Program-made: the position numbers and the translations under genes
Source: Candidimonas nitroreducens
GTDB lineage: Bacteria; Pseudomonadota; Gammaproteobacteria; Burkholderiales; Burkholderiaceae_B
Direction: 5' to 3'
Assembly: GCF_002209565.1 (NCBI RefSeq)
Contig: NZ_NJIH01000011.1
Location: forward strand, 62,001 to 126,000
DNA: 64,000 nt
Shown here: positions 1 through 64,000 of the stretch, in pieces
Layout: every line of letters begins with the position of its first letter
Position numbering within the stretch: the stretch's first letter is position 1
The notes under the pieces: generated by a model
What the model was told of the DNA's origin: nothing
The model's input: only the letters and a program-made list of their open reading frames with translations
The model's database searches: none

Positions 1-59
1 GTCGAGGACGCGGCGACAGTGTGCTCGACGCCGTTGACGGTGATGCGTATGGTGTTCAC
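1..59 (-). CDS. thiS: Sulfur carrier protein ThiS (partial, N-terminus only)
   Basis: Only the first 19 codons lie in the window; the gene runs off the left edge. It starts with GTG and reads MNTIRITVNGVEHTVAAS, the typical beta-strand start of the ubiquitin-fold ThiS family, whose C-terminal Gly-Gly is thiocarboxylated to donate sulfur to the thiazole of thiamine. An upstream in-frame stop lies 10 codons before the GTG, so the start is well constrained. It sits 49 bases downstream of thiO on the same strand, the usual thiO-thiS order of thiamine clusters, which supports the call even though so little is visible. Confidence 0.8.
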   Translation of the reverse strand, partial: MNTIRITVNGVEHTVAASS

Positions 60-108
60 GATAGTGTCTGTGGGTGTCGCGGTATCGGTTCAGGCACAAT
101 AAATGCGC

Positions 109-1164
109 TCAGGTGGCAAATTCCAGTTCCGCCAGCGCTTCCTCGACCAGCGAGGGCGCGATCAGCCAGCCGTGGCGGAACAGGCCGTTGATGCGGGTCA
201 GGCCGGTTTCGTGCTCGATGCGCGGCAGGTTGTCGGCCAGGGCGGGACGCAGATTGGTTTCGCTGTGCACCACTCGCGCCTCGGCCAGCCCGGGCATCAC
301 GCTGTGGGCCGCGGCCAGCAGCTCGACGGTGCTGCGCAGCGACACAGGAGAGCGGTCTTCGCTTTCGATCTCGGAGGCCCCCACGACGACGATGCCGTCG
401 CGGCGCGGCACCAGGTAGACACGATGGCGCGGATGCATCAGGCGCACCGGCCGGTGCAATTGTACGTCAGGCGCGTGCAGCCAGAAGATTTCACCGCGCA
501 CGCCGCGAACGTTGCGGCAGGAAAGCTGGTTGGCGGGCCCGGGCGGCGCGTCGCCGCGCGCGCCGGTGCCGCGCACATCGAATACCCAGTCGTAATGCAG
601 GTTCGCGCCGTCAGTATGCAGGGTATGCGGCGACAGGCTGCGCACAGGACTGTTCCAGTGCCAGTGCGCGCCGTCGGCCGAGGCCTGCAGCGCCTGCATG
701 GCCTGGACGGTATCCACTTGCCCTTCGTGCGGCAGCAGCCAGGCTTGCGACGGCCCTTGTATGGCGGGTTCGAGCTCGGCCAGCTCGCGCAGCGTCAGAA
801 CCTGGGGGCGGTGCTCTTCGGGAGCCTTTTCGCACAGCAGGCTTATCATCCGCTGCGCCGAACCGGTGTCGTGGCGGTATGCCAGCAGCAGGCTGCCGAT
901 ACGGTGGAAGTCGGCCGGCCCCTGCAGCTGCGGCAGGATTTCCGCCCACAGCTCGATGGAGCGCAGGCCGTGGCGAAATACATTCAGGTCGGCCGATTCC
1001 AGCTCGGCCGTGGGGCTGAGCATGCCCGCCGCGGTCCAGCCGGCGGCGCCGCGCGCCAGGGAGCCCGCGGCCGGATCATGGATGTGGATTTCGTGGCCTT
1101 GCTGGCAGAGCAGATACGCGAGCAGGCGGCCCAGCAGCCCCGCCCCCGCGACACCAATTTTCAT
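109..1164 (-). CDS. thiO: Glycine oxidase ThiO, FAD-dependent (thiamine biosynthesis)
   Basis: A 351-residue FAD-dependent amine oxidase of the DAO family. The N-terminus carries the dinucleotide-binding motif GAGLLG (residues 7-12) directly after the first beta strand, and the C-terminal part has the family pattern TNLRPALADNLPRI followed by NGLFRHGWLIAPS, which closes the FAD site. ThiO oxidises glycine to iminoglycine (dehydroglycine) for thiazole synthesis; it precedes thiS on the same strand, so thiamine synthesis is its likely job. The frame stays open for another 340 codons upstream without homology to anything; I place the start at the ATG giving MKIGVAGAG because the Rossmann fold begins there. 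No strong ribosome binding site was seen. Confidence 0.9.
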   Translation of the reverse strand: MKIGVAGAGLLGRLLAYLLCQQGHEIHIHDPAAGSLARGAAGWTAAGMLSPTAELESADLNVFRHGLRSIELWAEILPQLQGPADFHRIGSLLLAYRHDTGSAQRMISLLCEKAPEEHRPQVLTLRELAELEPAIQGPSQAWLLPHEGQVDTVQAMQALQASADGAHWHWNSPVRSLSPHTLHTDGANLHYDWVFDVRGTGARGDAPPGPANQLSCRNVRGVRGEIFWLHAPDVQLHRPVRLMHPRHRVYLVPRRDGIVVVGASEIESEDRSPVSLRSTVELLAAAHSVMPGLAEARVVHSETNLRPALADNLPRIEHETGLTRINGLFRHGWLIAPSLVEEALAELEFAT

Positions 1165-1350
1165 CTGTAATGCACCAAGCAGCCGTGCTGTGCCCGGGCT
1201 GCCCGGGCAGCGCGGGGAAGTTGCGGCATATAAAGATAACGGTACGCTATGAGGCTTTTTGTAAAATTCAGGCGCCGCGCACCGATACGCCTGCTTATTT
1301 AGTAACTCGAAAAACCGATACAGTCTGTTCCTGAGGTAGAGATGTAAATT

Positions 1351-2157
1351 ATGGACTTCGCCCCTGCGTCCATTGTCGACGAGAGCAAGATCGATGGTAA
1401 CACTCCTACCATGCGCTTGTTCGCGCTGCTGGAGGTGATCGCGTGCAAAGACCAGTTTTTTTCCCTGCAGAGCCTGGTCGATGAGCTCGGCCTGCCCAAG
1501 CCGACCCTGCATCGCATGCTGCAGCAGCTCGAGGGCGCGGGCATGATCCAGCGCGACGGCGATGGGCGCCAATACAGTACTGGCTTGCGGCTGCGGCGCA
1601 TGGCCGAGAACCTGTTGCTGAACAACACCGTGCATGGCGCCCGTCACGGGGTGCTGAGCCAACTGGTCGAGGAAGTGGGCGAAAGCTGCAACATCACGGC
1701 CTGCACAGGCAGCGAAGTGCTGTACCTGGATCGGGTCGAGACGGCAGCGCCGCTGCGCTTCCACCTGCGCCCCGGCGCATGCATACCGCTGCATTGTTCG
1801 GCCAGCGGCAAACTGTTCTTGACGCAGATGACGCCCTTGCAGCGCCGCCGCCTGCTGACGCTTGCGCCTTTGACCAGGTATACCGACAAGACGCTGACGG
1901 CCTACGAGGCGCTCGACCGCGAAATAGAGCGTGTGCGCCGCGACGGCTATGCCACGGACAATGAAGAGTTTCTGTTGGGTCTGCGCTGCATCGCCGTGCT
2001 GGTGCCGGCGGCCGGCGGCAAGTCGAATATGGCGATGGCCCTGCAGGTTCCGACCCTGCGCATGACGGCGGCGAAGGCGCTGCAGTGCCTGCCCGCGCTG
2101 CAGCGCGCCGCCCGGTCGCTGGCGAACATAGAACTGGCCAACGGCAAGGGGCGCTAG
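1351..2157 (+). CDS. IclR-family transcriptional regulator
   Basis: A 268-residue regulator with the IclR layout: an N-terminal winged helix-turn-helix (about residues 20-85, with SLVDELGLPKPTLHRMLQQL as recognition region) and a C-terminal effector domain with the family signatures SASGKLFLTQM and RRDGYATDNEEFLLGLRCIAVLV. It is divergent from thiO (186-bp gap) and convergent with gabD (97-bp gap). It might control the neighbouring succinate-semialdehyde dehydrogenase, but convergent orientation is weak evidence. The start is uncertain: the ATG used here lacks a well-spaced Shine-Dalgarno, and a second ATG lies 20 codons in. The effector is unknown. Confidence 0.85.
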   Translation: MDFAPASIVDESKIDGNTPTMRLFALLEVIACKDQFFSLQSLVDELGLPKPTLHRMLQQLEGAGMIQRDGDGRQYSTGLRLRRMAENLLLNNTVHGARHGVLSQLVEEVGESCNITACTGSEVLYLDRVETAAPLRFHLRPGACIPLHCSASGKLFLTQMTPLQRRRLLTLAPLTRYTDKTLTAYEALDREIERVRRDGYATDNEEFLLGLRCIAVLVPAAGGKSNMAMALQVPTLRMTAAKALQCLPALQRAARSLANIELANGKGR

Positions 2158-2254
2158 CCGCCGGCCGCGTTGGCTGCACCGCCGCACAGGCCGACGAGCT
2201 TCATGGCCGGCTCGATGGCCCAGGGCCGGGCGGCGCCGGCCCCGGCTGCGGCGA

Positions 2255-3745
2255 TCAGCCCTGTATGCCGCCCAGGCAGACGTATTTCATTTCCATGAAG
2301 TCGTCCATGCCGTAGACCGAGCCCTCGCGTCCGAGGCCGGACTGCTTGACGCCGCCGAAGGGCGCCACTTCGTTGGAGATCAGCCCGGTATTGACCCCGA
2401 CCATGCCGTATTCCAGCGCTTCGGCGATGCGGAAGATGCGGCCGATGTCGCGGCTGTAGAAGTAAGAAGCCAGGCCGTATTCGGTGTCGTTGGCAAGCTC
2501 GATGACGTGGGCTTCGTCGGTGAACTTGACCACCGGCGCGACCGGGCCGAAGGTTTCTTCGTGCATGCACAGCATGTCTTCGCTGACGCCGGCCAGGATG
2601 GTGGGCTCGAAATAGCGGCCGCCCAGGGCGTGGGGCTTGCCGCCGGCCACCACGTTGGCGCCCTTGTCCACGGCGTCTTTGATGTGCGCACGCACCTTGG
2701 CGACGGCCGCATCGTCGATCAGCGGGCCTTGGTTGACGCCGTCGGCGAAGCCGTCGCCGACCTTGAGGCTGGAGCCGACCTTCTCGGCCAGCTTGCGCAC
2801 GAATTCGTCGTACACCGCCTCATGGACATAGAAACGGTTGGTACACACGCAGGTTTGCCCGGCATTGCGGTATTTGGAGGCCACCGCGCCTTCCACCGCG
2901 GCGTCCAGATCGGCGTCGTCGAACACGATGAACGGCGCCAGGCCGCCCAGTTCCAGCGACATCTTCTTGACGGTGGGCGCGCTTTGCTGCATGAGTATGC
3001 GCCCCACGGGGGTGGAGCCGGTGAAGGTCATTTTCTTGACGATGGGGCTGGCGCACAGTGCCTTGCCGACGGCAATGGAGCGTTCGCTGTCGGCCGTGAC
3101 GATGTTCAGCACCCCGGCCGGGATGCCGGCGCGCTCGGCCAGCTCGGCCAGCGCCAGCGCCGACAGCGGCGTCTGTTCGGCCGGCTTGAGCACCGCGGTG
3201 CAGCCCGCGGCCAGGGCCGGGGCGACCTTGCGGGTGATCATGGCGTTGGGGAAGTTCCAGGGCGTGATGGCGCCGCAAACCCCTATGGGTTCGCGCATGA
3301 CCAGCATGCGGTTGGCGGCATTGGGCGAGTTGAGGATGTCGCCGCTGATGCGCTTGGCCTGCTCGGCGAACCATTCCACGAACGAGGCGCCGTAGACGAC
3401 TTCGCCGCGCGATTCGGCCAGGGGCTTGCCCTGTTCCAGGGTCATGAGCTTGGCGAGGTCGTCGGCGTTTGCCAGTATCAGGTCGAACCAGCGGCGCAGC
3501 AGGGCGGCGCGATCTTTGCCGGTGCGCGCGCGCCAGCCCTTGTAGGCCTTGTTGGCGGCCTGTATGGCCTGCTCGGCCTCGGCCGCGCCGAGGTTCGCGA
3601 CCTGCGCGATGATGGCGCCGCTGGCCGGATTGTCGACCGCGAAGGCAGAGCCGTCGGCCGCGGCAGCCCATTTCCCGTCGATATAGGAAAGCGTGCGGAA
3701 CAGCGAGGAGTCTTTCAGTTGTATCGGTAGCGTGGGGGTGGTCAT
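2255..3745 (-). CDS. gabD: Succinate-semialdehyde dehydrogenase (GabD-type aldehyde dehydrogenase)
   Basis: A 496-residue member of the aldehyde dehydrogenase superfamily closest to GabD, which oxidises succinate semialdehyde to succinate in GABA degradation. Visible landmarks are TPWNFP (N164), the cofactor-side FTGSTPVG (241-248), the general base in SLELGG (E265) and the nucleophile in RNAGQTCVCTNRF (C299). Length matches the family (about 480-500). The start is taken at ATG 3745 (MTTPTLPIQL), 15 codons inside a longer frame, because the conserved fold begins soon after. One oddity: residue 269 is Leu (GGLAPF) where E. coli GabD has Asn (GGNAPF). No gabT or gabP is adjacent, so the source of the substrate is not shown here. 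Confidence 0.9.
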   Translation of the reverse strand: MTTPTLPIQLKDSSLFRTLSYIDGKWAAAADGSAFAVDNPASGAIIAQVANLGAAEAEQAIQAANKAYKGWRARTGKDRAALLRRWFDLILANADDLAKLMTLEQGKPLAESRGEVVYGASFVEWFAEQAKRISGDILNSPNAANRMLVMREPIGVCGAITPWNFPNAMITRKVAPALAAGCTAVLKPAEQTPLSALALAELAERAGIPAGVLNIVTADSERSIAVGKALCASPIVKKMTFTGSTPVGRILMQQSAPTVKKMSLELGGLAPFIVFDDADLDAAVEGAVASKYRNAGQTCVCTNRFYVHEAVYDEFVRKLAEKVGSSLKVGDGFADGVNQGPLIDDAAVAKVRAHIKDAVDKGANVVAGGKPHALGGRYFEPTILAGVSEDMLCMHEETFGPVAPVVKFTDEAHVIELANDTEYGLASYFYSRDIGRIFRIAEALEYGMVGVNTGLISNEVAPFGGVKQSGLGREGSVYGMDDFMEMKYVCLGGIQG

Positions 3746-3805
3746 GGTTCGAAGCGCGGATAAAGTTGGAAAAAGAGTCTGCTTGGCCATTGTATGCCTG
3801 GCCGC

Positions 3806-3857
3806 TAGTCACCGTCGTTAGTCACCGCAGTTAGTCGCCGCAGTTAGTCGCCGCCGC
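3806..3857. repeat. 13-bp tandem repeat, four units
   Basis: Four consecutive 13-bp units of the form TAGTCACCGCAGT with one to three base changes between units, lying between the start of gabD and the end of the LOG-family gene. It sits within about 60 bases upstream of gabD, so it could affect its promoter; no function is shown by the sequence. Confidence 0.75.
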
Positions 3858-3926
3858 CTGCCGCTGTTGCTGGCCGTGGCGCCGCCCTGCGGGCGACTCG
3901 GGTCGGGCCGGGGGCGGGGCGTAGTG

Positions 3927-4607
3927 CTATTCGGGCATGACTGGGGCGCAGTCGAGCTGGTCGGCGTGGTCGGCGCAGAAGGTCTGCACCAGGCTGATGG
4001 CGACGTCGATGTCGTCGGTGACCGTAAGCAGCTGCGGGTCGTTCGGGCCGATCAGGTGCAGGCCCAGCAACTGTGTGCGGATCCAGTCCATCAGGCCGTT
4101 CCAGTAGGCCGAGCCCATCAGGATGATGGGCGCCGGCGGCACCTTGCCCGTCTGCACCAGAGTAAGCACTTCGAAGAGCTCGTCGAGTGTGCCGAAGCCG
4201 CCCGGCAGCGCGATATAGGCGGCGCTGTGCATGAAAAAAGTGGCTTTGCGCGAACTGAAATAATCGAAGTGCAGACTGTGGGTCTGGTAGGGGTTGTGCA
4301 CGGTTTCGTGGGGCAGCGTGATGTTCAGGCCTATGCTGGTGCCGCCGGCTTCGTAGGCGCCCTTGTTGGCGGCCTCCATGATGCCGGGGCCGCCGCCGGC
4401 GATGACCGGCAGGCCCGCCTTGGCCAGGCGCTCGCCGACCTGCTGCGCCAGGGCGTAATAGGGCGAATCGGAACGCAGGCGGGCGCTGCCGAATACGCTT
4501 ACGCCCCAGCCCACATCGTGCAGGCGGTCGGCAGCGGCCTGCATCTCTGACATAATTCGGGGAATCTGCCGATCCACGGGCGTACGGACTGTTTTATTTA
4601 TTGTCAT
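3927..4607 (-). CDS. LOG-family nucleotide 5'-monophosphate N-glycosidase (TIGR00730 family)
   Basis: A 226-residue Rossmann-fold protein of the lysine decarboxylase-like / LOG family. It carries GGGPGIMEAANKGA (71-84), SSRK (118-121) and the signature PGGFGTLDE (135-143). Members release a nucleobase from nucleoside 5'-monophosphates (cytokinin activation in plants and some bacteria); in most bacteria the physiological substrate is unsettled. The ATG start on this strand overlaps the ATG of polA on the other strand (shared CATG), which is unusual because both promoters would have to lie inside the other gene. An AAGG eight bases upstream supports this start; an alternative ATG (MSEMQAAADR) at 4553 would leave about 50 bases between the genes. 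Confidence 0.85.
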   Translation of the reverse strand: MTINKTVRTPVDRQIPRIMSEMQAAADRLHDVGWGVSVFGSARLRSDSPYYALAQQVGERLAKAGLPVIAGGGPGIMEAANKGAYEAGGTSIGLNITLPHETVHNPYQTHSLHFDYFSSRKATFFMHSAAYIALPGGFGTLDELFEVLTLVQTGKVPPAPIILMGSAYWNGLMDWIRTQLLGLHLIGPNDPQLLTVTDDIDVAISLVQTFCADHADQLDCAPVMPE

Positions 4608-7338
4608 GAAAAAAACCTTGTTGCTTGTCGATGGTTCCAGCTACTTGTATCGCGCTTTTCACGCGATGCCCGATCTGCGCAATGCAAAAGGTGAGCCGAC
4701 CGGGGCGCTATATGGCGTTATAGCCATGTTACGAAGACTGTCGCAGGATTACAAGGCGGATTATGCCGCCTGCGTTTTTGATGCAAAAGGCAACACTTTC
4801 CGGGACGAACTGTATCCCGACTACAAGGCGCACCGTCCGTCCATGCCCGAAGACCTGGCCGCGCAGATCCCACCCATACACGAGGCGGTCGCGGCCCTGG
4901 GCTGGCCGGTGCTGGCGGTGCCGGGGGTCGAGGCCGACGACATCATAGGCACCCTGGCGCAATGGGCCACGCGCGCCGATGTGCACACCGTGGTGTCCAC
5001 CGGCGACAAAGACCTGGCGCAATTGGTCGACGAGCACGTCGAACTGGTCAACACCATGAGCGGCGAACGCCAGGACGTAGCCGGCGTGATGAAGAAATTC
5101 GGCGTTGCGCCCAGCCAGATCGTCGACTATCTGATGCTTATCGGCGACAGCGTCGACAATGTGCCCGGGGTGACCAAAGTAGGCCCCAAAACGGCGGCCA
5201 AATGGCTGGCCGAGTACGGCTCCGTAGAAAACCTGGTCGCCAACGCCGAGGCCATCAAGGGCGTGGCCGGCCAGAATCTGCGCGCCGCCGTCCCCAACTT
5301 CGAATTGACGCGCAGCCTGCTCAGCCTGAAGCTGGACTGCGAGGTGCCGGGCGTCTCCGGCGATTTGTCCGAGCTGGCGCCGCGCGGCGCCGACCGCGAA
5401 GCCTTGATCGCCCTGTATGACCGCTATGGCTTTCGCACCTGGTTGCGCGAGCTGAGCGGCGACCCCGAGCGTATCCCGGCACAAGACGCCCGCATCGCCG
5501 CGCCGCCCGAGGGGGCCGCTCCCGCCGGCAGTCCTGTCGCGGTGCACTACGACACGGTGCTCGACTGGCCCGTTTTCGACGAATGGCTGGGCCGCATCGA
5601 GGCCGCGCCGCTGGTGGCGCTGGACACCGAAACCACCTCGCTGGATCCGATGCAGGCGCGCCTGGTGGGCATATCGCTGGCCGTCGAGCCGGGCCGCGCC
5701 TGCTACATTCCGCTGACCCATCGCGGCGCCGGCCAGCCGGATCAGCTGCCCATCGAGCAAGTGCTGCAGCGCCTGCGGCCCTGGCTGGAAAACTCCGCCG
5801 CGCCCAAGCTGCTGCACAATGCCAAATACGACACCCACGTCCTGTTGAACGAAGGGGTCAGGCTGGCGGGCATAGACGAAGACACGATGCTGCAGGCCTA
5901 TGTGCTGGAATCGCACCGCCGCGTCAATCTGCAGGAACTGGCCGAACGCTGGCTGGGCCGCACCGGCATCACCTACGAAGCGCTGTGCGGCAAGGGCGCC
6001 AAGCAGATCGGCTTCGACGAGGTCGAGGTCGAGAAGGCCGCCTATTACGCCAGCGAAGACGCCGATTTCACGCTGCAGCTGCATAATGTGCTGCGCCCCA
6101 AGGTGGCGGCCGAGCCGGGCCTGGAAGCCATCTACCGGCTGGAAATCCGCACCTCGGCGGTGCTTACCACCATCGAGCGCAACGGCGTGCGCATCGACGC
6201 CCATGCGCTGGCCATGCAAAGCCACGAAATTGGGCGCCAGCTGCTGCAGCTGGAACAAAAGGCCTACGAACTGGCGCAGCAGCCGTTCAACCTGAATTCG
6301 CCCAAGCAATTGGGCGAGATCCTGTTCCACAACATGAAGCTGCCGGTAGTGCGCAAGACCGCCAGCGGCGCGCCCTCCACCGACGAAGACGTGCTTACCC
6401 GGCTGGCCCAGGATTACCCCCTGCCGCAGGTGCTGCTGGAATACCGCGGGCTGGCCAAGCTGAAATCCACCTATACCGACAAGCTGCCCAAGATGATCAA
6501 TCCGTCCACGGGGCGCGTGCATACGCGCTACGCCCAGGCGGCCGTCATCACCGGGCGCCTGGCCTCGTCGGATCCCAACTTGCAGAACATACCGGTGCGC
6601 ACGCCCGAAGGGCGGCGGGTGCGCACCGCCTTCATCGCCACCGACGGCCAGATCGTTTCGGCCGACTATTCGCAGATCGAGCTGCGCGTCATGGCGCATG
6701 TGTCGGGCGATGCCAATCTGCAGCGCGCCTTCGCCGAGGGCGAGGACATCCACCGCGCCACCGCCTCGGAAGTGTTCGGCACGCCCCTGGCCGAGGTCAC
6801 CACGGAACAGCGGCGCGCGGCCAAGGCCATCAACTTCGGCCTGATCTACGGCATGGGCGAATTCGGCCTGGCCTCGGCCCTGGGCATTACGCGCGACGCG
6901 GCCAAGTCGTACATAGACCGGTACTTCGCGCGCTATCCGGGCGTCGCCGCGTACATGGCCGACATACGCGTGCGGGCCAAGGAACAGGGCTACGTCGAAA
7001 CCGTGTTCGGGCGGCGCCTCTGGTTTCCGGAATTGCGCGGCGCCAACGGGCCGCGCGTGGCCGCGGCGCAGCGCGCGGCGATCAATGCGCCCATGCAGGG
7101 CACCGCGGCGGATCTGATCAAGATGGCGATGTCGGCCGTGCAGGAATGGCTGGATGCCGAACACTTGCGCACGCTCATGATCATGCAGGTGCACGATGAA
7201 CTGGTATTCGACGCACCGGCCGACGAGGTCGAGCTGCTGGTGCGCAGCCTGCCCGGCCTGATGTGCAATGTCGCGCCCCTGGCCGTGCCCCTGGTCGCCG
7301 AGGTGGGCGTGGGGCCCAACTGGGAACAGGCGCATTAG
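4606..7338 (+). CDS. polA: DNA polymerase I
   Basis: A 910-residue, full-length DNA polymerase I for Okazaki fragment processing and repair. Domains in order: 5'-3' flap nuclease (about 1-290, with VDGSSYLYRAFHA, VEADDIIGTLA, STGDKDLAQLV and GDSVDNVPGV), 3'-5' proofreading exonuclease (about 310-510, with intact Exo I motif ALDTETTS, D340 and E342), and the family A polymerase domain with motif A (DYSQIELR, D687), motif B (RRAAKAINFGLIYG) and motif C (VHDELVF, D864). Proofreading residues are retained, unlike Taq polymerase. The ATG start overlaps the divergent LOG-family start codon; no clear Shine-Dalgarno is visible. Confidence 0.98.
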   Translation: MKKTLLLVDGSSYLYRAFHAMPDLRNAKGEPTGALYGVIAMLRRLSQDYKADYAACVFDAKGNTFRDELYPDYKAHRPSMPEDLAAQIPPIHEAVAALGWPVLAVPGVEADDIIGTLAQWATRADVHTVVSTGDKDLAQLVDEHVELVNTMSGERQDVAGVMKKFGVAPSQIVDYLMLIGDSVDNVPGVTKVGPKTAAKWLAEYGSVENLVANAEAIKGVAGQNLRAAVPNFELTRSLLSLKLDCEVPGVSGDLSELAPRGADREALIALYDRYGFRTWLRELSGDPERIPAQDARIAAPPEGAAPAGSPVAVHYDTVLDWPVFDEWLGRIEAAPLVALDTETTSLDPMQARLVGISLAVEPGRACYIPLTHRGAGQPDQLPIEQVLQRLRPWLENSAAPKLLHNAKYDTHVLLNEGVRLAGIDEDTMLQAYVLESHRRVNLQELAERWLGRTGITYEALCGKGAKQIGFDEVEVEKAAYYASEDADFTLQLHNVLRPKVAAEPGLEAIYRLEIRTSAVLTTIERNGVRIDAHALAMQSHEIGRQLLQLEQKAYELAQQPFNLNSPKQLGEILFHNMKLPVVRKTASGAPSTDEDVLTRLAQDYPLPQVLLEYRGLAKLKSTYTDKLPKMINPSTGRVHTRYAQAAVITGRLASSDPNLQNIPVRTPEGRRVRTAFIATDGQIVSADYSQIELRVMAHVSGDANLQRAFAEGEDIHRATASEVFGTPLAEVTTEQRRAAKAINFGLIYGMGEFGLASALGITRDAAKSYIDRYFARYPGVAAYMADIRVRAKEQGYVETVFGRRLWFPELRGANGPRVAAAQRAAINAPMQGTAADLIKMAMSAVQEWLDAEHLRTLMIMQVHDELVFDAPADEVELLVRSLPGLMCNVAPLAVPLVAEVGVGPNWEQAH

Positions 7339-7479
7339 GGTCTGTTCACACTAAAAGGGGAGCCGCACTGGTGGGCAAATGGGCGCCATGCGTCGTTCAG
7401 GTTCGTTGCGTGGAGCGGCCACGCGGCTTCGCCCGCGGCGGCGCCCGAGTGGCGCGGCGCAAGGGCGCCGGTGTCCCGT

Positions 7480-7725
7480 CTATTTGCCGTCGTCGGGCCG
7501 CTGCGGTATTTTGTCTTTGTTTTTCTTGCGCACGCTTTTTTCAGTGTAGTCCAGCATGAAGCTGATCAGCGCGAACCAGACGGCGCAGCAGGCCATCAGG
7601 AACAGCATGGGGGCGGGCCTGGCCCCGCCCTCGGTCATGAGCCACAGCGGGCGGCCGAACACCAGTCCGTAAATGAGCACGAAGAAGCCCAGCTGCAGCT
7701 TCTTGGAGGTGAGTTTGATTTTCAT
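7480..7725 (-). CDS. Small membrane protein, two transmembrane segments, unknown function
   Basis: An 81-codon frame encoding an 80-residue or so protein, MKIKLTSKKLQLGFFVLIYG at the start, with two hydrophobic helices (about residues 10-30 and 38-58) separated by a short loop and ending in a strongly basic tail (KSVRKKNKDK). The longer upstream frame gives a low-complexity arginine-rich extension, so I prefer the internal ATG at 7725. It lies convergent with polA and divergent from the dienelactone hydrolase. I do not recognise the family; compact two-helix inner-membrane proteins of this kind are common in Alcaligenaceae genomes. Confidence 0.6.
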   Translation of the reverse strand: MKIKLTSKKLQLGFFVLIYGLVFGRPLWLMTEGGARPAPMLFLMACCAVWFALISFMLDYTEKSVRKKNKDKIPQRPDDGK

Positions 7726-7884
7726 GGCGTTGGTGGTTCTGCGCCGTAGGCCATGCGATCGGCGCAGCAGCATGCTTCATGGCGCGGCCACCTGACCGGC
7801 GCGCATGGGATGGCTCTTTGATTCTAGCGCATTGGTTGCGCCCGGCAAGATAAAATTTGTGCACTATTTTTCCAAGGAGATGAA

Positions 7885-8670
7885 ATGTCTTTTTCCCCCA
7901 TTACCGGAGCTGCCGACACCACTTTGCACACTTCGGCCGAAGGGCTCAAGCATGGCCTGGTGGACATGCCTACCTTCGACGGCACGATCAAGGCCTATTT
8001 CGCCGCGCCGGCCGACCGTGCGCATTGCCCGGTGATACTGGTCATCCAGGAAATCTTCGGCCTGCACGAGCACATCCAGGACGTCTGCCGGCGCTTTGCG
8101 CACGAAGGCTATTTCGCGGTCGCCGTCGAACTCTATCAGCGCCAGGGCGATGCGAACGCCTATACCGAAATCCCCAACCTGGTGAAGGAAATCGTCGCCA
8201 AGGTGCCCGACGAGCAGGTGCTGGCCGATCTGGACGCCAGCGCCCGCTGGGCCGAATCGCAAGGGGCTGATGCCAAGCGCCTGGGGGTCACCGGCTTTTG
8301 CTGGGGCGGCCGCCTGGCGTGGCTGTATGCGGCGCACAACCCGGTTTGCAAGGCGGGCGTGGCCTGGTACGGGCGCCTGACCACGGGACACGGCCCGCTG
8401 CAGGTGCGCAACCCCATCGACGTGGCCGCCAGCCTGCATGCCCCGGTGCTGGGGCTGTACGGGGCGCAGGATGCGAGCATTCCCGTGGAAGACATACGCA
8501 AGATGGAAGCCGTGCTGGCTCACGGCGGCACGGCTTCCAAGGCCTCGCGCTTCGTGATTTATTCCGATGCCGGCCATGCCTTCTACAGCGATTATCGCCC
8601 CAGCTTCCGCAAGTCCGAGGCCGAAGACGGCTGGGCCAAAGCCCTGGAGTGGTTCCGCCGCTATCTCTGA
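7885..8670 (+). CDS. Dienelactone hydrolase family protein
   Basis: A 261-residue alpha/beta hydrolase of the dienelactone hydrolase (carboxymethylenebutenolidase) family. The family triad is visible: nucleophile C139 in GFCWGG, D196 in YGAQDASIP and H231 in DAGHAFY. Classical members open dienelactones in chloroaromatic degradation, but most chromosomal homologues, like this isolated one, have unknown or broad esterase roles. An AAGGAG is well placed before the ATG. Neighbours (a small membrane protein, then a PLP enzyme) do not suggest a pathway, so the physiological substrate is not inferred. Confidence 0.88.
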   Translation: MSFSPITGAADTTLHTSAEGLKHGLVDMPTFDGTIKAYFAAPADRAHCPVILVIQEIFGLHEHIQDVCRRFAHEGYFAVAVELYQRQGDANAYTEIPNLVKEIVAKVPDEQVLADLDASARWAESQGADAKRLGVTGFCWGGRLAWLYAAHNPVCKAGVAWYGRLTTGHGPLQVRNPIDVAASLHAPVLGLYGAQDASIPVEDIRKMEAVLAHGGTASKASRFVIYSDAGHAFYSDYRPSFRKSEAEDGWAKALEWFRRYL

Positions 8671-8852
8671 TAAAAGGGGGCCGGACGCGAGTTCGGCCCG
8701 CAAGGCGGGGCCCGAAGCCGGCAGGCGTAGCGGCCTGGCCGGCCAGCCTGGCCTGCGGCACGCAATATCGCTATTGGTGTGCTTGCGGGCATGCTCTCTA
8801 CGCATATTGCTGCGCCTACCTCTTCCTCTTCCTCTTTCTTGTGGATCTTTCC

Positions 8853-9818
8853 ATGGATCAGTCGACCCCGACTTATGTAGACGTCGCTGCTGCCGCCGGG
8901 CGGCTGCGCGGCCACGCGCACCGTACCCCGGTGCTGGTATCGCATACCGCCAACCAAGAGTTCGGCGCCGAGTTGTACTTCAAGTGCGAAAATTTCCAGC
9001 GCATGGGCGCCTTCAAGTTCCGCGGCGCTTTCAATGCGTTGTCGCGCTGCGACGACGAGCAGCGGCGCCGCGGCGTGCTGGCGTTTTCCTCCGGCAACCA
9101 CGCGCAGGCCATTGCGCTGGCCGCGCGCGTGCTCGGCATCGAGGCCACGATATTGATGCCGCAGGATGCCCCGGCCGCCAAGCTGGCCGCCACCAAGGGC
9201 TATGGCGGGAACGTGGTGGTCTACGACCGCTATGCGCAAGATCGCGAAGAGCTGGCGCGGGCCCTGGCCGAAGAAAAAGGCCTGACCTTGATCCCGCCCT
9301 ACGATCACCCGGACATCATCGCCGGGCAGGGCACCGCGGCCCGAGAGCTGTTCGAAGAGGCGGGAGCGCTCGACTACCTGTTCGTGCCTTTGGGCGGCGG
9401 CGGCCTGCTGGCGGGCTCGGCGCTCTCGGCGCGCGCGCTGTCGCCGGGCTGCAAGGTATACGGGGTCGAGCCCGAGGCCGGCAACGACGGCCAGCAATCG
9501 CTGCGCGCCGGTTCCATCGTGCACATCGATACGCCGCGTACCATTGCCGACGGCGCCCAGACCCAGCATCTGGGCAAGCACACCTTTGCCATCATCCGCC
9601 GCGACGTGCACGACATCGCCACGGCTTCCGATCCCGCCCTGGTCGATGCCATGCGATTCTTCGCGGCGCGCATGAAGATCATGGTCGAACCCACCGGCTG
9701 CCTGGGCTATGCCGGCGCCCGCGGCCTGGGCGAGGCGCTGCGCGGCAAACGGGTGGGCGTCATTCTCAGCGGCGGCAACGTCGACCTGCAGCGCTTCAGC
9801 GAGCTGCTCGCGGCCTGA
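8853..9818 (+). CDS. Threonine/serine dehydratase-like PLP enzyme (fold type II)
   Basis: A 321-residue PLP-dependent enzyme of the threonine dehydratase / serine racemase / threo-3-hydroxyaspartate dehydratase group. Visible are the PLP lysine K55 in FKFRGA, the substrate loop SSGNHAQA (79-86) and the phosphate-binding glycine loop GGGGLLAG (181-188). There is no C-terminal ACT domain, so it is the short catabolic or racemase-like form rather than biosynthetic IlvA. The start is taken at ATG 8853; a GTG four codons upstream in frame is an alternative. An intrinsic terminator follows about 140 bases downstream. Which substrate (threonine, serine or hydroxyaspartate) cannot be read from the sequence. 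Confidence 0.85.
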   Translation: MDQSTPTYVDVAAAAGRLRGHAHRTPVLVSHTANQEFGAELYFKCENFQRMGAFKFRGAFNALSRCDDEQRRRGVLAFSSGNHAQAIALAARVLGIEATILMPQDAPAAKLAATKGYGGNVVVYDRYAQDREELARALAEEKGLTLIPPYDHPDIIAGQGTAARELFEEAGALDYLFVPLGGGGLLAGSALSARALSPGCKVYGVEPEAGNDGQQSLRAGSIVHIDTPRTIADGAQTQHLGKHTFAIIRRDVHDIATASDPALVDAMRFFAARMKIMVEPTGCLGYAGARGLGEALRGKRVGVILSGGNVDLQRFSELLAA

Positions 9819-9954
9819 GGCCGTGCCGGGGCTACACAAGGCTCCGGCGCCTGGTTCCATGGCCACTCGGGTGCGAGTGCGTACTGAATTTTCGCGGCGT
9901 TTCTTGCTTGCCTGGTGCGGCGCTTCGAAGCAGGTAAGGGTCTGAGTCGAAAGT

Positions 9955-9986
9955 GCGCTAGTGAAAGTACGCTAGCGCGTTTTTTA
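9955..9986 (+). terminator. Intrinsic terminator downstream of the PLP dehydratase
   Basis: GCGCTAG (9955-9961) pairs with CTAGCGC (9972-9978) across a 10-base loop, followed directly by a G and a run of six or more T. Stem, position and T-tract fit a rho-independent terminator for the gene ending at 9818. Confidence 0.75.
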
Positions 9987-10252
9987 TTCAGATGTTTACA
10001 CCCGCCGCGCCTGTAAAGGCGCGGCATCAGGTGTGCCGTGAAAATTCGGTAAACATTTGCACCGAATTTGCTTTAGTGTATGCCCGCAAAATGTGGACGC
10101 TGTCCAGAATATTTGCTATCTTATTGTGTACGCCGTACACAATTTCTGGAATGCTGGCAGGAATATCGTGCTACGGCGCTTTGCCGCGCAACGGCAGGCG
10201 GCAAGATGTTGTCCCACTACAATCTACGCATATCCCGCTAGAGGAGCTTTCC
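9987..10252 (+). other. Gene-free, AT-rich upstream region of the VOC protein
   Basis: About 270 bases between a terminator and the next gene. It is clearly less GC-rich than its surroundings and contains a perfect 21-bp palindrome (listed separately). A weak open frame crosses it in phase with the VOC gene but has no homology. I read it as promoter and operator sequence. Confidence 0.5.
10123..10143. promoter_or_regulatory. Perfect palindrome, candidate operator
   Basis: ATTGTGTAC and GTACACAAT flank a 3-base GCC spacer, giving 9-bp perfect arms. The TTGTGTAC half-site resembles operators of GntR-type repressors, but this is only resemblance. There is no T-tract, so it is not a terminator. 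It lies 110 bases upstream of the VOC protein start; no regulator gene is adjacent. Confidence 0.55.
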
Positions 10253-10675
10253 ATGCAGCTTCATCCCTACCTGTTCTTCAATGGCCGCTGCGACGAGGCG
10301 CTGGCGTTCTATGGCAAGGCGCTGGGCGCCGAGGTGGTCGACCTCATGCGCTACAAGGATGCGCCGGCCGGCGGCGACGGCGACCAATGCCCGTCCTCGG
10401 CCGGGCGCCTGGAAAAAGTCATGCACGCCACTGTGCGCATAGGCGAAACGACATTGTTCGTCTCCGACGGCAATGAAGACGGCGGCCCGCAGTTCCGCGG
10501 CTTCGGTCTGACATTGCAGGCCAGCGACGAGGCCGAGGCCCGGCGCCTGTTCGACGCGCTGGCCGAAGGCGGCCAGGTCACGGTGCCGCTGGGCCCGACC
10601 TTCTTTGCCCAGTCGTTCGGCATGGTGGCCGATCGCTACGGCATGCTGTGGCTGATTATCGTCCGGCAGCACTGA
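10253..10675 (+). CDS. VOC superfamily protein, PhnB/glyoxalase-like
   Basis: A 140-residue single-domain protein of the vicinal oxygen chelate superfamily, PhnB-like subgroup. It starts MQLHPYLFFNGRCDEALAFY, the usual opening of this group, and contains FGLTLQASDEAEARRLFDAL and the closing FGMVADRYGMLWLII, which matches the PhnB pattern of a strand ending in GxxWxI. GAGGAG is well spaced before the ATG at 10253. These proteins are often annotated as glyoxalase or bleomycin resistance proteins, but PhnB-like members have no firmly known reaction. It is followed by the FMN riboswitch of the next gene, which has its own transcription start. Confidence 0.82.
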   Translation: MQLHPYLFFNGRCDEALAFYGKALGAEVVDLMRYKDAPAGGDGDQCPSSAGRLEKVMHATVRIGETTLFVSDGNEDGGPQFRGFGLTLQASDEAEARRLFDALAEGGQVTVPLGPTFFAQSFGMVADRYGMLWLIIVRQH

Positions 10676-10742
10676 CCGGGCCCTGCCTGCGCGGTGGCGC
10701 GCGTTCGTGATATATTTTTTTACGCGGCCGGGGTCGGCCGCA

Positions 10743-10890
10743 ACGTTCTCAGGGCGGGGTGCAAGTCCCCACCGGCGGTAATTGCGCGTGCGCGCATAGC
10801 CCGCGAGCGCCCGCCGCCATGGCTGCGGGGTCAGCAGACCCGGTGCGATTCCGGGGCCGACGGTCATAGTCCGGATGAAAGAGAGCGGGT
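10743..10890 (+). promoter_or_regulatory. FMN riboswitch (RFN element)
   Basis: The highly conserved RFN core is readable: ACGTTCTCAGGGCGGGGTGC at the 5' side, then AAGTCCCCACCGGCGGTAA, later AGCAGACCCGGTGCGATTCC, GCCGACGGTCATAGTCCGG and ATGAAAGAGAGCG at the 3' side. These are the FMN-binding junction segments. It stands about 95 bases ahead of a lumazine synthase gene and would shut off its expression when FMN is plentiful. Confidence 0.95.
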
Positions 10891-10946
10891 CTGCGGCCGT
10901 GTGCCCGTCCCGATGCGGGTGGGCGCCCGCGCAGTCCCACTGCGCC

Positions 10947-10974
10947 CTATTTATGCGTCATCGATAAATAGGAG
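10947..10974 (+). promoter_or_regulatory. Hairpin masking the ribH Shine-Dalgarno (probable riboswitch expression platform)
   Basis: CTATTTAT (10947-10954) pairs perfectly with ATAAATAG (10964-10971), and the last two bases of the second arm are the first of the Shine-Dalgarno AGGAG (10970-10974), nine bases before the ATG. There is no T-tract, so control is more likely translational than by termination. An FMN-dependent switch between this and another fold is inference. Confidence 0.55.
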
Positions 10975-10983
10975 CATCACAGC

Positions 10984-11538
10984 ATGTGTACCCCCGAAAC
11001 TTCCCTCAAGATTCCACTCGTGGACGATGCCGCTTGCGGCGCCGTCAGGGTGGCCTTCGTGCAGTCTTGCTGGCATCGAGACATCGTGGACGAATGCCGC
11101 GAAGCCTTCTGCGCAGCGCTGCGAGCCAGATCCGTGGCACAGGACACTATCGATTTGTTCGAGGTTCCCGGTGCGTTCGAACTGCCGCTACACGTCCAGC
11201 AACTGGCCCGTAGCGGACATTACGATGCGGTGGTGGCCGCCGGTTTCGTCGTCGACGGCGGCATTTATCGCCACGAGTTCGTGGCCCAGGCTGTGCTGGA
11301 TGGCCTCATGCAGGTGCAGCTTGCAAGCGGCGTGCCGGTGCTGTCGGCAGTCTTGACGCCGCAGCGCTTCAATGCCCAGCCCGAGCATGTCGCATTCTTT
11401 CGCAGCCACATGCAGGTCAAGGGCGCCGAGGCGGCGCATGCCTGCATTGCGACCGTGGCTAGCCTGCGGGCGCTGCAAGGCGCGCGCCTGGCGGCCGGCG
11501 CCGCCCCTGGCGCTTCATTTGCGAAACAACCCGCGTAG
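10984..11538 (+). CDS. ribH: 6,7-dimethyl-8-ribityllumazine synthase, type II (RibH2-like)
   Basis: A 184-residue lumazine synthase, which condenses the ribityl pyrimidine with dihydroxybutanone phosphate in riboflavin synthesis. Family landmarks are CWH at 29-31, PGAFELP (62-68), DGGIYRHEF (91-99, with the general acid/base His) and [11 protein letters not shown]. The RHEFVA...VQL and VLTPQRF signatures match the Brucella/Mesorhizobium RibH2 decameric type rather than the icosahedral RibH1 type. An FMN riboswitch directly upstream confirms riboflavin-linked control. No other rib gene is near, so this is probably a stand-alone, FMN-repressed copy. Its 3' end overlaps the convergent DUF1328 gene by 24 bases. 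The alanine-rich C-terminal tail of about 25 residues exceeds the usual length. Confidence 0.92.
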
Positions 11539-11676
11539 CAGGGTAAGCACCGCCAGCACCAGGAAGATGTAGAACAGGATCTGGGCGATCGAGGCGGCGC
11601 CCGCCGCTATCCCGCCGAATCCCAGTACGGCTGCAATGATGGCAATGATGAAGAAAACGACCGCATAGTACAGCAT
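11515..11676 (-). CDS. DUF1328 (YtjA-type) small membrane protein
   Basis: A 53-residue protein starting [20 protein letters not shown] and ending in LLRGLFRK, with two hydrophobic helices separated by the glycine/alanine loop GGIAAGAAS. This is the DUF1328 pattern, found in envelope proteins often induced by stress; the molecular role is unknown. AAAGGAG is nine bases before the ATG. It is convergent with ribH and overlaps its last 24 bases. Identification rests on the characteristic sequence and length. Confidence 0.88.
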
Positions 11677-12027
11677 GATGGCTCTCCTTTAAACGTAGCG
11701 GATGTCGGCCTGCGACATGGCGGTGCCGGCGTGATCGGCGCCGGCATTGGCGATTGAGGATCTTGGTTCTGCGCTGCGCGGACGGGTGTTTCGTTTCGAG
11801 TTGCCCTGGCTAACACTAACTGGCGCCGATCGGCGCGGTCAAGCATGTCCGCGGCAAAATGTAACTGGCCGCCGCGTGGCAGATGGCGGCTGCAGACCCG
11901 CTTCGACATAGATGCCGGCGGGCGCCTCGGGCATGCGGGAGCCGCAACATCCACTTAACAAAGAGATGCGCCTGTAACCCGAATCCGGCGTCGTCTTTTT
12001 TTCCTGGGACGGCCCGGCGCCAGGAGC

Positions 12028-12072
12028 GACCCCCACGCTGCGCCTGCGGCTTGCTGCCCCCTAGAAGGGGGC
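12028..12072 (+). repeat. Dispersed hairpin element, GACCCCCACGCT type
   Basis: Begins GACCCCCACGCT and ends with a perfect 7-bp stem, GCCCCCT-AGA-AGGGGGC, followed by ACTTTTTG. The same GACCCCCACGCT opening recurs at 33789, and that copy also ends in a CCCCC/GGGGG palindrome. It looks like an intergenic repeat of this genome; on the plus strand the hairpin and T-run could also terminate transcription. Confidence 0.55.
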
Positions 12073-12100
12073 ACTTTTTGCCTTGGGGCGGATCAAGGCA

Positions 12101-12131
12101 AAAAAAAACGGCCTCGTAGCCGAGGCCGTTT
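12101..12131 (-). terminator. Intrinsic terminator of the RcnB-like gene
   Basis: Read on the minus strand, AAACGGCCTCG pairs with CGAGGCCGTTT across a GCTA loop and runs into at least eight T. It stands about 80 bases past the stop of the minus-strand gene ending at 12209. Confidence 0.88.
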
Positions 12132-12208
12132 CCGGAGCTGGTGCGCTGGCACTCAGGTGCAGCGCGAGGGCGGCGAGACACCCGGCGGTGCGCCGGGTGT
12201 GCTCGACC

Positions 12209-12646
12209 TTAGTTGCTGAGTACGATCTGGGCGATGAGGCCCGTGGCGATGGCCGCGAGCACGTAGTCGCTGCCGGTTTGCACCCAGTAGTAGCCATGCG
12301 GCGGGGCGCTCAGGTGATGGGCGCGCCAGTTGTCTATGACGTATTGCCGGTTGCGGTATTCGGAGGGCAGCCGGTCGCCCTTGTAGAAGCTGTGATGCGG
12401 GCCGGCGCCGCGGCCGTGATGCTCTACCGGGTGGTGTGGCGGCGCGGCATGGTGCGGAGCCGGCGCATGGTGTGCGGGCGGCGCCGCGTGATGGGGCGGC
12501 GGTGCGCCATGATGTACAGGTGCCGGGCCGTGCTGCGGCTCCGGCTGTTGGGGCCCGCGATGGTCATAGCCTTGCGCCAGGGCGGATCCGCCCGCAAGAC
12601 AGGCGGCTACGAAGGTGGAGACAAGAATTTTGCTTTTCATTTTCAT
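12209..12646 (-). CDS. RcnB-like periplasmic protein with His/Pro-rich region
   Basis: A 145-residue exported protein. Residues 1-25 form a signal peptide (MKMKSKILVSTFVAACLAGG then SALAQ). The middle (about 28-85) is a His/Pro/Ala-rich stretch full of HH pairs, suggestive of metal binding. The C-terminal third has the RcnB/YohN-type domain: LPSEYRNRQYVIDNWRAHHL, PPHGYYWVQTGSDYVLAAI and an ending GLIAQIVLSN. RcnB is a periplasmic modulator of nickel and cobalt export in E. coli; the metal role here is inferred from the His content. I chose the ATG at 12646, which has a GGAG nearby and gives a clean signal peptide, over one 25 codons upstream. A strong terminator follows. Confidence 0.82.
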   Translation of the reverse strand: MKMKSKILVSTFVAACLAGGSALAQGYDHRGPQQPEPQHGPAPVHHGAPPPHHAAPPAHHAPAPHHAAPPHHPVEHHGRGAGPHHSFYKGDRLPSEYRNRQYVIDNWRAHHLSAPPHGYYWVQTGSDYVLAAIATGLIAQIVLSN

Positions 12647-12978
12647 GTAAAGGCTCCTGCTTTTCATGGTGCTACGATCCGTGGCGGTGCGGGGTGGTGT
12701 TGACGCCCGAAAATCCGTCATGCGGAAGGCCGGTTGGTTCCTGCCTTGGCGCTATTTGAGCACCAAAAATATTTCAAACCAATGGCGCCGCGGCATTCGT
12801 GGTTACAAAATTTGTCGCCCGCGGGCATCGGCCCCTCAGGTGGTATAAAAGAAATGCAAAGAATGCGAGGGTGGCCGGCATGGAAGCGGCTCCGGGTGTC
12901 GTGATCATGTCCGCCGTCCGTGGCCGCCAGCCGCTATTTCTCCCTTTCTCTAATCGTGGCGAAGAATAGGTGCGAACG
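12647..12978. other. Divergent intergenic region, RcnB-like gene / aldo-keto reductase
   Basis: About 330 bases with no gene; it must hold the two divergent promoters. An AT-rich patch (12760-12815, with CAAAAATATTTCAAACC) and GGTATAAAAG near 12840 are the only promoter-like stretches I noticed. No operator palindrome was recognised. Confidence 0.45.
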
Positions 12979-13929
12979 ATGCAAAAGCGCATGTTGGGCA
13001 GAAGCGGCCTGGAAATCGCGCCGCTGGTGTTCGGCGGCAATGTGTTCGGCTGGACGGCGGACGAAAAAACCTCTTGCTCCTTGCTCGATGCGTGGGTGGA
13101 CGCGGGGCTGGATGCGGTCGACACGGCTGACGTCTACTCGGCCTGGGTGCCCGGCAATCACGGCGGAGAGTCGGAAACCCTTATCGGCAACTGGCTGGCG
13201 CGCCAGCCTGCCAAGCGGGGCAAGGTCACGCTCATCACCAAGGTGGGCTCCGAATTCAGCAAAGAGAAAAAAGGCCTTTCCGCGCGCTGGATCATGCAGG
13301 CGGTGGAAGATTCGCTGCGCCGTCTGCGAACCGATTACATCGACCTGTATCTGTCGCACTGGTTCGACCCCGAGACGCCGTATGAAGAAACGCTGGGCGC
13401 CTACCGGAAACTGCTCGAGCAGGGCAAGATCCGCGCCATCGGCGCGTCCAACCTGAACGCGCAGCAGTTGTCCGAGTCGCTGCAGGCGGCCGGCGACAAG
13501 AGCTTGCCGCGCTATGACGTGCTGCAGCCCGAATACAACCTGTACAACCGTGCGGCTTTCGACGGCCCTTTGGCCGAGCTCGCGATGCGCGAAGACATCG
13601 GCGTCATCACATACTCCTCGCTGGCTTCCGGCTTTCTTACGGGCAAGTACCGCTCCAAGGCGGATCTGGGCAAGAGTGTGCGCGGGGAGCGCGTGGCCAA
13701 GTATCTGGATGCGCGCGGGGCGCGCATTCTCGATGCCCTGGAGCAAGCGGCCCAGAGCCTGGATGCCAGCATGGCCGAGGTGGCCCTGGCCTGGGTCATG
13801 GCCCGCCCCGGGGTGACCGCGCCGATTGCCAGCGCCACCTCGCTCAAGCAGCTCAATAGTCTGCTGCGTTCGGTTCGCCTGGAACTCGGCCCTGCGCAGC
13901 AAGCCCTGCTGGACGAGGCCAGCCGCTGA
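12979..13929 (+). CDS. Aldo/keto reductase
   Basis: A 316-residue (alpha/beta)8-barrel aldo/keto reductase. The catalytic tetrad is complete: D48 and Y53 in DTADVY, K88 in LITKVG and H127 in LYLSHW. The late segments GASNLNAQQL, PEYNLYNR and the NADPH-binding GVTAPIASATSLKQL fit the AKR11/AKR12-like bacterial group. An in-frame GTG three codons upstream is an alternative start. Substrate is unknown; such enzymes reduce sugars, methylglyoxal and other carbonyls. It stands alone between the divergent RcnB-like gene and an MFS transporter 365 bases downstream. Confidence 0.9.
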   Translation: MQKRMLGRSGLEIAPLVFGGNVFGWTADEKTSCSLLDAWVDAGLDAVDTADVYSAWVPGNHGGESETLIGNWLARQPAKRGKVTLITKVGSEFSKEKKGLSARWIMQAVEDSLRRLRTDYIDLYLSHWFDPETPYEETLGAYRKLLEQGKIRAIGASNLNAQQLSESLQAAGDKSLPRYDVLQPEYNLYNRAAFDGPLAELAMREDIGVITYSSLASGFLTGKYRSKADLGKSVRGERVAKYLDARGARILDALEQAAQSLDASMAEVALAWVMARPGVTAPIASATSLKQLNSLLRSVRLELGPAQQALLDEASR

Positions 13930-14294
13930 GCCTGGGCGTGGCCAACGGCTGTTCAGCATGCTGCAAGCTTGTCGCGGGCGCCGTGGATTCTGCTGGTAAA
14001 CAGGCCGGACTCGTTCTATCCTAAGCGCACCGGCGCAGGAGCGCCCGGCTGCTGCGGCTCAGGCCCGATGGCGCGTCGCGATGTCCGTTCATCGCGGCTC
14101 GTGCAGCCCACGAGGCCAGCCATCCCGATCTCTCACCGCGCAGATCCTGCGGCGGTCGTCCCATGCCGCGGGCGGGCGGCCTCGTTCGGTTCATCCGAGC
14201 GTTCAGGCATGTCCGACATGTCTACGTCCCATGCCTCGCGCCAGCTGTCTCGATGCCGGCGGGCTTCGTCATCCAGAAGTCGCAGGAGATATTC
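13930..14294. other. Gene-free stretch upstream of the MFS transporter
   Basis: About 365 bases without a supported gene. A long frame continuous with the MFS gene crosses the 3' part but encodes arginine-rich sequence with no transmembrane character, so I regard it as untranslated. No terminator or operator was recognised. Confidence 0.45.
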
Positions 14295-15695
14295 ATGAGC
14301 GTTCCACAATCCGCGGAAATCGCGGCCAGGCTCGACCGGCTGCCGCCGTCGCGCACGGTCTGGACAATGGTGATATTGATATCGCTGGGCGGTGTGTTCG
14401 AGTTCTACGATTTGTTCTTCACGGGCTACGTGGCTCCCGGCATGGTGCAATCGGGCCTGTTCAAGCCCGAGTCGCTGGGCGCCTTCGCATCGCTGGAGCC
14501 CCTGGCGGTAGCCGGTTTCGGCACTTTCGTGTTTGCCACTTTTGCCGGGCTATGGCTCGGCACGCTTATATTCGGCTATGTCGCGGATCGCTTCGGCCGG
14601 CGGCAGATCTTCACCTGGTCGCTGATCTGGTACATGGTCTGCACCGCCATCATGGCGTTCCAGACTTCGGGTTTCGCGCTGAACATCTGGCGCATCATCG
14701 CCGGCATCGGCATAGGCGTGGAACTGGTCACGATCGACACCTATATCTCTGAATTGATACCCAGTGCGGAGCGGGGCCGCGCCTACGCCACCAATCAGTT
14801 CATCACTTTCCTGGTGGTGCCCGTGATCGCCTTCCTGGCCTTCGTGATGAAAGGCACGCGGCCTTTCGGCCTGGAGTACTGGCGGGTGCTGATACTGATC
14901 GGTTCCGTAGGCGCCATCGTGGTCTGGATCCTGCGCCGCCATATTCCGGAAAGCCCGCGCTGGCTGGCGCGCCATGGCCGCGCCGCGCAGGCCGACCGCA
15001 TTGTTGCCGAAATCGAGCGCAAGGTGATGGCCGAGAAGGGCCTTGCGTCGCTGCCGCAGCCGCAGGCGCTGCAGGCCGAGAAAGAAGGCGAAGGATCTCT
15101 TGGCGAGATCTTCCACCCGCCCTACTTGAAGCGCACCGTGTTGTTGTCCATCTTCAACATGGCCCAGGTCATAGGTTTTTATGGATTCGCGGCCTGGGTG
15201 CCGACCTTGCTGATCAGCCGCGGCATCCACGTCACCCACAGCCTGGAATACGCTTTCATCATCGCCATTGCGAATCCGTTCGGGCCGCTGCTGGGAACTC
15301 TGTTCGCCGATCGCATCGAGCGCAAGACGCAGATCGTGGGCGGCCTGCTGATCATGGCCATCGTGATCGTGCTGTTTTCGCGCTCGTCGGCGCCGTGGCT
15401 GCTGATCCTGCTGGGCGTGTTGTTCACCCTGGCGGCCAATGTCATGTCCTATGCCTATCACAACTACCAGGCCGAGCTGTACCCGACGCGGGTGCGTGCC
15501 CGCGCGGTGGGTTTCGTTTATTCATGGAGCCGCCTGGCCGCCGCCTTCGCCGGGCTGGCGGTGGGCATGCTGCTGCATGGCTACGGGGTGCCGGGAGTGG
15601 CGGCCTTCGTCGGCGTTTCCATGCTGGTCGGCATCGTGATGATCCTGCTCGGGCCAAGCACGCGTGGCCGCGCGCTCGAGCACATCAGCCATTGA
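14295..15695 (+). CDS. MFS transporter, sugar-porter-like / metabolite:H+ symporter
   Basis: A 466-residue major facilitator protein with about 12 hydrophobic segments in two halves. The loop 2-3 signature is GYVADRFGRRQIF, and the end of helix 6 carries PESPRWLARHGR, the mark of the sugar-porter/NiaP-like part of the family; the second half repeats the pattern with GTLFADRIERKTQI. The middle loop (about 225-265) is charged and cytoplasmic. The ATG at 14295 follows CAGGAGA by eight bases. The substrate is unknown: members carry sugars, niacin, aromatic acids or dicarboxylates. It is monocistronic in this window. Confidence 0.88.
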   Translation: MSVPQSAEIAARLDRLPPSRTVWTMVILISLGGVFEFYDLFFTGYVAPGMVQSGLFKPESLGAFASLEPLAVAGFGTFVFATFAGLWLGTLIFGYVADRFGRRQIFTWSLIWYMVCTAIMAFQTSGFALNIWRIIAGIGIGVELVTIDTYISELIPSAERGRAYATNQFITFLVVPVIAFLAFVMKGTRPFGLEYWRVLILIGSVGAIVVWILRRHIPESPRWLARHGRAAQADRIVAEIERKVMAEKGLASLPQPQALQAEKEGEGSLGEIFHPPYLKRTVLLSIFNMAQVIGFYGFAAWVPTLLISRGIHVTHSLEYAFIIAIANPFGPLLGTLFADRIERKTQIVGGLLIMAIVIVLFSRSSAPWLLILLGVLFTLAANVMSYAYHNYQAELYPTRVRARAVGFVYSWSRLAAAFAGLAVGMLLHGYGVPGVAAFVGVSMLVGIVMILLGPSTRGRALEHISH

Positions 15696-15752
15696 GGCCC
15701 GGGCGTGCGGCGGCCGCGGCCGGCCGAAGTTCGGCGCGGCTGCGGCCGGCCT

Positions 15753-16058
15753 TCAACGCCTGGCCCAATGGCCGTCGATCCAGCGCCAGCCGCGGCGGCC
15801 CTGAACCCAGTGGCCGGGGATCCAATGATGGCCAGGCCGCATGGCGCGCCAGTGGCCCGACATCCATACGTAGTGGCCGTGATCCCATCTCCAGCGGCCC
15901 TGATCCCACACATAGCCGGGCCGGGGCGCCGGCACGACCTCGACGCGCGGTGCCGGCGGGGCCGCCGGCACGATGATCACGCCCTGCGCAAAACAGGCCG
16001 AAACCGCCAGCGAGGCGGCTGCGGCGGCGGCCAGCTGTTCAAGTTTAATGAGCCTCAT
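15753..16058 (-). CDS. WxxGxW-repeat (YXWGXW) exported protein
   Basis: A 101-residue protein with a signal peptide (MRLIKLEQLAAAAAASLAVS then ACFAQ; a Cys before the cleavage zone would also allow a lipoprotein) and four WxxGxW motifs in its C-terminal half: WDQGRW, WMSGHW, WIPGHW and WIDGHW. The repeat family is common in beta- and gammaproteobacterial envelopes (BcpO-related), with no known biochemical role. An AAGGAG seven bases before the ATG at 16058 decides the start against an ATG five codons upstream. Convergent with the MFS gene. Confidence 0.82.
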   Translation of the reverse strand: MRLIKLEQLAAAAAASLAVSACFAQGVIIVPAAPPAPRVEVVPAPRPGYVWDQGRWRWDHGHYVWMSGHWRAMRPGHHWIPGHWVQGRRGWRWIDGHWARR

Positions 16059-16534
16059 GCGTTTCTCCTTCATGTTTCGCGAGACCGGCTCTCGGCCTCT
16101 GTGCTATTTGAACCCAGCGGCACGGAAAATTCGCGGCTCTGACACAGCTTGGAAATAGTTTCTTGAAACGATCTGTGTCCGGTGTCGGGGCGGCCGAGTC
16201 CGGCTGCCCCACGGTTTTCCAGGGCTGGCCAGGGCTGGCGGCAATGCGTGCCGCAGCGTGCCGCTCCCCGGTGCCGGCGGCATGGCCGCGCGCGCTTTTC
16301 CGGCTTTCGCGGTACGTCTTAATTTTTTCATGAATCCTAAAATATAGGATATGAATAATAAAATTTGAATGATGAAAAATATTCCATTAGGATGCAGGCG
16401 TCTCGGCTCTGTGGAGCTGTCGCTTCCGGGGTGTGACCGCGGCTCTGCGGCCGTTTTCGGTTCGTGTCGCGCCGGGGCCGCGTGTGAGCCGTGCGGGCCA
16501 TTTTTTTCTTTGACTTTTTCATAAGGACGACGTC
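16059..16534. other. Gene-free region upstream of the AhpD-like gene, with AT-rich island
   Basis: About 475 bases. The 3' part (16318-16392) is strikingly AT-rich within a GC-rich genome and contains a perfect palindrome (16334-16350). Short frames on the minus strand have basic, low-complexity translations and are not supported. Likely promoter region for the divergent WxxGxW protein and the downstream AhpD-like gene. Confidence 0.5.
16334..16350. promoter_or_regulatory. Palindrome in AT-rich promoter region, candidate operator
   Basis: ATCCTA and TAGGAT flank AAATA, giving 6-bp perfect arms in an AT-rich island 185 bases upstream of the AhpD-like gene. No T-run follows. Candidate regulator binding site; the regulator is unknown. 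Confidence 0.4.
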
Positions 16535-16876
16535 ATGTGGGTGGATTGGAAAAATACCTTGAGCAGCCTGCGCAAGGCGGCCAGCGTGTTGGCGGAAAAG
16601 AATCCGCCGCTGGTCAAGGCGTATCAGGGCCTGAATAAATCGCTGGGTGAAGGCAAGGCGCTGGACGCCAAGACCCGCGAGCTGATCGCGCTGGCGGTGG
16701 CCGTTACTACTCGCTGCGACGGCTGCATTTCCTCACATTCCGCGGCGGCGCGTCAGGCCGGCGCCACGGCCGAAGAGGTCGCCGAGGCGCTGGGCACCGC
16801 CATAGCCCTGAATGCCGGAGCCGCCTATGTCTATTCGGCTCGCGCCATGGAGGCCTTCAACCAGTTCGGAGAATGA
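16535..16876 (+). CDS. AhpD-like / carboxymuconolactone decarboxylase family protein
   Basis: A 113-residue protein with the CMD/AhpD fold. The redox motif is CDGCISSH (C61, C64, H68), as in alkylhydroperoxidase-type members, with the flanking TRELIALAVAV and GATAEEVAEALGTAIALNAG typical of the family. Members reduce peroxides through the Cys pair or act as decarboxylases; the CxxC with downstream His points to a redox function. Monocistronic or leading the Bug/acyl-CoA ligase operon 108 bases downstream. A second, longer AhpD-like gene occurs at 22611-23090. Confidence 0.88.
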   Translation: MWVDWKNTLSSLRKAASVLAEKNPPLVKAYQGLNKSLGEGKALDAKTRELIALAVAVTTRCDGCISSHSAAARQAGATAEEVAEALGTAIALNAGAAYVYSARAMEAFNQFGE

Positions 16877-16984
16877 ACGGCCGGATCCGGCCGCGGTAGT
16901 CAGGTATTGAGTGTTACGTCGTGCTTTTCCCATGGATTACAGCATCGAGAGCGCAGGCTCCGATACATTACACAGGAGACATCA

Positions 16985-17971
16985 ATGGGTAGGAAAAATC
17001 TGACAAAGCATGTGGCGGGCCTGGGCTCGTCGATGATATTGGCCGCCGCGGCGCTGCTGGGGCCGCGAGCGGCCTTGGCGGCCTGGCCGCAGGACAAGCC
17101 TATACGCATGGTCATTCCCTATGCCCCGGGCGGGGCAACGGATATTCTGGGGCGAGCCGTTTCGGACAAACTCAGCAAGCGCCTGAACCAGACCATCATC
17201 GTCGAGAACCGGCCGGGCGCGGGCAGCATGATCGGATCCGAGTACGTCGTGCGCTCGGCGCCGGATGGGTACACGCTGGTGCTGGGCAGTATCTCGAACG
17301 TGCTCAATGCCTATTTCTACAAGAATCCGCTCTATGACTTGCGCAAGGATCTCGAGCCGGTCACCCAGATCGTCACGGTGCCCAATTATCTTGCGGTCAG
17401 CAAGAAGCTGCCCGTCAAGAGCGTTGCAGATCTGATCAAACTCGCCAAGAAAGAGCCGAAGCAGCTCAGCTGCGCCGTGTCGGGGGTGGGCTCGTCGCCG
17501 TACTTGTCTTGCGAGCTGTTCAAAGTGCTGGCGGGGGTAGATGTCATCACCGCGCCCTTCAAAGGTGGAGCCCCGGCCATACAGTCGACCATGGGGGGCC
17601 AGACCACCATGGTGTTCGCCAACGAAGTCTACCCGTATATCAGCTCGGGCCAGATGCGCGGCCTGGGTGTGACCACGCTCAAGCGCTCGGAATACGCGCC
17701 TGACCTTCCCGCGATTTCGGAAACTTTGCCGTCGTACGACGTAACGGCCTGGTACGGGATCTGGGCGCCGGCGAAGACTCCGCAGGCCATAGTCGAACGC
17801 CTCAGCACAGAAGTGAACCAGGTGCTCAAGGATCCGGCCGTGCTGCAGGTTCTGGAAAAACTCGGGGCCACGCCTACGCAAAGCAGTCCGCAGGCGTTCG
17901 CCAAATATGTGAACGCCGAAATGGATCGCTGGGGCGATCTGACCAAGAAAATGAAAGTCGTACCTCAGTAA
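16985..17971 (+). CDS. Bug-family (TctC-like) periplasmic solute-binding protein
   Basis: A 328-residue periplasmic binding protein of the Bordetella uptake gene family. A signal peptide (about 1-33, ending ALAAW) precedes the family core: DKPIRMVIPYAPGGATDILG, VENRPGAGSMIGSEYV and SAPDGYTLVLG. Bug proteins bind carboxylates for tripartite tricarboxylate transporters or act in sensing; no TctA/TctB membrane partners are in this window. CAGGAGA precedes the ATG. The acyl-CoA ligase ATG begins one base after its stop codon, so they are co-transcribed and the ligand is probably an acid activated by that ligase. Confidence 0.93.
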   Translation: MGRKNLTKHVAGLGSSMILAAAALLGPRAALAAWPQDKPIRMVIPYAPGGATDILGRAVSDKLSKRLNQTIIVENRPGAGSMIGSEYVVRSAPDGYTLVLGSISNVLNAYFYKNPLYDLRKDLEPVTQIVTVPNYLAVSKKLPVKSVADLIKLAKKEPKQLSCAVSGVGSSPYLSCELFKVLAGVDVITAPFKGGAPAIQSTMGGQTTMVFANEVYPYISSGQMRGLGVTTLKRSEYAPDLPAISETLPSYDVTAWYGIWAPAKTPQAIVERLSTEVNQVLKDPAVLQVLEKLGATPTQSSPQAFAKYVNAEMDRWGDLTKKMKVVPQ

Positions 17972-17972
17972 T

Positions 17973-19529
17973 ATGACGCAATACGCGGGAGCAACTGTGC
18001 AAGTACCAAATGGATCGGAGTCGAAGCAGGCCATGCGCCGCCTGGCGGATTGCCTGTCGTACTGGGCCGAAACCACGCCCGGGCAGCCGGCCGTGTCCGA
18101 CGAGCGCCACGCCTGGTCGTACCGGCAATTGTCGCAAGCGGTCGACGCCGCGGCCGGATTCATGCGCGAGCAGGGCGTGCGTGCGGGCGATCGTGTGCTG
18201 CTGGTCGGGGAAAATGGCGCGACGCTGGCCGCCTTGATCCTGGCGGCTGGGCGTCTGGATGCCTGGGCGGTGCTCGAGAATGCACGCTGCGCGGCCATGG
18301 AGGTCGACGCCGTATGCGCCCACGCGCAGCCGCGCCTGGTCATCCATGTCGTGGACAATTCGTCCGCGGCGCGCGACCACGCTGCGCGGCATGGCGGCGC
18401 GGTGGTCGCCACCAGCTTCGGGGAAGTGGCGCCCGCCCGCCACGATCCACAAAGCGAGCCGCAGCCCGTGCACGAAGATCCCGCCCTGCAAGTGGCAACC
18501 ATGATCTACACCACGGGCAGCACCGGCACGCCCAAAGGAGTGATGCTCAGCCATGCGAATCTGCTGCACATCGGCGCGCTCATGCGCCGCCAGCGGCACC
18601 TGACGACCGCCGACAGGGTCTACGGGGTATTGCCCATCACGCATGTCATGGGGCTTTCGTCGGGCTTGATCGGCACATTGTCGGCGGGTGCGCATATACG
18701 GCTGGTGCCGCGCTTCTCGGCCGATGCCTGCCTGCAAGCCCTGCGCGGCGACGGCATCACCATCCTGCAAGGCGCGCCCGCGATGTTCGGGCGCTTGCTT
18801 GCCGCCGCGAGCGGGGCTCCCCCGCACACAGATCTGCGCTTCATCGCCGTCGGAGGTGCTCCGCTGGATCCGGCACTCAAGGCGCAGATCGAGGCCGTAT
18901 TCGGTTTGCCGCTGCATAATGGCTATGGCTTGACCGAAGCGTCGGCCTGCTGCTGGACCCGGCTCGAGGACGGCGCCCCGGATTGTTCCATCGGCTTGCC
19001 CAACCCTGGAATGGAGGCGCGCATACTGGATGCGCAGGGCGAGCCGGTTGCCGACGGCGAAACCGGCGAGCTTTGGGTGCGCGGGCCCTGCGTGATGCTG
19101 GGCTACTACCGCATGCCCGAGCGCACTCGCGAGGTTCTGCGCGACGATGGCTGGTTCAATACCCAGGATCTGGCGCGTAGGGGGCCGGACGGCCGCATAC
19201 ACATCGAAGGGCGCACCAAAGACTTGATCATACGTTCGGGCTTCAATGTGTCGCCGCTGGAGGTGGAGACGGCGCTCAACGCTTGCGAGGGCGTGCGCCA
19301 TTCGGCCGTCCTCGGGGTCATGAACGGCGGCAACGAAGAAATTGTCGCGATCGTCGAACCCGCCCCCGGCTCTCAGCCCACCGAGGCGGCGCTGCGCAGC
19401 TTCCTGGCAGCGAGGCTCGCTCCGTACAAGCAGCCGGGCCGCATAATCTTCATGCAGAACCTGCCCACGGCTCCCAACGGCAAGGTGCTGAAACATCAAC
19501 TCAAGCAGCAGCTCGGAGGCACGTTGTGA
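17973..19529 (+). CDS. AMP-dependent acyl-CoA synthetase / ligase
   Basis: A 518-residue ANL-superfamily enzyme that forms an acyl-AMP and then an acyl-CoA. Visible motifs are the phosphate-binding YTTGSTGTPKG (179-189), the adenine-site GYGLTEAS (about 314-321), the hinge region GRTKDLIIRSGFNVSP and the C-terminal catalytic lysine K504 in APNGKVLKH. It follows the Bug gene by one base and overlaps the next gene by GTGA, indicating translational coupling. The substrate is an organic acid, perhaps the Bug ligand; it could be aromatic or medium-chain, and the sequence does not decide. Confidence 0.9.
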   Translation: MTQYAGATVQVPNGSESKQAMRRLADCLSYWAETTPGQPAVSDERHAWSYRQLSQAVDAAAGFMREQGVRAGDRVLLVGENGATLAALILAAGRLDAWAVLENARCAAMEVDAVCAHAQPRLVIHVVDNSSAARDHAARHGGAVVATSFGEVAPARHDPQSEPQPVHEDPALQVATMIYTTGSTGTPKGVMLSHANLLHIGALMRRQRHLTTADRVYGVLPITHVMGLSSGLIGTLSAGAHIRLVPRFSADACLQALRGDGITILQGAPAMFGRLLAAASGAPPHTDLRFIAVGGAPLDPALKAQIEAVFGLPLHNGYGLTEASACCWTRLEDGAPDCSIGLPNPGMEARILDAQGEPVADGETGELWVRGPCVMLGYYRMPERTREVLRDDGWFNTQDLARRGPDGRIHIEGRTKDLIIRSGFNVSPLEVETALNACEGVRHSAVLGVMNGGNEEIVAIVEPAPGSQPTEAALRSFLAARLAPYKQPGRIIFMQNLPTAPNGKVLKHQLKQQLGGTL

Positions 19530-20272
19530 ACGACGCAGTAACTTATGTATCGAAGGACGGAATTGCAGTCATATCCATCAATCGGCCGGATCGGCTGAAC
19601 GCGATCGGGCCGGAGGTGGAAAAGGGCCTGGCCGAGGCCTGGGTGCGCCTGCGCGACAGCGATGAAGACCGCGTCGGCATCTTGACCGGAGTGGGCGACA
19701 AGGCCTTTTCGGCGGGCAAGGACATGAAGTCCAGCGCGCCGCCGGACTACCGCAGCTTCACCCCCGGTGTCGGGGTGTTGATAGAAAAGCCGCTGATCGC
19801 CGCGATCAGCGGCTGGTGCATCGGAGGAGCCATCGTGCTGGCGCAGATGTGCGATTTGTGCGTGGCCACCGAAGATGCCAAATTTACGTATCCGGAGGCG
19901 AAGATGGGGTTCGCCGGCGGCATGATCGCCTCGCTGGCCTCGCGCATTCCTCTCAAGGTGGCCATGGAGCTGATGCTGCTGGGCGAGGTCATCGACGCGC
20001 GGCGCGCCTACGAGGTCGGCATGGTCAACCGCCTGGTGCCGCCGGGCCAGCATATGGACGAGGCCATGAAGCTGGCGCGCCGGCTGGCCGACAATGCGCC
20101 ATTGGTCATGACCATGCTCAAGCGCTTCGCCGCGGCCACGGTGCCGCAAAGCCCGGTGGAGGCGGCGGGGCATGCCTGGCGGGAAAACGAAAGGGTGTTC
20201 CGCAGCGGCGACTTCCAGGAGGGCCTGGACAGCTTCACCCAGAAGCGCAACCCGCGGTTCACCGGAAAGTAG
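19526..20272 (+). CDS. Enoyl-CoA hydratase/isomerase (crotonase) family protein
   Basis: A 248-residue crotonase-fold protein. The oxyanion-hole segments are FSAGKD (61-66) and CIGGAIVLAQMCD (98-110). In classical hydratases the second segment carries the catalytic Glu (GGGCEL); here that position is V104, while the second catalytic acid (E124 in YPEAKMG) is kept. It therefore may not be a standard hydratase; isomerases, lyases and CoA hydrolases in this fold differ at these places. The GTG start overlaps the TGA of the acyl-CoA ligase (GTGA), so it acts on the CoA thioester made by that enzyme. Confidence 0.88.
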   Translation: MNDAVTYVSKDGIAVISINRPDRLNAIGPEVEKGLAEAWVRLRDSDEDRVGILTGVGDKAFSAGKDMKSSAPPDYRSFTPGVGVLIEKPLIAAISGWCIGGAIVLAQMCDLCVATEDAKFTYPEAKMGFAGGMIASLASRIPLKVAMELMLLGEVIDARRAYEVGMVNRLVPPGQHMDEAMKLARRLADNAPLVMTMLKRFAAATVPQSPVEAAGHAWRENERVFRSGDFQEGLDSFTQKRNPRFTGK

Positions 20273-20364
20273 CCCGCGTCCGGCTCTGGCGGCGGGGGCA
20301 TGGGCAGACGGGCACGATTGCGGACGTGCTATCGTCTCTGCATCGCAAATCGGGGTCTGCACAG

Positions 20365-21177
20365 ATGGACAAAACTTTATTGAAAGGCCTCATGGTTCTG
20401 GAGGCCGTCACCGACGTCGAGCACCCGCCGCGCACAGTCGACGAGCTGGCCGCGGTGGTGGGCCTGACCCGCAGCAACGCCCATCGCACGCTGCAAACGC
20501 TCATCCATGCGGGCTATATCGCCCGCGACGAGCGTGGCGGCGGCTATCGCGGAACCGTGCGCCTGTTCGAGCTGGGAGCCAGGCAACTGGCCCAGCTGGA
20601 CATACGCAAGCTCGCCACGCCCCTGATGCAGGCACTGGCCGACAAGACGGGCGAAACAGTGCACCTGTCGGTACTGGACGGCTTCGATGTGGTGTACATC
20701 GACAAGATCGATTCCCCCCAGCCGATACGCGCATATTCCATGGTCGGGGGGCGTGCGCCCGCCTATGCCGTGGCCACCGGCAAGGCCTTGCTGGCCTATC
20801 AGTCGGATGCATATATCGATAGCTACGCCAATGCCCTGGTGGCGCATACCCGCGCAACACTTACCAGCCTGGAGGCGCTGCGCGAAGATCTGAAGCGCGT
20901 GTTCAAGCAGGGCTACGCCGTAAACCGCGGCGAGTGGCGCGAGGGCGTAGGAGGCGTGGCGCGCGTGGTGTTCAACAATCTGGAGCAGCCCGTGGCCGCG
21001 GTCGGCATATCCGGGCCGCTGGATCGCCTTACCGCCGCGCAAGTCAAGCGTTTCGCGCCCGAAGTCGTGGGATGCGCCACCGCCATGTCGCATGGCCTGG
21101 GCTATCGCGAAGACTTGCAGCGCAGTCCGGGCAGCGGCGCGGCGACCTCCGCGGTACGCAGCCGCCGCAGCCAATGA
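20365..21177 (+). CDS. IclR-family transcriptional regulator
   Basis: A 270-residue IclR regulator: winged helix-turn-helix at about 1-65 (VDELAAVVGLTRSNAHRTLQ), then the effector domain with ETVHLSVLDGFDVVYIDKID, GGRAPAYAVATGKALLAY and NRGEWREGVGGVARVVF. It lies 92 bases after the crotonase on the same strand and is the likely local regulator of the Bug-ligase-crotonase operon. The C-terminus carries a 15-residue Ser/Ala/Arg tail. Start chosen at the first ATG of the fold; the upstream extension of the frame lies inside the crotonase gene. Confidence 0.88.
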   Translation: MDKTLLKGLMVLEAVTDVEHPPRTVDELAAVVGLTRSNAHRTLQTLIHAGYIARDERGGGYRGTVRLFELGARQLAQLDIRKLATPLMQALADKTGETVHLSVLDGFDVVYIDKIDSPQPIRAYSMVGGRAPAYAVATGKALLAYQSDAYIDSYANALVAHTRATLTSLEALREDLKRVFKQGYAVNRGEWREGVGGVARVVFNNLEQPVAAVGISGPLDRLTAAQVKRFAPEVVGCATAMSHGLGYREDLQRSPGSGAATSAVRSRRSQ

Positions 21178-21287
21178 CCGGGTGCCGCGGGTCTTGCCTG
21201 GTGTAGGCCTGCGGGCCGCGCGGCGCCGTATTGACGCCGCCCTTTGTTTGCCGCCTCTTGTCGCTGCCTCTTGTCGCCGCCTTGCCT

Positions 21288-22373
21288 TTACCCGCAGCAG
21301 CGCTCGGCGGCTTTGTCGGCGTCGCAGCAGCCGTCTTCTTCGATCTGCACGGTTACGTGCGTGATGTCGTAGCGCTCGGCCACGCGCTTCCTGACCGCGG
21401 CCACGATTTCGTGCGCCTGCGCGTTGCCGCTGGGCACTACGTGCACCGTCAGCAGGTGCTGGCCCGAGGTAATGGACCATACGTGGATGTGGTGCGCATC
21501 GCGGATCTGGGCGACATTCTGTTCCAGGTCGGCCTTGATGTCGGCGATGCTGATGCCGGCCGGCGTGCCCTCCAGCAATATGTGGCCCGAAGAGCGGATG
21601 ATCTGCCAGGCGCCGCGCAGCACGATAAGCGCCACGAAGACGGATAGTATGGGGTCGATCGGCACCCAGCCCGTGCCCATGATGACCAGCGCCGCGACGA
21701 TGGCGGCGGCCGAGCCCAGCATGTCGCCCAGTACGTGCAGCAGGGCGCTGCGCATGTTCAGGCTGTCGCGGCTGCCGCCGTTGAGCACCAGGAAGGCGGC
21801 GATATTGGCGGCCAGGCCGGCGCAGGCGACGATCAGCATGGGCACGCCCATGACGGCCACAGGTTCGAAGAAGCGTTCGATCGCCACGGCCACGATCCAT
21901 AGCGCGATCAGGAACAGCGCCAGGCCGTTGACGAAGGCGGCCAGGATTTCCATGCGGCGGTAGCCGTACGACAGCTGTTCGGTGGCCTGGCGCCGGCCCA
22001 CGCGCAGGGCGAACCAGCTGAAGCCCAGCGCGGCGGCATCGCTGACCATGTGGCCGGCGTCGGCCAGCAGGGCCAGCGAGCCCGAAAGCAGGCCGCCGAC
22101 CACCTCGACCACCAGGAACACGACGATGATGCCGAAGGCCAGAACGACGAGGCGCTCGTCGGTTACGCCGGCGCCGTGGCTATGTCCGCCGGGGCCATGG
22201 TGATGCCCGGCATGGCCGTGGGCGTGGCTGTCGCCCGCGTCATGGCTTGCCCCGGCACGGTCGTGATCGTGCCTGGCGCCCGGTTCTCCGGTGTGTTCAT
22301 GGCCGTGGCCGTCTTCGCACTGATGCTCGTGCCGGTGTCCGTGTTCTGCGCCGGTATGGCTGTGCTGATGCAT
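21288..22373 (-). CDS. Cation diffusion facilitator (zinc/cadmium/cobalt exporter, CzcD/ZitB type)
   Basis: A 361-residue CDF transporter. The first 75 residues are a His/Asp/Gly-rich cytoplasmic tail with many HGH units, expected to bind metal. Six transmembrane helices follow; the paired HxxxD-type metal sites are visible in LLADAGHMVSDAAALG (helix 2) and LLHVLGDMLGSAAA (helix 5), the combination found in zinc exporters. The C-terminal cytoplasmic domain has HHIHVWSITSGQHLLTVHV and ends in DGCCDADKAAERCCG, an unusual cysteine-rich end. The start at 22373 follows a GGAG; an ATG 12 codons upstream is possible. It exports zinc and related divalent metals in exchange for protons. Confidence 0.92.
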   Translation of the reverse strand: MHQHSHTGAEHGHRHEHQCEDGHGHEHTGEPGARHDHDRAGASHDAGDSHAHGHAGHHHGPGGHSHGAGVTDERLVVLAFGIIVVFLVVEVVGGLLSGSLALLADAGHMVSDAAALGFSWFALRVGRRQATEQLSYGYRRMEILAAFVNGLALFLIALWIVAVAIERFFEPVAVMGVPMLIVACAGLAANIAAFLVLNGGSRDSLNMRSALLHVLGDMLGSAAAIVAALVIMGTGWVPIDPILSVFVALIVLRGAWQIIRSSGHILLEGTPAGISIADIKADLEQNVAQIRDAHHIHVWSITSGQHLLTVHVVPSGNAQAHEIVAAVRKRVAERYDITHVTVQIEEDGCCDADKAAERCCG

Positions 22374-22444
22374 GCGTCTGGCTCCGCCCGCTGCAGGACT
22401 GGCCTGCATTTCCGGGGCCTGTGGTTGGAGCCATTATTGTATGC

Positions 22445-22548
22445 TGCCGGGCCGGGCCGGGCCGGGCCGAGCCGAGCTCAGCTCAGCGGAGCCCAGCCGA
22501 GCCCAGCCGAGCCCAGCCGAGCCCAGCCGAGCCCAGCCGAGCCCAGCG
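22445..22548. repeat. GC-rich simple repeat: GGGCC units, then 10-bp tandem GCCCAGCCGA
   Basis: About five GGGCC/GCCGG pentamers (22446-22469) lead into nearly six copies of the 10-bp unit GCCCAGCCGA (22491-22548). It lies just upstream of the CDF start and downstream of the end of the minus-strand AhpD-like gene, so it could affect CDF expression. Long open frames across it are artefacts of the 10-bp period. Confidence 0.9.
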
Positions 22549-22610
22549 GCGGCCGGCCCGGCCGCCGCGCGGGGCGCTTGCCGGACGGCCCGAGCGGGGT
22601 TCGGCCCGGA

Positions 22611-23090
22611 TCAGCTCAGGCCGGCCTTGTCGAGGCCGAAGGCGTCGTCCGCCGAGCCCGGCACCGCGCGAAAGGCGACCGAAAGCCGGTTCCAGCCATT
22701 GATGGCGACGACCAGGAAAGTGATGTCGGTGATTTCCGGCTCGGAATACACCTCGCGCATGCGCGCATAGCTTTCGTCCGGGATGCCGTGCGGCGGCAAG
22801 TGGGTAACGATTTCCGTCCATTCGAGCGCGGCGCGTTCACGCGCGTCGAACAGCGGGGATTCGCGCCACACCGCGACGTGGTGCAGCCGCAGCTCGCGCT
22901 CGCCGTGTATTTTCGCTTCCTTGACATGCATATCGACGCAGAACGCGCAGCCATTGATTTGCGAGGCGCGCAGGAAAATGAGGTCTTTCAGCTTCTCGGG
23001 CACCGGCCGGTCTTTCAGCGAGTTGCTGAACTCCTGGTATTTTGCGGCGACCGCAGGCGATTGATGGAAATAATTCAGACGTGCACTCAT
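22611..23090 (-). CDS. Alkylhydroperoxidase/carboxymuconolactone decarboxylase family protein
   Basis: A 159-residue protein starting MSARLNYFHQSPAVAAKYQE, with the CMD-family redox motif NGCAFCVDMH (C48, C51, H55) and EWTEIVTHL further on. This is the roughly 150-residue AhpD-like type often annotated as peroxidase-related; the CxxC pair and His suggest peroxidase or disulfide chemistry. AAAGGA precedes the ATG at 23090, chosen over an ATG 11 codons upstream. Apparently monocistronic, followed by the GC-rich repeat. Confidence 0.88.
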   Translation of the reverse strand: MSARLNYFHQSPAVAAKYQEFSNSLKDRPVPEKLKDLIFLRASQINGCAFCVDMHVKEAKIHGERELRLHHVAVWRESPLFDARERAALEWTEIVTHLPPHGIPDESYARMREVYSEPEITDITFLVVAINGWNRLSVAFRAVPGSADDAFGLDKAGLS

Positions 23091-23458
23091 GCTTGAGGTT
23101 CCTTTGATAGGGCTGTGCGGCATGCCGGACGATATCTCCCGGAAGCCGCATGATGGCCTTTGCCTGGCCGGCGCAAGCTGCTTTGCGCATAAATGAGAGG
23201 AAGCCGCGGCTTCCCCGCAAGAACGCCGCTACATGCCGCGAAGCCAAGCATCGCATACGTATCATGCAAGCATATGGCCTGTACAGAAAGTGCCAAGAAG
23301 TGCCTTTTGTATTGGGCCATGATGCCGGAGCGGCGCATGGGAACCGCCGAAGGCTGGCGCCTCGCATTGCGAGTGGGCCGTTGCGTCCATGTGCGCCGGG
23401 CGCCACGGCAGCATCGCCCCGTTCGGCCAGGTTCGTCCTTCAGCTTTACACAGCCCCT
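23091..23458. other. Gene-free stretch between the AhpD-like gene and LysR
   Basis: About 370 bases. It contains the minus-strand promoter of the AhpD-like gene and the 3' flank of the LysR gene. I saw no supported coding frame and no clear terminator. Confidence 0.45.
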
Positions 23459-24403
23459 TCAGCTTTGCGCAGCGTAGGGATAGATCCTTTCCCTATGGTC
23501 GGCTATGACTTCCCGCAGCGCCTGGGTGAATGCTTCGAGCACGGCCGGTTGTTCACGCCCGCGCTTCATGATGAGTTGGAAGCCTAGCGATAGTACGGGG
23601 TCGGTCAGTAGCGCCGTGGATATCTGGGCCTCCATGCCTACCGGTGCGACGAACGAGGGGATGATGGTGGGGCCGACCCCGGCCGCGGCCATGCCTATCA
23701 GGGACTCGAGCCGGTTCATCCTGATTCCGTCCGAGCGTTTCACGCCACAGGCGGCGCGGTGCTTGTTGACCTGCTCCTGAAGTTCCATGTGCGGCTGCAT
23801 CTCGACGAAGGGGACATCCGGCAGCTCGTCCCAACGCAATTGCCTTGCGGCTTTGCCGTGAGTCTTCGCCCGCCAGGGCGCGGTGCGCGATTCGAGATAG
23901 ATAAAGTCGAACTCGAACAGCGTGCGTCGCGAGACCTCGGGAATGCGGCGGGGGAATACGCCCAGCCCGCAGTCGAGTTCGCCGCTGCGCACGCGCAATT
24001 CCACCTCGGGCTTGGGCAGGTCATGGATGTGTAGATCCAGCGTCGGCTGCGTGCGGCGCAGCATCATGTACACCTTGGGCATGACCGTGGCCGAGAATAT
24101 GGGCGGCACGCCCACCCTCAAGGTGCGCCGCCGCTTTTCGGAAAGCTGGCTTAGGACGGGGGCGATGGCCTCTACCTCGTCCACGACCTGCTGGGCAACC
24201 GGCACCAAGCGCTGGCCGGCCGCCGTCAGGCGTACCGAGCGGGTGGTGCGCTCGAACAGGCGGCAGGACAACTGGCTTTCCATGTCCTGCATCATCAGGC
24301 TCAGACCGGGCTGGCTGATGTGTACGCGTTCCGCCGCACGCGTGAAGCCGCGCGTTTGCACGATGGCGAGGAAGGCCTTGAAATGCCGGATCGTTAGATT
24401 CAT
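23459..24403 (-). CDS. LysR-family transcriptional regulator
   Basis: A 314-residue LysR regulator: helix-turn-helix at about 1-60 (FLAIVQTRGFTRAAERVHIS then QPGLSLMMQDMESQL), then a periplasmic-binding-like effector domain with LRVGVPPIFSATVMP and ESLIGMAAAGVGPTIIPSFV. It is divergent from the aldehyde dehydrogenase across a 97-bp AT-rich gap, the standard arrangement for a LysR activator of the operon it faces, so it probably controls the catabolic genes from 24501 onward. Effector unknown. Confidence 0.9.
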   Translation of the reverse strand: MNLTIRHFKAFLAIVQTRGFTRAAERVHISQPGLSLMMQDMESQLSCRLFERTTRSVRLTAAGQRLVPVAQQVVDEVEAIAPVLSQLSEKRRRTLRVGVPPIFSATVMPKVYMMLRRTQPTLDLHIHDLPKPEVELRVRSGELDCGLGVFPRRIPEVSRRTLFEFDFIYLESRTAPWRAKTHGKAARQLRWDELPDVPFVEMQPHMELQEQVNKHRAACGVKRSDGIRMNRLESLIGMAAAGVGPTIIPSFVAPVGMEAQISTALLTDPVLSLGFQLIMKRGREQPAVLEAFTQALREVIADHRERIYPYAAQS

Positions 24404-24500
24404 AAGGAACAGAAATCAATAGATATTAGATATATATTAGACAAATCAAGGGATAGATTCTAGAGTTCTCGCAGCAGACAAGAACACCTTAGGAGATCCC
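24404..24500. promoter_or_regulatory. Divergent LysR / aldehyde dehydrogenase promoter region
   Basis: A 97-bp gap, unusually AT-rich (around TAGATATTAGATATATATTA), between divergent genes. It contains several T-N11-A arrangements as expected for LysR sites, but AT-richness makes these easy to find by chance. AGGAGA lies just before the dehydrogenase start. Confidence 0.55.
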
Positions 24501-25949
24501 ATGAGCGTTGCCAGCCACTATATAGACGGCCACTGGGTCGACGCCGTCGGCGGCACCGCTGTCCTGGGCGATTCGTTCAATCCGGCCACGGGCCTGGCGG
24601 CTGCGCGCTATGCCGATGCCGGGCTGGCCGAGGGCGAGGCCGCCATCGCGGCCGCCAGGCGCGCCTTCCAGTACAGCGCATGGCGCCGCTCGCCACGGCT
24701 GCGCGCCGATGTGCTGCTGCGCTTCGCCGACCGGCTGGAGGCGCGCAAGGACGAGGTGGCCGACTGGCTGGTCACCCTCAACGGCAAGCTGCGCAGGGAA
24801 GCCGTGGGCGAGATTCTGGGGGCGGCGTCCGAGCTGCGCTATTACGCCGGCCTGGCGCGCAACCTGTTCGGCCGGATCGCCGAGATCGAGCCCGGCTGCT
24901 ATACCTCGCTAGAGCGCGAGGCCGCCGGCGTGGCCGCCATTATTCTGCCCTGGAACGCCCCGATCATCTTGTTGGCGCGTTCCCTGGCACCGGCGCTGGC
25001 GGCGGGTTGCACCGTGGTCGTCAAGCCGGCATTCCAGACCGCGCTGGCGCAAAACCTGGCGCTCGAATGCCTGGTGCAGGACGAACGCATTCCGGCTGGT
25101 GTCGTCAACTCGGTGATCGAGTCGGGGTCGACGGTATCCCAGCTGCTCTGCACCTCGCCCGAGGTGGACGTGGTGAGCTTTACCGGCTCTACCGCCGTGG
25201 GCAAGCGGATCGCGCAGGCCAGCGCCGGCACGCTCAAGCGCTTGTCGCTGGAGCTGGGCGGCAAGTCGCCCGCTGTGGTGTTCGCCGATGCCGCAGACGA
25301 GCGCAGCGTCGCGGGCATCGTGGCCGGCAGCCTGATCCAGGCGGGCCAGCAATGCACAGCGATCAGCCGCGTCCTGATCCAGGACAGCGTGTACACCGAC
25401 TTCACGCGGCGCCTGGCCGAGGCATATGGCGCGGTGCGCGTGGGCCCCGGCAACGACCCCCGCTCGCAGATGGGCTGCCTGATCGACATAGCCAATCGCG
25501 ACCGCATCGCCGGCTTGGTCGAGCGCGCCAGCGCCGTCGGCGAGGTGCTGGTGCAAGGGCGCGTCCCCGGTGGCGAGCTGGCGCGCGGCGCCTTCATCGA
25601 ACCCAGCATGGTGGCTGTCGAAGATTTGTCCTCCGACTATATACAGCGCGAGCTGTTTGGCCCACTGGTGGTGGTCGAACGCTTCCGTGACGAGGACGAA
25701 GCCATTGCCCGCGCCAATGCGACGCGCTACAGCCTTGCCTCGAGCGTCTGGACGGCCGACGCGGCGCGCAGCCGGCGCATGGCTGCCCGCATGCGGTTCG
25801 GCACCGTGTGGGCCAATACTCACAACAAGCTCTTTGCCGAAGCCGAGACCGGCGGCCACGCCGACAGCGGCTACGGGCGCCTGCATGGGCAGGAAGGCCT
25901 GAACGATTTCCTGGAAACCAAGCATTTCTACTATGAATTACCGGCCTAG
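24501..25949 (+). CDS. Aldehyde dehydrogenase (NAD(P)+-dependent)
   Basis: A 482-residue aldehyde dehydrogenase with N152 (LPWNAP), the FTGSTAVG loop (227-234), general base E251 (SLELGGKSP) and nucleophile C285 (AGQQCTA) in place. The AGQQC form is typical of betaine-aldehyde, benzaldehyde and vanillin-like dehydrogenases rather than GabD. It opens a plus-strand run that continues with a ThDP-dependent enzyme 147 bases downstream; the pair could make and then oxidise an aldehyde. Controlled, by position, by the divergent LysR gene. Confidence 0.92.
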   Translation: MSVASHYIDGHWVDAVGGTAVLGDSFNPATGLAAARYADAGLAEGEAAIAAARRAFQYSAWRRSPRLRADVLLRFADRLEARKDEVADWLVTLNGKLRREAVGEILGAASELRYYAGLARNLFGRIAEIEPGCYTSLEREAAGVAAIILPWNAPIILLARSLAPALAAGCTVVVKPAFQTALAQNLALECLVQDERIPAGVVNSVIESGSTVSQLLCTSPEVDVVSFTGSTAVGKRIAQASAGTLKRLSLELGGKSPAVVFADAADERSVAGIVAGSLIQAGQQCTAISRVLIQDSVYTDFTRRLAEAYGAVRVGPGNDPRSQMGCLIDIANRDRIAGLVERASAVGEVLVQGRVPGGELARGAFIEPSMVAVEDLSSDYIQRELFGPLVVVERFRDEDEAIARANATRYSLASSVWTADAARSRRMAARMRFGTVWANTHNKLFAEAETGGHADSGYGRLHGQEGLNDFLETKHFYYELPA

Positions 25950-26096
25950 CGCCGTGCCCGGGAAATTCGTACCCGTGAACTCGATGGATGCGCGTGGCGG
26001 ATTTCTCCTTCGGGGCGCTGGAGCCCGGCCGCTACGGGCGGATCTTTCTTGATGCATCGCCGGCCGCGGCTTTCGACCGCGGCGATTGGAGACATA

Positions 26097-27866
26097 ATGA
26101 ACCAAGCCGCATCGTCTGCTGCGGTGGCGGCCCCGGCCTTGTCCGGCGAGCCGCGCAGCACCGCGCATTACTTTCTCGAGGGCCTGAATGACGTCGGCGT
26201 CGAGTACATCTTCGCCAATCTGGGCACCGACCACGTCGAGCTGATCGAGGAAATGGCCCGCTGGCAGCGCGAAAGCCGGCCGCTGGCGCGCATGATCCTG
26301 TGTCCGCACGAAACCGTCGCCATACACATGGCTGCGGGCTACGCCGCCATGACCGGCCGCGGCCAAGCCGTGATGGTGCATGTCGATGCCGGCACGGCGA
26401 ATGCCGCCATGGGCATGCACAATATGTTCCGCGGCCGCCTGCCGGTGATGCTGATTGCGGGCAAGGCGCCTTACACCATGCGCGGCGAATTGCCCGGCTC
26501 GCGCGACAACTATGTGCATTTCGTCCAGGATCCATTCGACATCGGCAGCCTGGTGCGGCCTTATGTGAAGTGGGAATACACCCTGCCATCGGGGGTCGTG
26601 GCCAAAGAGGCGCTGCGCCGCGGCCACACCGTCATGCACAGCGATCCGCCAGGCCCCGTCTATGTGAATCTGCCACGCGAGACTTTGGCCGAGGAATGGC
26701 GGCCCGAGCAGGTGCGAGGCTTTCCCGCGGACGGCTACGGCGCAGTGGCCGTGGGCGGCATCGACCCGCGCCAGGCCGAGGCCATCGCGCGCCGCTTGAT
26801 CGGCGCGCGCAACCCGATTGTCGTGACCTCTTATCTGGGCCGCAAGGCGCACGCGGTGCGGGCGCTGCAAGCCCTGGCGCAGCGTTGCGGTGTGCGCGTG
26901 TACGAATTCATGCCGACATACATGAACGTATCGCGCGACCTCGCCTGCTTTGGCGGCTTCGACCCCAAGCCGGGGCTGGCCGACGCCGACGTGGGCTTGT
27001 TGCTGGATGTGGACGTGCCCTGGTTGCCCAAGTTCGCCAGCGCCCGTCCGGACACGCACTGGACGCACATCGATGTGGATCCGGTCAAGCGCGATTTCCC
27101 CATGTGGGGATTCTCTACCCATACGCGGCTGCAGGCAGATTGCGGCCGCGCGCTGGAACAGGTACTGGAGGCGGTCGAACAACTGGCGACACCGGAATTC
27201 GAGGCGCACGTGGCACGGCGCATTGCCGGCTGGCAGCAGCCCGACGCGGCACGCCGCGCAGCGTTGGCACGTGCGGCCGAGGCCCCGGGTGCCACGGGCG
27301 CGATCTCGCCGCATTACCTGTGCGCCACGCTGGGCGCCGCTTTGCGGCAAGACGATGTCGTCGTCAATGAGGCCATCCGGAATTCTTTGGCGGTACTCAA
27401 TCAGATACGGCGCACCGAGCCTCTGACATTCCTGGGCTGTGCGGGCGGCGGCCTGGGCTACAGCGGCGGGGTGGCGCTGGGCGTGAAGCTCGCCCGGCCC
27501 GCAAGCCGCGTCGTGCAGATCGTGGGAGACGGCGGCTTTCATTTTTCGGCGCCCACGGCGGTCTATGCGGTGGCACAGAACTATCGCCTGCCTATCCTGA
27601 CGGTGGTGCTGGACAATGGCGGCTGGCAAGCCGTGAAAGAGGCCGTTCTGCGTGTCTACCCGGATGGCGAGGCCATGGCCGGTAACGAATTCCAGGCCCG
27701 CTTGGCAGGCGAACGGCGCCGCTTCGACGAGGTGGCGCAGGCCTTTGGCGCGCACGGCGAGCAGGTTGTGGATCCGGCCGAACTGCCGGCCGCCGTGCAG
27801 CGCTGCCTGAATGCGCTGGATCGCGGCCAGGCGGCGCTGCTCAATGTCCGGATCGGGCAGATTTAG
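26097..27866 (+). CDS. Thiamine-diphosphate-dependent enzyme, benzoylformate decarboxylase / acetolactate synthase-like
   Basis: A 589-residue ThDP enzyme with the three-domain layout of the family. The ThDP-activating Glu is E72 (CPHETVAIHMAAGYA), and the cofactor-binding motif starts at VGDGGFHFS (D478) and ends near VLDNGGW. Where acetolactate synthases have SGPGATN, this protein reads VHVDAGTANAAMG (H95), close to the LHSAAGTGNAMG of benzoylformate decarboxylase with its catalytic histidine. I therefore favour 2-oxoacid decarboxylation over acetolactate synthesis. GGAG precedes the ATG at 26097; an ATG 16 codons upstream is less likely. Adjacent aldehyde dehydrogenase and PanE-like genes agree with 2-oxoacid and aldehyde chemistry. 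Confidence 0.85.
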   Translation: MNQAASSAAVAAPALSGEPRSTAHYFLEGLNDVGVEYIFANLGTDHVELIEEMARWQRESRPLARMILCPHETVAIHMAAGYAAMTGRGQAVMVHVDAGTANAAMGMHNMFRGRLPVMLIAGKAPYTMRGELPGSRDNYVHFVQDPFDIGSLVRPYVKWEYTLPSGVVAKEALRRGHTVMHSDPPGPVYVNLPRETLAEEWRPEQVRGFPADGYGAVAVGGIDPRQAEAIARRLIGARNPIVVTSYLGRKAHAVRALQALAQRCGVRVYEFMPTYMNVSRDLACFGGFDPKPGLADADVGLLLDVDVPWLPKFASARPDTHWTHIDVDPVKRDFPMWGFSTHTRLQADCGRALEQVLEAVEQLATPEFEAHVARRIAGWQQPDAARRAALARAAEAPGATGAISPHYLCATLGAALRQDDVVVNEAIRNSLAVLNQIRRTEPLTFLGCAGGGLGYSGGVALGVKLARPASRVVQIVGDGGFHFSAPTAVYAVAQNYRLPILTVVLDNGGWQAVKEAVLRVYPDGEAMAGNEFQARLAGERRRFDEVAQAFGAHGEQVVDPAELPAAVQRCLNALDRGQAALLNVRIGQI

Positions 27867-27882
27867 CGCCGGGGCCTGCATC

Positions 27883-28833
27883 ATGTCCCATCGACCCCGC
27901 ATCCTGGTAGTGGGCTGCGGCGCCATGGGCGGCATCTTTGCCGCTCATCTGGCGCACGTGGCCGAGGTGGCCGTACTGGATACGGATGCCGCCCACGTGG
28001 CGGCGATGCGCCGCGACGGCCTGCGCATTGAGGGTGGCGAGGACAGGGCGGCCGCGCTGCGCGCCGAGACCGGCGCCGCGGCACTGCATGGCCACGTATT
28101 CGACGTGATCTTGTTCCTGGTCAAGTCCGGCCATACGGCCAGTGCTCTTGCGGAGCTGCGGCCGCTGCTGGGTAACGAACCGCTGCTGGTCACCTTGCAG
28201 AACGGCATGGGCAACAGTGAAATTCTCGAGACCGGCTCCCACTGCAAGGTATTGCGGGGCGTGGTGCTGGATGCCGGGCGCTACTTGGGCCCGGGCCGTG
28301 TCGAGCACCTCATCCGCGGCAACACCACCTGGCTGGGCCCGACACGCGGCACGGTCGGCGACTGTGCCTGGCTGGCCGACGTATTGAACGCAGCAGGCTT
28401 GCCCACCCGTACCCTGGCCGACCCCATGGACGCGGTCTGGTCGAAGCTCGTTTTCAATTCCGTGATGAACCCTATCGGTGCACTGCTTTTGGGAGTCAAC
28501 GCCGCGCGCTACGGTTCGCCCGAAATATGCGCGTTGATAGACGATATGGCCGCGGAATGCACACAGGTCGTGCGAGCCCTGGGTGGACGGTATGCCTTCG
28601 ATCCCTTGACGCTGGTAAAGGAGACACGCGCCGGCCTGCGCCCCGTGACGCGGCATGCCGGATCGATGGCGCTGGACATAGCGAACGGCGCGGCCACCGA
28701 GATAGACGAGCTGACCGGCTACATCGTACGTGAAGGCGATCGTTTGAAAGTGCCGGTGCCGGCCTGCCGCACCGTTTACCGGCTGGTGAAGGGGCTGGAA
28801 GCCGCGCGTGCCTGGCAGTTGCGGCAGCCATGA
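27883..28833 (+). CDS. Ketopantoate reductase (PanE/ApbA) family protein
   Basis: A 316-residue 2-oxoacid reductase of the PanE family. It has the NADPH motif GCGAMGG (11-17), the catalytic lysine region WSKLVFNSVMNPIGAL (K188) and the conserved TEIDELTGYIV (E273). True PanE reduces ketopantoate for pantothenate, but catabolic gene clusters often carry PanE-like paralogues of unknown 2-oxoacid substrate, and the position 16 bases after the ThDP enzyme suggests that case. Start at the ATG directly before the Rossmann fold. Confidence 0.85.
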   Translation: MSHRPRILVVGCGAMGGIFAAHLAHVAEVAVLDTDAAHVAAMRRDGLRIEGGEDRAAALRAETGAAALHGHVFDVILFLVKSGHTASALAELRPLLGNEPLLVTLQNGMGNSEILETGSHCKVLRGVVLDAGRYLGPGRVEHLIRGNTTWLGPTRGTVGDCAWLADVLNAAGLPTRTLADPMDAVWSKLVFNSVMNPIGALLLGVNAARYGSPEICALIDDMAAECTQVVRALGGRYAFDPLTLVKETRAGLRPVTRHAGSMALDIANGAATEIDELTGYIVREGDRLKVPVPACRTVYRLVKGLEAARAWQLRQP

Positions 28834-28888
28834 CTGGCCCGGAACGGGGCGGCGCGGCGGCCCCGCAGAACATTCAAGGAGACTTTGC

Positions 28889-29875
28889 ATGAAACATTCC
28901 ATTTTCTTCCCGCGCCGCTTCGGCGCGCTGGTGCTGGCGCTGGCCTGCACGGGCGGCGTCGGCGCCGCGCAGGCGCAGGAAGGCTATCCATCACATCCCA
29001 TCACCATCGTGGTCGGCTACAGCGCCGGGGGAGCGAACGACATCCTGGCGCGCATCCTGGCCAGCAAGATGTCCGACATACTGAAGCAGTCCGTCATCGT
29101 CGAGAACAAGCCGGGTATTTCGTCTATTGTGGGCGCCACTTATGTGGCTAGGGCCAAGCCCGACGGCTACACGCTGCTGATGGGCGCCAGCGGGCCGATT
29201 TCGTTCAATCCGGCGCTCTACAAGTCGTTGCCGTATTCGCCCGACAAGGATCTGGCACCCATCTCGCAAGTGGGGATCTTCCCGCTGGTACTGCTGACCC
29301 AGGCGGCCAACAAGCAGACCGCCACCCTCGAAGGGCTGAAAGCCTATTCCAAGGCCCATCCCGACAAGTCCAACTACAGCGCCAGTTCAGCCTCGTTCCA
29401 GCTGATGACGGAACTGTTCAAGAAGCAGACCGGCACGCAGTTCGTGCATATTCCCTACAAGGGCAGCATGAACTCGATCAACGCCGTGGGCACCGGAGAC
29501 GCCACCATGACGCTGGTGGATATCGGGCCGGCCACGGTGGGCGTCAAGGGCGGCCGGGTACGCGCACTGGCCGTGACATCGGCGCGGCGCGCGCCATATC
29601 TGCCGGACGTCCCCACCATGAAAGAGCTGGGCATAGACATGGATGTGCAGCTGTGGAGCGGGCTGTTCGCCCCCGCGGGCACGCCGCCCGCCGTGATCCA
29701 GAAACTGGCGCGTACCGTGCATGACGCCATACAGGCGCCCGATGTACGCAAACGCATCGCCGCGCTGTCGATCACCCCCACGAGCGATACCCCGGCCGAA
29801 TTCGCGGCGCTGATTGCCAAGGAAATCCCGATGTGGAAGCGCGTGGCTAGGGAGGCGGGCGTCAAGCCCAATTGA
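28889..29875 (+). CDS. Bug-family (TctC-like) periplasmic solute-binding protein
   Basis: A 328-residue Bug protein with a signal peptide ending AAQAQ (about residue 29), the opening HPITIVVGYSAGGANDILA, VENKPGISSIVGATYV and AKPDGYTLLMG, and the late PDVPTMKELG found in the family. AAGGAGA lies before the ATG. It is 55 bases after the PanE-like gene, in the aldehyde-dehydrogenase operon, and probably captures the substrate of that pathway. A second Bug gene follows within the same operon (30628), so two ligands or two affinity forms may be served. Confidence 0.92.
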   Translation: MKHSIFFPRRFGALVLALACTGGVGAAQAQEGYPSHPITIVVGYSAGGANDILARILASKMSDILKQSVIVENKPGISSIVGATYVARAKPDGYTLLMGASGPISFNPALYKSLPYSPDKDLAPISQVGIFPLVLLTQAANKQTATLEGLKAYSKAHPDKSNYSASSASFQLMTELFKKQTGTQFVHIPYKGSMNSINAVGTGDATMTLVDIGPATVGVKGGRVRALAVTSARRAPYLPDVPTMKELGIDMDVQLWSGLFAPAGTPPAVIQKLARTVHDAIQAPDVRKRIAALSITPTSDTPAEFAALIAKEIPMWKRVAREAGVKPN

Positions 29876-30004
29876 GCGGCGCCCGCTTGAACGGCGCCGG
29901 CGGCCGCGCGCCGCCGGTTCCATAGGCGGCCGACTTCATCGATGCTGCATCGGCCGCACGCCGGCGCGGCGATAGGAACATCTTTTCATACAGGAGCACG
30001 ACAC

Positions 30005-30610
30005 GTGAACGAAAACATGAAGGACGAGCTGGAAATCCGGCAAATGATAGAGCGCTGGGCGGTGTGGCGCGATGCCGGCGACTGGGAGCGTTTCGCCAGC
30101 GTCTGGCATCCCGAAGGCTACATGATGGCCACCTGGTTCCAGGGGCCTTTTGCCGATTTCATCCGCGTCACGCGCGAGGGCTGGGACAAAGGGGTAAGCA
30201 TCCTCCACTTCCTGGGCGGCAGCGCGGTGGACATTGCCGGCGACAGGGCTATTGCGCAGACCAAGATGACGATCTCGCAGCGCGGGCCGGTGCAGGGCGT
30301 GGAGTGTGACGTGCTGTGCACCGGGCGCTTCTACGATTTCGTGGTGCGGCACGAGGGCGCGTGGAAATTGCTGCATCGCCAGCCCATATACGAAAAAGAT
30401 CGCATCGATCCGATCGACCCGGCCGCCACACTGCAGCTGGATCAGCAGGAACTGGCGCGCATGCCCGAAGGGTACCGGCACCTGGCGTATATCCAGACCC
30501 GCATCGGCTACTCGGTCTATATGCACATGCCCATGCTGCAGGGCGAAGCCGTGCAGACGCTGTACCGGCGCGGAGCGGCCTGGCTGGCCGGCGGCCCGCT
30601 GCAGCGCTGA
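30005..30610 (+). CDS. SnoaL-like (NTF2-fold) protein
   Basis: A 201-residue protein with an NTF2/SnoaL-type opening: ELEIRQMIERWAVWRDAGDW then ERFASVWHPEGYM, followed by a strand-rich core and CTGRFYDFVVRHEGAWKLLH. Such folds serve as ketosteroid-isomerase-like or small oxygenase-subunit-like enzymes; here the extended C-terminus (about 60 residues after the core) is longer than usual. GTG is taken as start because CAGGAG precedes it by eight bases; an ATG four codons further is possible. It lies between two Bug genes in the presumed aromatic-acid operon. Function unknown. Confidence 0.78.
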   Translation: MNENMKDELEIRQMIERWAVWRDAGDWERFASVWHPEGYMMATWFQGPFADFIRVTREGWDKGVSILHFLGGSAVDIAGDRAIAQTKMTISQRGPVQGVECDVLCTGRFYDFVVRHEGAWKLLHRQPIYEKDRIDPIDPAATLQLDQQELARMPEGYRHLAYIQTRIGYSVYMHMPMLQGEAVQTLYRRGAAWLAGGPLQR

Positions 30611-30627
30611 CCCAAGGAGACCTCGAC

Positions 30628-31614
30628 ATGACATTCGACAAACTTCTGGCGACATTGCGCGCCATCGCGTGCGGAGCGGCCGCGGCGCTGCTGACGACGG
30701 CGCCGGCCGCCGCCGCCTCTTGGCCGACTCGCCCCATTACCATTGTGGTTCCCTACACGGCGGGCACCAGCATGGACACCCTGGCCCGCATCATCGGCCC
30801 CAAGCTGTCGCAGAAACTGGGCCAGCCCATCATCGTTGAAAACCGCCCTGGCGCCAGCGGCAATATCGGCACCGGCTATGTGGCCCATGCCAAGCCGGAT
30901 GGATATACATTGTTGATGACAGTCATCACTTTCGTGATGAATCCCCAGCTGCACAAAAGCGTGCCTTACGACCCCTTGACCAGCTTCACACCGATTGGCC
31001 GCGTGGCCGATGGCGCGCTGGTCTTCGCGGTCAACCCGGGCTTTCCGGCCCACACGCTGACCGAGGCCCTGGCGGCCTTCCGCGCCCACCCCGGCAAGTA
31101 CGCCTATGCGTCGCCCGGCAACGGCACTCCCCAGCACCTGGCCATGGAGCTGTTCAAGCTGCACACCGGGGTGGACATCATGCACGTGCCCTACAGCGGT
31201 TCGGCTGGCGCCATCACGGATCTGCTGGGCGGCCAGGTGCAGGCCATGATTCTTCCCGCCAACACCGCCCTGCCGCTGAAGCAGGCGGGCAAGGTGCGTG
31301 TGCTCGCCGCCGCCCAGCAGCAGCGCATCCCGGTCATGCATGACGTGCCGACCTTGGCCGAGTCCGGCGTGCATGGCGCCGACGTCAGCCTGTGGTTCGG
31401 CATGATGGCGCCGGCGCGCACGCCCACGGGCATCGTCGAACGCCTCAACCACGAGATCAACCAGATCCTGGCCATGCCGGAAATCAAGGCCAGCCTGGAC
31501 AAGCAGGGCCTGACGGTGGCGCCCGACACCCCGAAGGAATTCGGCGCGCTCATCGCGTCGGATTACGCGCGCTGGACGGAGGTCATCAAGAAAGCGGGCA
31601 TCAAAGCGAATTGA
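30628..31614 (+). CDS. Bug-family (TctC-like) periplasmic solute-binding protein
   Basis: A 328-residue Bug protein. The signal peptide ends around PAAAAS (about 31), followed by TRPITIVVPYTAGTSMDTLA. The family glycine pair after Pro-Tyr is altered here (YTAGTSMD instead of YxxGGxxD), a change near the ligand-binding loop. VENRPGASGNIGTGYV and AKPDGYTLLMT follow. AAGGAGA lies before the ATG, 17 bases after the SnoaL-like gene, and the FAD monooxygenase starts 13 bases after its stop, so all are one operon. Confidence 0.92.
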   Translation: MTFDKLLATLRAIACGAAAALLTTAPAAAASWPTRPITIVVPYTAGTSMDTLARIIGPKLSQKLGQPIIVENRPGASGNIGTGYVAHAKPDGYTLLMTVITFVMNPQLHKSVPYDPLTSFTPIGRVADGALVFAVNPGFPAHTLTEALAAFRAHPGKYAYASPGNGTPQHLAMELFKLHTGVDIMHVPYSGSAGAITDLLGGQVQAMILPANTALPLKQAGKVRVLAAAQQQRIPVMHDVPTLAESGVHGADVSLWFGMMAPARTPTGIVERLNHEINQILAMPEIKASLDKQGLTVAPDTPKEFGALIASDYARWTEVIKKAGIKAN

Positions 31615-31627
31615 ATGGAATGATGGA

Positions 31628-32884
31628 ATGAAGATGAAAGACAAGCCCAGGATCCTCATCGCCGGCGCCGGCATCGGCGGCCTGACTGCCGCGGCCAGCC
31701 TGCTCAAGCGCGGCTTCCGGGTGCACGTATATGAGCAGGCCGCGGCTCTGGGCGACGTAGGGGCTGGCATCCAGTCCAGCGCCAATGCGGTGAAGGTGCT
31801 GTACGACCTGGGGCTGAAGGATGCGCTCGAAGCCATCGTCGTGCGCCCGCAGGCCTTTGAATTCCGGCGCTTCGATACGGCGGAGCTGATGTACCGCATC
31901 CCCCTGGGCGAAACGCACGAGCGGCTCAACGGTGCGCCGTATTTCCACATACATCGCGCCGATCTGCACGAGCTGCTGGCCGGGGCGGTGCTGGCGCTGG
32001 ATCCCGACTGCATCACCCTGGGCGCGCAGGCCGTGGGCTTCGAAGAAGGCGCCGACAGCGTCACGCTGCGCCTGGCCGACGGCAGCCGCGCCAGCGGCGA
32101 TGTGCTGGTGGGGGCGGACGGCATCAAGTCGGCCGTTCGCGCGCAGATCCTCGGGCCGACCCCCGCCAGCTATACCGGCGATATAGCCTGGCGCGCCGTC
32201 GTCCCTGTCGAATGCCTGCCGCCGGGCATCATGGAAACGGTATCGACCGTGTGGTGCGGGCCGAAAAAGCATGCCGTGATGTACTACTTGCGCGGCGGCA
32301 AGTTGATGAATTTCGTGGGCCTGGTGGAACATGCCTACGCCGAAAATGAATCGTGGACGCAAAAGCGCCCGTGGGCCGACCTCAAGGCCGACTTCCAGGG
32401 GTGGCATCCCACCATACAGACGGTTATCGATGCCACCGACCGCGATGGCTGCTACCGCTATGCCTTGAACGACCGCGCGCCGGTGGGCAATTGGAGCACC
32501 GGGCGGGCGACGCTGCTGGGCGACGCGGCGCACCCGACTTTGCCTTATCTGGCATCGGGAGCCGCCATGGCCATCGAAGACGCCGCGGTACTGGCGCGCT
32601 GCCTGGATACCTGCCCGCGTGTATCGGACGCCCTGCAGGTATACCAGGACAGCCGTATGAGCCGTACCGCCAAGGTGGTGCTCGAATCCGCCGGCAATCG
32701 CGACCTCTACCGCATCGAGGATGAAGCTGAAATGCGCCGCGCCTTCCAGCAGAAGAACATGAGCAAGAGCCGTTCGGAGTGGCTTTTTTCATATGACGCG
32801 TTGACGGTGCCGCTGGACGACCGCGCGGTTCGCGGGCGCGGCCATGGTGGCCGGGGCGACGCTCCGGCCGCCCGCACCGCATGA
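31628..32884 (+). CDS. FAD-dependent aromatic monooxygenase (salicylate hydroxylase-like)
   Basis: A 418-residue single-component flavoprotein hydroxylase. It shows GAGIGG (13-18) for the ADP part of FAD, GADGIKSAVR (D164), and LLGDAAHPTLPYLASGAAMA (D299), the three fingerprints of the group. The PYLASGAAMAIEDAAVL form is seen in salicylate 1-hydroxylase, 3-hydroxybenzoate 6-hydroxylase and 6-hydroxynicotinate 3-monooxygenase. The next genes encode a hydroxyquinol-type dioxygenase and maleylacetate reductase, so oxidative decarboxylation of a dihydroxybenzoate to hydroxyquinol is a reasonable inference. The last 20 residues are Arg/Gly-rich and probably disordered. An ATG two codons in could be the true start. 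Confidence 0.9.
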   Translation: MKMKDKPRILIAGAGIGGLTAAASLLKRGFRVHVYEQAAALGDVGAGIQSSANAVKVLYDLGLKDALEAIVVRPQAFEFRRFDTAELMYRIPLGETHERLNGAPYFHIHRADLHELLAGAVLALDPDCITLGAQAVGFEEGADSVTLRLADGSRASGDVLVGADGIKSAVRAQILGPTPASYTGDIAWRAVVPVECLPPGIMETVSTVWCGPKKHAVMYYLRGGKLMNFVGLVEHAYAENESWTQKRPWADLKADFQGWHPTIQTVIDATDRDGCYRYALNDRAPVGNWSTGRATLLGDAAHPTLPYLASGAAMAIEDAAVLARCLDTCPRVSDALQVYQDSRMSRTAKVVLESAGNRDLYRIEDEAEMRRAFQQKNMSKSRSEWLFSYDALTVPLDDRAVRGRGHGGRGDAPAARTA

Positions 32885-32948
32885 CCGCAATAGGACTATA
32901 TTTCCCTTGTAGGCGGCCTGGCGCCGCTTGGGATGAAGGAAGATCATT

Positions 32949-33785
32949 GTGCGCAACCTGAATCACGAAACCATCACCGACGCCGTTCTGGCCCGCCACG
33001 CCGATACCGCGGATCCGCGCTTCAAGCAGATCATGGGCAGCCTGATCCGGCATCTGCACGATTTCGCGCGCGAAGTGCATCTGACGGAAGACGAGTGGGC
33101 GCGGGGCATCGATTTCCTGACCCGCTGTGGGCACATCACCGACGACAGGCGCCAGGAATTCATTTTGTTGTCGGACGTGCTCGGCCTGTCCATGCTGACG
33201 GTGGCCATGAACAACGACAAGCCCGCGCAGTGCACGGAATCGACGGTGTTCGGCCCCTTCCATGTGGACGGCGCGCCGCATTACGACCTCGGCGCGGACA
33301 TTTCCAACGGCGCGCACGGCATACCCTGTCTGGTGCGCGGCACGGTAAGGGCAGCCGATGGCCAGCCCATCGCCGGGGCCAGCATGGACGTATGGCAGTC
33401 CGACGAGGACGGCCTATACGATGTCCAGCACCCCGAAATCGGCCATGCCCAGGCGCGCGGCATCCTGCATACCGATGAGGAGGGCCGCTACTATTTTCAT
33501 TCCATCCTGGCAGTGCCTTACGCCATTCCCCATGACGGCCCGGTGGGCGATCTGCTTGCCGCCAGCGGCCGCCATCCCTGGCGTCCGGCCCACCTGCATT
33601 TCATGATCGAGGCGCCAGGCTACCAGACCCTGATCACGCACGTGTTTCGCAGTGACGACCGCTACCTGGACTCGGACGCGGTGTTCGGCGTACGCCAGTC
33701 GCTGATCGCGGACTGGAAGCAGCAGCCCGACGGCACTTATCTGGTGGAGTACGATTTTGTGCTCAACCCCGCCGACCGGACATGA
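32949..33785 (+). CDS. Intradiol ring-cleavage dioxygenase, probably hydroxyquinol 1,2-dioxygenase
   Basis: A 278-residue intradiol dioxygenase. An N-terminal helical dimerisation domain (about 1-95) is followed by the catalytic beta domain with all four Fe(III) ligands: Y157 (DGLYD), Y181 (GRYYF), H215 and H217 (RPAHLHF). The STVFGPFHVDGAP segment and the following maleylacetate reductase gene point to hydroxyquinol (1,2,4-trihydroxybenzene) rather than catechol as substrate: the product would be maleylacetate. GTG start with AAGGA at good spacing. A repeat element lies between this gene and the reductase. Confidence 0.9.
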   Translation: MRNLNHETITDAVLARHADTADPRFKQIMGSLIRHLHDFAREVHLTEDEWARGIDFLTRCGHITDDRRQEFILLSDVLGLSMLTVAMNNDKPAQCTESTVFGPFHVDGAPHYDLGADISNGAHGIPCLVRGTVRAADGQPIAGASMDVWQSDEDGLYDVQHPEIGHAQARGILHTDEEGRYYFHSILAVPYAIPHDGPVGDLLAASGRHPWRPAHLHFMIEAPGYQTLITHVFRSDDRYLDSDAVFGVRQSLIADWKQQPDGTYLVEYDFVLNPADRT

Positions 33786-33788
33786 AAA

Positions 33789-33985
33789 GACCCCCACGCT
33801 CACTACGTTCGCTGTCCACCTCGCGGCTTGTACGCCGCTCGGATTCGCTAGGCACGACACAGTCCGCAGGGACTGTGTCGTGTCCGGGCTTTCCCACCTC
33901 GCGGCTTGTACGCCGCTCGGATTCGCCAGGCACGACACAGTCCGCAGGGACTGTGCCGTGTCCGGGCTTATCCCCCATGGGGGCT
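33789..33985 (+). repeat. Hairpin element interrupted by a 78-bp direct repeat (2 copies)
   Basis: Starts GACCCCCACGCT, as the element at 12028, and ends in the palindrome CCCCCATGGGGG (33972-33983). Between lie two tandem copies of a 78-bp unit (33816-33893 and 33894-about 33970) differing by only a few bases. Each unit contains a long hairpin: CACGACACAGTCC, loop GCAG, GGACTGTGTCGTG (33853-33882; the second copy has one arm change). It fills the gap between the dioxygenase and maleylacetate reductase in the same operon. Confidence 0.88.
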
Positions 33986-34020
33986 TCAGCCTTCTTCGAG
34001 GCGGCCGCGCGGAGGCTGAA

Positions 34021-35100
34021 ATGAAAGAATTCGTCTACAGTAGCCTGCCTTCCCGGGTCGTGTTCGGCCGTGGTGCGCTGGCCAATCTGGGCCCTGAAAT
34101 CGAACTATTGGGCGCGACTCGTGTGCTGGTCTTGTCCACGCCGGGCCATCGCAGCCAGGCGCAGGCGATTGCCGACGACCTGGGCCGGCTCGCGGTCGGG
34201 GTGTTTGCCGGGGCCGTCATGCACGTGCCGGCGGACACTGCGCGCGCCGCGAGCGACGAGGCGTGCCGCCTGAATGCCGATTGCACGCTGGCCGTGGGCG
34301 GCGGATCCACCGTCGGCCTTGCCAAGGCGATTGCCCTGGACTGCGGCCTGCCGATTGTCGCCGTGCCCACCACCTACGCCGGCAGTGAAATGACGCCGAT
34401 CTACGGCATTACCGCGGCCGGCGCGAAAAAAACGGGCAGGGACGCGCGGGTATTGCCGCGCACGGTCATCTACGACCCCGACCTGACGCTGGGCCTGCCG
34501 GCCGGCCTGAGCATCACCAGCGGCATGAATGCCATCGCCCACGCCGCCGAAGGCCTGTACGCGCGCGACGGCAATCCGATCATGAGCCTGATGGCCGAAG
34601 AGGGCATCAGGGCGCTGGCGCACTCCCTGCCGGCCATCAGGCGCCGCCCCGGCGATATCGAGGCCCGCGGCGATGCCTTGTACGGGGCCTGGCTGTGCGG
34701 CACGGTGCTGGGCAATGTGGGCATGGCCTTGCATCACAAGCTGTGCCACGTGCTGGGCGGAACTTTCAATCTGCCGCACGCCGAGACGCATACCGTCGTG
34801 CTGCCGCATGCGATCGCCTTCAACGCGCAGTCTGCCCCCGACGCCATGCGGCGCATCCAGCGCGCGCTGGGTGTCGATGCCTCGACCAGCGCCGCGGCCG
34901 CGCTGTTCGACCTGGCCCGCGACAATGGCGCGCCGGTGGCGTTGCAGGAACTCGGCGCCCTCACCGAGGCGGACATGGCCAAGGCCGCCGACTTGGTGGT
35001 GAACGCCCCTTATTGGAACCCGCGCCAGATCGACGCCACGCAGCGTGCCGACATTCTCGGGCTGCTGCTCGATGCCTACCACGGGAACCGGCCCAAGTAA
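34021..35100 (+). CDS. Maleylacetate reductase (iron-containing alcohol dehydrogenase family)
   Basis: A 359-residue Fe-ADH-family protein of the maleylacetate reductase type, which reduces maleylacetate to 3-oxoadipate with NAD(P)H. Visible are the opening FVYSSLPSRVVFGRGAL, the cofactor loop VGGGSTVGLAKA (92-103), PTTYAGSEMTPIYGIT and the metal-site-equivalent histidines in NAIAHAAEGLYARD and HHKLCHVLGGTFNLPHAETH. Length and motifs are normal for the family. It completes the hydroxyquinol branch begun by the dioxygenase. The ATG directly follows the repeat element; a long upstream extension of the frame is merely the repeat read through. Confidence 0.92.
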   Translation: MKEFVYSSLPSRVVFGRGALANLGPEIELLGATRVLVLSTPGHRSQAQAIADDLGRLAVGVFAGAVMHVPADTARAASDEACRLNADCTLAVGGGSTVGLAKAIALDCGLPIVAVPTTYAGSEMTPIYGITAAGAKKTGRDARVLPRTVIYDPDLTLGLPAGLSITSGMNAIAHAAEGLYARDGNPIMSLMAEEGIRALAHSLPAIRRRPGDIEARGDALYGAWLCGTVLGNVGMALHHKLCHVLGGTFNLPHAETHTVVLPHAIAFNAQSAPDAMRRIQRALGVDASTSAAAALFDLARDNGAPVALQELGALTEADMAKAADLVVNAPYWNPRQIDATQRADILGLLLDAYHGNRPK

Positions 35101-35321
35101 GCCTTGCGGCGCTATCGCTCGCGCCGCGCGGCCGGGTGCGCCATGGATTCTCTTGCGTGTATCGCCCGGTATTGTGGCTGAATGCGATTCCCGGCTATTG
35201 GGCCTGGCCAGTTGATAGGGGGGAATGTCGGCGGTATAACTGGGAACGATGAATGGCGCGGGGTTTGTCGCGGCCCGCGCCATGACACTGTTTCTGTTTT
35301 TACGCTTACGGAGAATATGCC

Positions 35322-35747
35322 ATGGCTGACGCAGGCGATCCCTCACTGGCCGAGTGGATCATCGAGCAGGTATCCGATGCCCTGATCTTTGCCGACCGCA
35401 AGGGCAGCATCGTGCGCTGGAACCAGGCGGCCTGCCGGCTGTTCGGCTTCAGTGCCGAAGAAGCCCTGGGCAGCAACCTCGACCTGATCATTCCCGAGCA
35501 TCTGCGTGCCGCCCACTGGGCCGGTTTCGACGCGGCCATGGACAGCGGTCGGCTCAAGCTGCAGGGGCACCCCACGCTGACGCGCGCAGTGCGCAAGGGC
35601 GGCCAGAAGCTCTATGTCGAAATGACCTTCGCCCTGGTCAAGGATGCCGCCGGCACGCCCGTGGGTTCGGCCGCCATGGCGCGCGATGTCACCGAGCGCG
35701 TCGAAAAAGAGCGTGCCGCCCGCAAGGCGGCGATGCCGGCTGCGTAG
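35322..35747 (+). CDS. Single-domain PAS sensor protein
   Basis: A 141-residue protein that is essentially one PAS domain: SDALIFADRKGSIVRWNQAA, LFGFSAEEALGSNLDLIIPE, then the C-cap with RDVTERVEKERAARKAA as a short helix. There is no output domain (no kinase, GGDEF or HTH), so it must act through partners or bind a ligand such as heme or flavin, which the sequence alone does not show. Isolated: 220 bases after maleylacetate reductase and convergent with a LysR gene. ACGGAGA precedes the ATG. Confidence 0.85.
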   Translation: MADAGDPSLAEWIIEQVSDALIFADRKGSIVRWNQAACRLFGFSAEEALGSNLDLIIPEHLRAAHWAGFDAAMDSGRLKLQGHPTLTRAVRKGGQKLYVEMTFALVKDAAGTPVGSAAMARDVTERVEKERAARKAAMPAA

Positions 35748-35845
35748 CGTTCCGGTGTCCGCGGGACGGCCTTCTTGCTCGTGGCATTCTGTGTGCAGCC
35801 CGGGCCAGCGTGCCCCGGGCCGGTGTGTCTGCGGCGTCGCCGGCC

Positions 35846-36754
35846 TCATTTCTTGACGGCCCATGGCGGCGGCTGGCGCGCCCATTCCTTGAGGAACTCG
35901 AGCAGATGCCTGACGCGCGCGGGCATGTTCCGCCTGGTGGAGAACACCACGTTGATCTCCACCGCTTGCGGCACTTCGTTCGGAAGCAGTACCTCGAGCA
36001 GCCCCTGGGCTATCTCGTCGGACACCATGTAGGTGGGGTGTATGGAAATGCCGGCGCCGTCCAGGGCCGCATGTTTCAACGCATCGCCCAGGTTGGAGCG
36101 TATCGTGCCCCGGACGCGCACTTCTTGCGGCGGCGAGCCTTCGAAGCGCCAGATTCCCGAGTGCGATTTGATGGTGTGGATCAGGCAGTTGTGCTGGGCC
36201 AGATCCTGCACGCACGCCGGGCGCCGATGCTTTTTCAGGTACTGCGGCGAGGCCACCACGAACTGTGGCGCCAGCATCAGAGGCAAGGCCACGTAGCTTG
36301 CATCTTTCAGCGAATGGGCGATGCGGATCGACAGATCCAGCGCTTCGGCGAGTATGTCCGAGCGTCCGTCGTCGTGGACGATCGTCACTTCGATGTCCGG
36401 GTAGCGCTGGGTGAACGATGCAATCACCTGCACGAGGTGGTGGGCGCCGAAAGAGGGCGGGGTGCCCACGCGTATCGCGCCGCGCGGCAGTTGAACCGCG
36501 TCGCGCACCGCCGATTCCATGGCTTCGTAGCTCTGGATCATGTCCCGGGAGCCCTGCAGCACGCGTTCCCCGGCCTCGGTAAGGGCGACCTGCTTGGAGT
36601 TGCGCTTCAGCAGCTGCGCGCCCATGTCGCGCTCCAGCGCGGCGATGTGCTTGGTGACCGTGCTCTTGGGCAAGGACATTTGCATTGCCGCGCGGACAAA
36701 GCTTCCGCAGCGGGCGACTTCGCAAAAAACGCGCAGGCTTTGGAGCTTGTCCAT
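35846..36754 (-). CDS. LysR-family transcriptional regulator (CrgA-like)
   Basis: A 302-residue LysR regulator of the CrgA-like subgroup: N-terminal MDKLQSLRVFCEVARCGSFV then RAAMQMSLPKSTVTKHIAAL as helix-turn-helix, and effector-domain marks RVGTPPSFGAHHLVQVIASF and DLSIRIAHSLKDAS. It is divergent from the second maleylacetate-reductase-like gene across a 104-bp gap that contains a GTTTC-N7-GAAAC palindrome, a plausible binding site. It therefore probably controls the operon 36859-42204. Confidence 0.9.
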   Translation of the reverse strand: MDKLQSLRVFCEVARCGSFVRAAMQMSLPKSTVTKHIAALERDMGAQLLKRNSKQVALTEAGERVLQGSRDMIQSYEAMESAVRDAVQLPRGAIRVGTPPSFGAHHLVQVIASFTQRYPDIEVTIVHDDGRSDILAEALDLSIRIAHSLKDASYVALPLMLAPQFVVASPQYLKKHRRPACVQDLAQHNCLIHTIKSHSGIWRFEGSPPQEVRVRGTIRSNLGDALKHAALDGAGISIHPTYMVSDEIAQGLLEVLLPNEVPQAVEINVVFSTRRNMPARVRHLLEFLKEWARQPPPWAVKK

Positions 36755-36763
36755 GTTTTCAAT

Positions 36764-36780
36764 GTTTCTTTATTGGAAAC
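36764..36780. promoter_or_regulatory. Palindrome between divergent LysR and its target operon
   Basis: GTTTC and GAAAC flank a 7-base TTTATTG centre in the 104-bp divergent gap, ten bases from the LysR start. Position and symmetry suit a LysR-type operator; a T-N11-A core fits within it. Unproven. Confidence 0.45.
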
Positions 36781-36858
36781 CTAAAATTGTAGATTGGGGT
36801 GCTGCAAAGCGCAAAAACAGCAATAGAATTTTCACTGGGGCCAGTTCAAGGATTAACG

Positions 36859-38076
36859 GTGAAAGATCACGAACAGGAAACGTTGTTGCAGGAAGCCTGG
36901 TCGGCGGCCGAGCCGCCCGGCCTTCCGCCGCGGTTCGTGCAGCGCTATCCTGCAAGCAGGCTGGTGCTGGGTAGCGGCGTGATCGCAACGCTGGCGGCCG
37001 AGCTCGCCGGCGCGGGTATCCGCCGCCCCATGGTTCTGGCCGGCGCGCGTACGCGCCAGTCGAATCTGTATGCGCACGTCATGCATGCGCTGCAAGGCCT
37101 GCCCTGGCTCGATACCCCGCCCGTGCCGGCGCACTCCAGCGCAGAGCTGGTCGAGCAGCTCGCCCGGCTGGCCCTTGCGGCGCAGGCCGATGGCTTCGTG
37201 ACGGTCGGCGGCGGCAGCGCTGCCGATACCGCCAAGGCCGTCGCCATCGTCATGGCCGAGGGCGAGCCGCTGGCCCGGCACGCCGTGCGCTTCACGCCGC
37301 CATCCACCCTCGTGGTGCCGCCTTTGCTCAAGCCCAAGCTGCCCATACTCGCCATTCCCGGCACGGCTTCGGGCGCCGAGGTCACGGCCAGCGTCGGTGT
37401 GCGCGACGCCAGCGGCGCCAAACTGCTGCTGTCCGACCCCGCGGTGGCCGCGCGTGTCGTGCTGCTCGACCCCGTTGCCAACCTGTGCGTGCCGGCTTCC
37501 CTGATGTGCACCACGGGCATGAATGCGCTGGCGCATTGCATCGAAGGGCTGTATTCCCGCGAGCGCACGCCGCTGGCCGAGGCCTTCGCCCTGGATGCGC
37601 TGGCGCGTCTGGCCTATGCCTTGCCGGCGGTGCGGCGCAGACCCGGCGACGAGGCGGCGCGAGCCCAATTGCTGTATGCCGCGCATCTGGCGGGCCTGGT
37701 GCTGGTCTATGCACGCACTTGCCTGCACCATGCCTTGTGTCATGTCATCGGGTCGGTCAGCGGCGTGCCGCACGGCGAGGCCAACTCGGTGATGCTGCCG
37801 CATTGCGTGGCCTATAACGCCCAGGCCGCGGCCGAACCCCTGGCGCGTGCGGCGGCAGCGCTGGGGCTGGATGGCGGCCCGCAATCCCTGGTGCGGGCGC
37901 TGGGCGCGCTGCAGGTGGCCGCGGGCGTGCCGGCGCGTTTGCGCGACATTGGCGTCGCCGAGCGCGATCTGGATCGCATTGCGGCCAAAGGCATGGGCGA
38001 ACGCGGCCTGTATTACAACCCGCGCCAGGTCACCGGCGCCGACGAGCTGCGAAGTATCCTCGAAGCAGCCTATTAG
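36859..38076 (+). CDS. Iron-containing alcohol dehydrogenase, maleylacetate reductase-like (second copy)
   Basis: A 405-residue Fe-ADH family protein, 45 residues longer than the copy at 34021 because of an N-terminal extension (ETLLQEAWSAAEPPGLPPRF) and insertions. The cofactor loop is VGGGSAADTAKA (116-127), the metal-site histidines lie in NALAHCIEGLYSRER and LHHALCHVIGSVSGVPHGEA. The two copies are clearly different sequences, so this is a paralogue, not a recent duplicate; its substrate may be another keto acid. The GTG start follows AAGGA by seven bases, and the frame upstream of it lies in the promoter region. First gene of a LysR-controlled operon. Confidence 0.85.
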   Translation: MKDHEQETLLQEAWSAAEPPGLPPRFVQRYPASRLVLGSGVIATLAAELAGAGIRRPMVLAGARTRQSNLYAHVMHALQGLPWLDTPPVPAHSSAELVEQLARLALAAQADGFVTVGGGSAADTAKAVAIVMAEGEPLARHAVRFTPPSTLVVPPLLKPKLPILAIPGTASGAEVTASVGVRDASGAKLLLSDPAVAARVVLLDPVANLCVPASLMCTTGMNALAHCIEGLYSRERTPLAEAFALDALARLAYALPAVRRRPGDEAARAQLLYAAHLAGLVLVYARTCLHHALCHVIGSVSGVPHGEANSVMLPHCVAYNAQAAAEPLARAAAALGLDGGPQSLVRALGALQVAAGVPARLRDIGVAERDLDRIAAKGMGERGLYYNPRQVTGADELRSILEAAY

Positions 38077-38128
38077 CAGCCGGCTGACATCCGCCGGCCA
38101 TCGGACATTTTTTTGCAAGGATTGCATC

Positions 38129-39052
38129 ATGGCATTGAAGATCGTTCCTACAGGGTATACGCTGGGTGCTCGCATCGAAGGATTGGATCTGTCCCAGCCG
38201 CTGGCAGACGCCGACTTCGCGCAATTGCTGCAAGCGCTGGGGCACTATGGGGTACTGAGCTACCCCGGCCAACATCTAAGCGCCGCCGAGCTGCGTGAAT
38301 TCTCGCGCCGCTTCGGCAAACTGGAAGTCAATGTGGCCGGCGCCTACCAAGAACCCGGGCTGCCCGAGGTAATGGTGCTCTCGAACATCATCGAGAACGG
38401 CAAGCCCATAGGCCTTGCGGACGCGGGCCAGGACTGGCATACCGATATGTCCTACAGCAAGATGATTGCCTTCACGAATATTCTTTACGGCATCAAGATC
38501 CCTTTTCGAGATGGCAAATCCCTAGGCAATACGCAGTTCTGCAATATGCATGCGGCCTACGAAGGCTTGCCCGAAGACATGAAGCGGCGCCTGGACGGCA
38601 TGACCGTGCTGCACGACTTCAACAAATTCTGGGAAATGATGCGCCGCGAGCGCGGCAGCCAGCGCCCGCCATTGACGCCCGCCCAGCGCGCGGCCAAGCC
38701 GCCGGTGTCGCATCCGCTGTTCCTGCGGCATCCCATTACCGGGCGCAAGGTGCTTTATTGCAATCCGGGCTATGCCATGCGCATCAACGAGCTCGACCAG
38801 GCGGAAAGCGATGATATCCTGGCCTTCTTGTTCCGGCATCAAACCCAGCAGCAGTACCAGTATGCGCATAGCTGGCAGACGCATGACGTGCTGATGTGGG
38901 ACAACATGGGCACCATACACAACGCGATTCCCGATTATCGCCCCGACGAGCCGCGCCTGATCAAGCGATGCCAGGTCATGGCCACACGCTTTTTCAATGC
39001 AGACGGAAGCCCGCGCCGCAACAGCGAGTCGGCCGAGGCCGCGGCGGCGTGA
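38129..39052 (+). CDS. TauD/TfdA-family Fe(II)/2-oxoglutarate dioxygenase
   Basis: A 307-residue TauD/TfdA-type dioxygenase. The iron triad is visible: H104 and D106 in DWHTDMSY and H263 in MGTIHNAIPDY, with the 2-oxoglutarate-binding Arg region DEPRLIKRC after it. Members hydroxylate a C-H beside sulfonate, ether, ammonium or carboxylate groups (taurine, 2,4-D). The stop codon overlaps the GTG of the next gene (GTGA), an FMN-dependent hydroxyacid dehydrogenase, so hydroxylation may feed the dehydrogenase. AAGGA precedes the ATG. Confidence 0.9.
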   Translation: MALKIVPTGYTLGARIEGLDLSQPLADADFAQLLQALGHYGVLSYPGQHLSAAELREFSRRFGKLEVNVAGAYQEPGLPEVMVLSNIIENGKPIGLADAGQDWHTDMSYSKMIAFTNILYGIKIPFRDGKSLGNTQFCNMHAAYEGLPEDMKRRLDGMTVLHDFNKFWEMMRRERGSQRPPLTPAQRAAKPPVSHPLFLRHPITGRKVLYCNPGYAMRINELDQAESDDILAFLFRHQTQQQYQYAHSWQTHDVLMWDNMGTIHNAIPDYRPDEPRLIKRCQVMATRFFNADGSPRRNSESAEAAAA

Positions 39053-40320
39053 GCGCATTGCACCACCCGGCGCCGCGCCGCGTCGCGGACTGCTACTCCA
39101 TCGCCGACCTGCGCGCCCTGGCGCGGCGCCGGCTGCCCAGGGCCGTGTTCGACTTCTACGCCGGCGGCGCGGAAGACGAAAGCACCCTGCGGGGCAATCG
39201 CGCCGCCTTTGCCGCGCTGCGCTTTGCGCCGCACGTGCTGGTGGACGTGGCACGCGTCTCCAGCGCCTGCGAGCTGCTGGGCGCGCCGGCTGGCATGCCC
39301 GCGGCCATCGCGCCGACCGGGGCGGCCGGCTTCGGCCGGCGCGACGCCGACCTGGCGCTGGCCAAGGCCGCGGCCGACTACGGCATCCCTTATACGCTGT
39401 CCAGCAGCGCGACCACCGCCATCGAAACCATCGCCCGCGAGGCGCCCGGGCGCCACTGGTTCCAGGCCTATGTGCTCAACAACCAGGAATTTTTCTGGAA
39501 ACTGCTCGAGCGGGCGCTGGCTGCCGACTACGAGGCGCTGGTCATCACGGTGGATCTGCCGGTGGGCGGCAAGCGCGAGCGGGACTTCCACAATCACTTT
39601 TCGATCCCGTTCCGGTTTTCCACGCGCAATGTGCTGGACTTCGCAAGCCGGCCGCGCTGGGCGCTGGACATGGCCATGCACGGCCTGCCCGTCATGGAAA
39701 ACCTGCGCGGCTTCGAGGTCGCGGCCCGCAGCGCGGTCGCCATCGCTTCTTCCGTGGGCCGCAGCTACGACCCCGGCTTCGATTTCCAGCGCCTGGCGCA
39801 GGTGCGCGAGCGCTGGCCCCGCAAGCTGATCGTCAAGGGCGTGTGCCGCGGCGACGATGCCGCCCGCCTGGCGGCGCTGGGCGTCGATGCGATCGTCGTG
39901 TCCAACCACGGCGGCCGCCAGCTCGATGGCGCGGTCGCCACCCTGGTGGCCTTGCCCGAGGTGCTGCAGGCGGTCGCTGGGCGCGTGCCGGTGCTGGTGG
40001 ATGGCGGCATACGCCGCGGCGGCGACATTGCCAAAGCCCTGGCGCTGGGCGCGCACGGGGTGCTGCTGGGACGCGCGACGCTGTTCGGCGCGGTCGCCGC
40101 GGGCGAGCCCGGCGCCCGCCGGGCGCTGGAGATCCTGCAGGACGAATTGCAGCGCACGCAAAAGCTGTGCGGCGCGACCCTGGTGGGCCGATTTACTTCC
40201 GAGCTGCTGCGTTCCGCTCGCGGTTTGCCGGCCCCCTTCACTGACCCTGTCCAAGCAAATTCACAGGGCGATCTTTACCATCACCTCATGGAGACAAGCT
40301 ATGAAAATCAAACTGTCTAA
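39049..40320 (+). CDS. FMN-dependent alpha-hydroxy-acid dehydrogenase (mandelate/lactate dehydrogenase family)
   Basis: A 423-residue flavoprotein of the LldD / mandelate dehydrogenase / glycolate oxidase family. It shows the N-terminal SIADLRALARRRLPRAVFDF then YAGGAEDESTLRGN, the IAPTGAAG segment, the catalytic histidine H287 in VSNHGGRQLDG and the FMN phosphate loop VLVDGGIRRGGDIAKALALG. It oxidises an L-2-hydroxyacid to the 2-oxoacid. The GTG start overlaps the TauD stop; the next Bug gene starts 20 bases before this one ends. The tight coupling implies one pathway. A mandelate-like substrate would suit the ThDP enzyme at 26097. Confidence 0.9.
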   Translation: MSALHHPAPRRVADCYSIADLRALARRRLPRAVFDFYAGGAEDESTLRGNRAAFAALRFAPHVLVDVARVSSACELLGAPAGMPAAIAPTGAAGFGRRDADLALAKAAADYGIPYTLSSSATTAIETIAREAPGRHWFQAYVLNNQEFFWKLLERALAADYEALVITVDLPVGGKRERDFHNHFSIPFRFSTRNVLDFASRPRWALDMAMHGLPVMENLRGFEVAARSAVAIASSVGRSYDPGFDFQRLAQVRERWPRKLIVKGVCRGDDAARLAALGVDAIVVSNHGGRQLDGAVATLVALPEVLQAVAGRVPVLVDGGIRRGGDIAKALALGAHGVLLGRATLFGAVAAGEPGARRALEILQDELQRTQKLCGATLVGRFTSELLRSARGLPAPFTDPVQANSQGDLYHHLMETSYENQTV

Positions 40321-41314
40321 GCGCAGGGCCGTAGTTCGGCTGGCTACCGTGTGCGCCGCAGGCCTGGTGGGTGCGGCGTCCGTGCCCGGCATGGCGTGGG
40401 CTGCTGGCGGCAGCTATCCCGACAGGCCCATACGGCTGATCGTCGGCTACAGCGCCGGCGGCCCCACGGACGTGCTCGCCCGCCTGCTTGCCAAGGAAAT
40501 GGCCACCAATCTCGGCACCTCGATAGTCGTCGAGAACAAGCCCGGAGCCAATGGCTATATCGGCACCGAGTATGTGCAGCGCGCCGCGCCGGACGGCTAC
40601 ACCATACTCATGAACACCATTTCGCATAACGTCAACCCCCTGATCAAGCCCAATCTGATCCACTACGATCCGATCAAGGACTTCACCCAGATCGCCCAGG
40701 TCGCGGTACTGCCGCAATTGCTGGTCGTGGGCGGCCATTCGCCCTACAAGACGCTGAAAGAACTGCTGGACAAGGCCAAGAAGAATCCGGGCCAGGTCAG
40801 CTTCGGTTCGGCGGGGGTGGGCGGGTCGGCGCACCTGGCCGCGGCCCTGCTCGAAGAGCGTTCCGGCACCAAGATGAACCATATTCCGTTCCAGGGCAAT
40901 GGCCCGGCGCTCACCGATGTCATCGCCGGCCGGGTAGATTTCATGTTCTATCCCATGGTCGGCCTGAAGGATTTCGTGTCCAGCGGCAAGCTGCGCATAC
41001 TGGCGGCCACCACCGCCAAGCGGCTGCCCGATTATCCGCAGGTGCCGACCATGTCGGAAATGGGCTTCCCGGGCTTCGAGGACTACGCCCAGCCCATAGG
41101 GTTCGTCGGCCCCGCCCACATACCCGAGGCCATCACCGACAAGCTCGCAAAAGCGGTCAAGACGGTTCTGGACAAGCCCGAAGTCCAGGAAAGGCTGAAG
41201 GGCCTGGGGGCGGAGATCAAATACCGCGATTCCAAGGACTACAGGCAGTGGCTGGGCCAGGACAGGCAGCGTTGGGCCGACCTGATCAAAAAGGCCGGCA
41301 TACGGGCCGAATGA
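40301..41314 (+). CDS. Bug-family (TctC-like) periplasmic solute-binding protein
   Basis: A 337-residue Bug protein. The signal peptide has a twin-arginine-free basic start (MKIKLSKRRAVVRLA) and ends near GMAWAAG. The core reads DRPIRLIVGYSAGGPTDVLA, VENKPGANGYIGTEYV and AAPDGYTILMN. GGAG lies eight bases before the ATG, inside the end of the FMN dehydrogenase gene (20-base overlap). Such overlap points to co-translation with the TauD and dehydrogenase genes, whose substrate it probably captures. Confidence 0.92.
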   Translation: MKIKLSKRRAVVRLATVCAAGLVGAASVPGMAWAAGGSYPDRPIRLIVGYSAGGPTDVLARLLAKEMATNLGTSIVVENKPGANGYIGTEYVQRAAPDGYTILMNTISHNVNPLIKPNLIHYDPIKDFTQIAQVAVLPQLLVVGGHSPYKTLKELLDKAKKNPGQVSFGSAGVGGSAHLAAALLEERSGTKMNHIPFQGNGPALTDVIAGRVDFMFYPMVGLKDFVSSGKLRILAATTAKRLPDYPQVPTMSEMGFPGFEDYAQPIGFVGPAHIPEAITDKLAKAVKTVLDKPEVQERLKGLGAEIKYRDSKDYRQWLGQDRQRWADLIKKAGIRAE

Positions 41315-41418
41315 CGCGTCGCGCGAACGATTGGCCTGCCCAGAGCATCCCTGGGTGATAATAATGACTTTGGCGGGGCCGTGCGGCGGGCGGCCCCCCG
41401 CCCACACAGGACTGAACC

Positions 41419-42204
41419 ATGCGCTGGATAAATTTCTCGCTTCCCGGCTCGGGCCGGCAAGCCTATGGCACACTCGATGAAAATGACCAGGTACGGGAAA
41501 TCCGCGGCATTCCCTGGGCAGAACACGAGTTCACCGGCCAGCGCCATGGGCTTTCCGACGTCAAGATCGAGGTGCCCGTGGTGCCTCCCACTTTTTATGC
41601 CGCGGGCCTGAACTACATTACGCACATACGCGAACAAGAAGCCCTGGCCGGCAGAAAAGTCAATGTCCCGCCGCAGGCGGACATAGGCTACCGGGCCGTC
41701 AACGCCCTGGTCGCCCATGAAGAGAATGTCGTCATTCCCGAAGACGCCACGCACATCGAATACGAAGGCGAGCTGGTGGTCGTAATCGGCAAGAAGGCGC
41801 GCAACCTGTCCGAAGCCGAGGCCATGCAGTGCGTGTTCGGCTACACCATAGGCAACGACGTCAGCGAGCGGGTCTGGCAGCGCGCCGACCGCACTTTCTG
41901 GCGGGCCAAGAACTCGGATACGTTCAAGCCCATGGGGCCATGGATGGAAACCGAATTCGATCTGGCCCGGGCGCAGACCCGCGTTTCGGTCAATGGGGAA
42001 GTGAAATCCCATTTCGACACCGGCGACATGCTGTTCAATATCCCCACGTTCCTCAGCCGCATGTCGCGCAACTTGACCCTTTATCCGGGCGACATCGTCT
42101 GGATGGGCACCGATGGCCATTCCCCCAAGCTCGACCATGGCGACACGGTAGAGGTCGACATTTCAGGCTTGGGAACCCTGCGCAATACTTTCGTGCGCGC
42201 CTAG
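41419..42204 (+). CDS. Fumarylacetoacetate hydrolase (FAH) family protein
   Basis: A 261-residue FAH-family protein. The metal-binding acids are in EYEGELVVVIGKKA, and the conserved FGYTIGNDVSER and GDIVWMGTDG (usually GTPEG) follow. The domain is complete but the usual GTPxG is GTDGH here, near the active-site lid. Family members are C-C hydrolases, decarboxylases of 4-oxalocrotonate type or oxaloacetate tautomerase/decarboxylases; the reaction is not determined. It is 105 bases after Bug and ends the plus-strand operon, convergent (19-bp gap) with a minus-strand Bug gene. An AGGA lies before the ATG. Confidence 0.88.
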   Translation: MRWINFSLPGSGRQAYGTLDENDQVREIRGIPWAEHEFTGQRHGLSDVKIEVPVVPPTFYAAGLNYITHIREQEALAGRKVNVPPQADIGYRAVNALVAHEENVVIPEDATHIEYEGELVVVIGKKARNLSEAEAMQCVFGYTIGNDVSERVWQRADRTFWRAKNSDTFKPMGPWMETEFDLARAQTRVSVNGEVKSHFDTGDMLFNIPTFLSRMSRNLTLYPGDIVWMGTDGHSPKLDHGDTVEVDISGLGTLRNTFVRA

Positions 42205-42223
42205 GCGGATTCCTTCGGCCCGC

Positions 42224-43180
42224 TTAGTTGCCGGGCTTCTCCAATTGCTTCAGCTTCGTCAGGTCATGCTCGATCAGCATGCGCAAAGCGTTGCCGTCGC
42301 CAGGCTGAATCACAATCCCGGTGACCGCGATTCTTTTCTGCACCTCGGGCTGTCCCAGCACATTCAGCAGGCCCTGTGTCAATGCCGAAGATATGTTCGC
42401 CGGCAAAGCTGCCGGGCCCCAGAGAGCGGCCCATGCCGGTACCGAAAACCCCGGATAGCCACTTTCCGTGCTGGTCGGCACACCGGGAAAGGCGGCTACG
42501 CGCTGGTTGCCCAACGCCGCCAGCACTTTCAGCCTGTCGTTCTTCAGGTAGCCGTCGACCGGGCCAACCCCTATATCCACACGGCCGGCAGCCACGTCCA
42601 TAGCCATCGGGGCCAGGCCTTTGTATGGAATGTGATTGAAATGTATATGCGCCTCGTGTTCCAGCAGGCGCGCGGCGATCTCGTAAATTGTCGCGGGCCC
42701 CGTGGTGCCGAAACTCAGTTCTGAATCTGGCTTACGGGCGTATTCGACCAGTTCTCGCAGATTGCTGACCGGAAGGCCGCTGCGGACAAACAGTACGAAG
42801 GGGGCATAGCCGACGATGGCCAGGGGTGTGAAATCGCGCTCCGGATCGTACGGCGTGTCGGCCAGCATCAACGGCGCCACGACGTGTGTGGAGCCGGTAC
42901 CGAAAAATAATGTATGGCCGTCTGCCGGAGACTTCGCGACGAACCTGGCGCCTATCGTGCCGGATGCGCCGGTTTTGTTCTCTACGATTACCGGCTGCTT
43001 CCATAGCGTCTGCAGTCCTTCGGCCAGGATGCGGGCCGATGTATCGCTCGCGCCGCCCGGCGAAGTCGGAACAACGATTCTGACAGGGCTGTCGGGAAAC
43101 GATGTAGCGGCGTGGGCGATATTTGTTATGGGCAGTATTGCGACCGCCATCAGCAGCAGTAATCGATAGTGATTGCGCAA
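42224..43180 (-). CDS. Bug-family (TctC-like) periplasmic solute-binding protein (TTG start)
   Basis: A 318-residue Bug protein: signal peptide (RNHYRLLLLMAVAILP, ending IAHAA), then DSPVRIVVPTSPGGASDTSA, VENKTGASGTIGARFV and SPADGHTLFFG. The start is TTG, supported by AAGGAG seven bases upstream and by the immediately following signal peptide; no ATG is available near it. It ends the minus-strand operon of FAH and TauD genes (47 bases after FAH). Its relative at 40301 lies in the mirror-image cluster. Confidence 0.9.
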   Translation of the reverse strand: MRNHYRLLLLMAVAILPITNIAHAATSFPDSPVRIVVPTSPGGASDTSARILAEGLQTLWKQPVIVENKTGASGTIGARFVAKSPADGHTLFFGTGSTHVVAPLMLADTPYDPERDFTPLAIVGYAPFVLFVRSGLPVSNLRELVEYARKPDSELSFGTTGPATIYEIAARLLEHEAHIHFNHIPYKGLAPMAMDVAAGRVDIGVGPVDGYLKNDRLKVLAALGNQRVAAFPGVPTSTESGYPGFSVPAWAALWGPAALPANISSALTQGLLNVLGQPEVQKRIAVTGIVIQPGDGNALRMLIEHDLTKLKQLEKPGN

Positions 43181-43227
43181 TTTGCGTCTCCTTTGTTGTC
43201 TGTGAGCGTGGGGCGGTACTCGACGCG

Positions 43228-44163
43228 CTAGACGATACGAGTCTCCAGCACTCCGATCTGGTCGACTCCGGCATGGACGATGTCACCGGGCTTCAGGAAG
43301 AATGGCCGGGGATCCGGCTTGCGATGCACGGCGACGCCTTCGGGCGTGCCGCTGGCGATTACGTCTCCGGCCTCCAGGCCTATGCGGGACCAAAAAGCCA
43401 CCAGTTCGTCGAATTGGAAGATCAGATCCGTGCAGTCCGATTGCTGCCGCAATTCGCCATTGACCGTAAGCCAGAGGCGTAGCGCCGTGGGGTCGGGCAC
43501 TTCGTCCGCGGTCAGAATGCAAGGCCCCAGCGGCCCGAATCCGGGGAAATTCTTGCCCATCATGAGCAATAGGTTTCGCATTTCGGCAAACTGCCATTCG
43601 CGCGCCGAAAGATCGTTCATGATGGTATAGCCGAACACCGCCTGGCGTGCCTGGGTTCGCGACGCATTGAGCAAGCTCTCGCCAACGACGACGGCCACCT
43701 CAACCTCGTAGTCCATTTGCTCGACGTCTTCGGGCCGTTTGACTTCGGCCCGGTGGCCGACCAGGTTCCGTCCGAGCTTGATGAAGCCCGTTGGAAAATC
43801 CATCTGGAATCCCGCTCCGGCCTTGGGGTTGCCATGGATGCTTTCCATCCGGTGCGCTCCGAAGTTGCGCCCCGCCGCGATGCAGGAACGCGGCGGCACC
43901 GGAGGCAGCCAAACGATCTCTTCGGCTCGGTGTAGCCACGCCGGATCCGCTTCTGCGTTTGCCTTCCGTACCGTTTCGCGCAATGCGTCCAAGCCGGCCT
44001 GCCCGGCGTCGATGACCTGCTTCATGGCCATCGGAAACCCGCTGTTTTCCGATACCCAGGGCAGGGCGGCAACGTCCAGCAGTTGCATGGCGCCGTTGTC
44101 TTCGAGCACCACCCCCAGACGTTCCGCGGGATCATTCTGCAGGGAAAATCGCGCCAGCTTCAT
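43228..44163 (-). CDS. Fumarylacetoacetate hydrolase (FAH) family protein
   Basis: A 311-residue FAH-family protein with an N-terminal domain (MKLARFSLQNDPAERLGVVL) and the catalytic domain: PPRSCIAAGRNFGAH, metal acids in DYEVEVAVVVGES, FGYTIMNDLSAREWQ and the standard GDVIASGTPEGV. Unlike the homologue at 41419 it has the canonical GTPEG. The ATG at 44163 lies two bases after the TauD stop codon, so both are translated from one message; an upstream ATG 11 codons earlier lies inside TauD and is less likely. Confidence 0.9.
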   Translation of the reverse strand: MKLARFSLQNDPAERLGVVLEDNGAMQLLDVAALPWVSENSGFPMAMKQVIDAGQAGLDALRETVRKANAEADPAWLHRAEEIVWLPPVPPRSCIAAGRNFGAHRMESIHGNPKAGAGFQMDFPTGFIKLGRNLVGHRAEVKRPEDVEQMDYEVEVAVVVGESLLNASRTQARQAVFGYTIMNDLSAREWQFAEMRNLLLMMGKNFPGFGPLGPCILTADEVPDPTALRLWLTVNGELRQQSDCTDLIFQFDELVAFWSRIGLEAGDVIASGTPEGVAVHRKPDPRPFFLKPGDIVHAGVDQIGVLETRIV

Positions 44164-44165
44164 GG

Positions 44166-45029
44166 TTATACCGGTTCCAGTTCGCGGGCCGAGCACCAGC
44201 GCAATTCACGGCGATATTTTTGATCGTCGAATGGCGTGGCACGGTGCAATGTGCAGCTATCGTCCCAAACCAGAAGGTCGTGGGGCTGCCACTTGTGTTC
44301 GTAGCGGAATTGCGGCTGGGTTGCGAATTCGGTGAGCTCTTCCAATAAGGCCCGGCCTTCGCTTTCATCCATGTCGACGATGTGCGATGCATGCGCCCCG
44401 ATATATAGGCACTTGCGGCCCGAGCCGGCATGCAGCCGCACCAGCGGGTGCTCGCTGGGGGGCAGCAGGTTCCGTGTTTCTGCATTGAAGTTGGTATAGC
44501 CGACTTTGGCGCGCGAAGCATAAACACTGTGCACGACACGCAAAGGCTCCAGCTCTGCTTGCCTGGATTTCGGCAGGGCGTCCCAGGCGGCGCGTGTGTC
44601 GGCGAATTCGGTGTTGGGGGGATTCTCTTCCGGAAGGACGATGGCATTGAGCGCGGTCACGCGAGCCGGTGGTTGGCGCATGGACATATCCGTGTGCCAG
44701 AACAGATTGGCCTGCAGATACAAGCGCCGCTCATGCTCTTGCATCATGATTTTGCCGTTTTCGTCGATATTGGAAACGTCATAGAAATAAGGGTTCTTCA
44801 TGCGGCTGTTATTCAACTGGCGAGCAAGCGCATTGGGCGGCCCGAACCAGCGTATGAATGCTTCCTGGGCCGCTTCGTCCAGGGGCTGGTTTCGGAAAAA
44901 GATCACGCCGTGTCGAGCCAGCGCCGCTTCGATTTCCGTATAGCTTTCCTGATTCAGCGGTTCTTGCAGATCTATGCCTGAAACCTCGGCACCAAATCCC
45001 GACGGCATGGGTTTGACAGTGATGGCCAT
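44166..45029 (-). CDS. TauD/TfdA-family Fe(II)/2-oxoglutarate dioxygenase
   Basis: A 287-residue dioxygenase with the facial triad H112/D114 (FWHTDMSM) and H262 (CTLHRATPF), and the 2-oxoglutarate Arg in RRELRW. The start IDLQEPL and GVIFFRNQPL segments match TauD/TfdA. AAAGGAG lies seven bases before the ATG. It is followed directly by the FAH gene and then by Bug. A 207-bp gap separates it from the MmgE/PrpD gene upstream, so it may have its own promoter. Confidence 0.92.
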   Translation of the reverse strand: MAITVKPMPSGFGAEVSGIDLQEPLNQESYTEIEAALARHGVIFFRNQPLDEAAQEAFIRWFGPPNALARQLNNSRMKNPYFYDVSNIDENGKIMMQEHERRLYLQANLFWHTDMSMRQPPARVTALNAIVLPEENPPNTEFADTRAAWDALPKSRQAELEPLRVVHSVYASRAKVGYTNFNAETRNLLPPSEHPLVRLHAGSGRKCLYIGAHASHIVDMDESEGRALLEELTEFATQPQFRYEHKWQPHDLLVWDDSCTLHRATPFDDQKYRRELRWCSARELEPV

Positions 45030-45236
45030 GGCCCGCTCCTTTTCTCTGGTATTGGAGAACTGCTAGTGATGAGTGTGGGTTCGATGGAAGTCTACGCAGC
45101 CGTGCACTGTTACGCCAATCGTACGTAGTTATGCCTGTCCATAATGCATTTTGATCGGCTCGATATATATGGCCGCATGGCCGCCGCGTTTGCGATATGC
45201 GGATTGTTTGCACACCGGTTCGACCGATGGCGGGTT

Positions 45237-46565
45237 TCAGGGGCGCAGCACAGAGACCAGCGCTTCGATGGTTGGCGCCTTGTCTAGTTCACGCACGCAG
45301 TGCTTCAGCTGTTCGTATCGCGCCGCGCCGTCCTGCCACGGCCATTCATCCGCCATGCCCGACAATATGGCGTCGGCTTCCTGCCAGTCGAAGGCGAACC
45401 GGGAAAGCTCGGTGATTTCATCCTCGTACGCCGTGCCGCTTTGTAGGCTGACGCGTACCCGGGCACCCCAGTCGGGCAGCCCCTGCAGGCCAGCGACCGA
45501 AACGCGCTCGGCGAGGGTATGGATTTCTCCTGCGCCATACAGAGTGCCGAAGTCTTGGATACGCAGTGTGCGGTTGCGCAAGCCGACGGCCATCATGAAC
45601 GGGCAGCTCATGATCGCGCCGGTGGGTGTCTCGAAAGGCCCGTGGCGATCGATGCCTGGATATGCGGCATTGCGCTCCGCAAGCCAGACTTCGACTCGAT
45701 CGACGTCTGCTGCGCCGAAGGCATGCTTGCGTTGCAGGCCCAGCAGCAGATATAGCGGGGCCTGGTTGATCAAACAGCCTGGCAGAGGCTTGAAAATCAC
45801 CTGAGGCGTGCGCCATGCCCATGTCGGCTCGTTCGCGGCTTCCGAGCCTGCAAACGTGCGGAAAAAACCGCTGCTTCCTTCGAATGAATGCCTGGCGGCA
45901 GGATACCCCCGCTTGGCAAGTTCGGCGCAGATCACTCCGGCGCGGGCTGCATTGGCAACCTGTATACGCCATTCCGGCGTACCCTCGAGCCAGCATTGCA
46001 TTGTGCCGGCGCTGTGCTGGGTGGCCAAGCCCAGGGCGTTCGCGGTTTGCGCGGCGTCGAGGTCTAGCATGCGCGCTGCCGCCGCCGCGGATGCGAACAC
46101 GCCGAAAACGGAAGTCGCACGAAAACGGCGCCCCACGACGGCGTCCGCGTGGCCGGCGGCCACCATGGCCAGAACTTCGTAGCCGGCTGCCATGGCCGTC
46201 AATACTTGTTTCCCGGTAGCCGACTGTTGTTGCGCAAGGGCGAGCACCACCGGAATGATGATGCAGCCAGGGTGCGCATAGGCTTCCGAGTAAGTGTCGT
46301 TTTGGCCGCGAGAGCACATGCGGAATGCGTTGATGTATGCAGCGTCGGCGGCGCTGCGCTCGAGATTGGAAACCAGAGTGCGGGCGGGGCCAGGAGCGGC
46401 ATTGGAGCACAGCACGGCGGTTTCCAATTCATCGCGGGCGCCCGCACTGGCGGCCATCACCATTCCGTAGAGCATACAGGTCTTGAGCTTGGCTAGCACC
46501 TGTTCCGGAATGTCTTCGAACTGCAGGCCCGCGGCGCGGGCGGCTATGGTGTCGGAGTAGCTCAT
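45237..46565 (-). CDS. MmgE/PrpD-family protein (2-methylcitrate dehydratase / cis-aconitate decarboxylase-like)
   Basis: A 442-residue MmgE/PrpD family protein. The helical part shows DIPEQVLAKLKTCMLYGMVM, FRMCSRGQNDTYSEAYAHPG and QVLTAMAAGYEVLAMVAAGH; the second domain has FKPLPGCLINQAPLYLLLGL. Family members dehydrate 2-methylcitrate or related hydroxytricarboxylates, or decarboxylate cis-aconitate; substrate here unknown. The typical His/Asp in the first domain (HPG) are kept in YAHPGCI. ATG at 46565 is preferred (AAGGG seven bases upstream) over a TTG two codons earlier. It follows a Bug gene by 40 bases in a minus-strand operon led by that Bug gene. Confidence 0.9.
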   Translation of the reverse strand: MSYSDTIAARAAGLQFEDIPEQVLAKLKTCMLYGMVMAASAGARDELETAVLCSNAAPGPARTLVSNLERSAADAAYINAFRMCSRGQNDTYSEAYAHPGCIIIPVVLALAQQQSATGKQVLTAMAAGYEVLAMVAAGHADAVVGRRFRATSVFGVFASAAAAARMLDLDAAQTANALGLATQHSAGTMQCWLEGTPEWRIQVANAARAGVICAELAKRGYPAARHSFEGSSGFFRTFAGSEAANEPTWAWRTPQVIFKPLPGCLINQAPLYLLLGLQRKHAFGAADVDRVEVWLAERNAAYPGIDRHGPFETPTGAIMSCPFMMAVGLRNRTLRIQDFGTLYGAGEIHTLAERVSVAGLQGLPDWGARVRVSLQSGTAYEDEITELSRFAFDWQEADAILSGMADEWPWQDGAARYEQLKHCVRELDKAPTIEALVSVLRP

Positions 46566-46605
46566 GGGCAATCCCTTGTCGTGTCTACGCGGGTTCTTCG
46601 GCTGA

Positions 46606-47607
46606 TCACGGGATCACGATGCCGCGTGTTTTCACCAGCGCTCCGATGCGCTCGTGTTCACTCTTGAGCAGGTCGTTGAAAGCCTGTGGCGCTCCCCCCG
46701 AAAGGGTGATGCCGAATTCCCGGGCACGGCTTTGAACCACCTGGCTCGTCAGCGACTTGTTCAGCTCTGTATTGAGTTTGGACACCGTGGTGTCGGGCGT
46801 TCCGGCGGGTACGAGCACGCCATACCAGGTGCCAGAACGAAACCCTGGCAGACCGGCCTGATCGGAGGTGGGCAGCTCCTTCCAATCCGCAAGCGGTGTA
46901 TCGCTGCCTATCATCAACGCCTTCAGATATCCTTCTTTGACCATGGTGCGTGTGGCCGGAGCGTCGAACACTGCGTCGACATGGCCGCCAGCCAGAGCGG
47001 GCACGAATGCGCTGGAGCCGCCCATCGGAACGTGTACGATCTTGATGCCCGTCATGTCGGCAAATTGCTCGGCGGCGATATGGGGGCTGCTTCCTATGCC
47101 GGAAGAGGCGAAAGTCACGCCTTCCGGCCTGGCTTTGGCCCAGGCAAGAAAAGATTTCATGTCGTTGGCGGGGATCGATGAGCGTATGAAAAGTACGGTG
47201 GGCTGCCAGCCGACATAGATGACGGGCTTGAACCGGCTTTCGTCGAATGCAGGGCCGCCTTTCTTGTACTGCAGCGTTGTATAGGGTAGGCCGGTGAACA
47301 GCAGTGTGCGCCCGTCGGTGGCGGTGGACTGCGCGACAGAGCGGGTTGCAAGCAGAGTGCCCGCGCCCACTTTGTTCAGAGGCGTAACCGATTCTCCGGT
47401 CTGCTGCGAGAAAGCAAGGCTTACCGCGCGCGCCATCAAGTCCAGTGAGCCGCCCGCGGCGATGGGAATGATCATTTCATAGTGTCTTTGCGCATGGGCG
47501 TGGCGCATGGGCAGCCACGTTAGCGCGAGAGCACTGACGATGCCGACACACAGGCGCGCCAGGGTTGACGTCGCGGTTCGGTGTCCCGCGGATAGCAGTG
47601 AAAGCAT
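46606..47607 (-). CDS. Bug-family (TctC-like) periplasmic solute-binding protein, divergent variant
   Basis: A 333-residue Bug-family protein with a signal peptide (residues 1-39 or so, ending RHAHAQ) and the relaxed opening RHYEMIIPIAAGGSLDLMAR. It diverges from the other six Bug proteins at several core places (LNKVGAGTLLATRSVAQ instead of VENxxGAxGxxG), so its ligand may be unusual. GGAG seven bases before the ATG at 47607 fixes the start; the frame continues 85 codons upstream without meaning. First gene of the minus-strand operon, divergent from a LysR gene across 257 bases. Confidence 0.85.
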   Translation of the reverse strand: MLSLLSAGHRTATSTLARLCVGIVSALALTWLPMRHAHAQRHYEMIIPIAAGGSLDLMARAVSLAFSQQTGESVTPLNKVGAGTLLATRSVAQSTATDGRTLLFTGLPYTTLQYKKGGPAFDESRFKPVIYVGWQPTVLFIRSSIPANDMKSFLAWAKARPEGVTFASSGIGSSPHIAAEQFADMTGIKIVHVPMGGSSAFVPALAGGHVDAVFDAPATRTMVKEGYLKALMIGSDTPLADWKELPTSDQAGLPGFRSGTWYGVLVPAGTPDTTVSKLNTELNKSLTSQVVQSRAREFGITLSGGAPQAFNDLLKSEHERIGALVKTRGIVIP

Positions 47608-47864
47608 GACAGTCTCCGTTGTCGATTTGTGGCATATATTCGACGCCTCGCCTTGAGGCGGCGCTGCGCGTATTGTCGGAGGATAGCGTCGAGTATTCCA
47701 ATCAGAATCATCTATGGCTTGGCATAAATCCTGGATATATTTCGCGCGCCATTCTGGTACCCCAGTCTGGCTGTTGTCTGGCGGCCGTGAGCGATGTATG
47801 TTTTGTTCTGATATTTTGGTGTCGGCCAGCCTATGGCTGCTGTTGCCGCAAAGAGGAGACATCT

Positions 47865-48770
47865 GTGCGCAATATCAATCTTGCGAACCTGGAGACCGCA
47901 TTCTGGATAGCCCGCCTGGGCAGCTTCACCGCAGCGGCCGAGCGTCTGTACACCACACAACCTGCGATCTCGGCGCGCATGCGCGAATTGGAAGCCGCCT
48001 TGGGCGTGAAGCTGTTCGTACGAGTGGGCCGGGGCGTGGAGCTGACCATGGAAGGCCGCAAATTCCTGGAAGATGCGGAACCGATCTTCCAGCAGTTCGA
48101 GGCCTTGACCGGGTCTGTCAATTCGGCCTATGCCTCGGGCGGCACGGTGCGCATTGGTGCGGGAAACATTTCCATGAGCTGGTTTCCCAACATGATTCGC
48201 GAAATGCAGCGGATCGTTCCCGATCTTACCTATGACGTGGAAATCGATTTGGCCGGCAAAGTGTTGCAAAAGCTCGAGGTGCGCAAATTGGATATAGCCA
48301 TCGTTGCGGGCCCCGTGCACGGAGACAAGCTGTCGTCGGCTCCCCTTGGGTACGACAGGATGTTGTGGGTGGCTTCCGCGGAATTCTTGACAGAGAACTG
48401 GGCCGGCAATTTGCTGGAATTTCTACGCACTGCGCCTATCTGGTGTGTACAGCGCGAGTCCTTCTACTGGACGGAGGCCATGCGCATCATCATGGAAGGG
48501 GGCGGTAATCCGCGACACTTCAACGGTATCAGCAACATGGCCGCCGCCCATCAGATCGTGTTGGGCGGTGGTGGCGTAGGCTGCCTGTCGTCGATGCTGA
48601 TCCGGCAAGATCTGGAGGCGGGCACCTTGCAACTGATACCGGACTTGCGTCAAGGAGGATGGGTCGAGTTTTCTGTCGCCTGTGTCGCCGAGTCCAGGAA
48701 GTCGAAGATCATCTCGCAGATCATGGATATGGCCCAGGCGTCGTCCACCCTCAAGCGTCAGCGGGATTGA
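47865..48770 (+). CDS. LysR-family transcriptional regulator
   Basis: A 301-residue LysR regulator: helix-turn-helix in ETAFWIARLGSFTAAAERLY and TTQPAISARMRELEAAL, then the effector domain with VRIGAGNISMSWFPNMIREM and LGGGGVGCLSSMLIRQDL. GTG start with GAGGAG six bases upstream. It is divergent from the Bug-MmgE/PrpD operon and is followed after 181 bases by an FMN hydroxyacid dehydrogenase, so it is positioned to control both sides. ATATATGG-type sequences recur in the flanking gaps (45160s, 47640s, 48800s) and could be part of its sites. Confidence 0.9.
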   Translation: MRNINLANLETAFWIARLGSFTAAAERLYTTQPAISARMRELEAALGVKLFVRVGRGVELTMEGRKFLEDAEPIFQQFEALTGSVNSAYASGGTVRIGAGNISMSWFPNMIREMQRIVPDLTYDVEIDLAGKVLQKLEVRKLDIAIVAGPVHGDKLSSAPLGYDRMLWVASAEFLTENWAGNLLEFLRTAPIWCVQRESFYWTEAMRIIMEGGGNPRHFNGISNMAAAHQIVLGGGGVGCLSSMLIRQDLEAGTLQLIPDLRQGGWVEFSVACVAESRKSKIISQIMDMAQASSTLKRQRD

Positions 48771-48951
48771 ATCGAGCCCTCGCGATCCTCAAGACATATA
48801 CGGCCATACGGCGAATATATGGCTCGCTCAAAGCGGGTTCTGTTTATGAGTCGCCATAAAAAATTGTGATTTCCGCTGGTAGGCATTCGACGATAGAGTA
48901 TGCCTCGTACTCAATCCGCGAAGAACGGAATCGGGCTGGTTCCGATAACAA

Positions 48952-50154
48952 ATGTCATTCGATCCCGCATTCGGCTACAACTTCGACGATCTGCGCACAT
49001 TGGCCAAGCGCCGCTTGCCCCATGGCCTGTTTGAGTTTATTGATCGGGGCACCGAAGATGACCTGACCATACGCAACAATCTCGATGCGTTTCGCAGGAT
49101 ATGCCTGATCCCTAGACCCTTGAGGGACGTATCGCAGCGGTCGCTGCGCGTTTCATTGTTCGGGCGTGAATATCCCATGCCGGTCTGCCTGGCGCCCACG
49201 GGGGCAGCCGGCCTATTATGGTACGAAGGCGAAGTTGCCACGGCATCCGCGGCAGCATCGTTCGGCGTCCCTTATTCCATGTCGACCGGCTCGATTGCTT
49301 CGATAGAAAAAGTGGCTGAAAAGGCGGGAGGGGATCTGTGGTTTCAGCTGTATCTTTGGCCCGATCCCGCAATGTCGCATGAATTGCTGCATCGCGCTCG
49401 CGATGCAGGATACAAGGCGCTGATCGTGACCGTGGACACCACGGTGACACCCAATCGCGAGTTCAATTACCGAAACGGCTTCACCGTGCCGATGCGCCTG
49501 ACCAGAAGAAACATGATGGATGCAGCTTTGCATCCGCGCTGGGCCGCGGGAGTGATGGGGCGTTATCTATTGTCCGGTGGCATGCCAAGGTTTCACAATC
49601 TGCCGCAGTCCTTGCAGCGCAGCATGACAGATACGAGAAAGAGCGGGCTGATGCCCAAGAACGACGGGTTGACGTGGGACGACCTGAAACGGCTGCGCGA
49701 TATGTGGAAGGGCCCTCTTATTGTTAAGGGCATTCTGCATCCCGAAGACGCGCGATCTGCGATGGCGGCGGGCGTGGACGGAATCGTTGTTTCGAATCAT
49801 GGCGGGCGTGTACTGGACAATGCGCCCGCCAGCATGGACATGCTGCCGCTGGTACGCGAGGCGGTCGGGCCCGACGCCGTGCTTTTCCTCGACAGCGGCA
49901 TCCGCCGCGGCAGTGACATCGTGAAGGCAATCGCCTTGGGAGCGAATGCAGTCATGATAGGCCGTGCCGCGATGTGGGGCACGGCCGTTGGCGGACAGCG
50001 CGGCGTGGCTCATGTTCTCGCCATGCTGCGCGACGAAATCAGCCGAATCCTGGCATTCGTCGGGGCGACTCGCATGGAAGACTTGAGTAGCGCACATTGT
50101 TGGCAGCCCGGCTCTGTGGCCGAGTCTCGGATGCGCATTGCGGCGGCGCCATGA
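48952..50154 (+). CDS. FMN-dependent alpha-hydroxy-acid dehydrogenase (lactate/mandelate family)
   Basis: A 400-residue family member with FDDLRTLAKRRLPHGLFEFI, CLAPTGAAGLLWYEGE, FQLYLWPDPA, the catalytic H283 in VSNHGGRVLDN and the FMN phosphate loop LFLDSGIRRGSDIVKAIALG. It oxidises a 2-hydroxyacid. It differs substantially from the homologue at 39049, so each cluster has its own enzyme. No clear Shine-Dalgarno before the ATG. Plus-strand, downstream of LysR; convergent with the SMP-30 gene 100 bases on. Confidence 0.9.
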   Translation: MSFDPAFGYNFDDLRTLAKRRLPHGLFEFIDRGTEDDLTIRNNLDAFRRICLIPRPLRDVSQRSLRVSLFGREYPMPVCLAPTGAAGLLWYEGEVATASAAASFGVPYSMSTGSIASIEKVAEKAGGDLWFQLYLWPDPAMSHELLHRARDAGYKALIVTVDTTVTPNREFNYRNGFTVPMRLTRRNMMDAALHPRWAAGVMGRYLLSGGMPRFHNLPQSLQRSMTDTRKSGLMPKNDGLTWDDLKRLRDMWKGPLIVKGILHPEDARSAMAAGVDGIVVSNHGGRVLDNAPASMDMLPLVREAVGPDAVLFLDSGIRRGSDIVKAIALGANAVMIGRAAMWGTAVGGQRGVAHVLAMLRDEISRILAFVGATRMEDLSSAHCWQPGSVAESRMRIAAAP

Positions 50155-50253
50155 TGTAGATAGAAGAAAACGGTCGAACTCGCACAGGGGCGAATCAAGA
50201 AGATCGCCCTTGATCGTAATATTGATCTGTGCATGTGAGCCGCTCGCCCAATC

Positions 50254-51192
50254 TTAGTCCAATCCGTGCTCGTCGCCTTCCAGTTTCAAGCCAGGACGTG
50301 GCCATGGAACCTCCACGAGTCGCCCGGCGTACGACTGCGTGACATAGGCGGTTTTGTGGTCGAGGCCGCCAAAGGCGATATTAGTGCAATGGGTGTCACC
50401 GGGCACGGGGACGAACTCGCCTGCACCTCCGTTTGGTGAGCAGACAGTGATGCCACCGGAATCTAATGTCCCGACGCAGATGTTGCCGTTCGCCTCCACC
50501 GCCAATGAATCGAAACGGCGATAGGCTGCTACGGCGGAGATGAGTTTGCCGCCGTGAGGTGATGTGGTGGATGCGACAGCCGGAGATTTCAGCTCGCCTG
50601 GGCCGGCCAGTTCCCACGCCCAGAGCTTGCCACTTTCGGTTTCCGCGACATACAGCGTGCTGCCATCGGGGGAAAGACCCACGCCGTTTGGTTTAGTAAT
50701 GGGAAAGATGAGTTCCTTTATCATTGATCCATCGGCCTTTGCATAGCATACGCATCCTCGATCCCAGTCCCGATGTCTGACTTTACCTGGATCGCTAAAA
50801 TAGAAGCCGCCATGAGCATCGAAGACGATGTCGTTGGGGCCCCGAATTTTCTGGTTCCCCACCTTGTCGTATACGACCTCTGCCTTACCGGTTTGGATAT
50901 CCACACGTTCGACTCGGCCGGTGACGTAATCATCGGGAGTACCCGCAGTGACAAACTTACCGTCCGCCCGTGGTACAAACTTGAAGCCACCGTTGTTGAC
51001 GACATAGCAGTATCCGTCTGGGCCCATGGCGGCACCATTGGGGCCTCCGCCCAGTTTGGCGATGACTGTCTGCTTACCTTTGGCGTCGATGTGAGTTAGG
51101 GTTTGGCGTCGGATTTCGACGACGATGAATGTACCGTCTTCGAGCGCGATAGGGCCCTCGGGAAACTGCAGGCCTTCCGTGATTATGCGCAT
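50254..51192 (-). CDS. SMP-30/gluconolactonase family protein
   Basis: A 312-residue beta-propeller lactonase-like protein. Typical blades are EGLQFPEGPIALEDGTFIVV (with metal-site Glu), GGGPNGAAMGPDGYCYVVNN, GPNDIVFDAHGGFYFSDPG and KPNGVGLSPDGSTLYVAETE, giving the family metal ligands Glu, Asn, Asn/Asp. It hydrolyses lactones or related esters. AGGAG lies before the ATG. It is the last gene of a minus-strand operon (HpcH, Bug, AtuA, small AtuA-like), so it may open a lactone formed in that pathway. Contains unusually many Cys for a secreted-type propeller (for example CVCYAKADG); no signal peptide, so cytoplasmic. Confidence 0.88.
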   Translation of the reverse strand: MRIITEGLQFPEGPIALEDGTFIVVEIRRQTLTHIDAKGKQTVIAKLGGGPNGAAMGPDGYCYVVNNGGFKFVPRADGKFVTAGTPDDYVTGRVERVDIQTGKAEVVYDKVGNQKIRGPNDIVFDAHGGFYFSDPGKVRHRDWDRGCVCYAKADGSMIKELIFPITKPNGVGLSPDGSTLYVAETESGKLWAWELAGPGELKSPAVASTTSPHGGKLISAVAAYRRFDSLAVEANGNICVGTLDSGGITVCSPNGGAGEFVPVPGDTHCTNIAFGGLDHKTAYVTQSYAGRLVEVPWPRPGLKLEGDEHGLD

Positions 51193-51213
51193 TCTGTGCT
51201 CCTGGCTTGCGGC

Positions 51214-51528
51214 TTAGTTTGGTTGGGGAAGTTCGATTGTCATCATCAGGCTGCTGAGCGATTTGCCGTGAGCGTCCTGCGCGAGGGATCGGGTAACGCC
51301 GCCCGCGAGCGCGCCTTCAAGGACGAAGTTGAGGGCCTGTAGATTGGGCAGCTCGTAGCGGATTACTTTACCAGTGAGTAGGTGCGCGAAGGCCTTTTCG
51401 ACGCGCTCCACGGTGAGCTCCTTCTGAAGGAGCTTCCAACCAGAGTCGTCGAAGGCGATGACGGAGATATTCGAAGTGTCGCCCTTGTCGCCGGCGCGGC
51501 CATGGGCAATATCGTAGACGCGAATCAT
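51214..51528 (-). CDS. Small AtuA-associated domain protein (AtuA-like C-terminal domain)
   Basis: A 104-residue protein starting MIRVYDIAHGRAGDKGDTSN with VIRYELPNLQALNFVLEGAL and an ending GVTRSLAQDAHGKSLSSLMM. This is the ferredoxin-fold domain that in many AtuA (DUF1446) proteins is fused to the C-terminus; here it is a separate gene whose ATG overlaps the AtuA TAA stop by one base (TAATG). The coupling implies a complex of the two. Biochemical function unknown. GAGAGGA precedes the ATG. SMP-30 begins 22 bases downstream. Confidence 0.85.
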   Translation of the reverse strand: MIRVYDIAHGRAGDKGDTSNISVIAFDDSGWKLLQKELTVERVEKAFAHLLTGKVIRYELPNLQALNFVLEGALAGGVTRSLAQDAHGKSLSSLMMTIELPQPN

Positions 51529-52883
51529 TAGCCTATCCTCTCTACCTGAACTTGGGGGTCTACCAGCTTGCGCGGAATCAAAACCGACTGCACGGCCAGT
51601 ATTTTTCGAACGACAGGATCAGAGCCGCCACCACCGCCGCATGGGCCATTAACGTGCAGCGCGCGAACCTCGAAGCCAACCGCGGCTGCGGCCTTGGGGT
51701 TGTCGCAGCGCATAGCAAGACGCAGACGCACTTCATAAGGCTCGGGACGGACATCGGGCCTGCCGTGCAGGCTGGACATGCCAATAAGATCGACGCGAAC
51801 TTCAGAGTAAGTGTGGCCCGTATCCTTGAGACGCTGTTGCACGATGTCTGCAGCCCATTTGGCCTTGGCGACAGCGTTGATGCCGGCATAGGAGATTTCC
51901 CCTATGCCGATATAGCCGTCGTCATAGCCCACGGTGACTTTGTAGGTATCGGTATGTGGCTTAGCTCGGGCTCCACGGAAAGTGACGTGATTCTTACCCG
52001 ACTGCGTCAGGTGCAGGCCTGTGATATCGAGAACACAATCGGGGGTAATGTAGTGGGCAGGGTCATGCATTTCGTAAAGCAGCTGCTCTTTGCACGTTGC
52101 CAAGTCTACGCGGCCGCCGGCGTCGTCGAGCTTGCTGATGGTCATTTCACCATCTTCGAGAATGTCCACGTAGGGAAAGCCGAGGCCAGCTAGATTTTCA
52201 ACCTCTTTCTTTCCTGGATCCCCGAAGCAGCCACCGCTGACTTGTGCGCAACACTCCAACAGGTGGCCCATGACGGTACCGGCGCCGATACGTTCTATGT
52301 TTTCGTATGTCCATCCATAGCGGTGCATGGCAGGAGCCAGGAACAGCGAAGGGTCGGCCACCCGGCCCGTGATGACCATCTGCGCATTCGTTTCGAGCGC
52401 CTTGACAATAATGTCGGCGCCAAGGTAAGCGTTCGCCGACGCCATTTTCGGCAGCAGCGTTTCTAGCGGCTCGCCGGACTCCATCAGTGGTAGGCCGGGA
52501 TGTTGCCGCAGTAGATCCGAGACATCGTCGCCAGTGACGATGGCGCAAGAAAAATCGCCCAGCCCTAGATCTTGCGCCACGCGCCGCACTTCACGCGCGG
52601 CGGCAGGTGGGTTCGCAGCGCCCATGTTGGTGACCACTCGTACACGGTTGCGAACCACTGGTGGCAGTACTTGAGCCATACGTTCGCTTAGGCGAGGTGT
52701 ATAGCCCAGGTCTGGATTCTTGAGGCGAGTAAGATTCTCGCGAGCGACAGTACGCTCGGCGAGGCATTCGAATACCAGATAGTCGAGCTCACCCTTTTCG
52801 GCAAGGTCTACGGCCGGTTGAAAGCGGTCGTCAGCGAAACTGGCGCCGGCGCCAACGCGCAATGTATCAGCAGATTTAGGCAT
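51528..52883 (-). CDS. AtuA-family (DUF1446) protein, large part of a split AtuA pair
   Basis: A 451-residue protein of the acyclic terpene utilisation AtuA family: LRVGAGASFADDRFQPAVDL, YLVFECLAERTVAREN, TNMGAANPPAAAREVRRVAQ, TGRVADPSLFLAPAMH and HLLECCAQVSGGCFGDPG are family hallmarks, and it ends after GPCGGGGGSDPVVRKILAV. In Pseudomonas, atuA is needed for citronellol/geraniol use, but the reaction is unknown; homologues occur widely beside Bug and CoA-transferase genes. The usual fused C-terminal domain is encoded by the next gene. ATG at 52883 preferred over an upstream TTG without ribosome site. Confidence 0.88.
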   Translation of the reverse strand: MPKSADTLRVGAGASFADDRFQPAVDLAEKGELDYLVFECLAERTVARENLTRLKNPDLGYTPRLSERMAQVLPPVVRNRVRVVTNMGAANPPAAAREVRRVAQDLGLGDFSCAIVTGDDVSDLLRQHPGLPLMESGEPLETLLPKMASANAYLGADIIVKALETNAQMVITGRVADPSLFLAPAMHRYGWTYENIERIGAGTVMGHLLECCAQVSGGCFGDPGKKEVENLAGLGFPYVDILEDGEMTISKLDDAGGRVDLATCKEQLLYEMHDPAHYITPDCVLDITGLHLTQSGKNHVTFRGARAKPHTDTYKVTVGYDDGYIGIGEISYAGINAVAKAKWAADIVQQRLKDTGHTYSEVRVDLIGMSSLHGRPDVRPEPYEVRLRLAMRCDNPKAAAAVGFEVRALHVNGPCGGGGGSDPVVRKILAVQSVLIPRKLVDPQVQVERIG

Positions 52884-52963
52884 AGAGAGCCCCGTTAAGA
52901 CCTGGGCTTCCCGCAAAGAGCAAGGCTCGCCACGTTTCGGGAAAACCTAGGCATTTGTAATTG

Positions 52964-53980
52964 TCATTCCAACTTGAGATTGATGGCTTTGATGATGTCA
53001 CCTTTGGCCTTCATGTCCTGTTTAACGAACTGGGTAAATTCAGCAACCGAACTATTGAAAGCCCGGGAGCCCCCTTGTTCTAATTTGGCGATGAACTTGG
53101 GGTCGTTCGCGACTTGGCGGATGTCGTGGTTGAGTTTCTGGACGATGGCATCTGGAGTATGGGCTGGCGCAAGTATGCCGATCCATGAAGAACAGATCTG
53201 ATCGGTATAGCCGAATTCGCCTACTGTAGGCAGCTTGGGGAAGAGCTTGAGCCGTTTCTGGCCTAGAGTAGCCAGCGCGCGAACTTTGCCACTGCTCAGT
53301 TGAGAAGCTACGGAAGGAATTGCGACAAAGCCGATGGGAATGTGATCTCCCATGACGTCGAGCAACACCTGTGAATCACCCTTATAAGGTATGTGCCTGA
53401 TGTCGAAGCCAGCGCGACGCTTGAAGGCTTCCATACCCAACATGGTGATGCTGCCCATGCCCGATGTGCCATAAGTGTATTTGCCGGGGTTGGCCTTGGT
53501 GACTTTCAGGAATTCCTGAAAGTTATTGGCCGGAAAATCGGAAGCCACCACGATAACCGCATCGTTGGTAGCGATGGCGGTGATTGGTATGAAGTCATTC
53601 AGCGTGTCGTAGGGGACTTTCTCCAACTGCGGCCGAATTGTTAGGGCGCCGGCCGTGTCGACCAGCAGCGTGTAGCCGTCGGCGGGATCCTTGGCTACTC
53701 GCCCGGCAGCCACGCTGCCCGATGCTCCCCCTACGTTCTCCACAATCACCGATTCGCCCCACAACTTGGTCAGACCTTCGGCCAGCATACGGGCTTGCAG
53801 ATCTGTCGCACCACCGGCGGCGAAGCCGACGATCAGGTGAACCGGATGCGAAGGGAATGATTTCGCGTTGGCTGCATCGGAGTTGCTGGCTTGGCAGGGG
53901 GAGGCGAAGAGCGCTATAGCGCCCGCCAACATACCCGTCGATGCTGCTGTGAGCCACCACCATCTTTTTATTCCATTCAT
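52964..53980 (-). CDS. Bug-family (TctC-like) periplasmic solute-binding protein
   Basis: A 338-residue Bug protein with a long N-region: MNGIKRWWWLTAASTGMLAG, signal cleavage near CQASN, then HPVHLIVGFAAGGATDLQAR, VENVGGASGSVAAGRV and DPADGYTLLVD. AAGGAGA six bases before the ATG decides the start over a frame 32 codons longer. It lies between HpcH (upstream, 419-bp gap) and AtuA (80 bases downstream) in the minus-strand run. Probably takes up the acid or lactone degraded by the AtuA/SMP-30 genes. Confidence 0.92.
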   Translation of the reverse strand: MNGIKRWWWLTAASTGMLAGAIALFASPCQASNSDAANAKSFPSHPVHLIVGFAAGGATDLQARMLAEGLTKLWGESVIVENVGGASGSVAAGRVAKDPADGYTLLVDTAGALTIRPQLEKVPYDTLNDFIPITAIATNDAVIVVASDFPANNFQEFLKVTKANPGKYTYGTSGMGSITMLGMEAFKRRAGFDIRHIPYKGDSQVLLDVMGDHIPIGFVAIPSVASQLSSGKVRALATLGQKRLKLFPKLPTVGEFGYTDQICSSWIGILAPAHTPDAIVQKLNHDIRQVANDPKFIAKLEQGGSRAFNSSVAEFTQFVKQDMKAKGDIIKAINLKLE

Positions 53981-54399
53981 ATTGTCTCCTTGACTGGTTG
54001 GCAGGCACGAAATTGTGCCAGGTGCAGGCAATCTTGGGCGAAGCATATGCCACGACGCGCTGCCTAGGATGAACATTCTGGAGCGGGGTGTCCATAACGT
54101 CCAATCATCTTTGTTTTCTAGTCTATAAATGGCAGTGATGGGCGCGTAGAGTGAAAGCGTAGGAGCCGCTCTCGGGGGCTAAGCGGGCAGCGATGAGGAA
54201 GCGCCACGCAAATGCCAGCCGATTTTTAACCCAGCTAAGATCGACGATAGCGCCGCTGGCCGTACCGCGTGGACGCGGTGTGCTACGCAGCGCGTCCAAA
54301 GAATAGTCGCAGTAGGCACCCCCAAAGCCTGATGCCGTAATCGCGGGGAAGGGAGTTGATTCCTGGGCTAGTAGCGATAGGCGCTTCTTTTGGGAGAGG
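53981..54399. other. Gene-poor stretch between HpcH/HpaI and Bug; possible degraded sequence
   Basis: About 420 bases with no credible complete gene. It must contain the Bug promoter on the minus strand. It includes a 94-codon minus-strand frame with no start codon (listed separately), which looks protein-like and may be a remnant or an intergenic repeat. Confidence 0.45.
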
Positions 54400-54407
54400 T
54401 CACACGT
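54123..54407 (-). pseudogene. Start-less 94-codon open frame, possible gene or repeat remnant
   Basis: An open frame of 94 codons between two stops with no ATG or GTG. Its translation has natural-looking composition (for example ITASGFGGAYCDYSLDAL and LSWVKNRLAFAWRFLIAARL) and ends TLRAHHCHL. I cannot name a family. On the other strand the same bases give a 37-residue Arg-rich frame from 54193. It may be the tail of a lost gene or a dispersed repeat. Confidence 0.22.
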
Positions 54408-55194
54408 TTAACGCCGACCGTAACAATTTTGTGCGTGCGGTAGCACCGGAAACCATGTACTGCAGGTCGCTGCCCGCGGAAATATATAAAGCGCCCATTT
54501 TCACGAATTGCGTCAGCAGTTCTGGATGCCCCGATAACCCGCCCACGCCGACATGCTTGCCGTGTTTACGTGCTACGGCGGTTACATGTGCATAGATCTC
54601 TTTCACTTTAGGGTGGTCGAATTGGCCATCGATTCCCAGTTGGGCGCATAAGTCGTTGGTTCCAATGAATAGAATGTCTACACCCTCGACTGCGGCGATT
54701 TCCTCGGCATTGTCCACTGCGTCCGGCCCTTCGAGCATTGTAACGACAGTAGTCTTGGCGTTCAGCTCGCGCCGGGCCTCAGCTAACGGATAATTTTGGA
54801 ACTTGAGCTGTGGTAAGCCTATCGACACAGATCGGTCGCCCAATGGTGGAAATTTCGCAGCCGCAACGACTCGTTCCGCTTCATTCCGGTTACTGACATG
54901 CGGAGCAATGATGCCCATCGCGCCTCCATCTAGCACACGCGATACATATTCGGGTGCATAGCTGGGCACACGTACAAACGGTGTGATGCCCACAGCCAGC
55001 GCGGCCATGCAGATTTGGCTGGTCTGGTGCATGCTATGCATGCAGTGCTCAAGATCGATATATAGCGTGTCGTAGCCGCAGGATTTGGCGATCTGTGCTA
55101 TCTCGATGCTTTCGACCAGTCGAACCTGAAAGGAGACCGCGGGCTTTCCCGCCGCTAGATTTGAGGTCACATTGTTCTGAATGATGTCGTTCAC
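54400..55194 (-). CDS. HpcH/HpaI-family aldolase / citrate lyase-like
   Basis: A 264-residue class II (metal-dependent) aldolase of the HpcH/HpaI family. It has GYDTLYIDLEHCMHSM, GITPFVRVPSYAPEYVSRVL (with substrate-binding Arg), GGAMGIIAPHVSNRNEAERV, the metal Glu in TMLEGPDAVDNAEEIAAV and FIGTNDLCAQLG with metal Asp. Members cleave 2-keto-3-deoxy or 4-hydroxy-2-keto acids to pyruvate and an aldehyde. I take the GTG (VNDIIQNNV) at 55194, which follows GAGG, as start; the frame is open to an ATG at 55329, but the added 45 residues have no homology and lie against a truncated gene. The pathway with AtuA and SMP-30 is inferred from position. Confidence 0.86.
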   Translation of the reverse strand: MNDIIQNNVTSNLAAGKPAVSFQVRLVESIEIAQIAKSCGYDTLYIDLEHCMHSMHQTSQICMAALAVGITPFVRVPSYAPEYVSRVLDGGAMGIIAPHVSNRNEAERVVAAAKFPPLGDRSVSIGLPQLKFQNYPLAEARRELNAKTTVVTMLEGPDAVDNAEEIAAVEGVDILFIGTNDLCAQLGIDGQFDHPKVKEIYAHVTAVARKHGKHVGVGGLSGHPELLTQFVKMGALYISAGSDLQYMVSGATARTKLLRSALNV

Positions 55195-55334
55195 CTTACG
55201 CCTCGTAGAGTAGTTGAAACGGATTGCCAGCGGGCAGAGTGCCCGCGTGGAGAGTATGGATTGTGTTTTGGTGCGAGGCAGGATGTCGTCCTGCGGCCGG
55301 AGATGTTCGTCATTAAGAACCTTGGCCATATTAC

Positions 55335-55490
55335 TTAGTGCATGGCGGGAAACAGGCCACGGAAGGCCAGTACATGATGGCTCGCGAAAGCTTTTTTGAC
55401 TTGCACTGTAGTGTCCGCATCGCGTGTGTCGCGCAAGTCAATGCCGGTGATTTCGGCTCCGGTGTGCGAGATCAGTGGCGTGTTTGTCAT
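55335..55490 (-). pseudogene. Truncated TauD/TfdA-like dioxygenase (N-terminal fragment)
   Basis: Fifty-one codons reading MTNTPLISHTGAEITGIDLR then DTRDADTTVQVKKAFASHHV and LAFRGLFPAMH before a TAA. This matches the first about 45 residues of TauD/TfdA proteins (LGAEIxGIDL...HHVLxFRG); the iron-binding HxD and distal His are missing and no continuation was found in other frames downstream. The sequence then runs into the HpcH frame. It appears to be the remains of a dioxygenase gene after a deletion, though expression of a short peptide cannot be excluded. Confidence 0.65.
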
Positions 55491-55599
55491 CTCGACTCTC
55501 TTGTCTTTTGTTTCGATGATGCTATCACTCGATTCAATTTTTCTCACTAGAAAACTACAATGCGATTTCATTTTTTATATATATGGTTTGGTGTAGTAA

Positions 55600-56382
55600 A
55601 TGACACAAGAAGGTGTGAAATCCGCCCAGCGAGTGTTCAGGATCTTGGAGTTCTTTGGGCAAGAGCAACGCGACTTGTCAATGACGGAAATTGCGCATCA
55701 CTGTGGTTTTCCTCAGTCGAGCACCTCGGCGCTGATGCGCACAATGACGGAACTGGGTTATCTGCATTTTGATCGCGGTAGCCGCACGTATCGACCGACG
55801 CTGCGCCTACCGCTGCTGGTAAGTTGGGTCAACACCAAACTGTTTAATGGTGACAAGATCCTGCAACTTATGCAGGATCTCAGCGAAGCCACGGGCGAAA
55901 CGATTCTATTGGCAACGGAGAATGGCCGCTGCTGCCGCTACATTCATGTGATTGAAGCAACTGGCCCGTTGCGGCTGCATGCCATGGCCAGCCAAACCAG
56001 GCCGTATGCGCGTACCGCATGCGGTTTGGTTCTGTTAAGTCAGTGGAACCAGCGGAGATTGGCGGGGTTCATTCAGCGCACCAATGGCGAAGAGCCTGAT
56101 CCCGCTTTGCGCGTGGATCTGGCAGCCCTGTTGAAGCGGCTCGACGGTATTCGCAAAGACGGCTACGTCAAGTCTGTTGGGGGCCTGACTAATGTTGGCG
56201 GCGCTGTTGCGATGATGTTGCCGCGGGTCGAATCCGAGCCCCCAATGGTGATTGGCATTGCCGGATTCCAGACTCGAGTAGAGGCGCACGCCTCTGCATG
56301 GGTTGAGAAAATGCGCAGTGTCGTGGCACGGTATTTTGGTGAATACGAATATAGCAGCCTTATGCCGAAAATTGATATATAA
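55600..56382 (+). CDS. IclR-family transcriptional regulator
   Basis: A 260-residue IclR regulator: helix-turn-helix with LSMTEIAHHCGFPQSSTSAL and LMRTMTELGYL; effector domain with ETILLATENGRCCRYIHVIE, RPYARTACGLVLLSQW and DGYVKSVGGLTNVGGAVAMM. It is divergent from the TauD-remnant/HpcH operon, with 109 bases between, and precedes a D-2-hydroxyacid dehydrogenase by 102 bases; either could be its target. Base composition is visibly less GC-rich than the core genes. No clear Shine-Dalgarno before the ATG. Confidence 0.88.
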   Translation: MTQEGVKSAQRVFRILEFFGQEQRDLSMTEIAHHCGFPQSSTSALMRTMTELGYLHFDRGSRTYRPTLRLPLLVSWVNTKLFNGDKILQLMQDLSEATGETILLATENGRCCRYIHVIEATGPLRLHAMASQTRPYARTACGLVLLSQWNQRRLAGFIQRTNGEEPDPALRVDLAALLKRLDGIRKDGYVKSVGGLTNVGGAVAMMLPRVESEPPMVIGIAGFQTRVEAHASAWVEKMRSVVARYFGEYEYSSLMPKIDI

Positions 56383-56484
56383 GGCATCAGCTGGGTTTAT
56401 GTTGCTCACTATAAAAGTGATTGGACTGTTATGCCAATGGATCTGAGAATGTTCGTACCTCTCTCGTGTGCATGAAAAATACCT

Positions 56485-57420
56485 GTGATATACGTACTCG
56501 ACGCTTTCGAACCCTCCGGGCTTCAATACTTGGCAGACCAAAATCAAAGCTTCGTGCCTTTTGGTGATCCGCGCGGTATTAACTGGCATCAGGATGCTGT
56601 TGGCATCATGATCCGAGGGAGCCAGTTGAGCGCAGATGATTTTGCACGTGCTCGAAAGCTTAAAGTAGTATCCAAACAGGGGGTAGGCGTAGATAACATT
56701 GCACTGAGCGCTGCACGCGAACATGGTGTAATTGTGTGCAACACACCGGGTATCAATAGCGCCGCGGTGGCCGAATTGGCATTCACTCTGGCGATGGCAG
56801 TAGCGCGTCGTGTCAGCGAGTTCGACCGTATGATTCGTAGCGGGTCAAAGATAGTTCGCCCTCGATATCTTGGTCGTGCAATGCATGGTAAGACGATCGG
56901 CTTCATTGGCATGGGCAACATCGGCACGCAGGCGGCGCGGCTATTTCGCGGGGCGTTCGATTGTAGGATACTGGCCTACGATCCGTATGCCCCGATGGGG
57001 CATTGGGGCGATATACCACATGTGCGTATTGCCGATCTGGAGGAATTGTGGCCGCAGGTGGATGTGCTGTCACTACATGTGCCTCTGACCGATACGACGC
57101 GCAATATTGTCGATCGCGCCGCCATAGCTCGGATGAAACCCAGCGCGATTATCATTAACGTTTCACGCGGTGGGCTGATTGACGAGCTTGCACTAGCGGA
57201 TGCTTTGCGTGACGGCAAACTATTCGGCGCTGGCTTGGATGCCTTCGAGGAAGGCGAGCCGCCCAGCCGGAGCAACCCACTGCTTGCATTCCCAAACGTG
57301 CTGGCCACGCCTCATGCTGGTGCGGGCACCATCGAAACGCAGGCCGACAGTTCTCTAGCAACCGCCCGCCAGTTGTTGCACGTACTTGCCGGCAACGAGC
57401 CATTCCACCGTGTGGTATAG
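56485..57420 (+). CDS. D-2-hydroxyacid dehydrogenase (NAD-binding, phosphoglycerate dehydrogenase-like)
   Basis: A 311-residue D-isomer 2-hydroxyacid dehydrogenase. The NAD motif is GMGNIG (142-147, after KTIGFI), the active-site Arg is R228 (NVSRGGLID), the Glu lies in LDAFEEGEPP (251-260) and the His is H277 (ATPHAGAG). It reduces 2-oxoacids or oxidises D-2-hydroxyacids; the lack of an ACT or ASB domain argues against serine biosynthesis. The start is GTG (IYVLDAFEPSG). The gene is the most AT-rich stretch counted (26 of 60 GC in one line), suggesting acquired DNA. Probably co-functional with HpcH aldolase products. Confidence 0.88.
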   Translation: MIYVLDAFEPSGLQYLADQNQSFVPFGDPRGINWHQDAVGIMIRGSQLSADDFARARKLKVVSKQGVGVDNIALSAAREHGVIVCNTPGINSAAVAELAFTLAMAVARRVSEFDRMIRSGSKIVRPRYLGRAMHGKTIGFIGMGNIGTQAARLFRGAFDCRILAYDPYAPMGHWGDIPHVRIADLEELWPQVDVLSLHVPLTDTTRNIVDRAAIARMKPSAIIINVSRGGLIDELALADALRDGKLFGAGLDAFEEGEPPSRSNPLLAFPNVLATPHAGAGTIETQADSSLATARQLLHVLAGNEPFHRVV

Positions 57421-57443
57421 GCCGCTCTTACCCCGCTATTTTC

Positions 57444-57461
57444 GACAAGCTTGAACTTGTC
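57444..57461. promoter_or_regulatory. Palindrome upstream of LysR, candidate operator or weak terminator
   Basis: GACAAG and CTTGTC flank CTTGAA, 24 bases after the dehydrogenase stop and 66 bases before the LysR start. No T-run follows, so a regulatory site is as likely as a terminator. Confidence 0.35.
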
Positions 57462-57527
57462 AGGTGCCTGCGTTACAGTCGCCAGCATTGCGCCTGGCCA
57501 TGGCGCGTGAGCGAAGGCGGAACCACG

Positions 57528-58448
57528 GTGAATCTACGGCAGCTGGAAGTCTTTCACGCGATTATTCGCGCCGGGTCGGTCACGGGCGCCGCACGCGATC
57601 TGAACGTGACGCAGCCGGCCATCAGTGCGGTGCTGAAGCACACTGAGCAACAGCTGAACATGAAGCTGTTCGAACGGGTCAGCGGTCGGCTACAGCCAAC
57701 GCCAGAGGCGATAATCCTGCTGCCGGACGTAGAAAATGTATTTGCTCGCATCGACACGATCCGAAGGCTGGCGCACAGCTTGCGCGATGGTCGAGCCGGG
57801 CAAATCGTAATAGCTACTTCACCCACTCTGGTCAACGCTTTTCTACCACAGGCGGTGGCGTCGCTGCGCAAGCAGGGGCCGGACATGAAGATCTATGTGC
57901 GATCCTTGCCTACGCCTCTGGCGATTGATCGTGTGTCGCGGCGTGAAGCTGATATCGGGATCGTATACGGCCCCGTCGAAGAACCTTCGGTCACCTCCGA
58001 GCGGTTCGTCTGCTCTGAAATAGTGTGCGCATTGCGTGAAGATCATCCGCTGGCCACCGAGCCGAAGATCGATACCGTGATGTTGGCAAATGAGCCTGTG
58101 ATTTCCATGGGAGCCAGCACATTCCTCGGCCACACGATTATCGAAACGTGTAGGCGTGAATCACTTGAGGCGCCGCGGGTGGGCGTGGAGGCGAGCTCAT
58201 CTCTGGCCGCTTGCATGATGGTACAGGCAGGTGCTGGTGTCGCACTGATCGATCGCATTACCGAGGTAGCGCAGCACTCGGATGGCGTGGTGTTCCGTCC
58301 ATTCGTACCCCGTATCGTGATCGAAGTGGTGTTACTGTTTCCCCGCGATCGTCCGCGGTCTAGAGCCACTCGACGTTTGGTAGCCTTGCTGAAGGAGTTG
58401 GCGCCCGTCGGCTTCCGGATGCAGGATGGTGCCGGCCGTTCTGAATAG
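57528..58448 (+). CDS. LysR-family transcriptional regulator
   Basis: A 306-residue LysR regulator: VNLRQLEVFHAIIRAGSVTG then AARDLNVTQPAISAVLKHTE form the helix-turn-helix, and the effector domain has IVIATSPTLVNAFLPQAVAS, READIGIVYGPVEEPSVTSE and MVQAGAGVALIDRITEVAQH. GTG at 57528 is taken as start because AAGGCGG lies just upstream; another GTG seven codons earlier is possible. The next gene, TauD, is convergent, so the target is not evident; the D-2-hydroxyacid dehydrogenase directly upstream on the same strand is a candidate. Confidence 0.88.
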   Translation: MNLRQLEVFHAIIRAGSVTGAARDLNVTQPAISAVLKHTEQQLNMKLFERVSGRLQPTPEAIILLPDVENVFARIDTIRRLAHSLRDGRAGQIVIATSPTLVNAFLPQAVASLRKQGPDMKIYVRSLPTPLAIDRVSRREADIGIVYGPVEEPSVTSERFVCSEIVCALREDHPLATEPKIDTVMLANEPVISMGASTFLGHTIIETCRRESLEAPRVGVEASSSLAACMMVQAGAGVALIDRITEVAQHSDGVVFRPFVPRIVIEVVLLFPRDRPRSRATRRLVALLKELAPVGFRMQDGAGRSE

Positions 58449-58453
58449 CCGGG

Positions 58454-58476
58454 GGGCGCTCGTGGCTGGAGCGCCC
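58454..58476. terminator. Hairpin directly after LysR
   Basis: GGGCGCTC (58454-58461) pairs perfectly with GAGCGCCC (58469-58476), six bases after the stop codon. It is a strong stem but lacks a T-tract, so it may be a weak or bidirectional terminator between convergent genes, or an mRNA-end-protecting stem. Confidence 0.45.
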
Positions 58477-58706
58477 GTTGCCGGCAGCGGTGATGTGGGC
58501 AGAGCTTGGGCAGCGGTTGCCGATGCGGAATGGGTTGGGCGGCCGATCTATGGCTGGCGTAAATGGATCGCCGAAGCACTTCTCGTGCTCGGTTCCGGGC
58601 GGTTCGGTATACACAGACTGGCTAGGACATACCATATTCGTATGTGATACTGCTGGCCCATACCATATCTGTACTAAAAGATTCCGCCTCCCGCCCGCGG
58701 TGGACA

Positions 58707-59579
58707 TCAAGCGTGGGCCACAGCCTGCGCCGAATACGCTTCTAGCGGCTTGCCTTGCAGCATGATGCGGTAGAGGTAGCGCAACTCGGTCGGATCGTAG
58801 TCCGCATTGGCTTGATGTAACACACTGCGGTTGTCCCAGATAACAAGATCGCCAGGCTGCCATACGTGCCGGTATTCGAACTTCGGTTGAGTGGCATGGC
58901 GGAACAGGCGCGCAATCAGTGCATATCCTTCTTCGTCGGGCATGCCTTCAATACCTTCCATGCGCCCGGTATTCAAGTACAAGGCCGGTCGGCCGCTTTC
59001 AGCGTGGCGGATGACTAGCGGCTGAGACGTGCGCGGCATGGCGTCACGCTCTTTATCACTGAGCTTGAACATCTTGCGTGTGCTGTGTGTACTCTCGTAA
59101 ACGTGCAGGGAGCGCAGGCTTGAAATCTGCGCCTTAGTGGCCTCGTCCAGGTCGTCGTAAGCGGCCCGTGCGTCGCAAAACTGAGTATCGCCGCCTCGGC
59201 TGGGCAAATTCACAGCATGCAATATAGTTGCTTTGGGCGGTGCAGAGAAGTTGGAATGATCTGTATGGAATTCTTCGCCGCGCACGTGCAGCTTACCATC
59301 GACTACCGGCAAGTCGCGTGACGAAATTGTGCCTACTTCAGGATGATCCGGCAGGGCGAATTTTTTCAGTTGCTGAGCGAGGATATCGCCGAACATGCGT
59401 GCAGCAGCTGAAAACTGTCCGGGTTCCAGCTTTTGATCGCGTACGACGAGTACAGCATGTTCGATCCAGGCTTCGTAGATACGCCGGCGATCCGATACGG
59501 TAATCGGCCCAGACAGATCCACGCCACGAACTTCGGCGCCAAGCACAGATGATGATATGGGTGTAATGGTCAAGGTCAT
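58707..59579 (-). CDS. TauD/TfdA-family Fe(II)/2-oxoglutarate dioxygenase
   Basis: A 290-residue dioxygenase with the iron ligands H105/D107 (EFHTDHSNF) and H255 (RSVLHQANADY); RYLYRI carries the 2-oxoglutarate Arg. The start LGAEVRGVDLSG and HAVLVVRDQKLEPGQ are standard TauD/TfdA. ATG at 59579 is preferred (a GGA at fair spacing) over one 11 codons upstream without ribosome site. It is a third full TauD gene of the window and the last gene before the core prkA operon; convergent with LysR. Substrate unknown. Confidence 0.9.
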   Translation of the reverse strand: MTLTITPISSSVLGAEVRGVDLSGPITVSDRRRIYEAWIEHAVLVVRDQKLEPGQFSAAARMFGDILAQQLKKFALPDHPEVGTISSRDLPVVDGKLHVRGEEFHTDHSNFSAPPKATILHAVNLPSRGGDTQFCDARAAYDDLDEATKAQISSLRSLHVYESTHSTRKMFKLSDKERDAMPRTSQPLVIRHAESGRPALYLNTGRMEGIEGMPDEEGYALIARLFRHATQPKFEYRHVWQPGDLVIWDNRSVLHQANADYDPTELRYLYRIMLQGKPLEAYSAQAVAHA

Positions 59580-59983
59580 GAGAAATCCAATCTGAGTGAA
59601 GACGGCTTTCATTTTGACGATGACATGCAGAGCACGCCAATCACGATTTTGGCCTCAATCATAATCTGGACTGATGCTGAGTGATTCGGGATGATACCGA
59701 ATACGCTTTACTCGCGGTCGTCTATTCCGACCCTAATTTATCGGTCATGGCCATAGGTGCGAATATCAAGTGATATGGTAAGCACACTGCAACAATGCTT
59801 CTGTGTCGATATGCGAACCGGTACCCGGGCGGCGAAAGAGTGCGAATTTCTCTGAACTTCGAGCGCGAACGGGTGTCCAACCCCATAGCAATGGACATTT
59901 CGAGGTTGGGTTTCCACTGACTCAGGTTCATAGATGCACAAGCAGGGTCAGCGGGCGACTCAACTCCATGCTTGGAGAAGGCC
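59580..59983. other. Gene-free stretch between TauD and prkA
   Basis: About 400 bases, AT-richer than the prkA operon. It holds the TauD promoter (minus) and prkA promoter (plus). Frames of 60-90 codons on both strands show no recognisable motif. It may be the right-hand edge of the catabolic region; no tRNA, integrase or clear attachment repeat was seen. Confidence 0.45.
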
Positions 59984-61936
59984 ATGACCGAATACAACAA
60001 AGATACAGAACGACAACGTTCTGAATTTGTCGAGTCGCTGACGGATTATTCGCGCAAACAGCAAGCCCAGCAATGGGCGGGCAGCTTCAACGATTACCTG
60101 CGTGACATCGTCGCCGGCAATCCGGGGCGCGCCGCCCGATCCAGCCATCAATATATTTGGGACATGATGTGCTGGCGCGGCATAGAGGCGCCCAAGCAAA
60201 GCGATGCCTGCAATCGCTACAAATTGTTCGAAGATGATTTGTTTGGCATCGACCAGGCCCTGGAGCGGGTTGCCAATTACTTCAAGGCGGCCAGCGAAGG
60301 CTCCGAGGTGGGGCGGCGCCTGCTGCTCTTGCTGGGGCCACCGTCGGGCGGCAAATCAAGCCTGGTGACGCTGCTCAAGCGTGGCCTCGAGGCCTACAGC
60401 CGCGTCGATGACGGTGCGCTGTACGCCATTCAGGAAAGCCCGATCCAGGAATCGCCCCTGCTGCTGATTCCGCACGGCAAGCGGGCCGAATTCAAGGATT
60501 CCTACGGCGTCGAGATCAGTGGCGAATTGTCGCCCTACACGCGCGCGCTGGTGGATGACAAATACGGCGGCGATTTCGCCCGCGTGCCCGTGCACCGCAT
60601 TTTCATCGACGAGGCCGGCCGCAAGGCGGTAGGCACTTACGCCCCGCACGACCCGACCACGGCCGATATCGCCGACCTGGTGGGCTCGGTCGACCTGTCC
60701 AAAGTGGCCGAGTACGGCGACGAGGGCGACCCGCGCGCCTGGTCGTGGTCGGGGGCGGTCTATGCCGGCAACCGCGGCCTGCTGGAAATGATCGAGATTC
60801 TCAAGGTCAAGCGCGAGTTCCTGTACCTGCTCTTGACCCTGACCCAGGAGCAGGTGGTCAAGGTATCGCGCTTCCCGCTTATCTACATCGATGAAACGAT
60901 CGTCGCGCATACCAATATGGCCGAATTCCGCCGCTTCCTGCAGGAAAAGGAAAATGAAGCCCTGCTCGACCGCATGGTTATCGTACAGGTGCCCTACACC
61001 TTGTGCTACACCGACGAGGCGCGCATCTATCACAAGCTGACCTCGGCCACGCCGTCGTTCCGGCAAGTGCACCTCGATCCGCACGCGCTGGCGGTGGCCG
61101 CCGTGTTTGCCATACTTACGCGCCTGAAGGCTTCGGAACGCGCCGACCTCGACCTCAGCAAGAAGCTGCGCATACACGCGCATGAAGAGGTGGAAGGGAT
61201 TTCGGATACCGAAGCCGAGCACATCATGCGCGAGCAGCCCGACGAGGGCATGGACGGGGTATCGCCGCGCTTTGTCGTCAATGCGCTGGCCAGCGCCATC
61301 AGCCAGTCGGAGAGCAAGAGCCTGACCGCAATGGAAGTCATGCTGGCGCTGAAGGATGCGATCGAATCCGATGCGCGCATGGATGCGAAGATGAAGAAGC
61401 AGTGGATTGACTTCCTGGTCACCACGCGCAAGGAGTTCTACAACCGCTGGGTCAAGGAAGACGTGCACAAGGCGCTGTTCGTGTCCTTCCTGGACGAGGC
61501 GCAAGAGCTGCTGGACAAATATTTGGACGAAGTCGAGGCGGTACTCGAGAGCCGCAAGGTGGACGACCCCATCACCGGCGAAGAGCGCGATGCCGACGAA
61601 CGTTTCCTGCGCAATGTGGAAACCAAGATCGGCATATCCGATTCCGGCAAGACCTCGTTCCGCCAGGAGATCGTGCGCAAGGCCCTGGGTGCCTACAAGC
61701 GCGGCGTCAAATTCACGCTTGCCGAGCACGCGCGTTTGCGCGAAGCGATAGAGCAGTACCTGTTCCAGGAGCGGCGCGACGTGCTGCGTCTGGTCACTTC
61801 GAGCGCGCGCGCCGACGCCGAGACCATGGAAAAGATCTCTGCGGTCGAACAGCGCCTGGTCAACGACTACGGCTACGATGCGCATAGTGCGCACGAAGCG
61901 CTCAACTATGTGACCACACTGCTGGCGCAGGAATAG
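59984..61936 (+). CDS. prkA: PrkA family serine protein kinase / AAA+ protein (YeaG)
   Basis: A 650-residue PrkA/YeaG protein: an AAA-like N-terminal domain with Walker A GPPSGGKSS (118-126), ESPIQESPLLLIPHGKR, IFIDEAGRKAVGTYAPHDPT and YIDETIVAHTNMAEFRRFL, followed by the C-terminal PrkA kinase-like region. In E. coli YeaG works with YeaH in starvation and stress adaptation. The ATG at 59984 follows GGAGAAGG; a TTG four codons earlier is not needed. First gene of the conserved prkA-yeaH-spoVR operon. Confidence 0.96.
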   Translation: MTEYNKDTERQRSEFVESLTDYSRKQQAQQWAGSFNDYLRDIVAGNPGRAARSSHQYIWDMMCWRGIEAPKQSDACNRYKLFEDDLFGIDQALERVANYFKAASEGSEVGRRLLLLLGPPSGGKSSLVTLLKRGLEAYSRVDDGALYAIQESPIQESPLLLIPHGKRAEFKDSYGVEISGELSPYTRALVDDKYGGDFARVPVHRIFIDEAGRKAVGTYAPHDPTTADIADLVGSVDLSKVAEYGDEGDPRAWSWSGAVYAGNRGLLEMIEILKVKREFLYLLLTLTQEQVVKVSRFPLIYIDETIVAHTNMAEFRRFLQEKENEALLDRMVIVQVPYTLCYTDEARIYHKLTSATPSFRQVHLDPHALAVAAVFAILTRLKASERADLDLSKKLRIHAHEEVEGISDTEAEHIMREQPDEGMDGVSPRFVVNALASAISQSESKSLTAMEVMLALKDAIESDARMDAKMKKQWIDFLVTTRKEFYNRWVKEDVHKALFVSFLDEAQELLDKYLDEVEAVLESRKVDDPITGEERDADERFLRNVETKIGISDSGKTSFRQEIVRKALGAYKRGVKFTLAEHARLREAIEQYLFQERRDVLRLVTSSARADAETMEKISAVEQRLVNDYGYDAHSAHEALNYVTTLLAQE

Positions 61937-61959
61937 CCGCGGTATGCGAGGCCATCATC

Positions 61960-63156
61960 ATGAGCAGGCCAGTAGTCCGGCAGCTGTCCAACCTGGCGCA
62001 CGCGCACCGCTGGTACAGGCTGTTTTCGCGCGGCGCCCGCGACTGGCTGCGGCACAATGAAAAGGTTCGCGACGCCGTGCGCGAACAACTGCCCGAGATG
62101 ATCGCGGGTGCCGACATCCTTAGCCGGCCCTCGCATCATACCGTGCAGATTCCGGTTCATTTCCTGGAGCATTACCGCTTTCGCCTGAATACGCCCAAGG
62201 AACAGTCGGGCGTGGGGCAGGGCGGCGGGCGCCCGGGCGACGTGTACCGGCAGGGCCAGGCCGAAGGCAGCGGCGCCGGCCAGGCGGGCGCCGGCGGCGA
62301 TGGCGGCGGCGAACTGCGCTTCTTGCTGGAATTGCGCATCGAGGATATTGTCGACTGGATCTGGGAAGAGCTGCACCTGCCCGATCTCAAGCCCCGCAGC
62401 AGCGATGCGCTGCGCGACGAAGATCTGGTGCGCGAAGGCTGGAGCCGGCACGGCCCCCACGCGCGGCTGGATCGGCGCCTGACCATGAAAGAGGCGATCA
62501 AGCGGCGCCATGCCCAGCCCGACGGGGCCGCGCCGTTTTCCGACGAAGACCTGCGCTTCCGGCAGCTGGCGCGGCGGCAGCGCCCCGCCACCGATGCGAT
62601 CGTGGCGCTGGTGCTGGACGTGTCCGGCTCTATGGATGCAGAGCGGCGCAAACTGGCCAAGTCCTTCTTCTTCTGGGCGATACAAGGCTTGCGCCGGCAG
62701 TACGGCGACGCACTGGAAATCGTCTTTATCGCGCATACCAGCGACGCCTGGGAATTTACCGAAGAGCAGTTTTTCCAGGTAAGCGCCACCGGCGGCACCA
62801 CGGCTTCCAGCGCCTTCAAGCTGGCGCTGGAAATTTTTGCCGAGCGCTACCCCACGCGGCGCTACAACCATTACCTGTTTTACGCCTCTGATGGCGACAA
62901 CTTTGCCGATGATCGCGGCCTGGCCGACAGTCTCTTGTGCAAGCTGGGCAATATCGCCAATTTCATGGGGTTTCTGGAGACACCGCAAAATCCGCATGAA
63001 TCGGGGCTTTCCGAAATCGGCCGTTTGTTCCGTTCGCTGGAGTCGCGCAATTATGCGGTAGGCACCTATACGGTGCATGACCGTGGCGGCGTATGGAGTG
63101 CCGTACGCCGCTTCTTCCAGCGCCAGGCGGACGCAGCGGCGGGCAAGGAGGCCTGA
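61960..63156 (+). CDS. yeaH: YeaH/YhbH family protein (DUF444, vWA-like)
   Basis: A 398-residue DUF444 protein. It starts RPVVRQLSNLAHAHRWYRLF, has a Gly-rich linker (about residues 87-115) and a von Willebrand A-like domain with a MIDAS motif VLDVSGSMD (D220, S222, S224). YeaH partners PrkA in stress and sporulation-like programmes. It begins 23 bases after prkA with GAGG upstream, and the spoVR ATG comes one base after its stop codon. Confidence 0.95.
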   Translation: MSRPVVRQLSNLAHAHRWYRLFSRGARDWLRHNEKVRDAVREQLPEMIAGADILSRPSHHTVQIPVHFLEHYRFRLNTPKEQSGVGQGGGRPGDVYRQGQAEGSGAGQAGAGGDGGGELRFLLELRIEDIVDWIWEELHLPDLKPRSSDALRDEDLVREGWSRHGPHARLDRRLTMKEAIKRRHAQPDGAAPFSDEDLRFRQLARRQRPATDAIVALVLDVSGSMDAERRKLAKSFFFWAIQGLRRQYGDALEIVFIAHTSDAWEFTEEQFFQVSATGGTTASSAFKLALEIFAERYPTRRYNHYLFYASDGDNFADDRGLADSLLCKLGNIANFMGFLETPQNPHESGLSEIGRLFRSLESRNYAVGTYTVHDRGGVWSAVRRFFQRQADAAAGKEA

Positions 63157-63157
63157 G

Positions 63158-64000
63158 ATGCAAGCTACCTACGAACATGGCCTCGAGCAGCTTTCACTCT
63201 ACATGCCGAAGATCGAGGCGCTGGCCAGGCGCGACGGGCTGGATTTCGACCCGGTCGATTTCGAGCTGGTACCCAATACTTTCATGATGGAGGTGGCGGT
63301 GTACGGCCTGCCCATACGCATGCCGCACTGGTCTTTCGGCGTGCGCTACATCCATCAGCAGGTGCAGCACCGCATGGGCGGCTCGCACATCTTCGAGGTG
63401 GTGTTTCCGGGAAATCCCAACCGTGCCTACCTGGTAACCGACAACGGGCTGGCGCAGAACACGCTGGTGACGGCGCATGTGCTGGGACACGCCGATTTTT
63501 CCAAAAACAATGCCTTGTTCGCGCGCATGCAGCAGCAAGTGGGCTATCACATCGTGACCGAGGCGGCGGAACGCGCGCACAGCATTCAGGCCGCGATAGA
63601 AGAGTATGGCCAAAGGCGTGTGGAAATGGTGCTGGATGCGGCGCTTGCGCTGGAGCAGCACATCGACGTGGATCAGCCCATACATCGGCACGATTACCCG
63701 GTCGATATCGAACCCAGGGCGAATCCCAAGCCGACCGGCTTTCGTTCCCGCTACGCGGCGCTGCCCGGCGAAGAAGCGCCTGCGGCGCGTGGGCGGCAGC
63801 GCGCCCCCGTGCCGCCGCATCCGGAATCGGATCTGTTGTGGTTCATGGCGCGCTATGCGCCCGACATGGAAGGCTGGGAGCGGGATATTTTCCTGGCGGT
63901 GCGCGAAGAGTCGTTTTATTTCTACCCGGTATTCGCCTGCCAGATCATGAACGAAGGCTGGGCCAGCTACTGGCATGCGCGCCTGCTGCGCGAGGCCGAC
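63158..64000 (+). CDS. spoVR: SpoVR family protein (partial, C-terminus beyond window)
   Basis: The first 281 codons of a SpoVR/YcgB family protein (full length about 500). Family segments visible: DFELVPNTFMMEVAVYGLPI then RMPHWSFGVRY, HRMGGSHIFEVVFPGNPNRA, YLVTDNGLAQNTLVTAHVLG with HADFSKNN, and NEGWASYWHARLLREAD at the window end. AAGGAGG lies six bases before the ATG. Third gene of the prkA operon; molecular role unknown. Confidence 0.95.
   Translation, partial: MQATYEHGLEQLSLYMPKIEALARRDGLDFDPVDFELVPNTFMMEVAVYGLPIRMPHWSFGVRYIHQQVQHRMGGSHIFEVVFPGNPNRAYLVTDNGLAQNTLVTAHVLGHADFSKNNALFARMQQQVGYHIVTEAAERAHSIQAAIEEYGQRRVEMVLDAALALEQHIDVDQPIHRHDYPVDIEPRANPKPTGFRSRYAALPGEEAPAARGRQRAPVPPHPESDLLWFMARYAPDMEGWERDIFLAVREESFYFYPVFACQIMNEGWASYWHARLLREAD

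What the first reader, a model, noticed from the sequence alone, without database searches (positions are those of the whole stretch)
50254..55194. Split AtuA pair in an operon with HpcH aldolase, Bug and SMP-30 lactonase
AtuA proteins usually carry the small C-terminal domain in the same chain; here it is a separate gene overlapping by one base (TAATG). The reaction of AtuA/DUF1446 is unknown. Its coupling here to a lactonase, a 2-keto acid aldolase and a binding protein points to a carboxylate or lactone route, not terpene use.
Basis: partly seen in the sequence, partly recalled or inferred. Interest (0 to 1): 0.55.

Follow-up and report, generated by a model that had tools for sequence, protein, structure and literature searches.

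The report
Two-part AtuA-type lyase operon
Two adjacent genes encode what looks like the large and small halves of a carbon-bond-cutting enzyme related to citramalate lyase, set in a gene cluster that probably breaks down an imported lactone or carboxylic acid; the two-gene layout is common, but the family link makes the enzyme's uncertain reaction testable.

Summary
In detail: AtuA (PF07287) and a separate AtuA_ferredoxin protein (PF23544) overlap by one base (TAATG), in a minus-strand run with HpcH aldolase, TctC/Bug and SMP-30 genes. The split is common: 100 of 123 AtuA loci in the own family, 22 of 41 in a phylum sample; only an even class-wide sample leans to fused length, 11 of 14. On a tree rooted with two-gene CmlA relatives, split looks ancestral. 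Predicted folds of both proteins match best the two chains of solved citramalate lyase CmlA/CmlB, 9evf (Z 32.3 and 11.2), with shared conserved residues. So the pair is most likely a two-subunit lyase that cuts a beta-hydroxy carboxylate, probably releasing acetate. A related operon holds the same set plus 2-hydroxyacid dehydrogenase and TauD; both also lie in the window. SMP-30 linkage sits almost wholly in one AtuA clade. Complex formation, reaction and substrate are unproven.

The parts
51528..52916 (-). AtuA-family large subunit (PF07287), 462 aa from TTG; likely start ATG at 52880
   Evidence: Pfam 461 bits; AF2 pLDDT 93.4; best PDB match 9evf_A, citramalate lyase, Z 32.3, 419 residues aligned, Foldseek E 1.2e-26
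51214..51528 (-). Small subunit, AtuA ferredoxin-like protein (PF23544), 104 aa; ATG overlaps the AtuA stop by one base (TAATG)
   Evidence: Pfam 121.5 bits; AF2 pLDDT 90.8; best PDB match 9evf_B, citramalate lyase subunit B, Z 11.2, 98 residues aligned
50254..51192 (-). SMP-30/gluconolactonase-like lactonase (PF08450), 312 aa
   Evidence: Pfam 138.9 bits; 66% identical to the one in the L101 operon
52964..54076 (-). TctC/Bug-type solute-binding protein (PF03401); true start probably internal
   Evidence: Pfam 245.9 bits; a TctC homologue lies within the held stretch of 103 of 123 AtuA loci of the own family
54400..55329 (-). HpcH/HpaI aldolase (PF03328); true start may be GTG at 55194
   Evidence: Pfam 112 bits; best NCBIfam models are 2-dehydro-3-deoxyglucarate aldolase PRK10558 (131.7), GarL (127.3) and HpaI (126.4 bits), all far below cut-off; 43% identical to the L101 copy
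56485..57420 (+).
   Evidence: PF02826 181.4 bits; NCBIfam PGDH 257.5, glyoxylate reductase 196.9, GhrB 169.6 bits, all below cut-off; homologue in the L101 operon, 43%
58707..59612 (-).
   Evidence: PF02668 222.6 bits; 63% identical to the TauD gene directly upstream of AtuA in L101
55600..56382 (+). IclR-type regulator, divergent from the HpcH gene
   Evidence: PF09339 and PF01614; role as regulator of this operon inferred from position

Best explanation
Genes 51528-52916 and 51214-51528 encode the large and small subunits of one enzyme, a heteromeric carbon-carbon lyase of the superfamily that also holds citramalate lyase CmlA/CmlB. The separate small protein is a true subunit in what looks like the ancestral two-gene layout, not a piece broken off a fused AtuA. 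The enzyme most likely cleaves a beta-hydroxy (often tertiary-alcohol) carboxylate into a ketone or 2-oxo acid and a small acid, probably acetate, as in citramalate to pyruvate plus acetate. In the operon the TctC/Bug protein collects the substrate; the SMP-30 enzyme opens a lactone to the hydroxy acid; the AtuA pair cleaves it; the HpcH aldolase and the D-2-hydroxyacid dehydrogenase process 2-oxo/2-hydroxy acid intermediates; TauD oxidises upstream. Shown by computation: homology of the large subunits, predicted folds, shared conserved residues, gene-set conservation. Inferred: complex formation, lyase reaction, acetate as product, order of steps, substrate.
For: Fold matches to both chains of one solved enzyme: 9evf_A Z 32.3 over 419 of 462 residues, next row 8.5; 9evf_B Z 11.2 over 98 of 104, next 8.1; 9evf_A is the only Foldseek match below E 0.001. 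Profile comparison AtuA/CmlA E 1.5e-16, prob 98.7. Aligned conserved residues: 15 shared in the large subunits (among them R185, D188, E221, C222, Y281, E282, K326 of the window) and 5 in the small. Fusions of the same domain at the C-terminus (18) and the N-terminus (4) in the own family (one N-fused and three C-fused checked by Pfam). Two-gene outgroup and 3 fused/split changes on the tree. Co-variation of AtuA and small-protein distances r 0.93, against 0.73 for AtuA and the neighbouring TctC, 56 loci. Context: CitMHS transporter, SMP-30, L101 gene run TauD-AtuA-small-2HAD-HpcH-SGL-TctC. Literature: AtuA tentatively an acetate lyase (PMC4847356, passages); a DUF1446 gene of unknown function beside methylaspartate ammonia-lyase in bacteria whose citramalate-cleaving enzyme could not be found (PMC4682846, passages).
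Against: Identity to CmlA is 17% over the fold match; the single-sequence PDB search gave only E 0.79 for the large chain and nothing for the small. The small-subunit profile match is weak (prob 43; 30 in the global run). The count of shared conserved residues comes from a profile alignment that itself favours matching conserved columns, so its shuffle control (0 of 2000) is too lenient; only 5 CmlA-type sequences were used. Only monomers were modelled; no complex was tested. A review gives the terpene acetate-lyase step to LiuE, not AtuA (PMC4097962, passages). The 9evf title names ADP and pyruvate; I could not read how ADP takes part, so the chemistry may differ from a plain lyase. 10 of the 20 rows of the window's AtuA clade show no SMP-30 gene in the held stretch.
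Confidence: 0.6

Rival explanations
1. A different reaction on the same scaffold: the pair is a non-lyase relative (for example an ATP-dependent ligase, a dehydratase or an isomerase of hydroxy acids) that kept the CmlAB fold and nucleotide site.
For: 9evf is described as an ADP-pyruvate complex; the family is diverse (tree) with several genomic contexts.
Against: Conserved polar residues are shared with CmlAB in both subunits, and the one assignment in print that I saw for AtuA is also an acetate lyase.
Confidence: 0.25
2. A classical AtuA acting on acyclic terpenoid CoA esters, whose C-terminal domain has been separated.
For: Same Pfam families as terpene AtuA by name.
Against: Fused-C AtuA form a group apart, with one split row at an open fork. 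No carboxyltransferase, enoyl-CoA hydratase or acyl-CoA dehydrogenase among the 17 window proteins scanned between 43228 and 63156. That the fused group is the terpene AtuA rests on length (615 aa in Thauera linaloolentis) and neighbours, not on a named terpene AtuA placed in the tree.
Confidence: 0.06
3. The small protein is an independent regulator or chaperone co-transcribed with AtuA, not a catalytic subunit.
For: It is a small ferredoxin-like fold; an ACT-like domain is among the lower fold matches.
Against: It is fused to AtuA at either end in other species, lies beside or within 163 of 164 strong AtuA loci counted, the one miss being at a contig end, has invariant R, D, H and K residues and matches CmlB best.
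Confidence: 0.09

Closest known systems
Citramalate lyase CmlA/CmlB (PDB 9erq, 9evf; PF07287 + DUF4387/PF14330)
   Same: Two chains of 456 and 105 residues; both window proteins match the corresponding chain by fold; shared conserved residues. This genome also has two CmlA/DUF4387 gene pairs of its own.
   Different: 17% identity in the large chain; the small subunit belongs to PF23544, not PF14330; the window pair falls outside the CmlA branch; different operon.
[quoted passage not shown]
   Same: Same family name; proposed product acetate (PMC4847356, passages).
   Different: 615 residues in Thauera linaloolentis, the length of a fused chain; fused AtuA form a group apart on the tree and more often have carboxyltransferase neighbours.
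Split AtuA/AtuA_ferredoxin pairs beside LysR, TctC or CitMHS genes, in many bacteria and a haloarchaeon
   Same: Same two-gene layout and tight spacing.
   Different: Few have the lactonase, aldolase and 2-hydroxyacid dehydrogenase together: only L101 among the 220 loci besides the window's own.

Membership tests
Pfam PF07287 (AtuA) | Score above gathering cut-off over the whole domain | tested here: met
   461 bits against 22.8, profile positions 1-436 of 437
Pfam PF23544 (AtuA_ferredoxin) | Score above gathering cut-off over the whole domain | tested here: met
   121.5 bits against 27, positions 1-112 of 113
Citramalate lyase CmlAB | Large subunit of the CmlA fold | tested here: met
   9evf_A Z 32.3, 419 aligned, rmsd 3.4
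Citramalate lyase CmlAB | Close sequence kinship to CmlA | tested here: not met
   phmmer E 0.79; CmlA-type proteins were the outgroup. The own C24 proteins do meet it, E 5e-113 and 3e-116
Citramalate lyase CmlAB | Small subunit of family DUF4387 (PF14330) | tested here: not met
   Pfam gives PF23544 only; the fold nevertheless matches 9evf_B, Z 11.2
Citramalate lyase CmlAB | Cleaves citramalate to pyruvate and acetate | not testable with these tools
   needs an assay
Terpene-pathway AtuA | Single fused chain of about 600 residues | tested here: not met
   separate genes
Terpene-pathway AtuA | Same clade as a named terpene AtuA | tested here: inconclusive
   window AtuA lies outside the fused group, but no named terpene AtuA was placed in the tree
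Terpene-pathway AtuA | Genes for geranyl-CoA carboxylase, hydratase and acyl-CoA dehydrogenase alongside | tested here: not met
   none among 17 window proteins scanned between 43228 and 63156
Two-subunit complex | Physical association of the two proteins | not testable with these tools
   indirect support only: fusions, co-variation, CmlAB precedent

The most novel reading that the evidence does not exclude
The pair is an acetate-releasing lyase for lactone-derived branched hydroxy-dicarboxylates, as far as I could see an undescribed catabolic step. One concrete route: SMP-30 opens 2-hydroxyparaconate (a fungal itaconate lactone) to itatartarate, which is citramalate with a hydroxymethyl in place of the methyl; the AtuA pair cleaves it, possibly with ATP, to acetate (or acetyl phosphate) and hydroxypyruvate; the 2-hydroxyacid dehydrogenase, whose best models include phosphoglycerate dehydrogenase and glyoxylate/hydroxypyruvate reductases, turns that into glycerate. 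The lactone-to-itatartarate step is known for a different, 127-residue Pseudomonas protein (PMC9875883, abstract and passages). One search that required two of four terms (itatartarate, lactonase, 2-hydroxyparaconate, hydroxypyruvate) gave 22 papers; I saw the listing of 10, and no title or abstract start there names such a pathway.
Probability: 0.08. Interest if true: 0.72.

Novelty: new member of a known kind. Interest (0 to 1): 0.45.

Why it matters
PF07287/PF23544 pairs are widespread near carboxylate transporters, yet their reaction is unsettled and their name points to terpenes. That both chains of the split form correspond to the two subunits of a solved citramalate lyase turns this into a direct assay (hydroxy-carboxylate panel, 2-oxo acid and acetate readout), explains why the small protein can be separate or fused at either end, and offers one chemistry, release of free acetate from a beta-hydroxy acid, for both the carboxylate and the terpene branches.

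Tried and rejected
Split as gene decay or sequencing error: rejected, the split form is the majority in the own family, tightly spaced and found across phyla. Terpene AtuA with a detached domain: judged unlikely on tree and context. Defence role: no PADLOC hit for either protein. Promoter/terminator scan: fewer sites than in shuffles, no use. Literature on CmlAB: searches for 'DUF1446' (7 of 7 rows seen), 'citramalate lyase' or 'AtuA' (25 of 11,010, mostly off topic), 'citramalate lyase' (8 of 8), 'DUF4387' and AtuA names (1 of 1), citramalate terms from 2022 (5 of 5) and '9EVF', '9ERQ', 'CmlAB', 'cmlA cmlB' (10 of 22) showed no paper on it in the listings; the library holds open-licence papers only. 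L274 as a natural fusion for modelling: rejected, its longer frame is an upstream extension at a contig end. A first residue-sharing script parsed nothing and was redone. The gene caller missed some genes, so the transporter counts are lower bounds; SMP-30 counts rest on direct phmmer hits.

Rows dropped before counts: PF07287 matches of 183 bits and less, and those of 102 bits and less (CmlA-type or fragments; one search's list is cut by the tool), were left out of the split/fused count; the own genome was left out of the phylum count. Only 17 of 41 phylum loci entered the tree. The 80 loci are the best 80 of at least 591, so biased to the window's subfamily; one search printed 76 split and 4 undecided, of which 2 (L268, L286) prove split on reading coordinates and 2 (L217, L274) stop at contig ends. 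Two loci occur in both sets (L075/L251 and L180/L217). One search leaves out L217 and four loci without an assigned centre (L262, L268, L278, L286); its 184 split loci still hold the L251 duplicate and the undecided L274, and 7 rows of other classes are not in the comparison. The tree has 219 of 220 loci.
Full report
What is there. The minus strand of 50254-55329 carries, in transcription order, an HpcH/HpaI aldolase, a TctC/Bug binding protein, AtuA (PF07287), a separate AtuA_ferredoxin protein (PF23544) and an SMP-30-type lactonase. AtuA and the small gene share one base (TAATG). An IclR regulator (55600-56382) and a D-2-hydroxyacid dehydrogenase (56485-57420) lie on the other strand, and a TauD dioxygenase at 58707-59612 on the minus strand.

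Is the split special? Not in this lineage. The own genome has three strong AtuA genes, each with its own separate small gene just downstream. Over 121 genomes of the family there are 123 strong AtuA loci in 67 genomes: 98 split with the small gene downstream, 2 split with it upstream, 18 fused C-terminally, 4 fused N-terminally and 1 cut by a contig end. In a 299-genome phylum sample, own genome excluded, 22 of 41 loci are split and 19 fused. A class sample of 229 genomes, drawn evenly, speaks the other way: of 14 strong loci outside the own genome, 11 have fused-length frames (judged by length alone). Among the 80 nearest relatives in named genomes, including Pseudomonas, Bacillota, Bacteroidota and a haloarchaeon, 78 of 80 are split and 2 stop at a contig end. 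In 167 split pairs the assigned start lies between -14 and +30 nt of the AtuA stop in 156; a 1-base overlap is seen in 7 and a 4-base overlap in 45.

History. A tree of 140 AtuA domains rooted with two CmlA-type proteins of the same genome, each followed by a separate small gene (DUF4387), needs 3 fused/split changes. The C-terminal fusions fall together, with one split row at an open fork; the N-terminal fusions sit inside a small group whose split members also have the small gene first. Pfam confirms an N-terminal fusion (L192: small domain 7-105, AtuA 167-612) and C-terminal ones. The simplest reading is two genes first, fused later at either end. That the same domain can be joined at either end argues that the two are parts of one complex. 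Distances in the two proteins also run in step (r 0.93) more closely than AtuA with the neighbouring TctC (r 0.73; 56 loci).

What the proteins resemble. AlphaFold2 gave confident monomers: AtuA pLDDT 93.4 from 68 sequences, small protein 90.8 from 56. Against solved structures the AtuA model has one outstanding match, 9evf_A, 'Citramalate lyase - ADP - pyruvate complex': Z 32.3, 419 residues, rmsd 3.4, 17% identity, next row Z 8.5; Foldseek E 1.2e-26, the only match below 0.001. The small model's best match is the partner chain 9evf_B: Z 11.2, 98 of 104 residues, 10% identity, next row 8.1. The PDB names these chains CmlA ('AtuA family protein') and CmlB ('DUF4387'). By sequence the link is firm for the large subunit as a profile (E 1.5e-16), not as a single sequence (E 0.79), and weak for the small (prob 43; no phmmer hit). 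Fifteen strongly conserved residues coincide in the large subunits and five in the small, though the alignment itself favours such coincidences.

Reaction. Citramalate lyase gives pyruvate and acetate (PMC4682846, passages, on the classical enzyme; the CmlAB entries are known to me by their PDB names only). The same paper notes a DUF1446 gene of unknown function beside methylaspartate ammonia-lyase and could not find what cleaves citramalate in E. coli O157:H7. In the terpene pathway 3-hydroxy-3-isohexenylglutaryl-CoA loses acetate, a step listed tentatively for AtuA in PMC4847356 (passages) but for LiuE in PMC4097962 (passages). Both are the same chemistry, a beta-hydroxy acid cut to a ketone plus free acetate. 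I infer that the window pair does this too on a carboxylate. Whether ATP is used is open; 9evf contains ADP.

Context. Split AtuA loci carry a CitMHS citrate transporter in 44 of 184 cases, fused-C loci in 0 of 24; a carboxyltransferase is near 8 of 24 fused-C and 6 of 184 split loci (lower bounds). SMP-30 genes are held with AtuA in 10 of 20 rows of the window's clade (SH-aLRT 99; one locus present twice), all on the same strand and within about 2.1 kb downstream; outside it in 1 of 199 rows, there on the other strand 6.4 kb away; the fewest changes on the tree are 4. Two different kinds of SMP-30 protein are involved (49-66% against about 25% identity to the window's). In the own genome 2 of the 3 AtuA pairs are followed by one of only 12 SGL matches in 5.6 Mb; the third is not. 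This recurrence is the best evidence that lactone opening and the AtuA reaction belong together.

Verdict. A two-subunit member of a known, widespread family, on computed evidence; the split is ordinary here, the carboxylate/lactone reading is supported, the reaction can now be guessed and tested. Complex formation, substrate and acetate release remain inference.

Noticed in passing
window 55335-55490 (-): A 51-aa frame between the IclR and HpcH genes looks like a truncated TauD N-terminus (Pfam E 0.0016, 18.8 bits, below cut-off; 33% over 45 aa to the window TauD); no match to the L101 TauD.
   Followed up: partly
   Followed up: yes
own genome C24: 558723-562169 and 712918-716382 (L004-L007): Two CmlA/DUF4387 pairs, strong relatives of the solved citramalate lyase (E 5e-113 and 3e-116).
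   Followed up: partly
window 43228-48770: A neighbouring second set: FAA hydrolase, TauD, MmgE/PrpD, TctC/Bug and a LysR gene on the other strand.
   Followed up: no
window 59972-63156 (+): PrkA-type serine protein kinase gene followed by a DUF444 gene.
   Followed up: no
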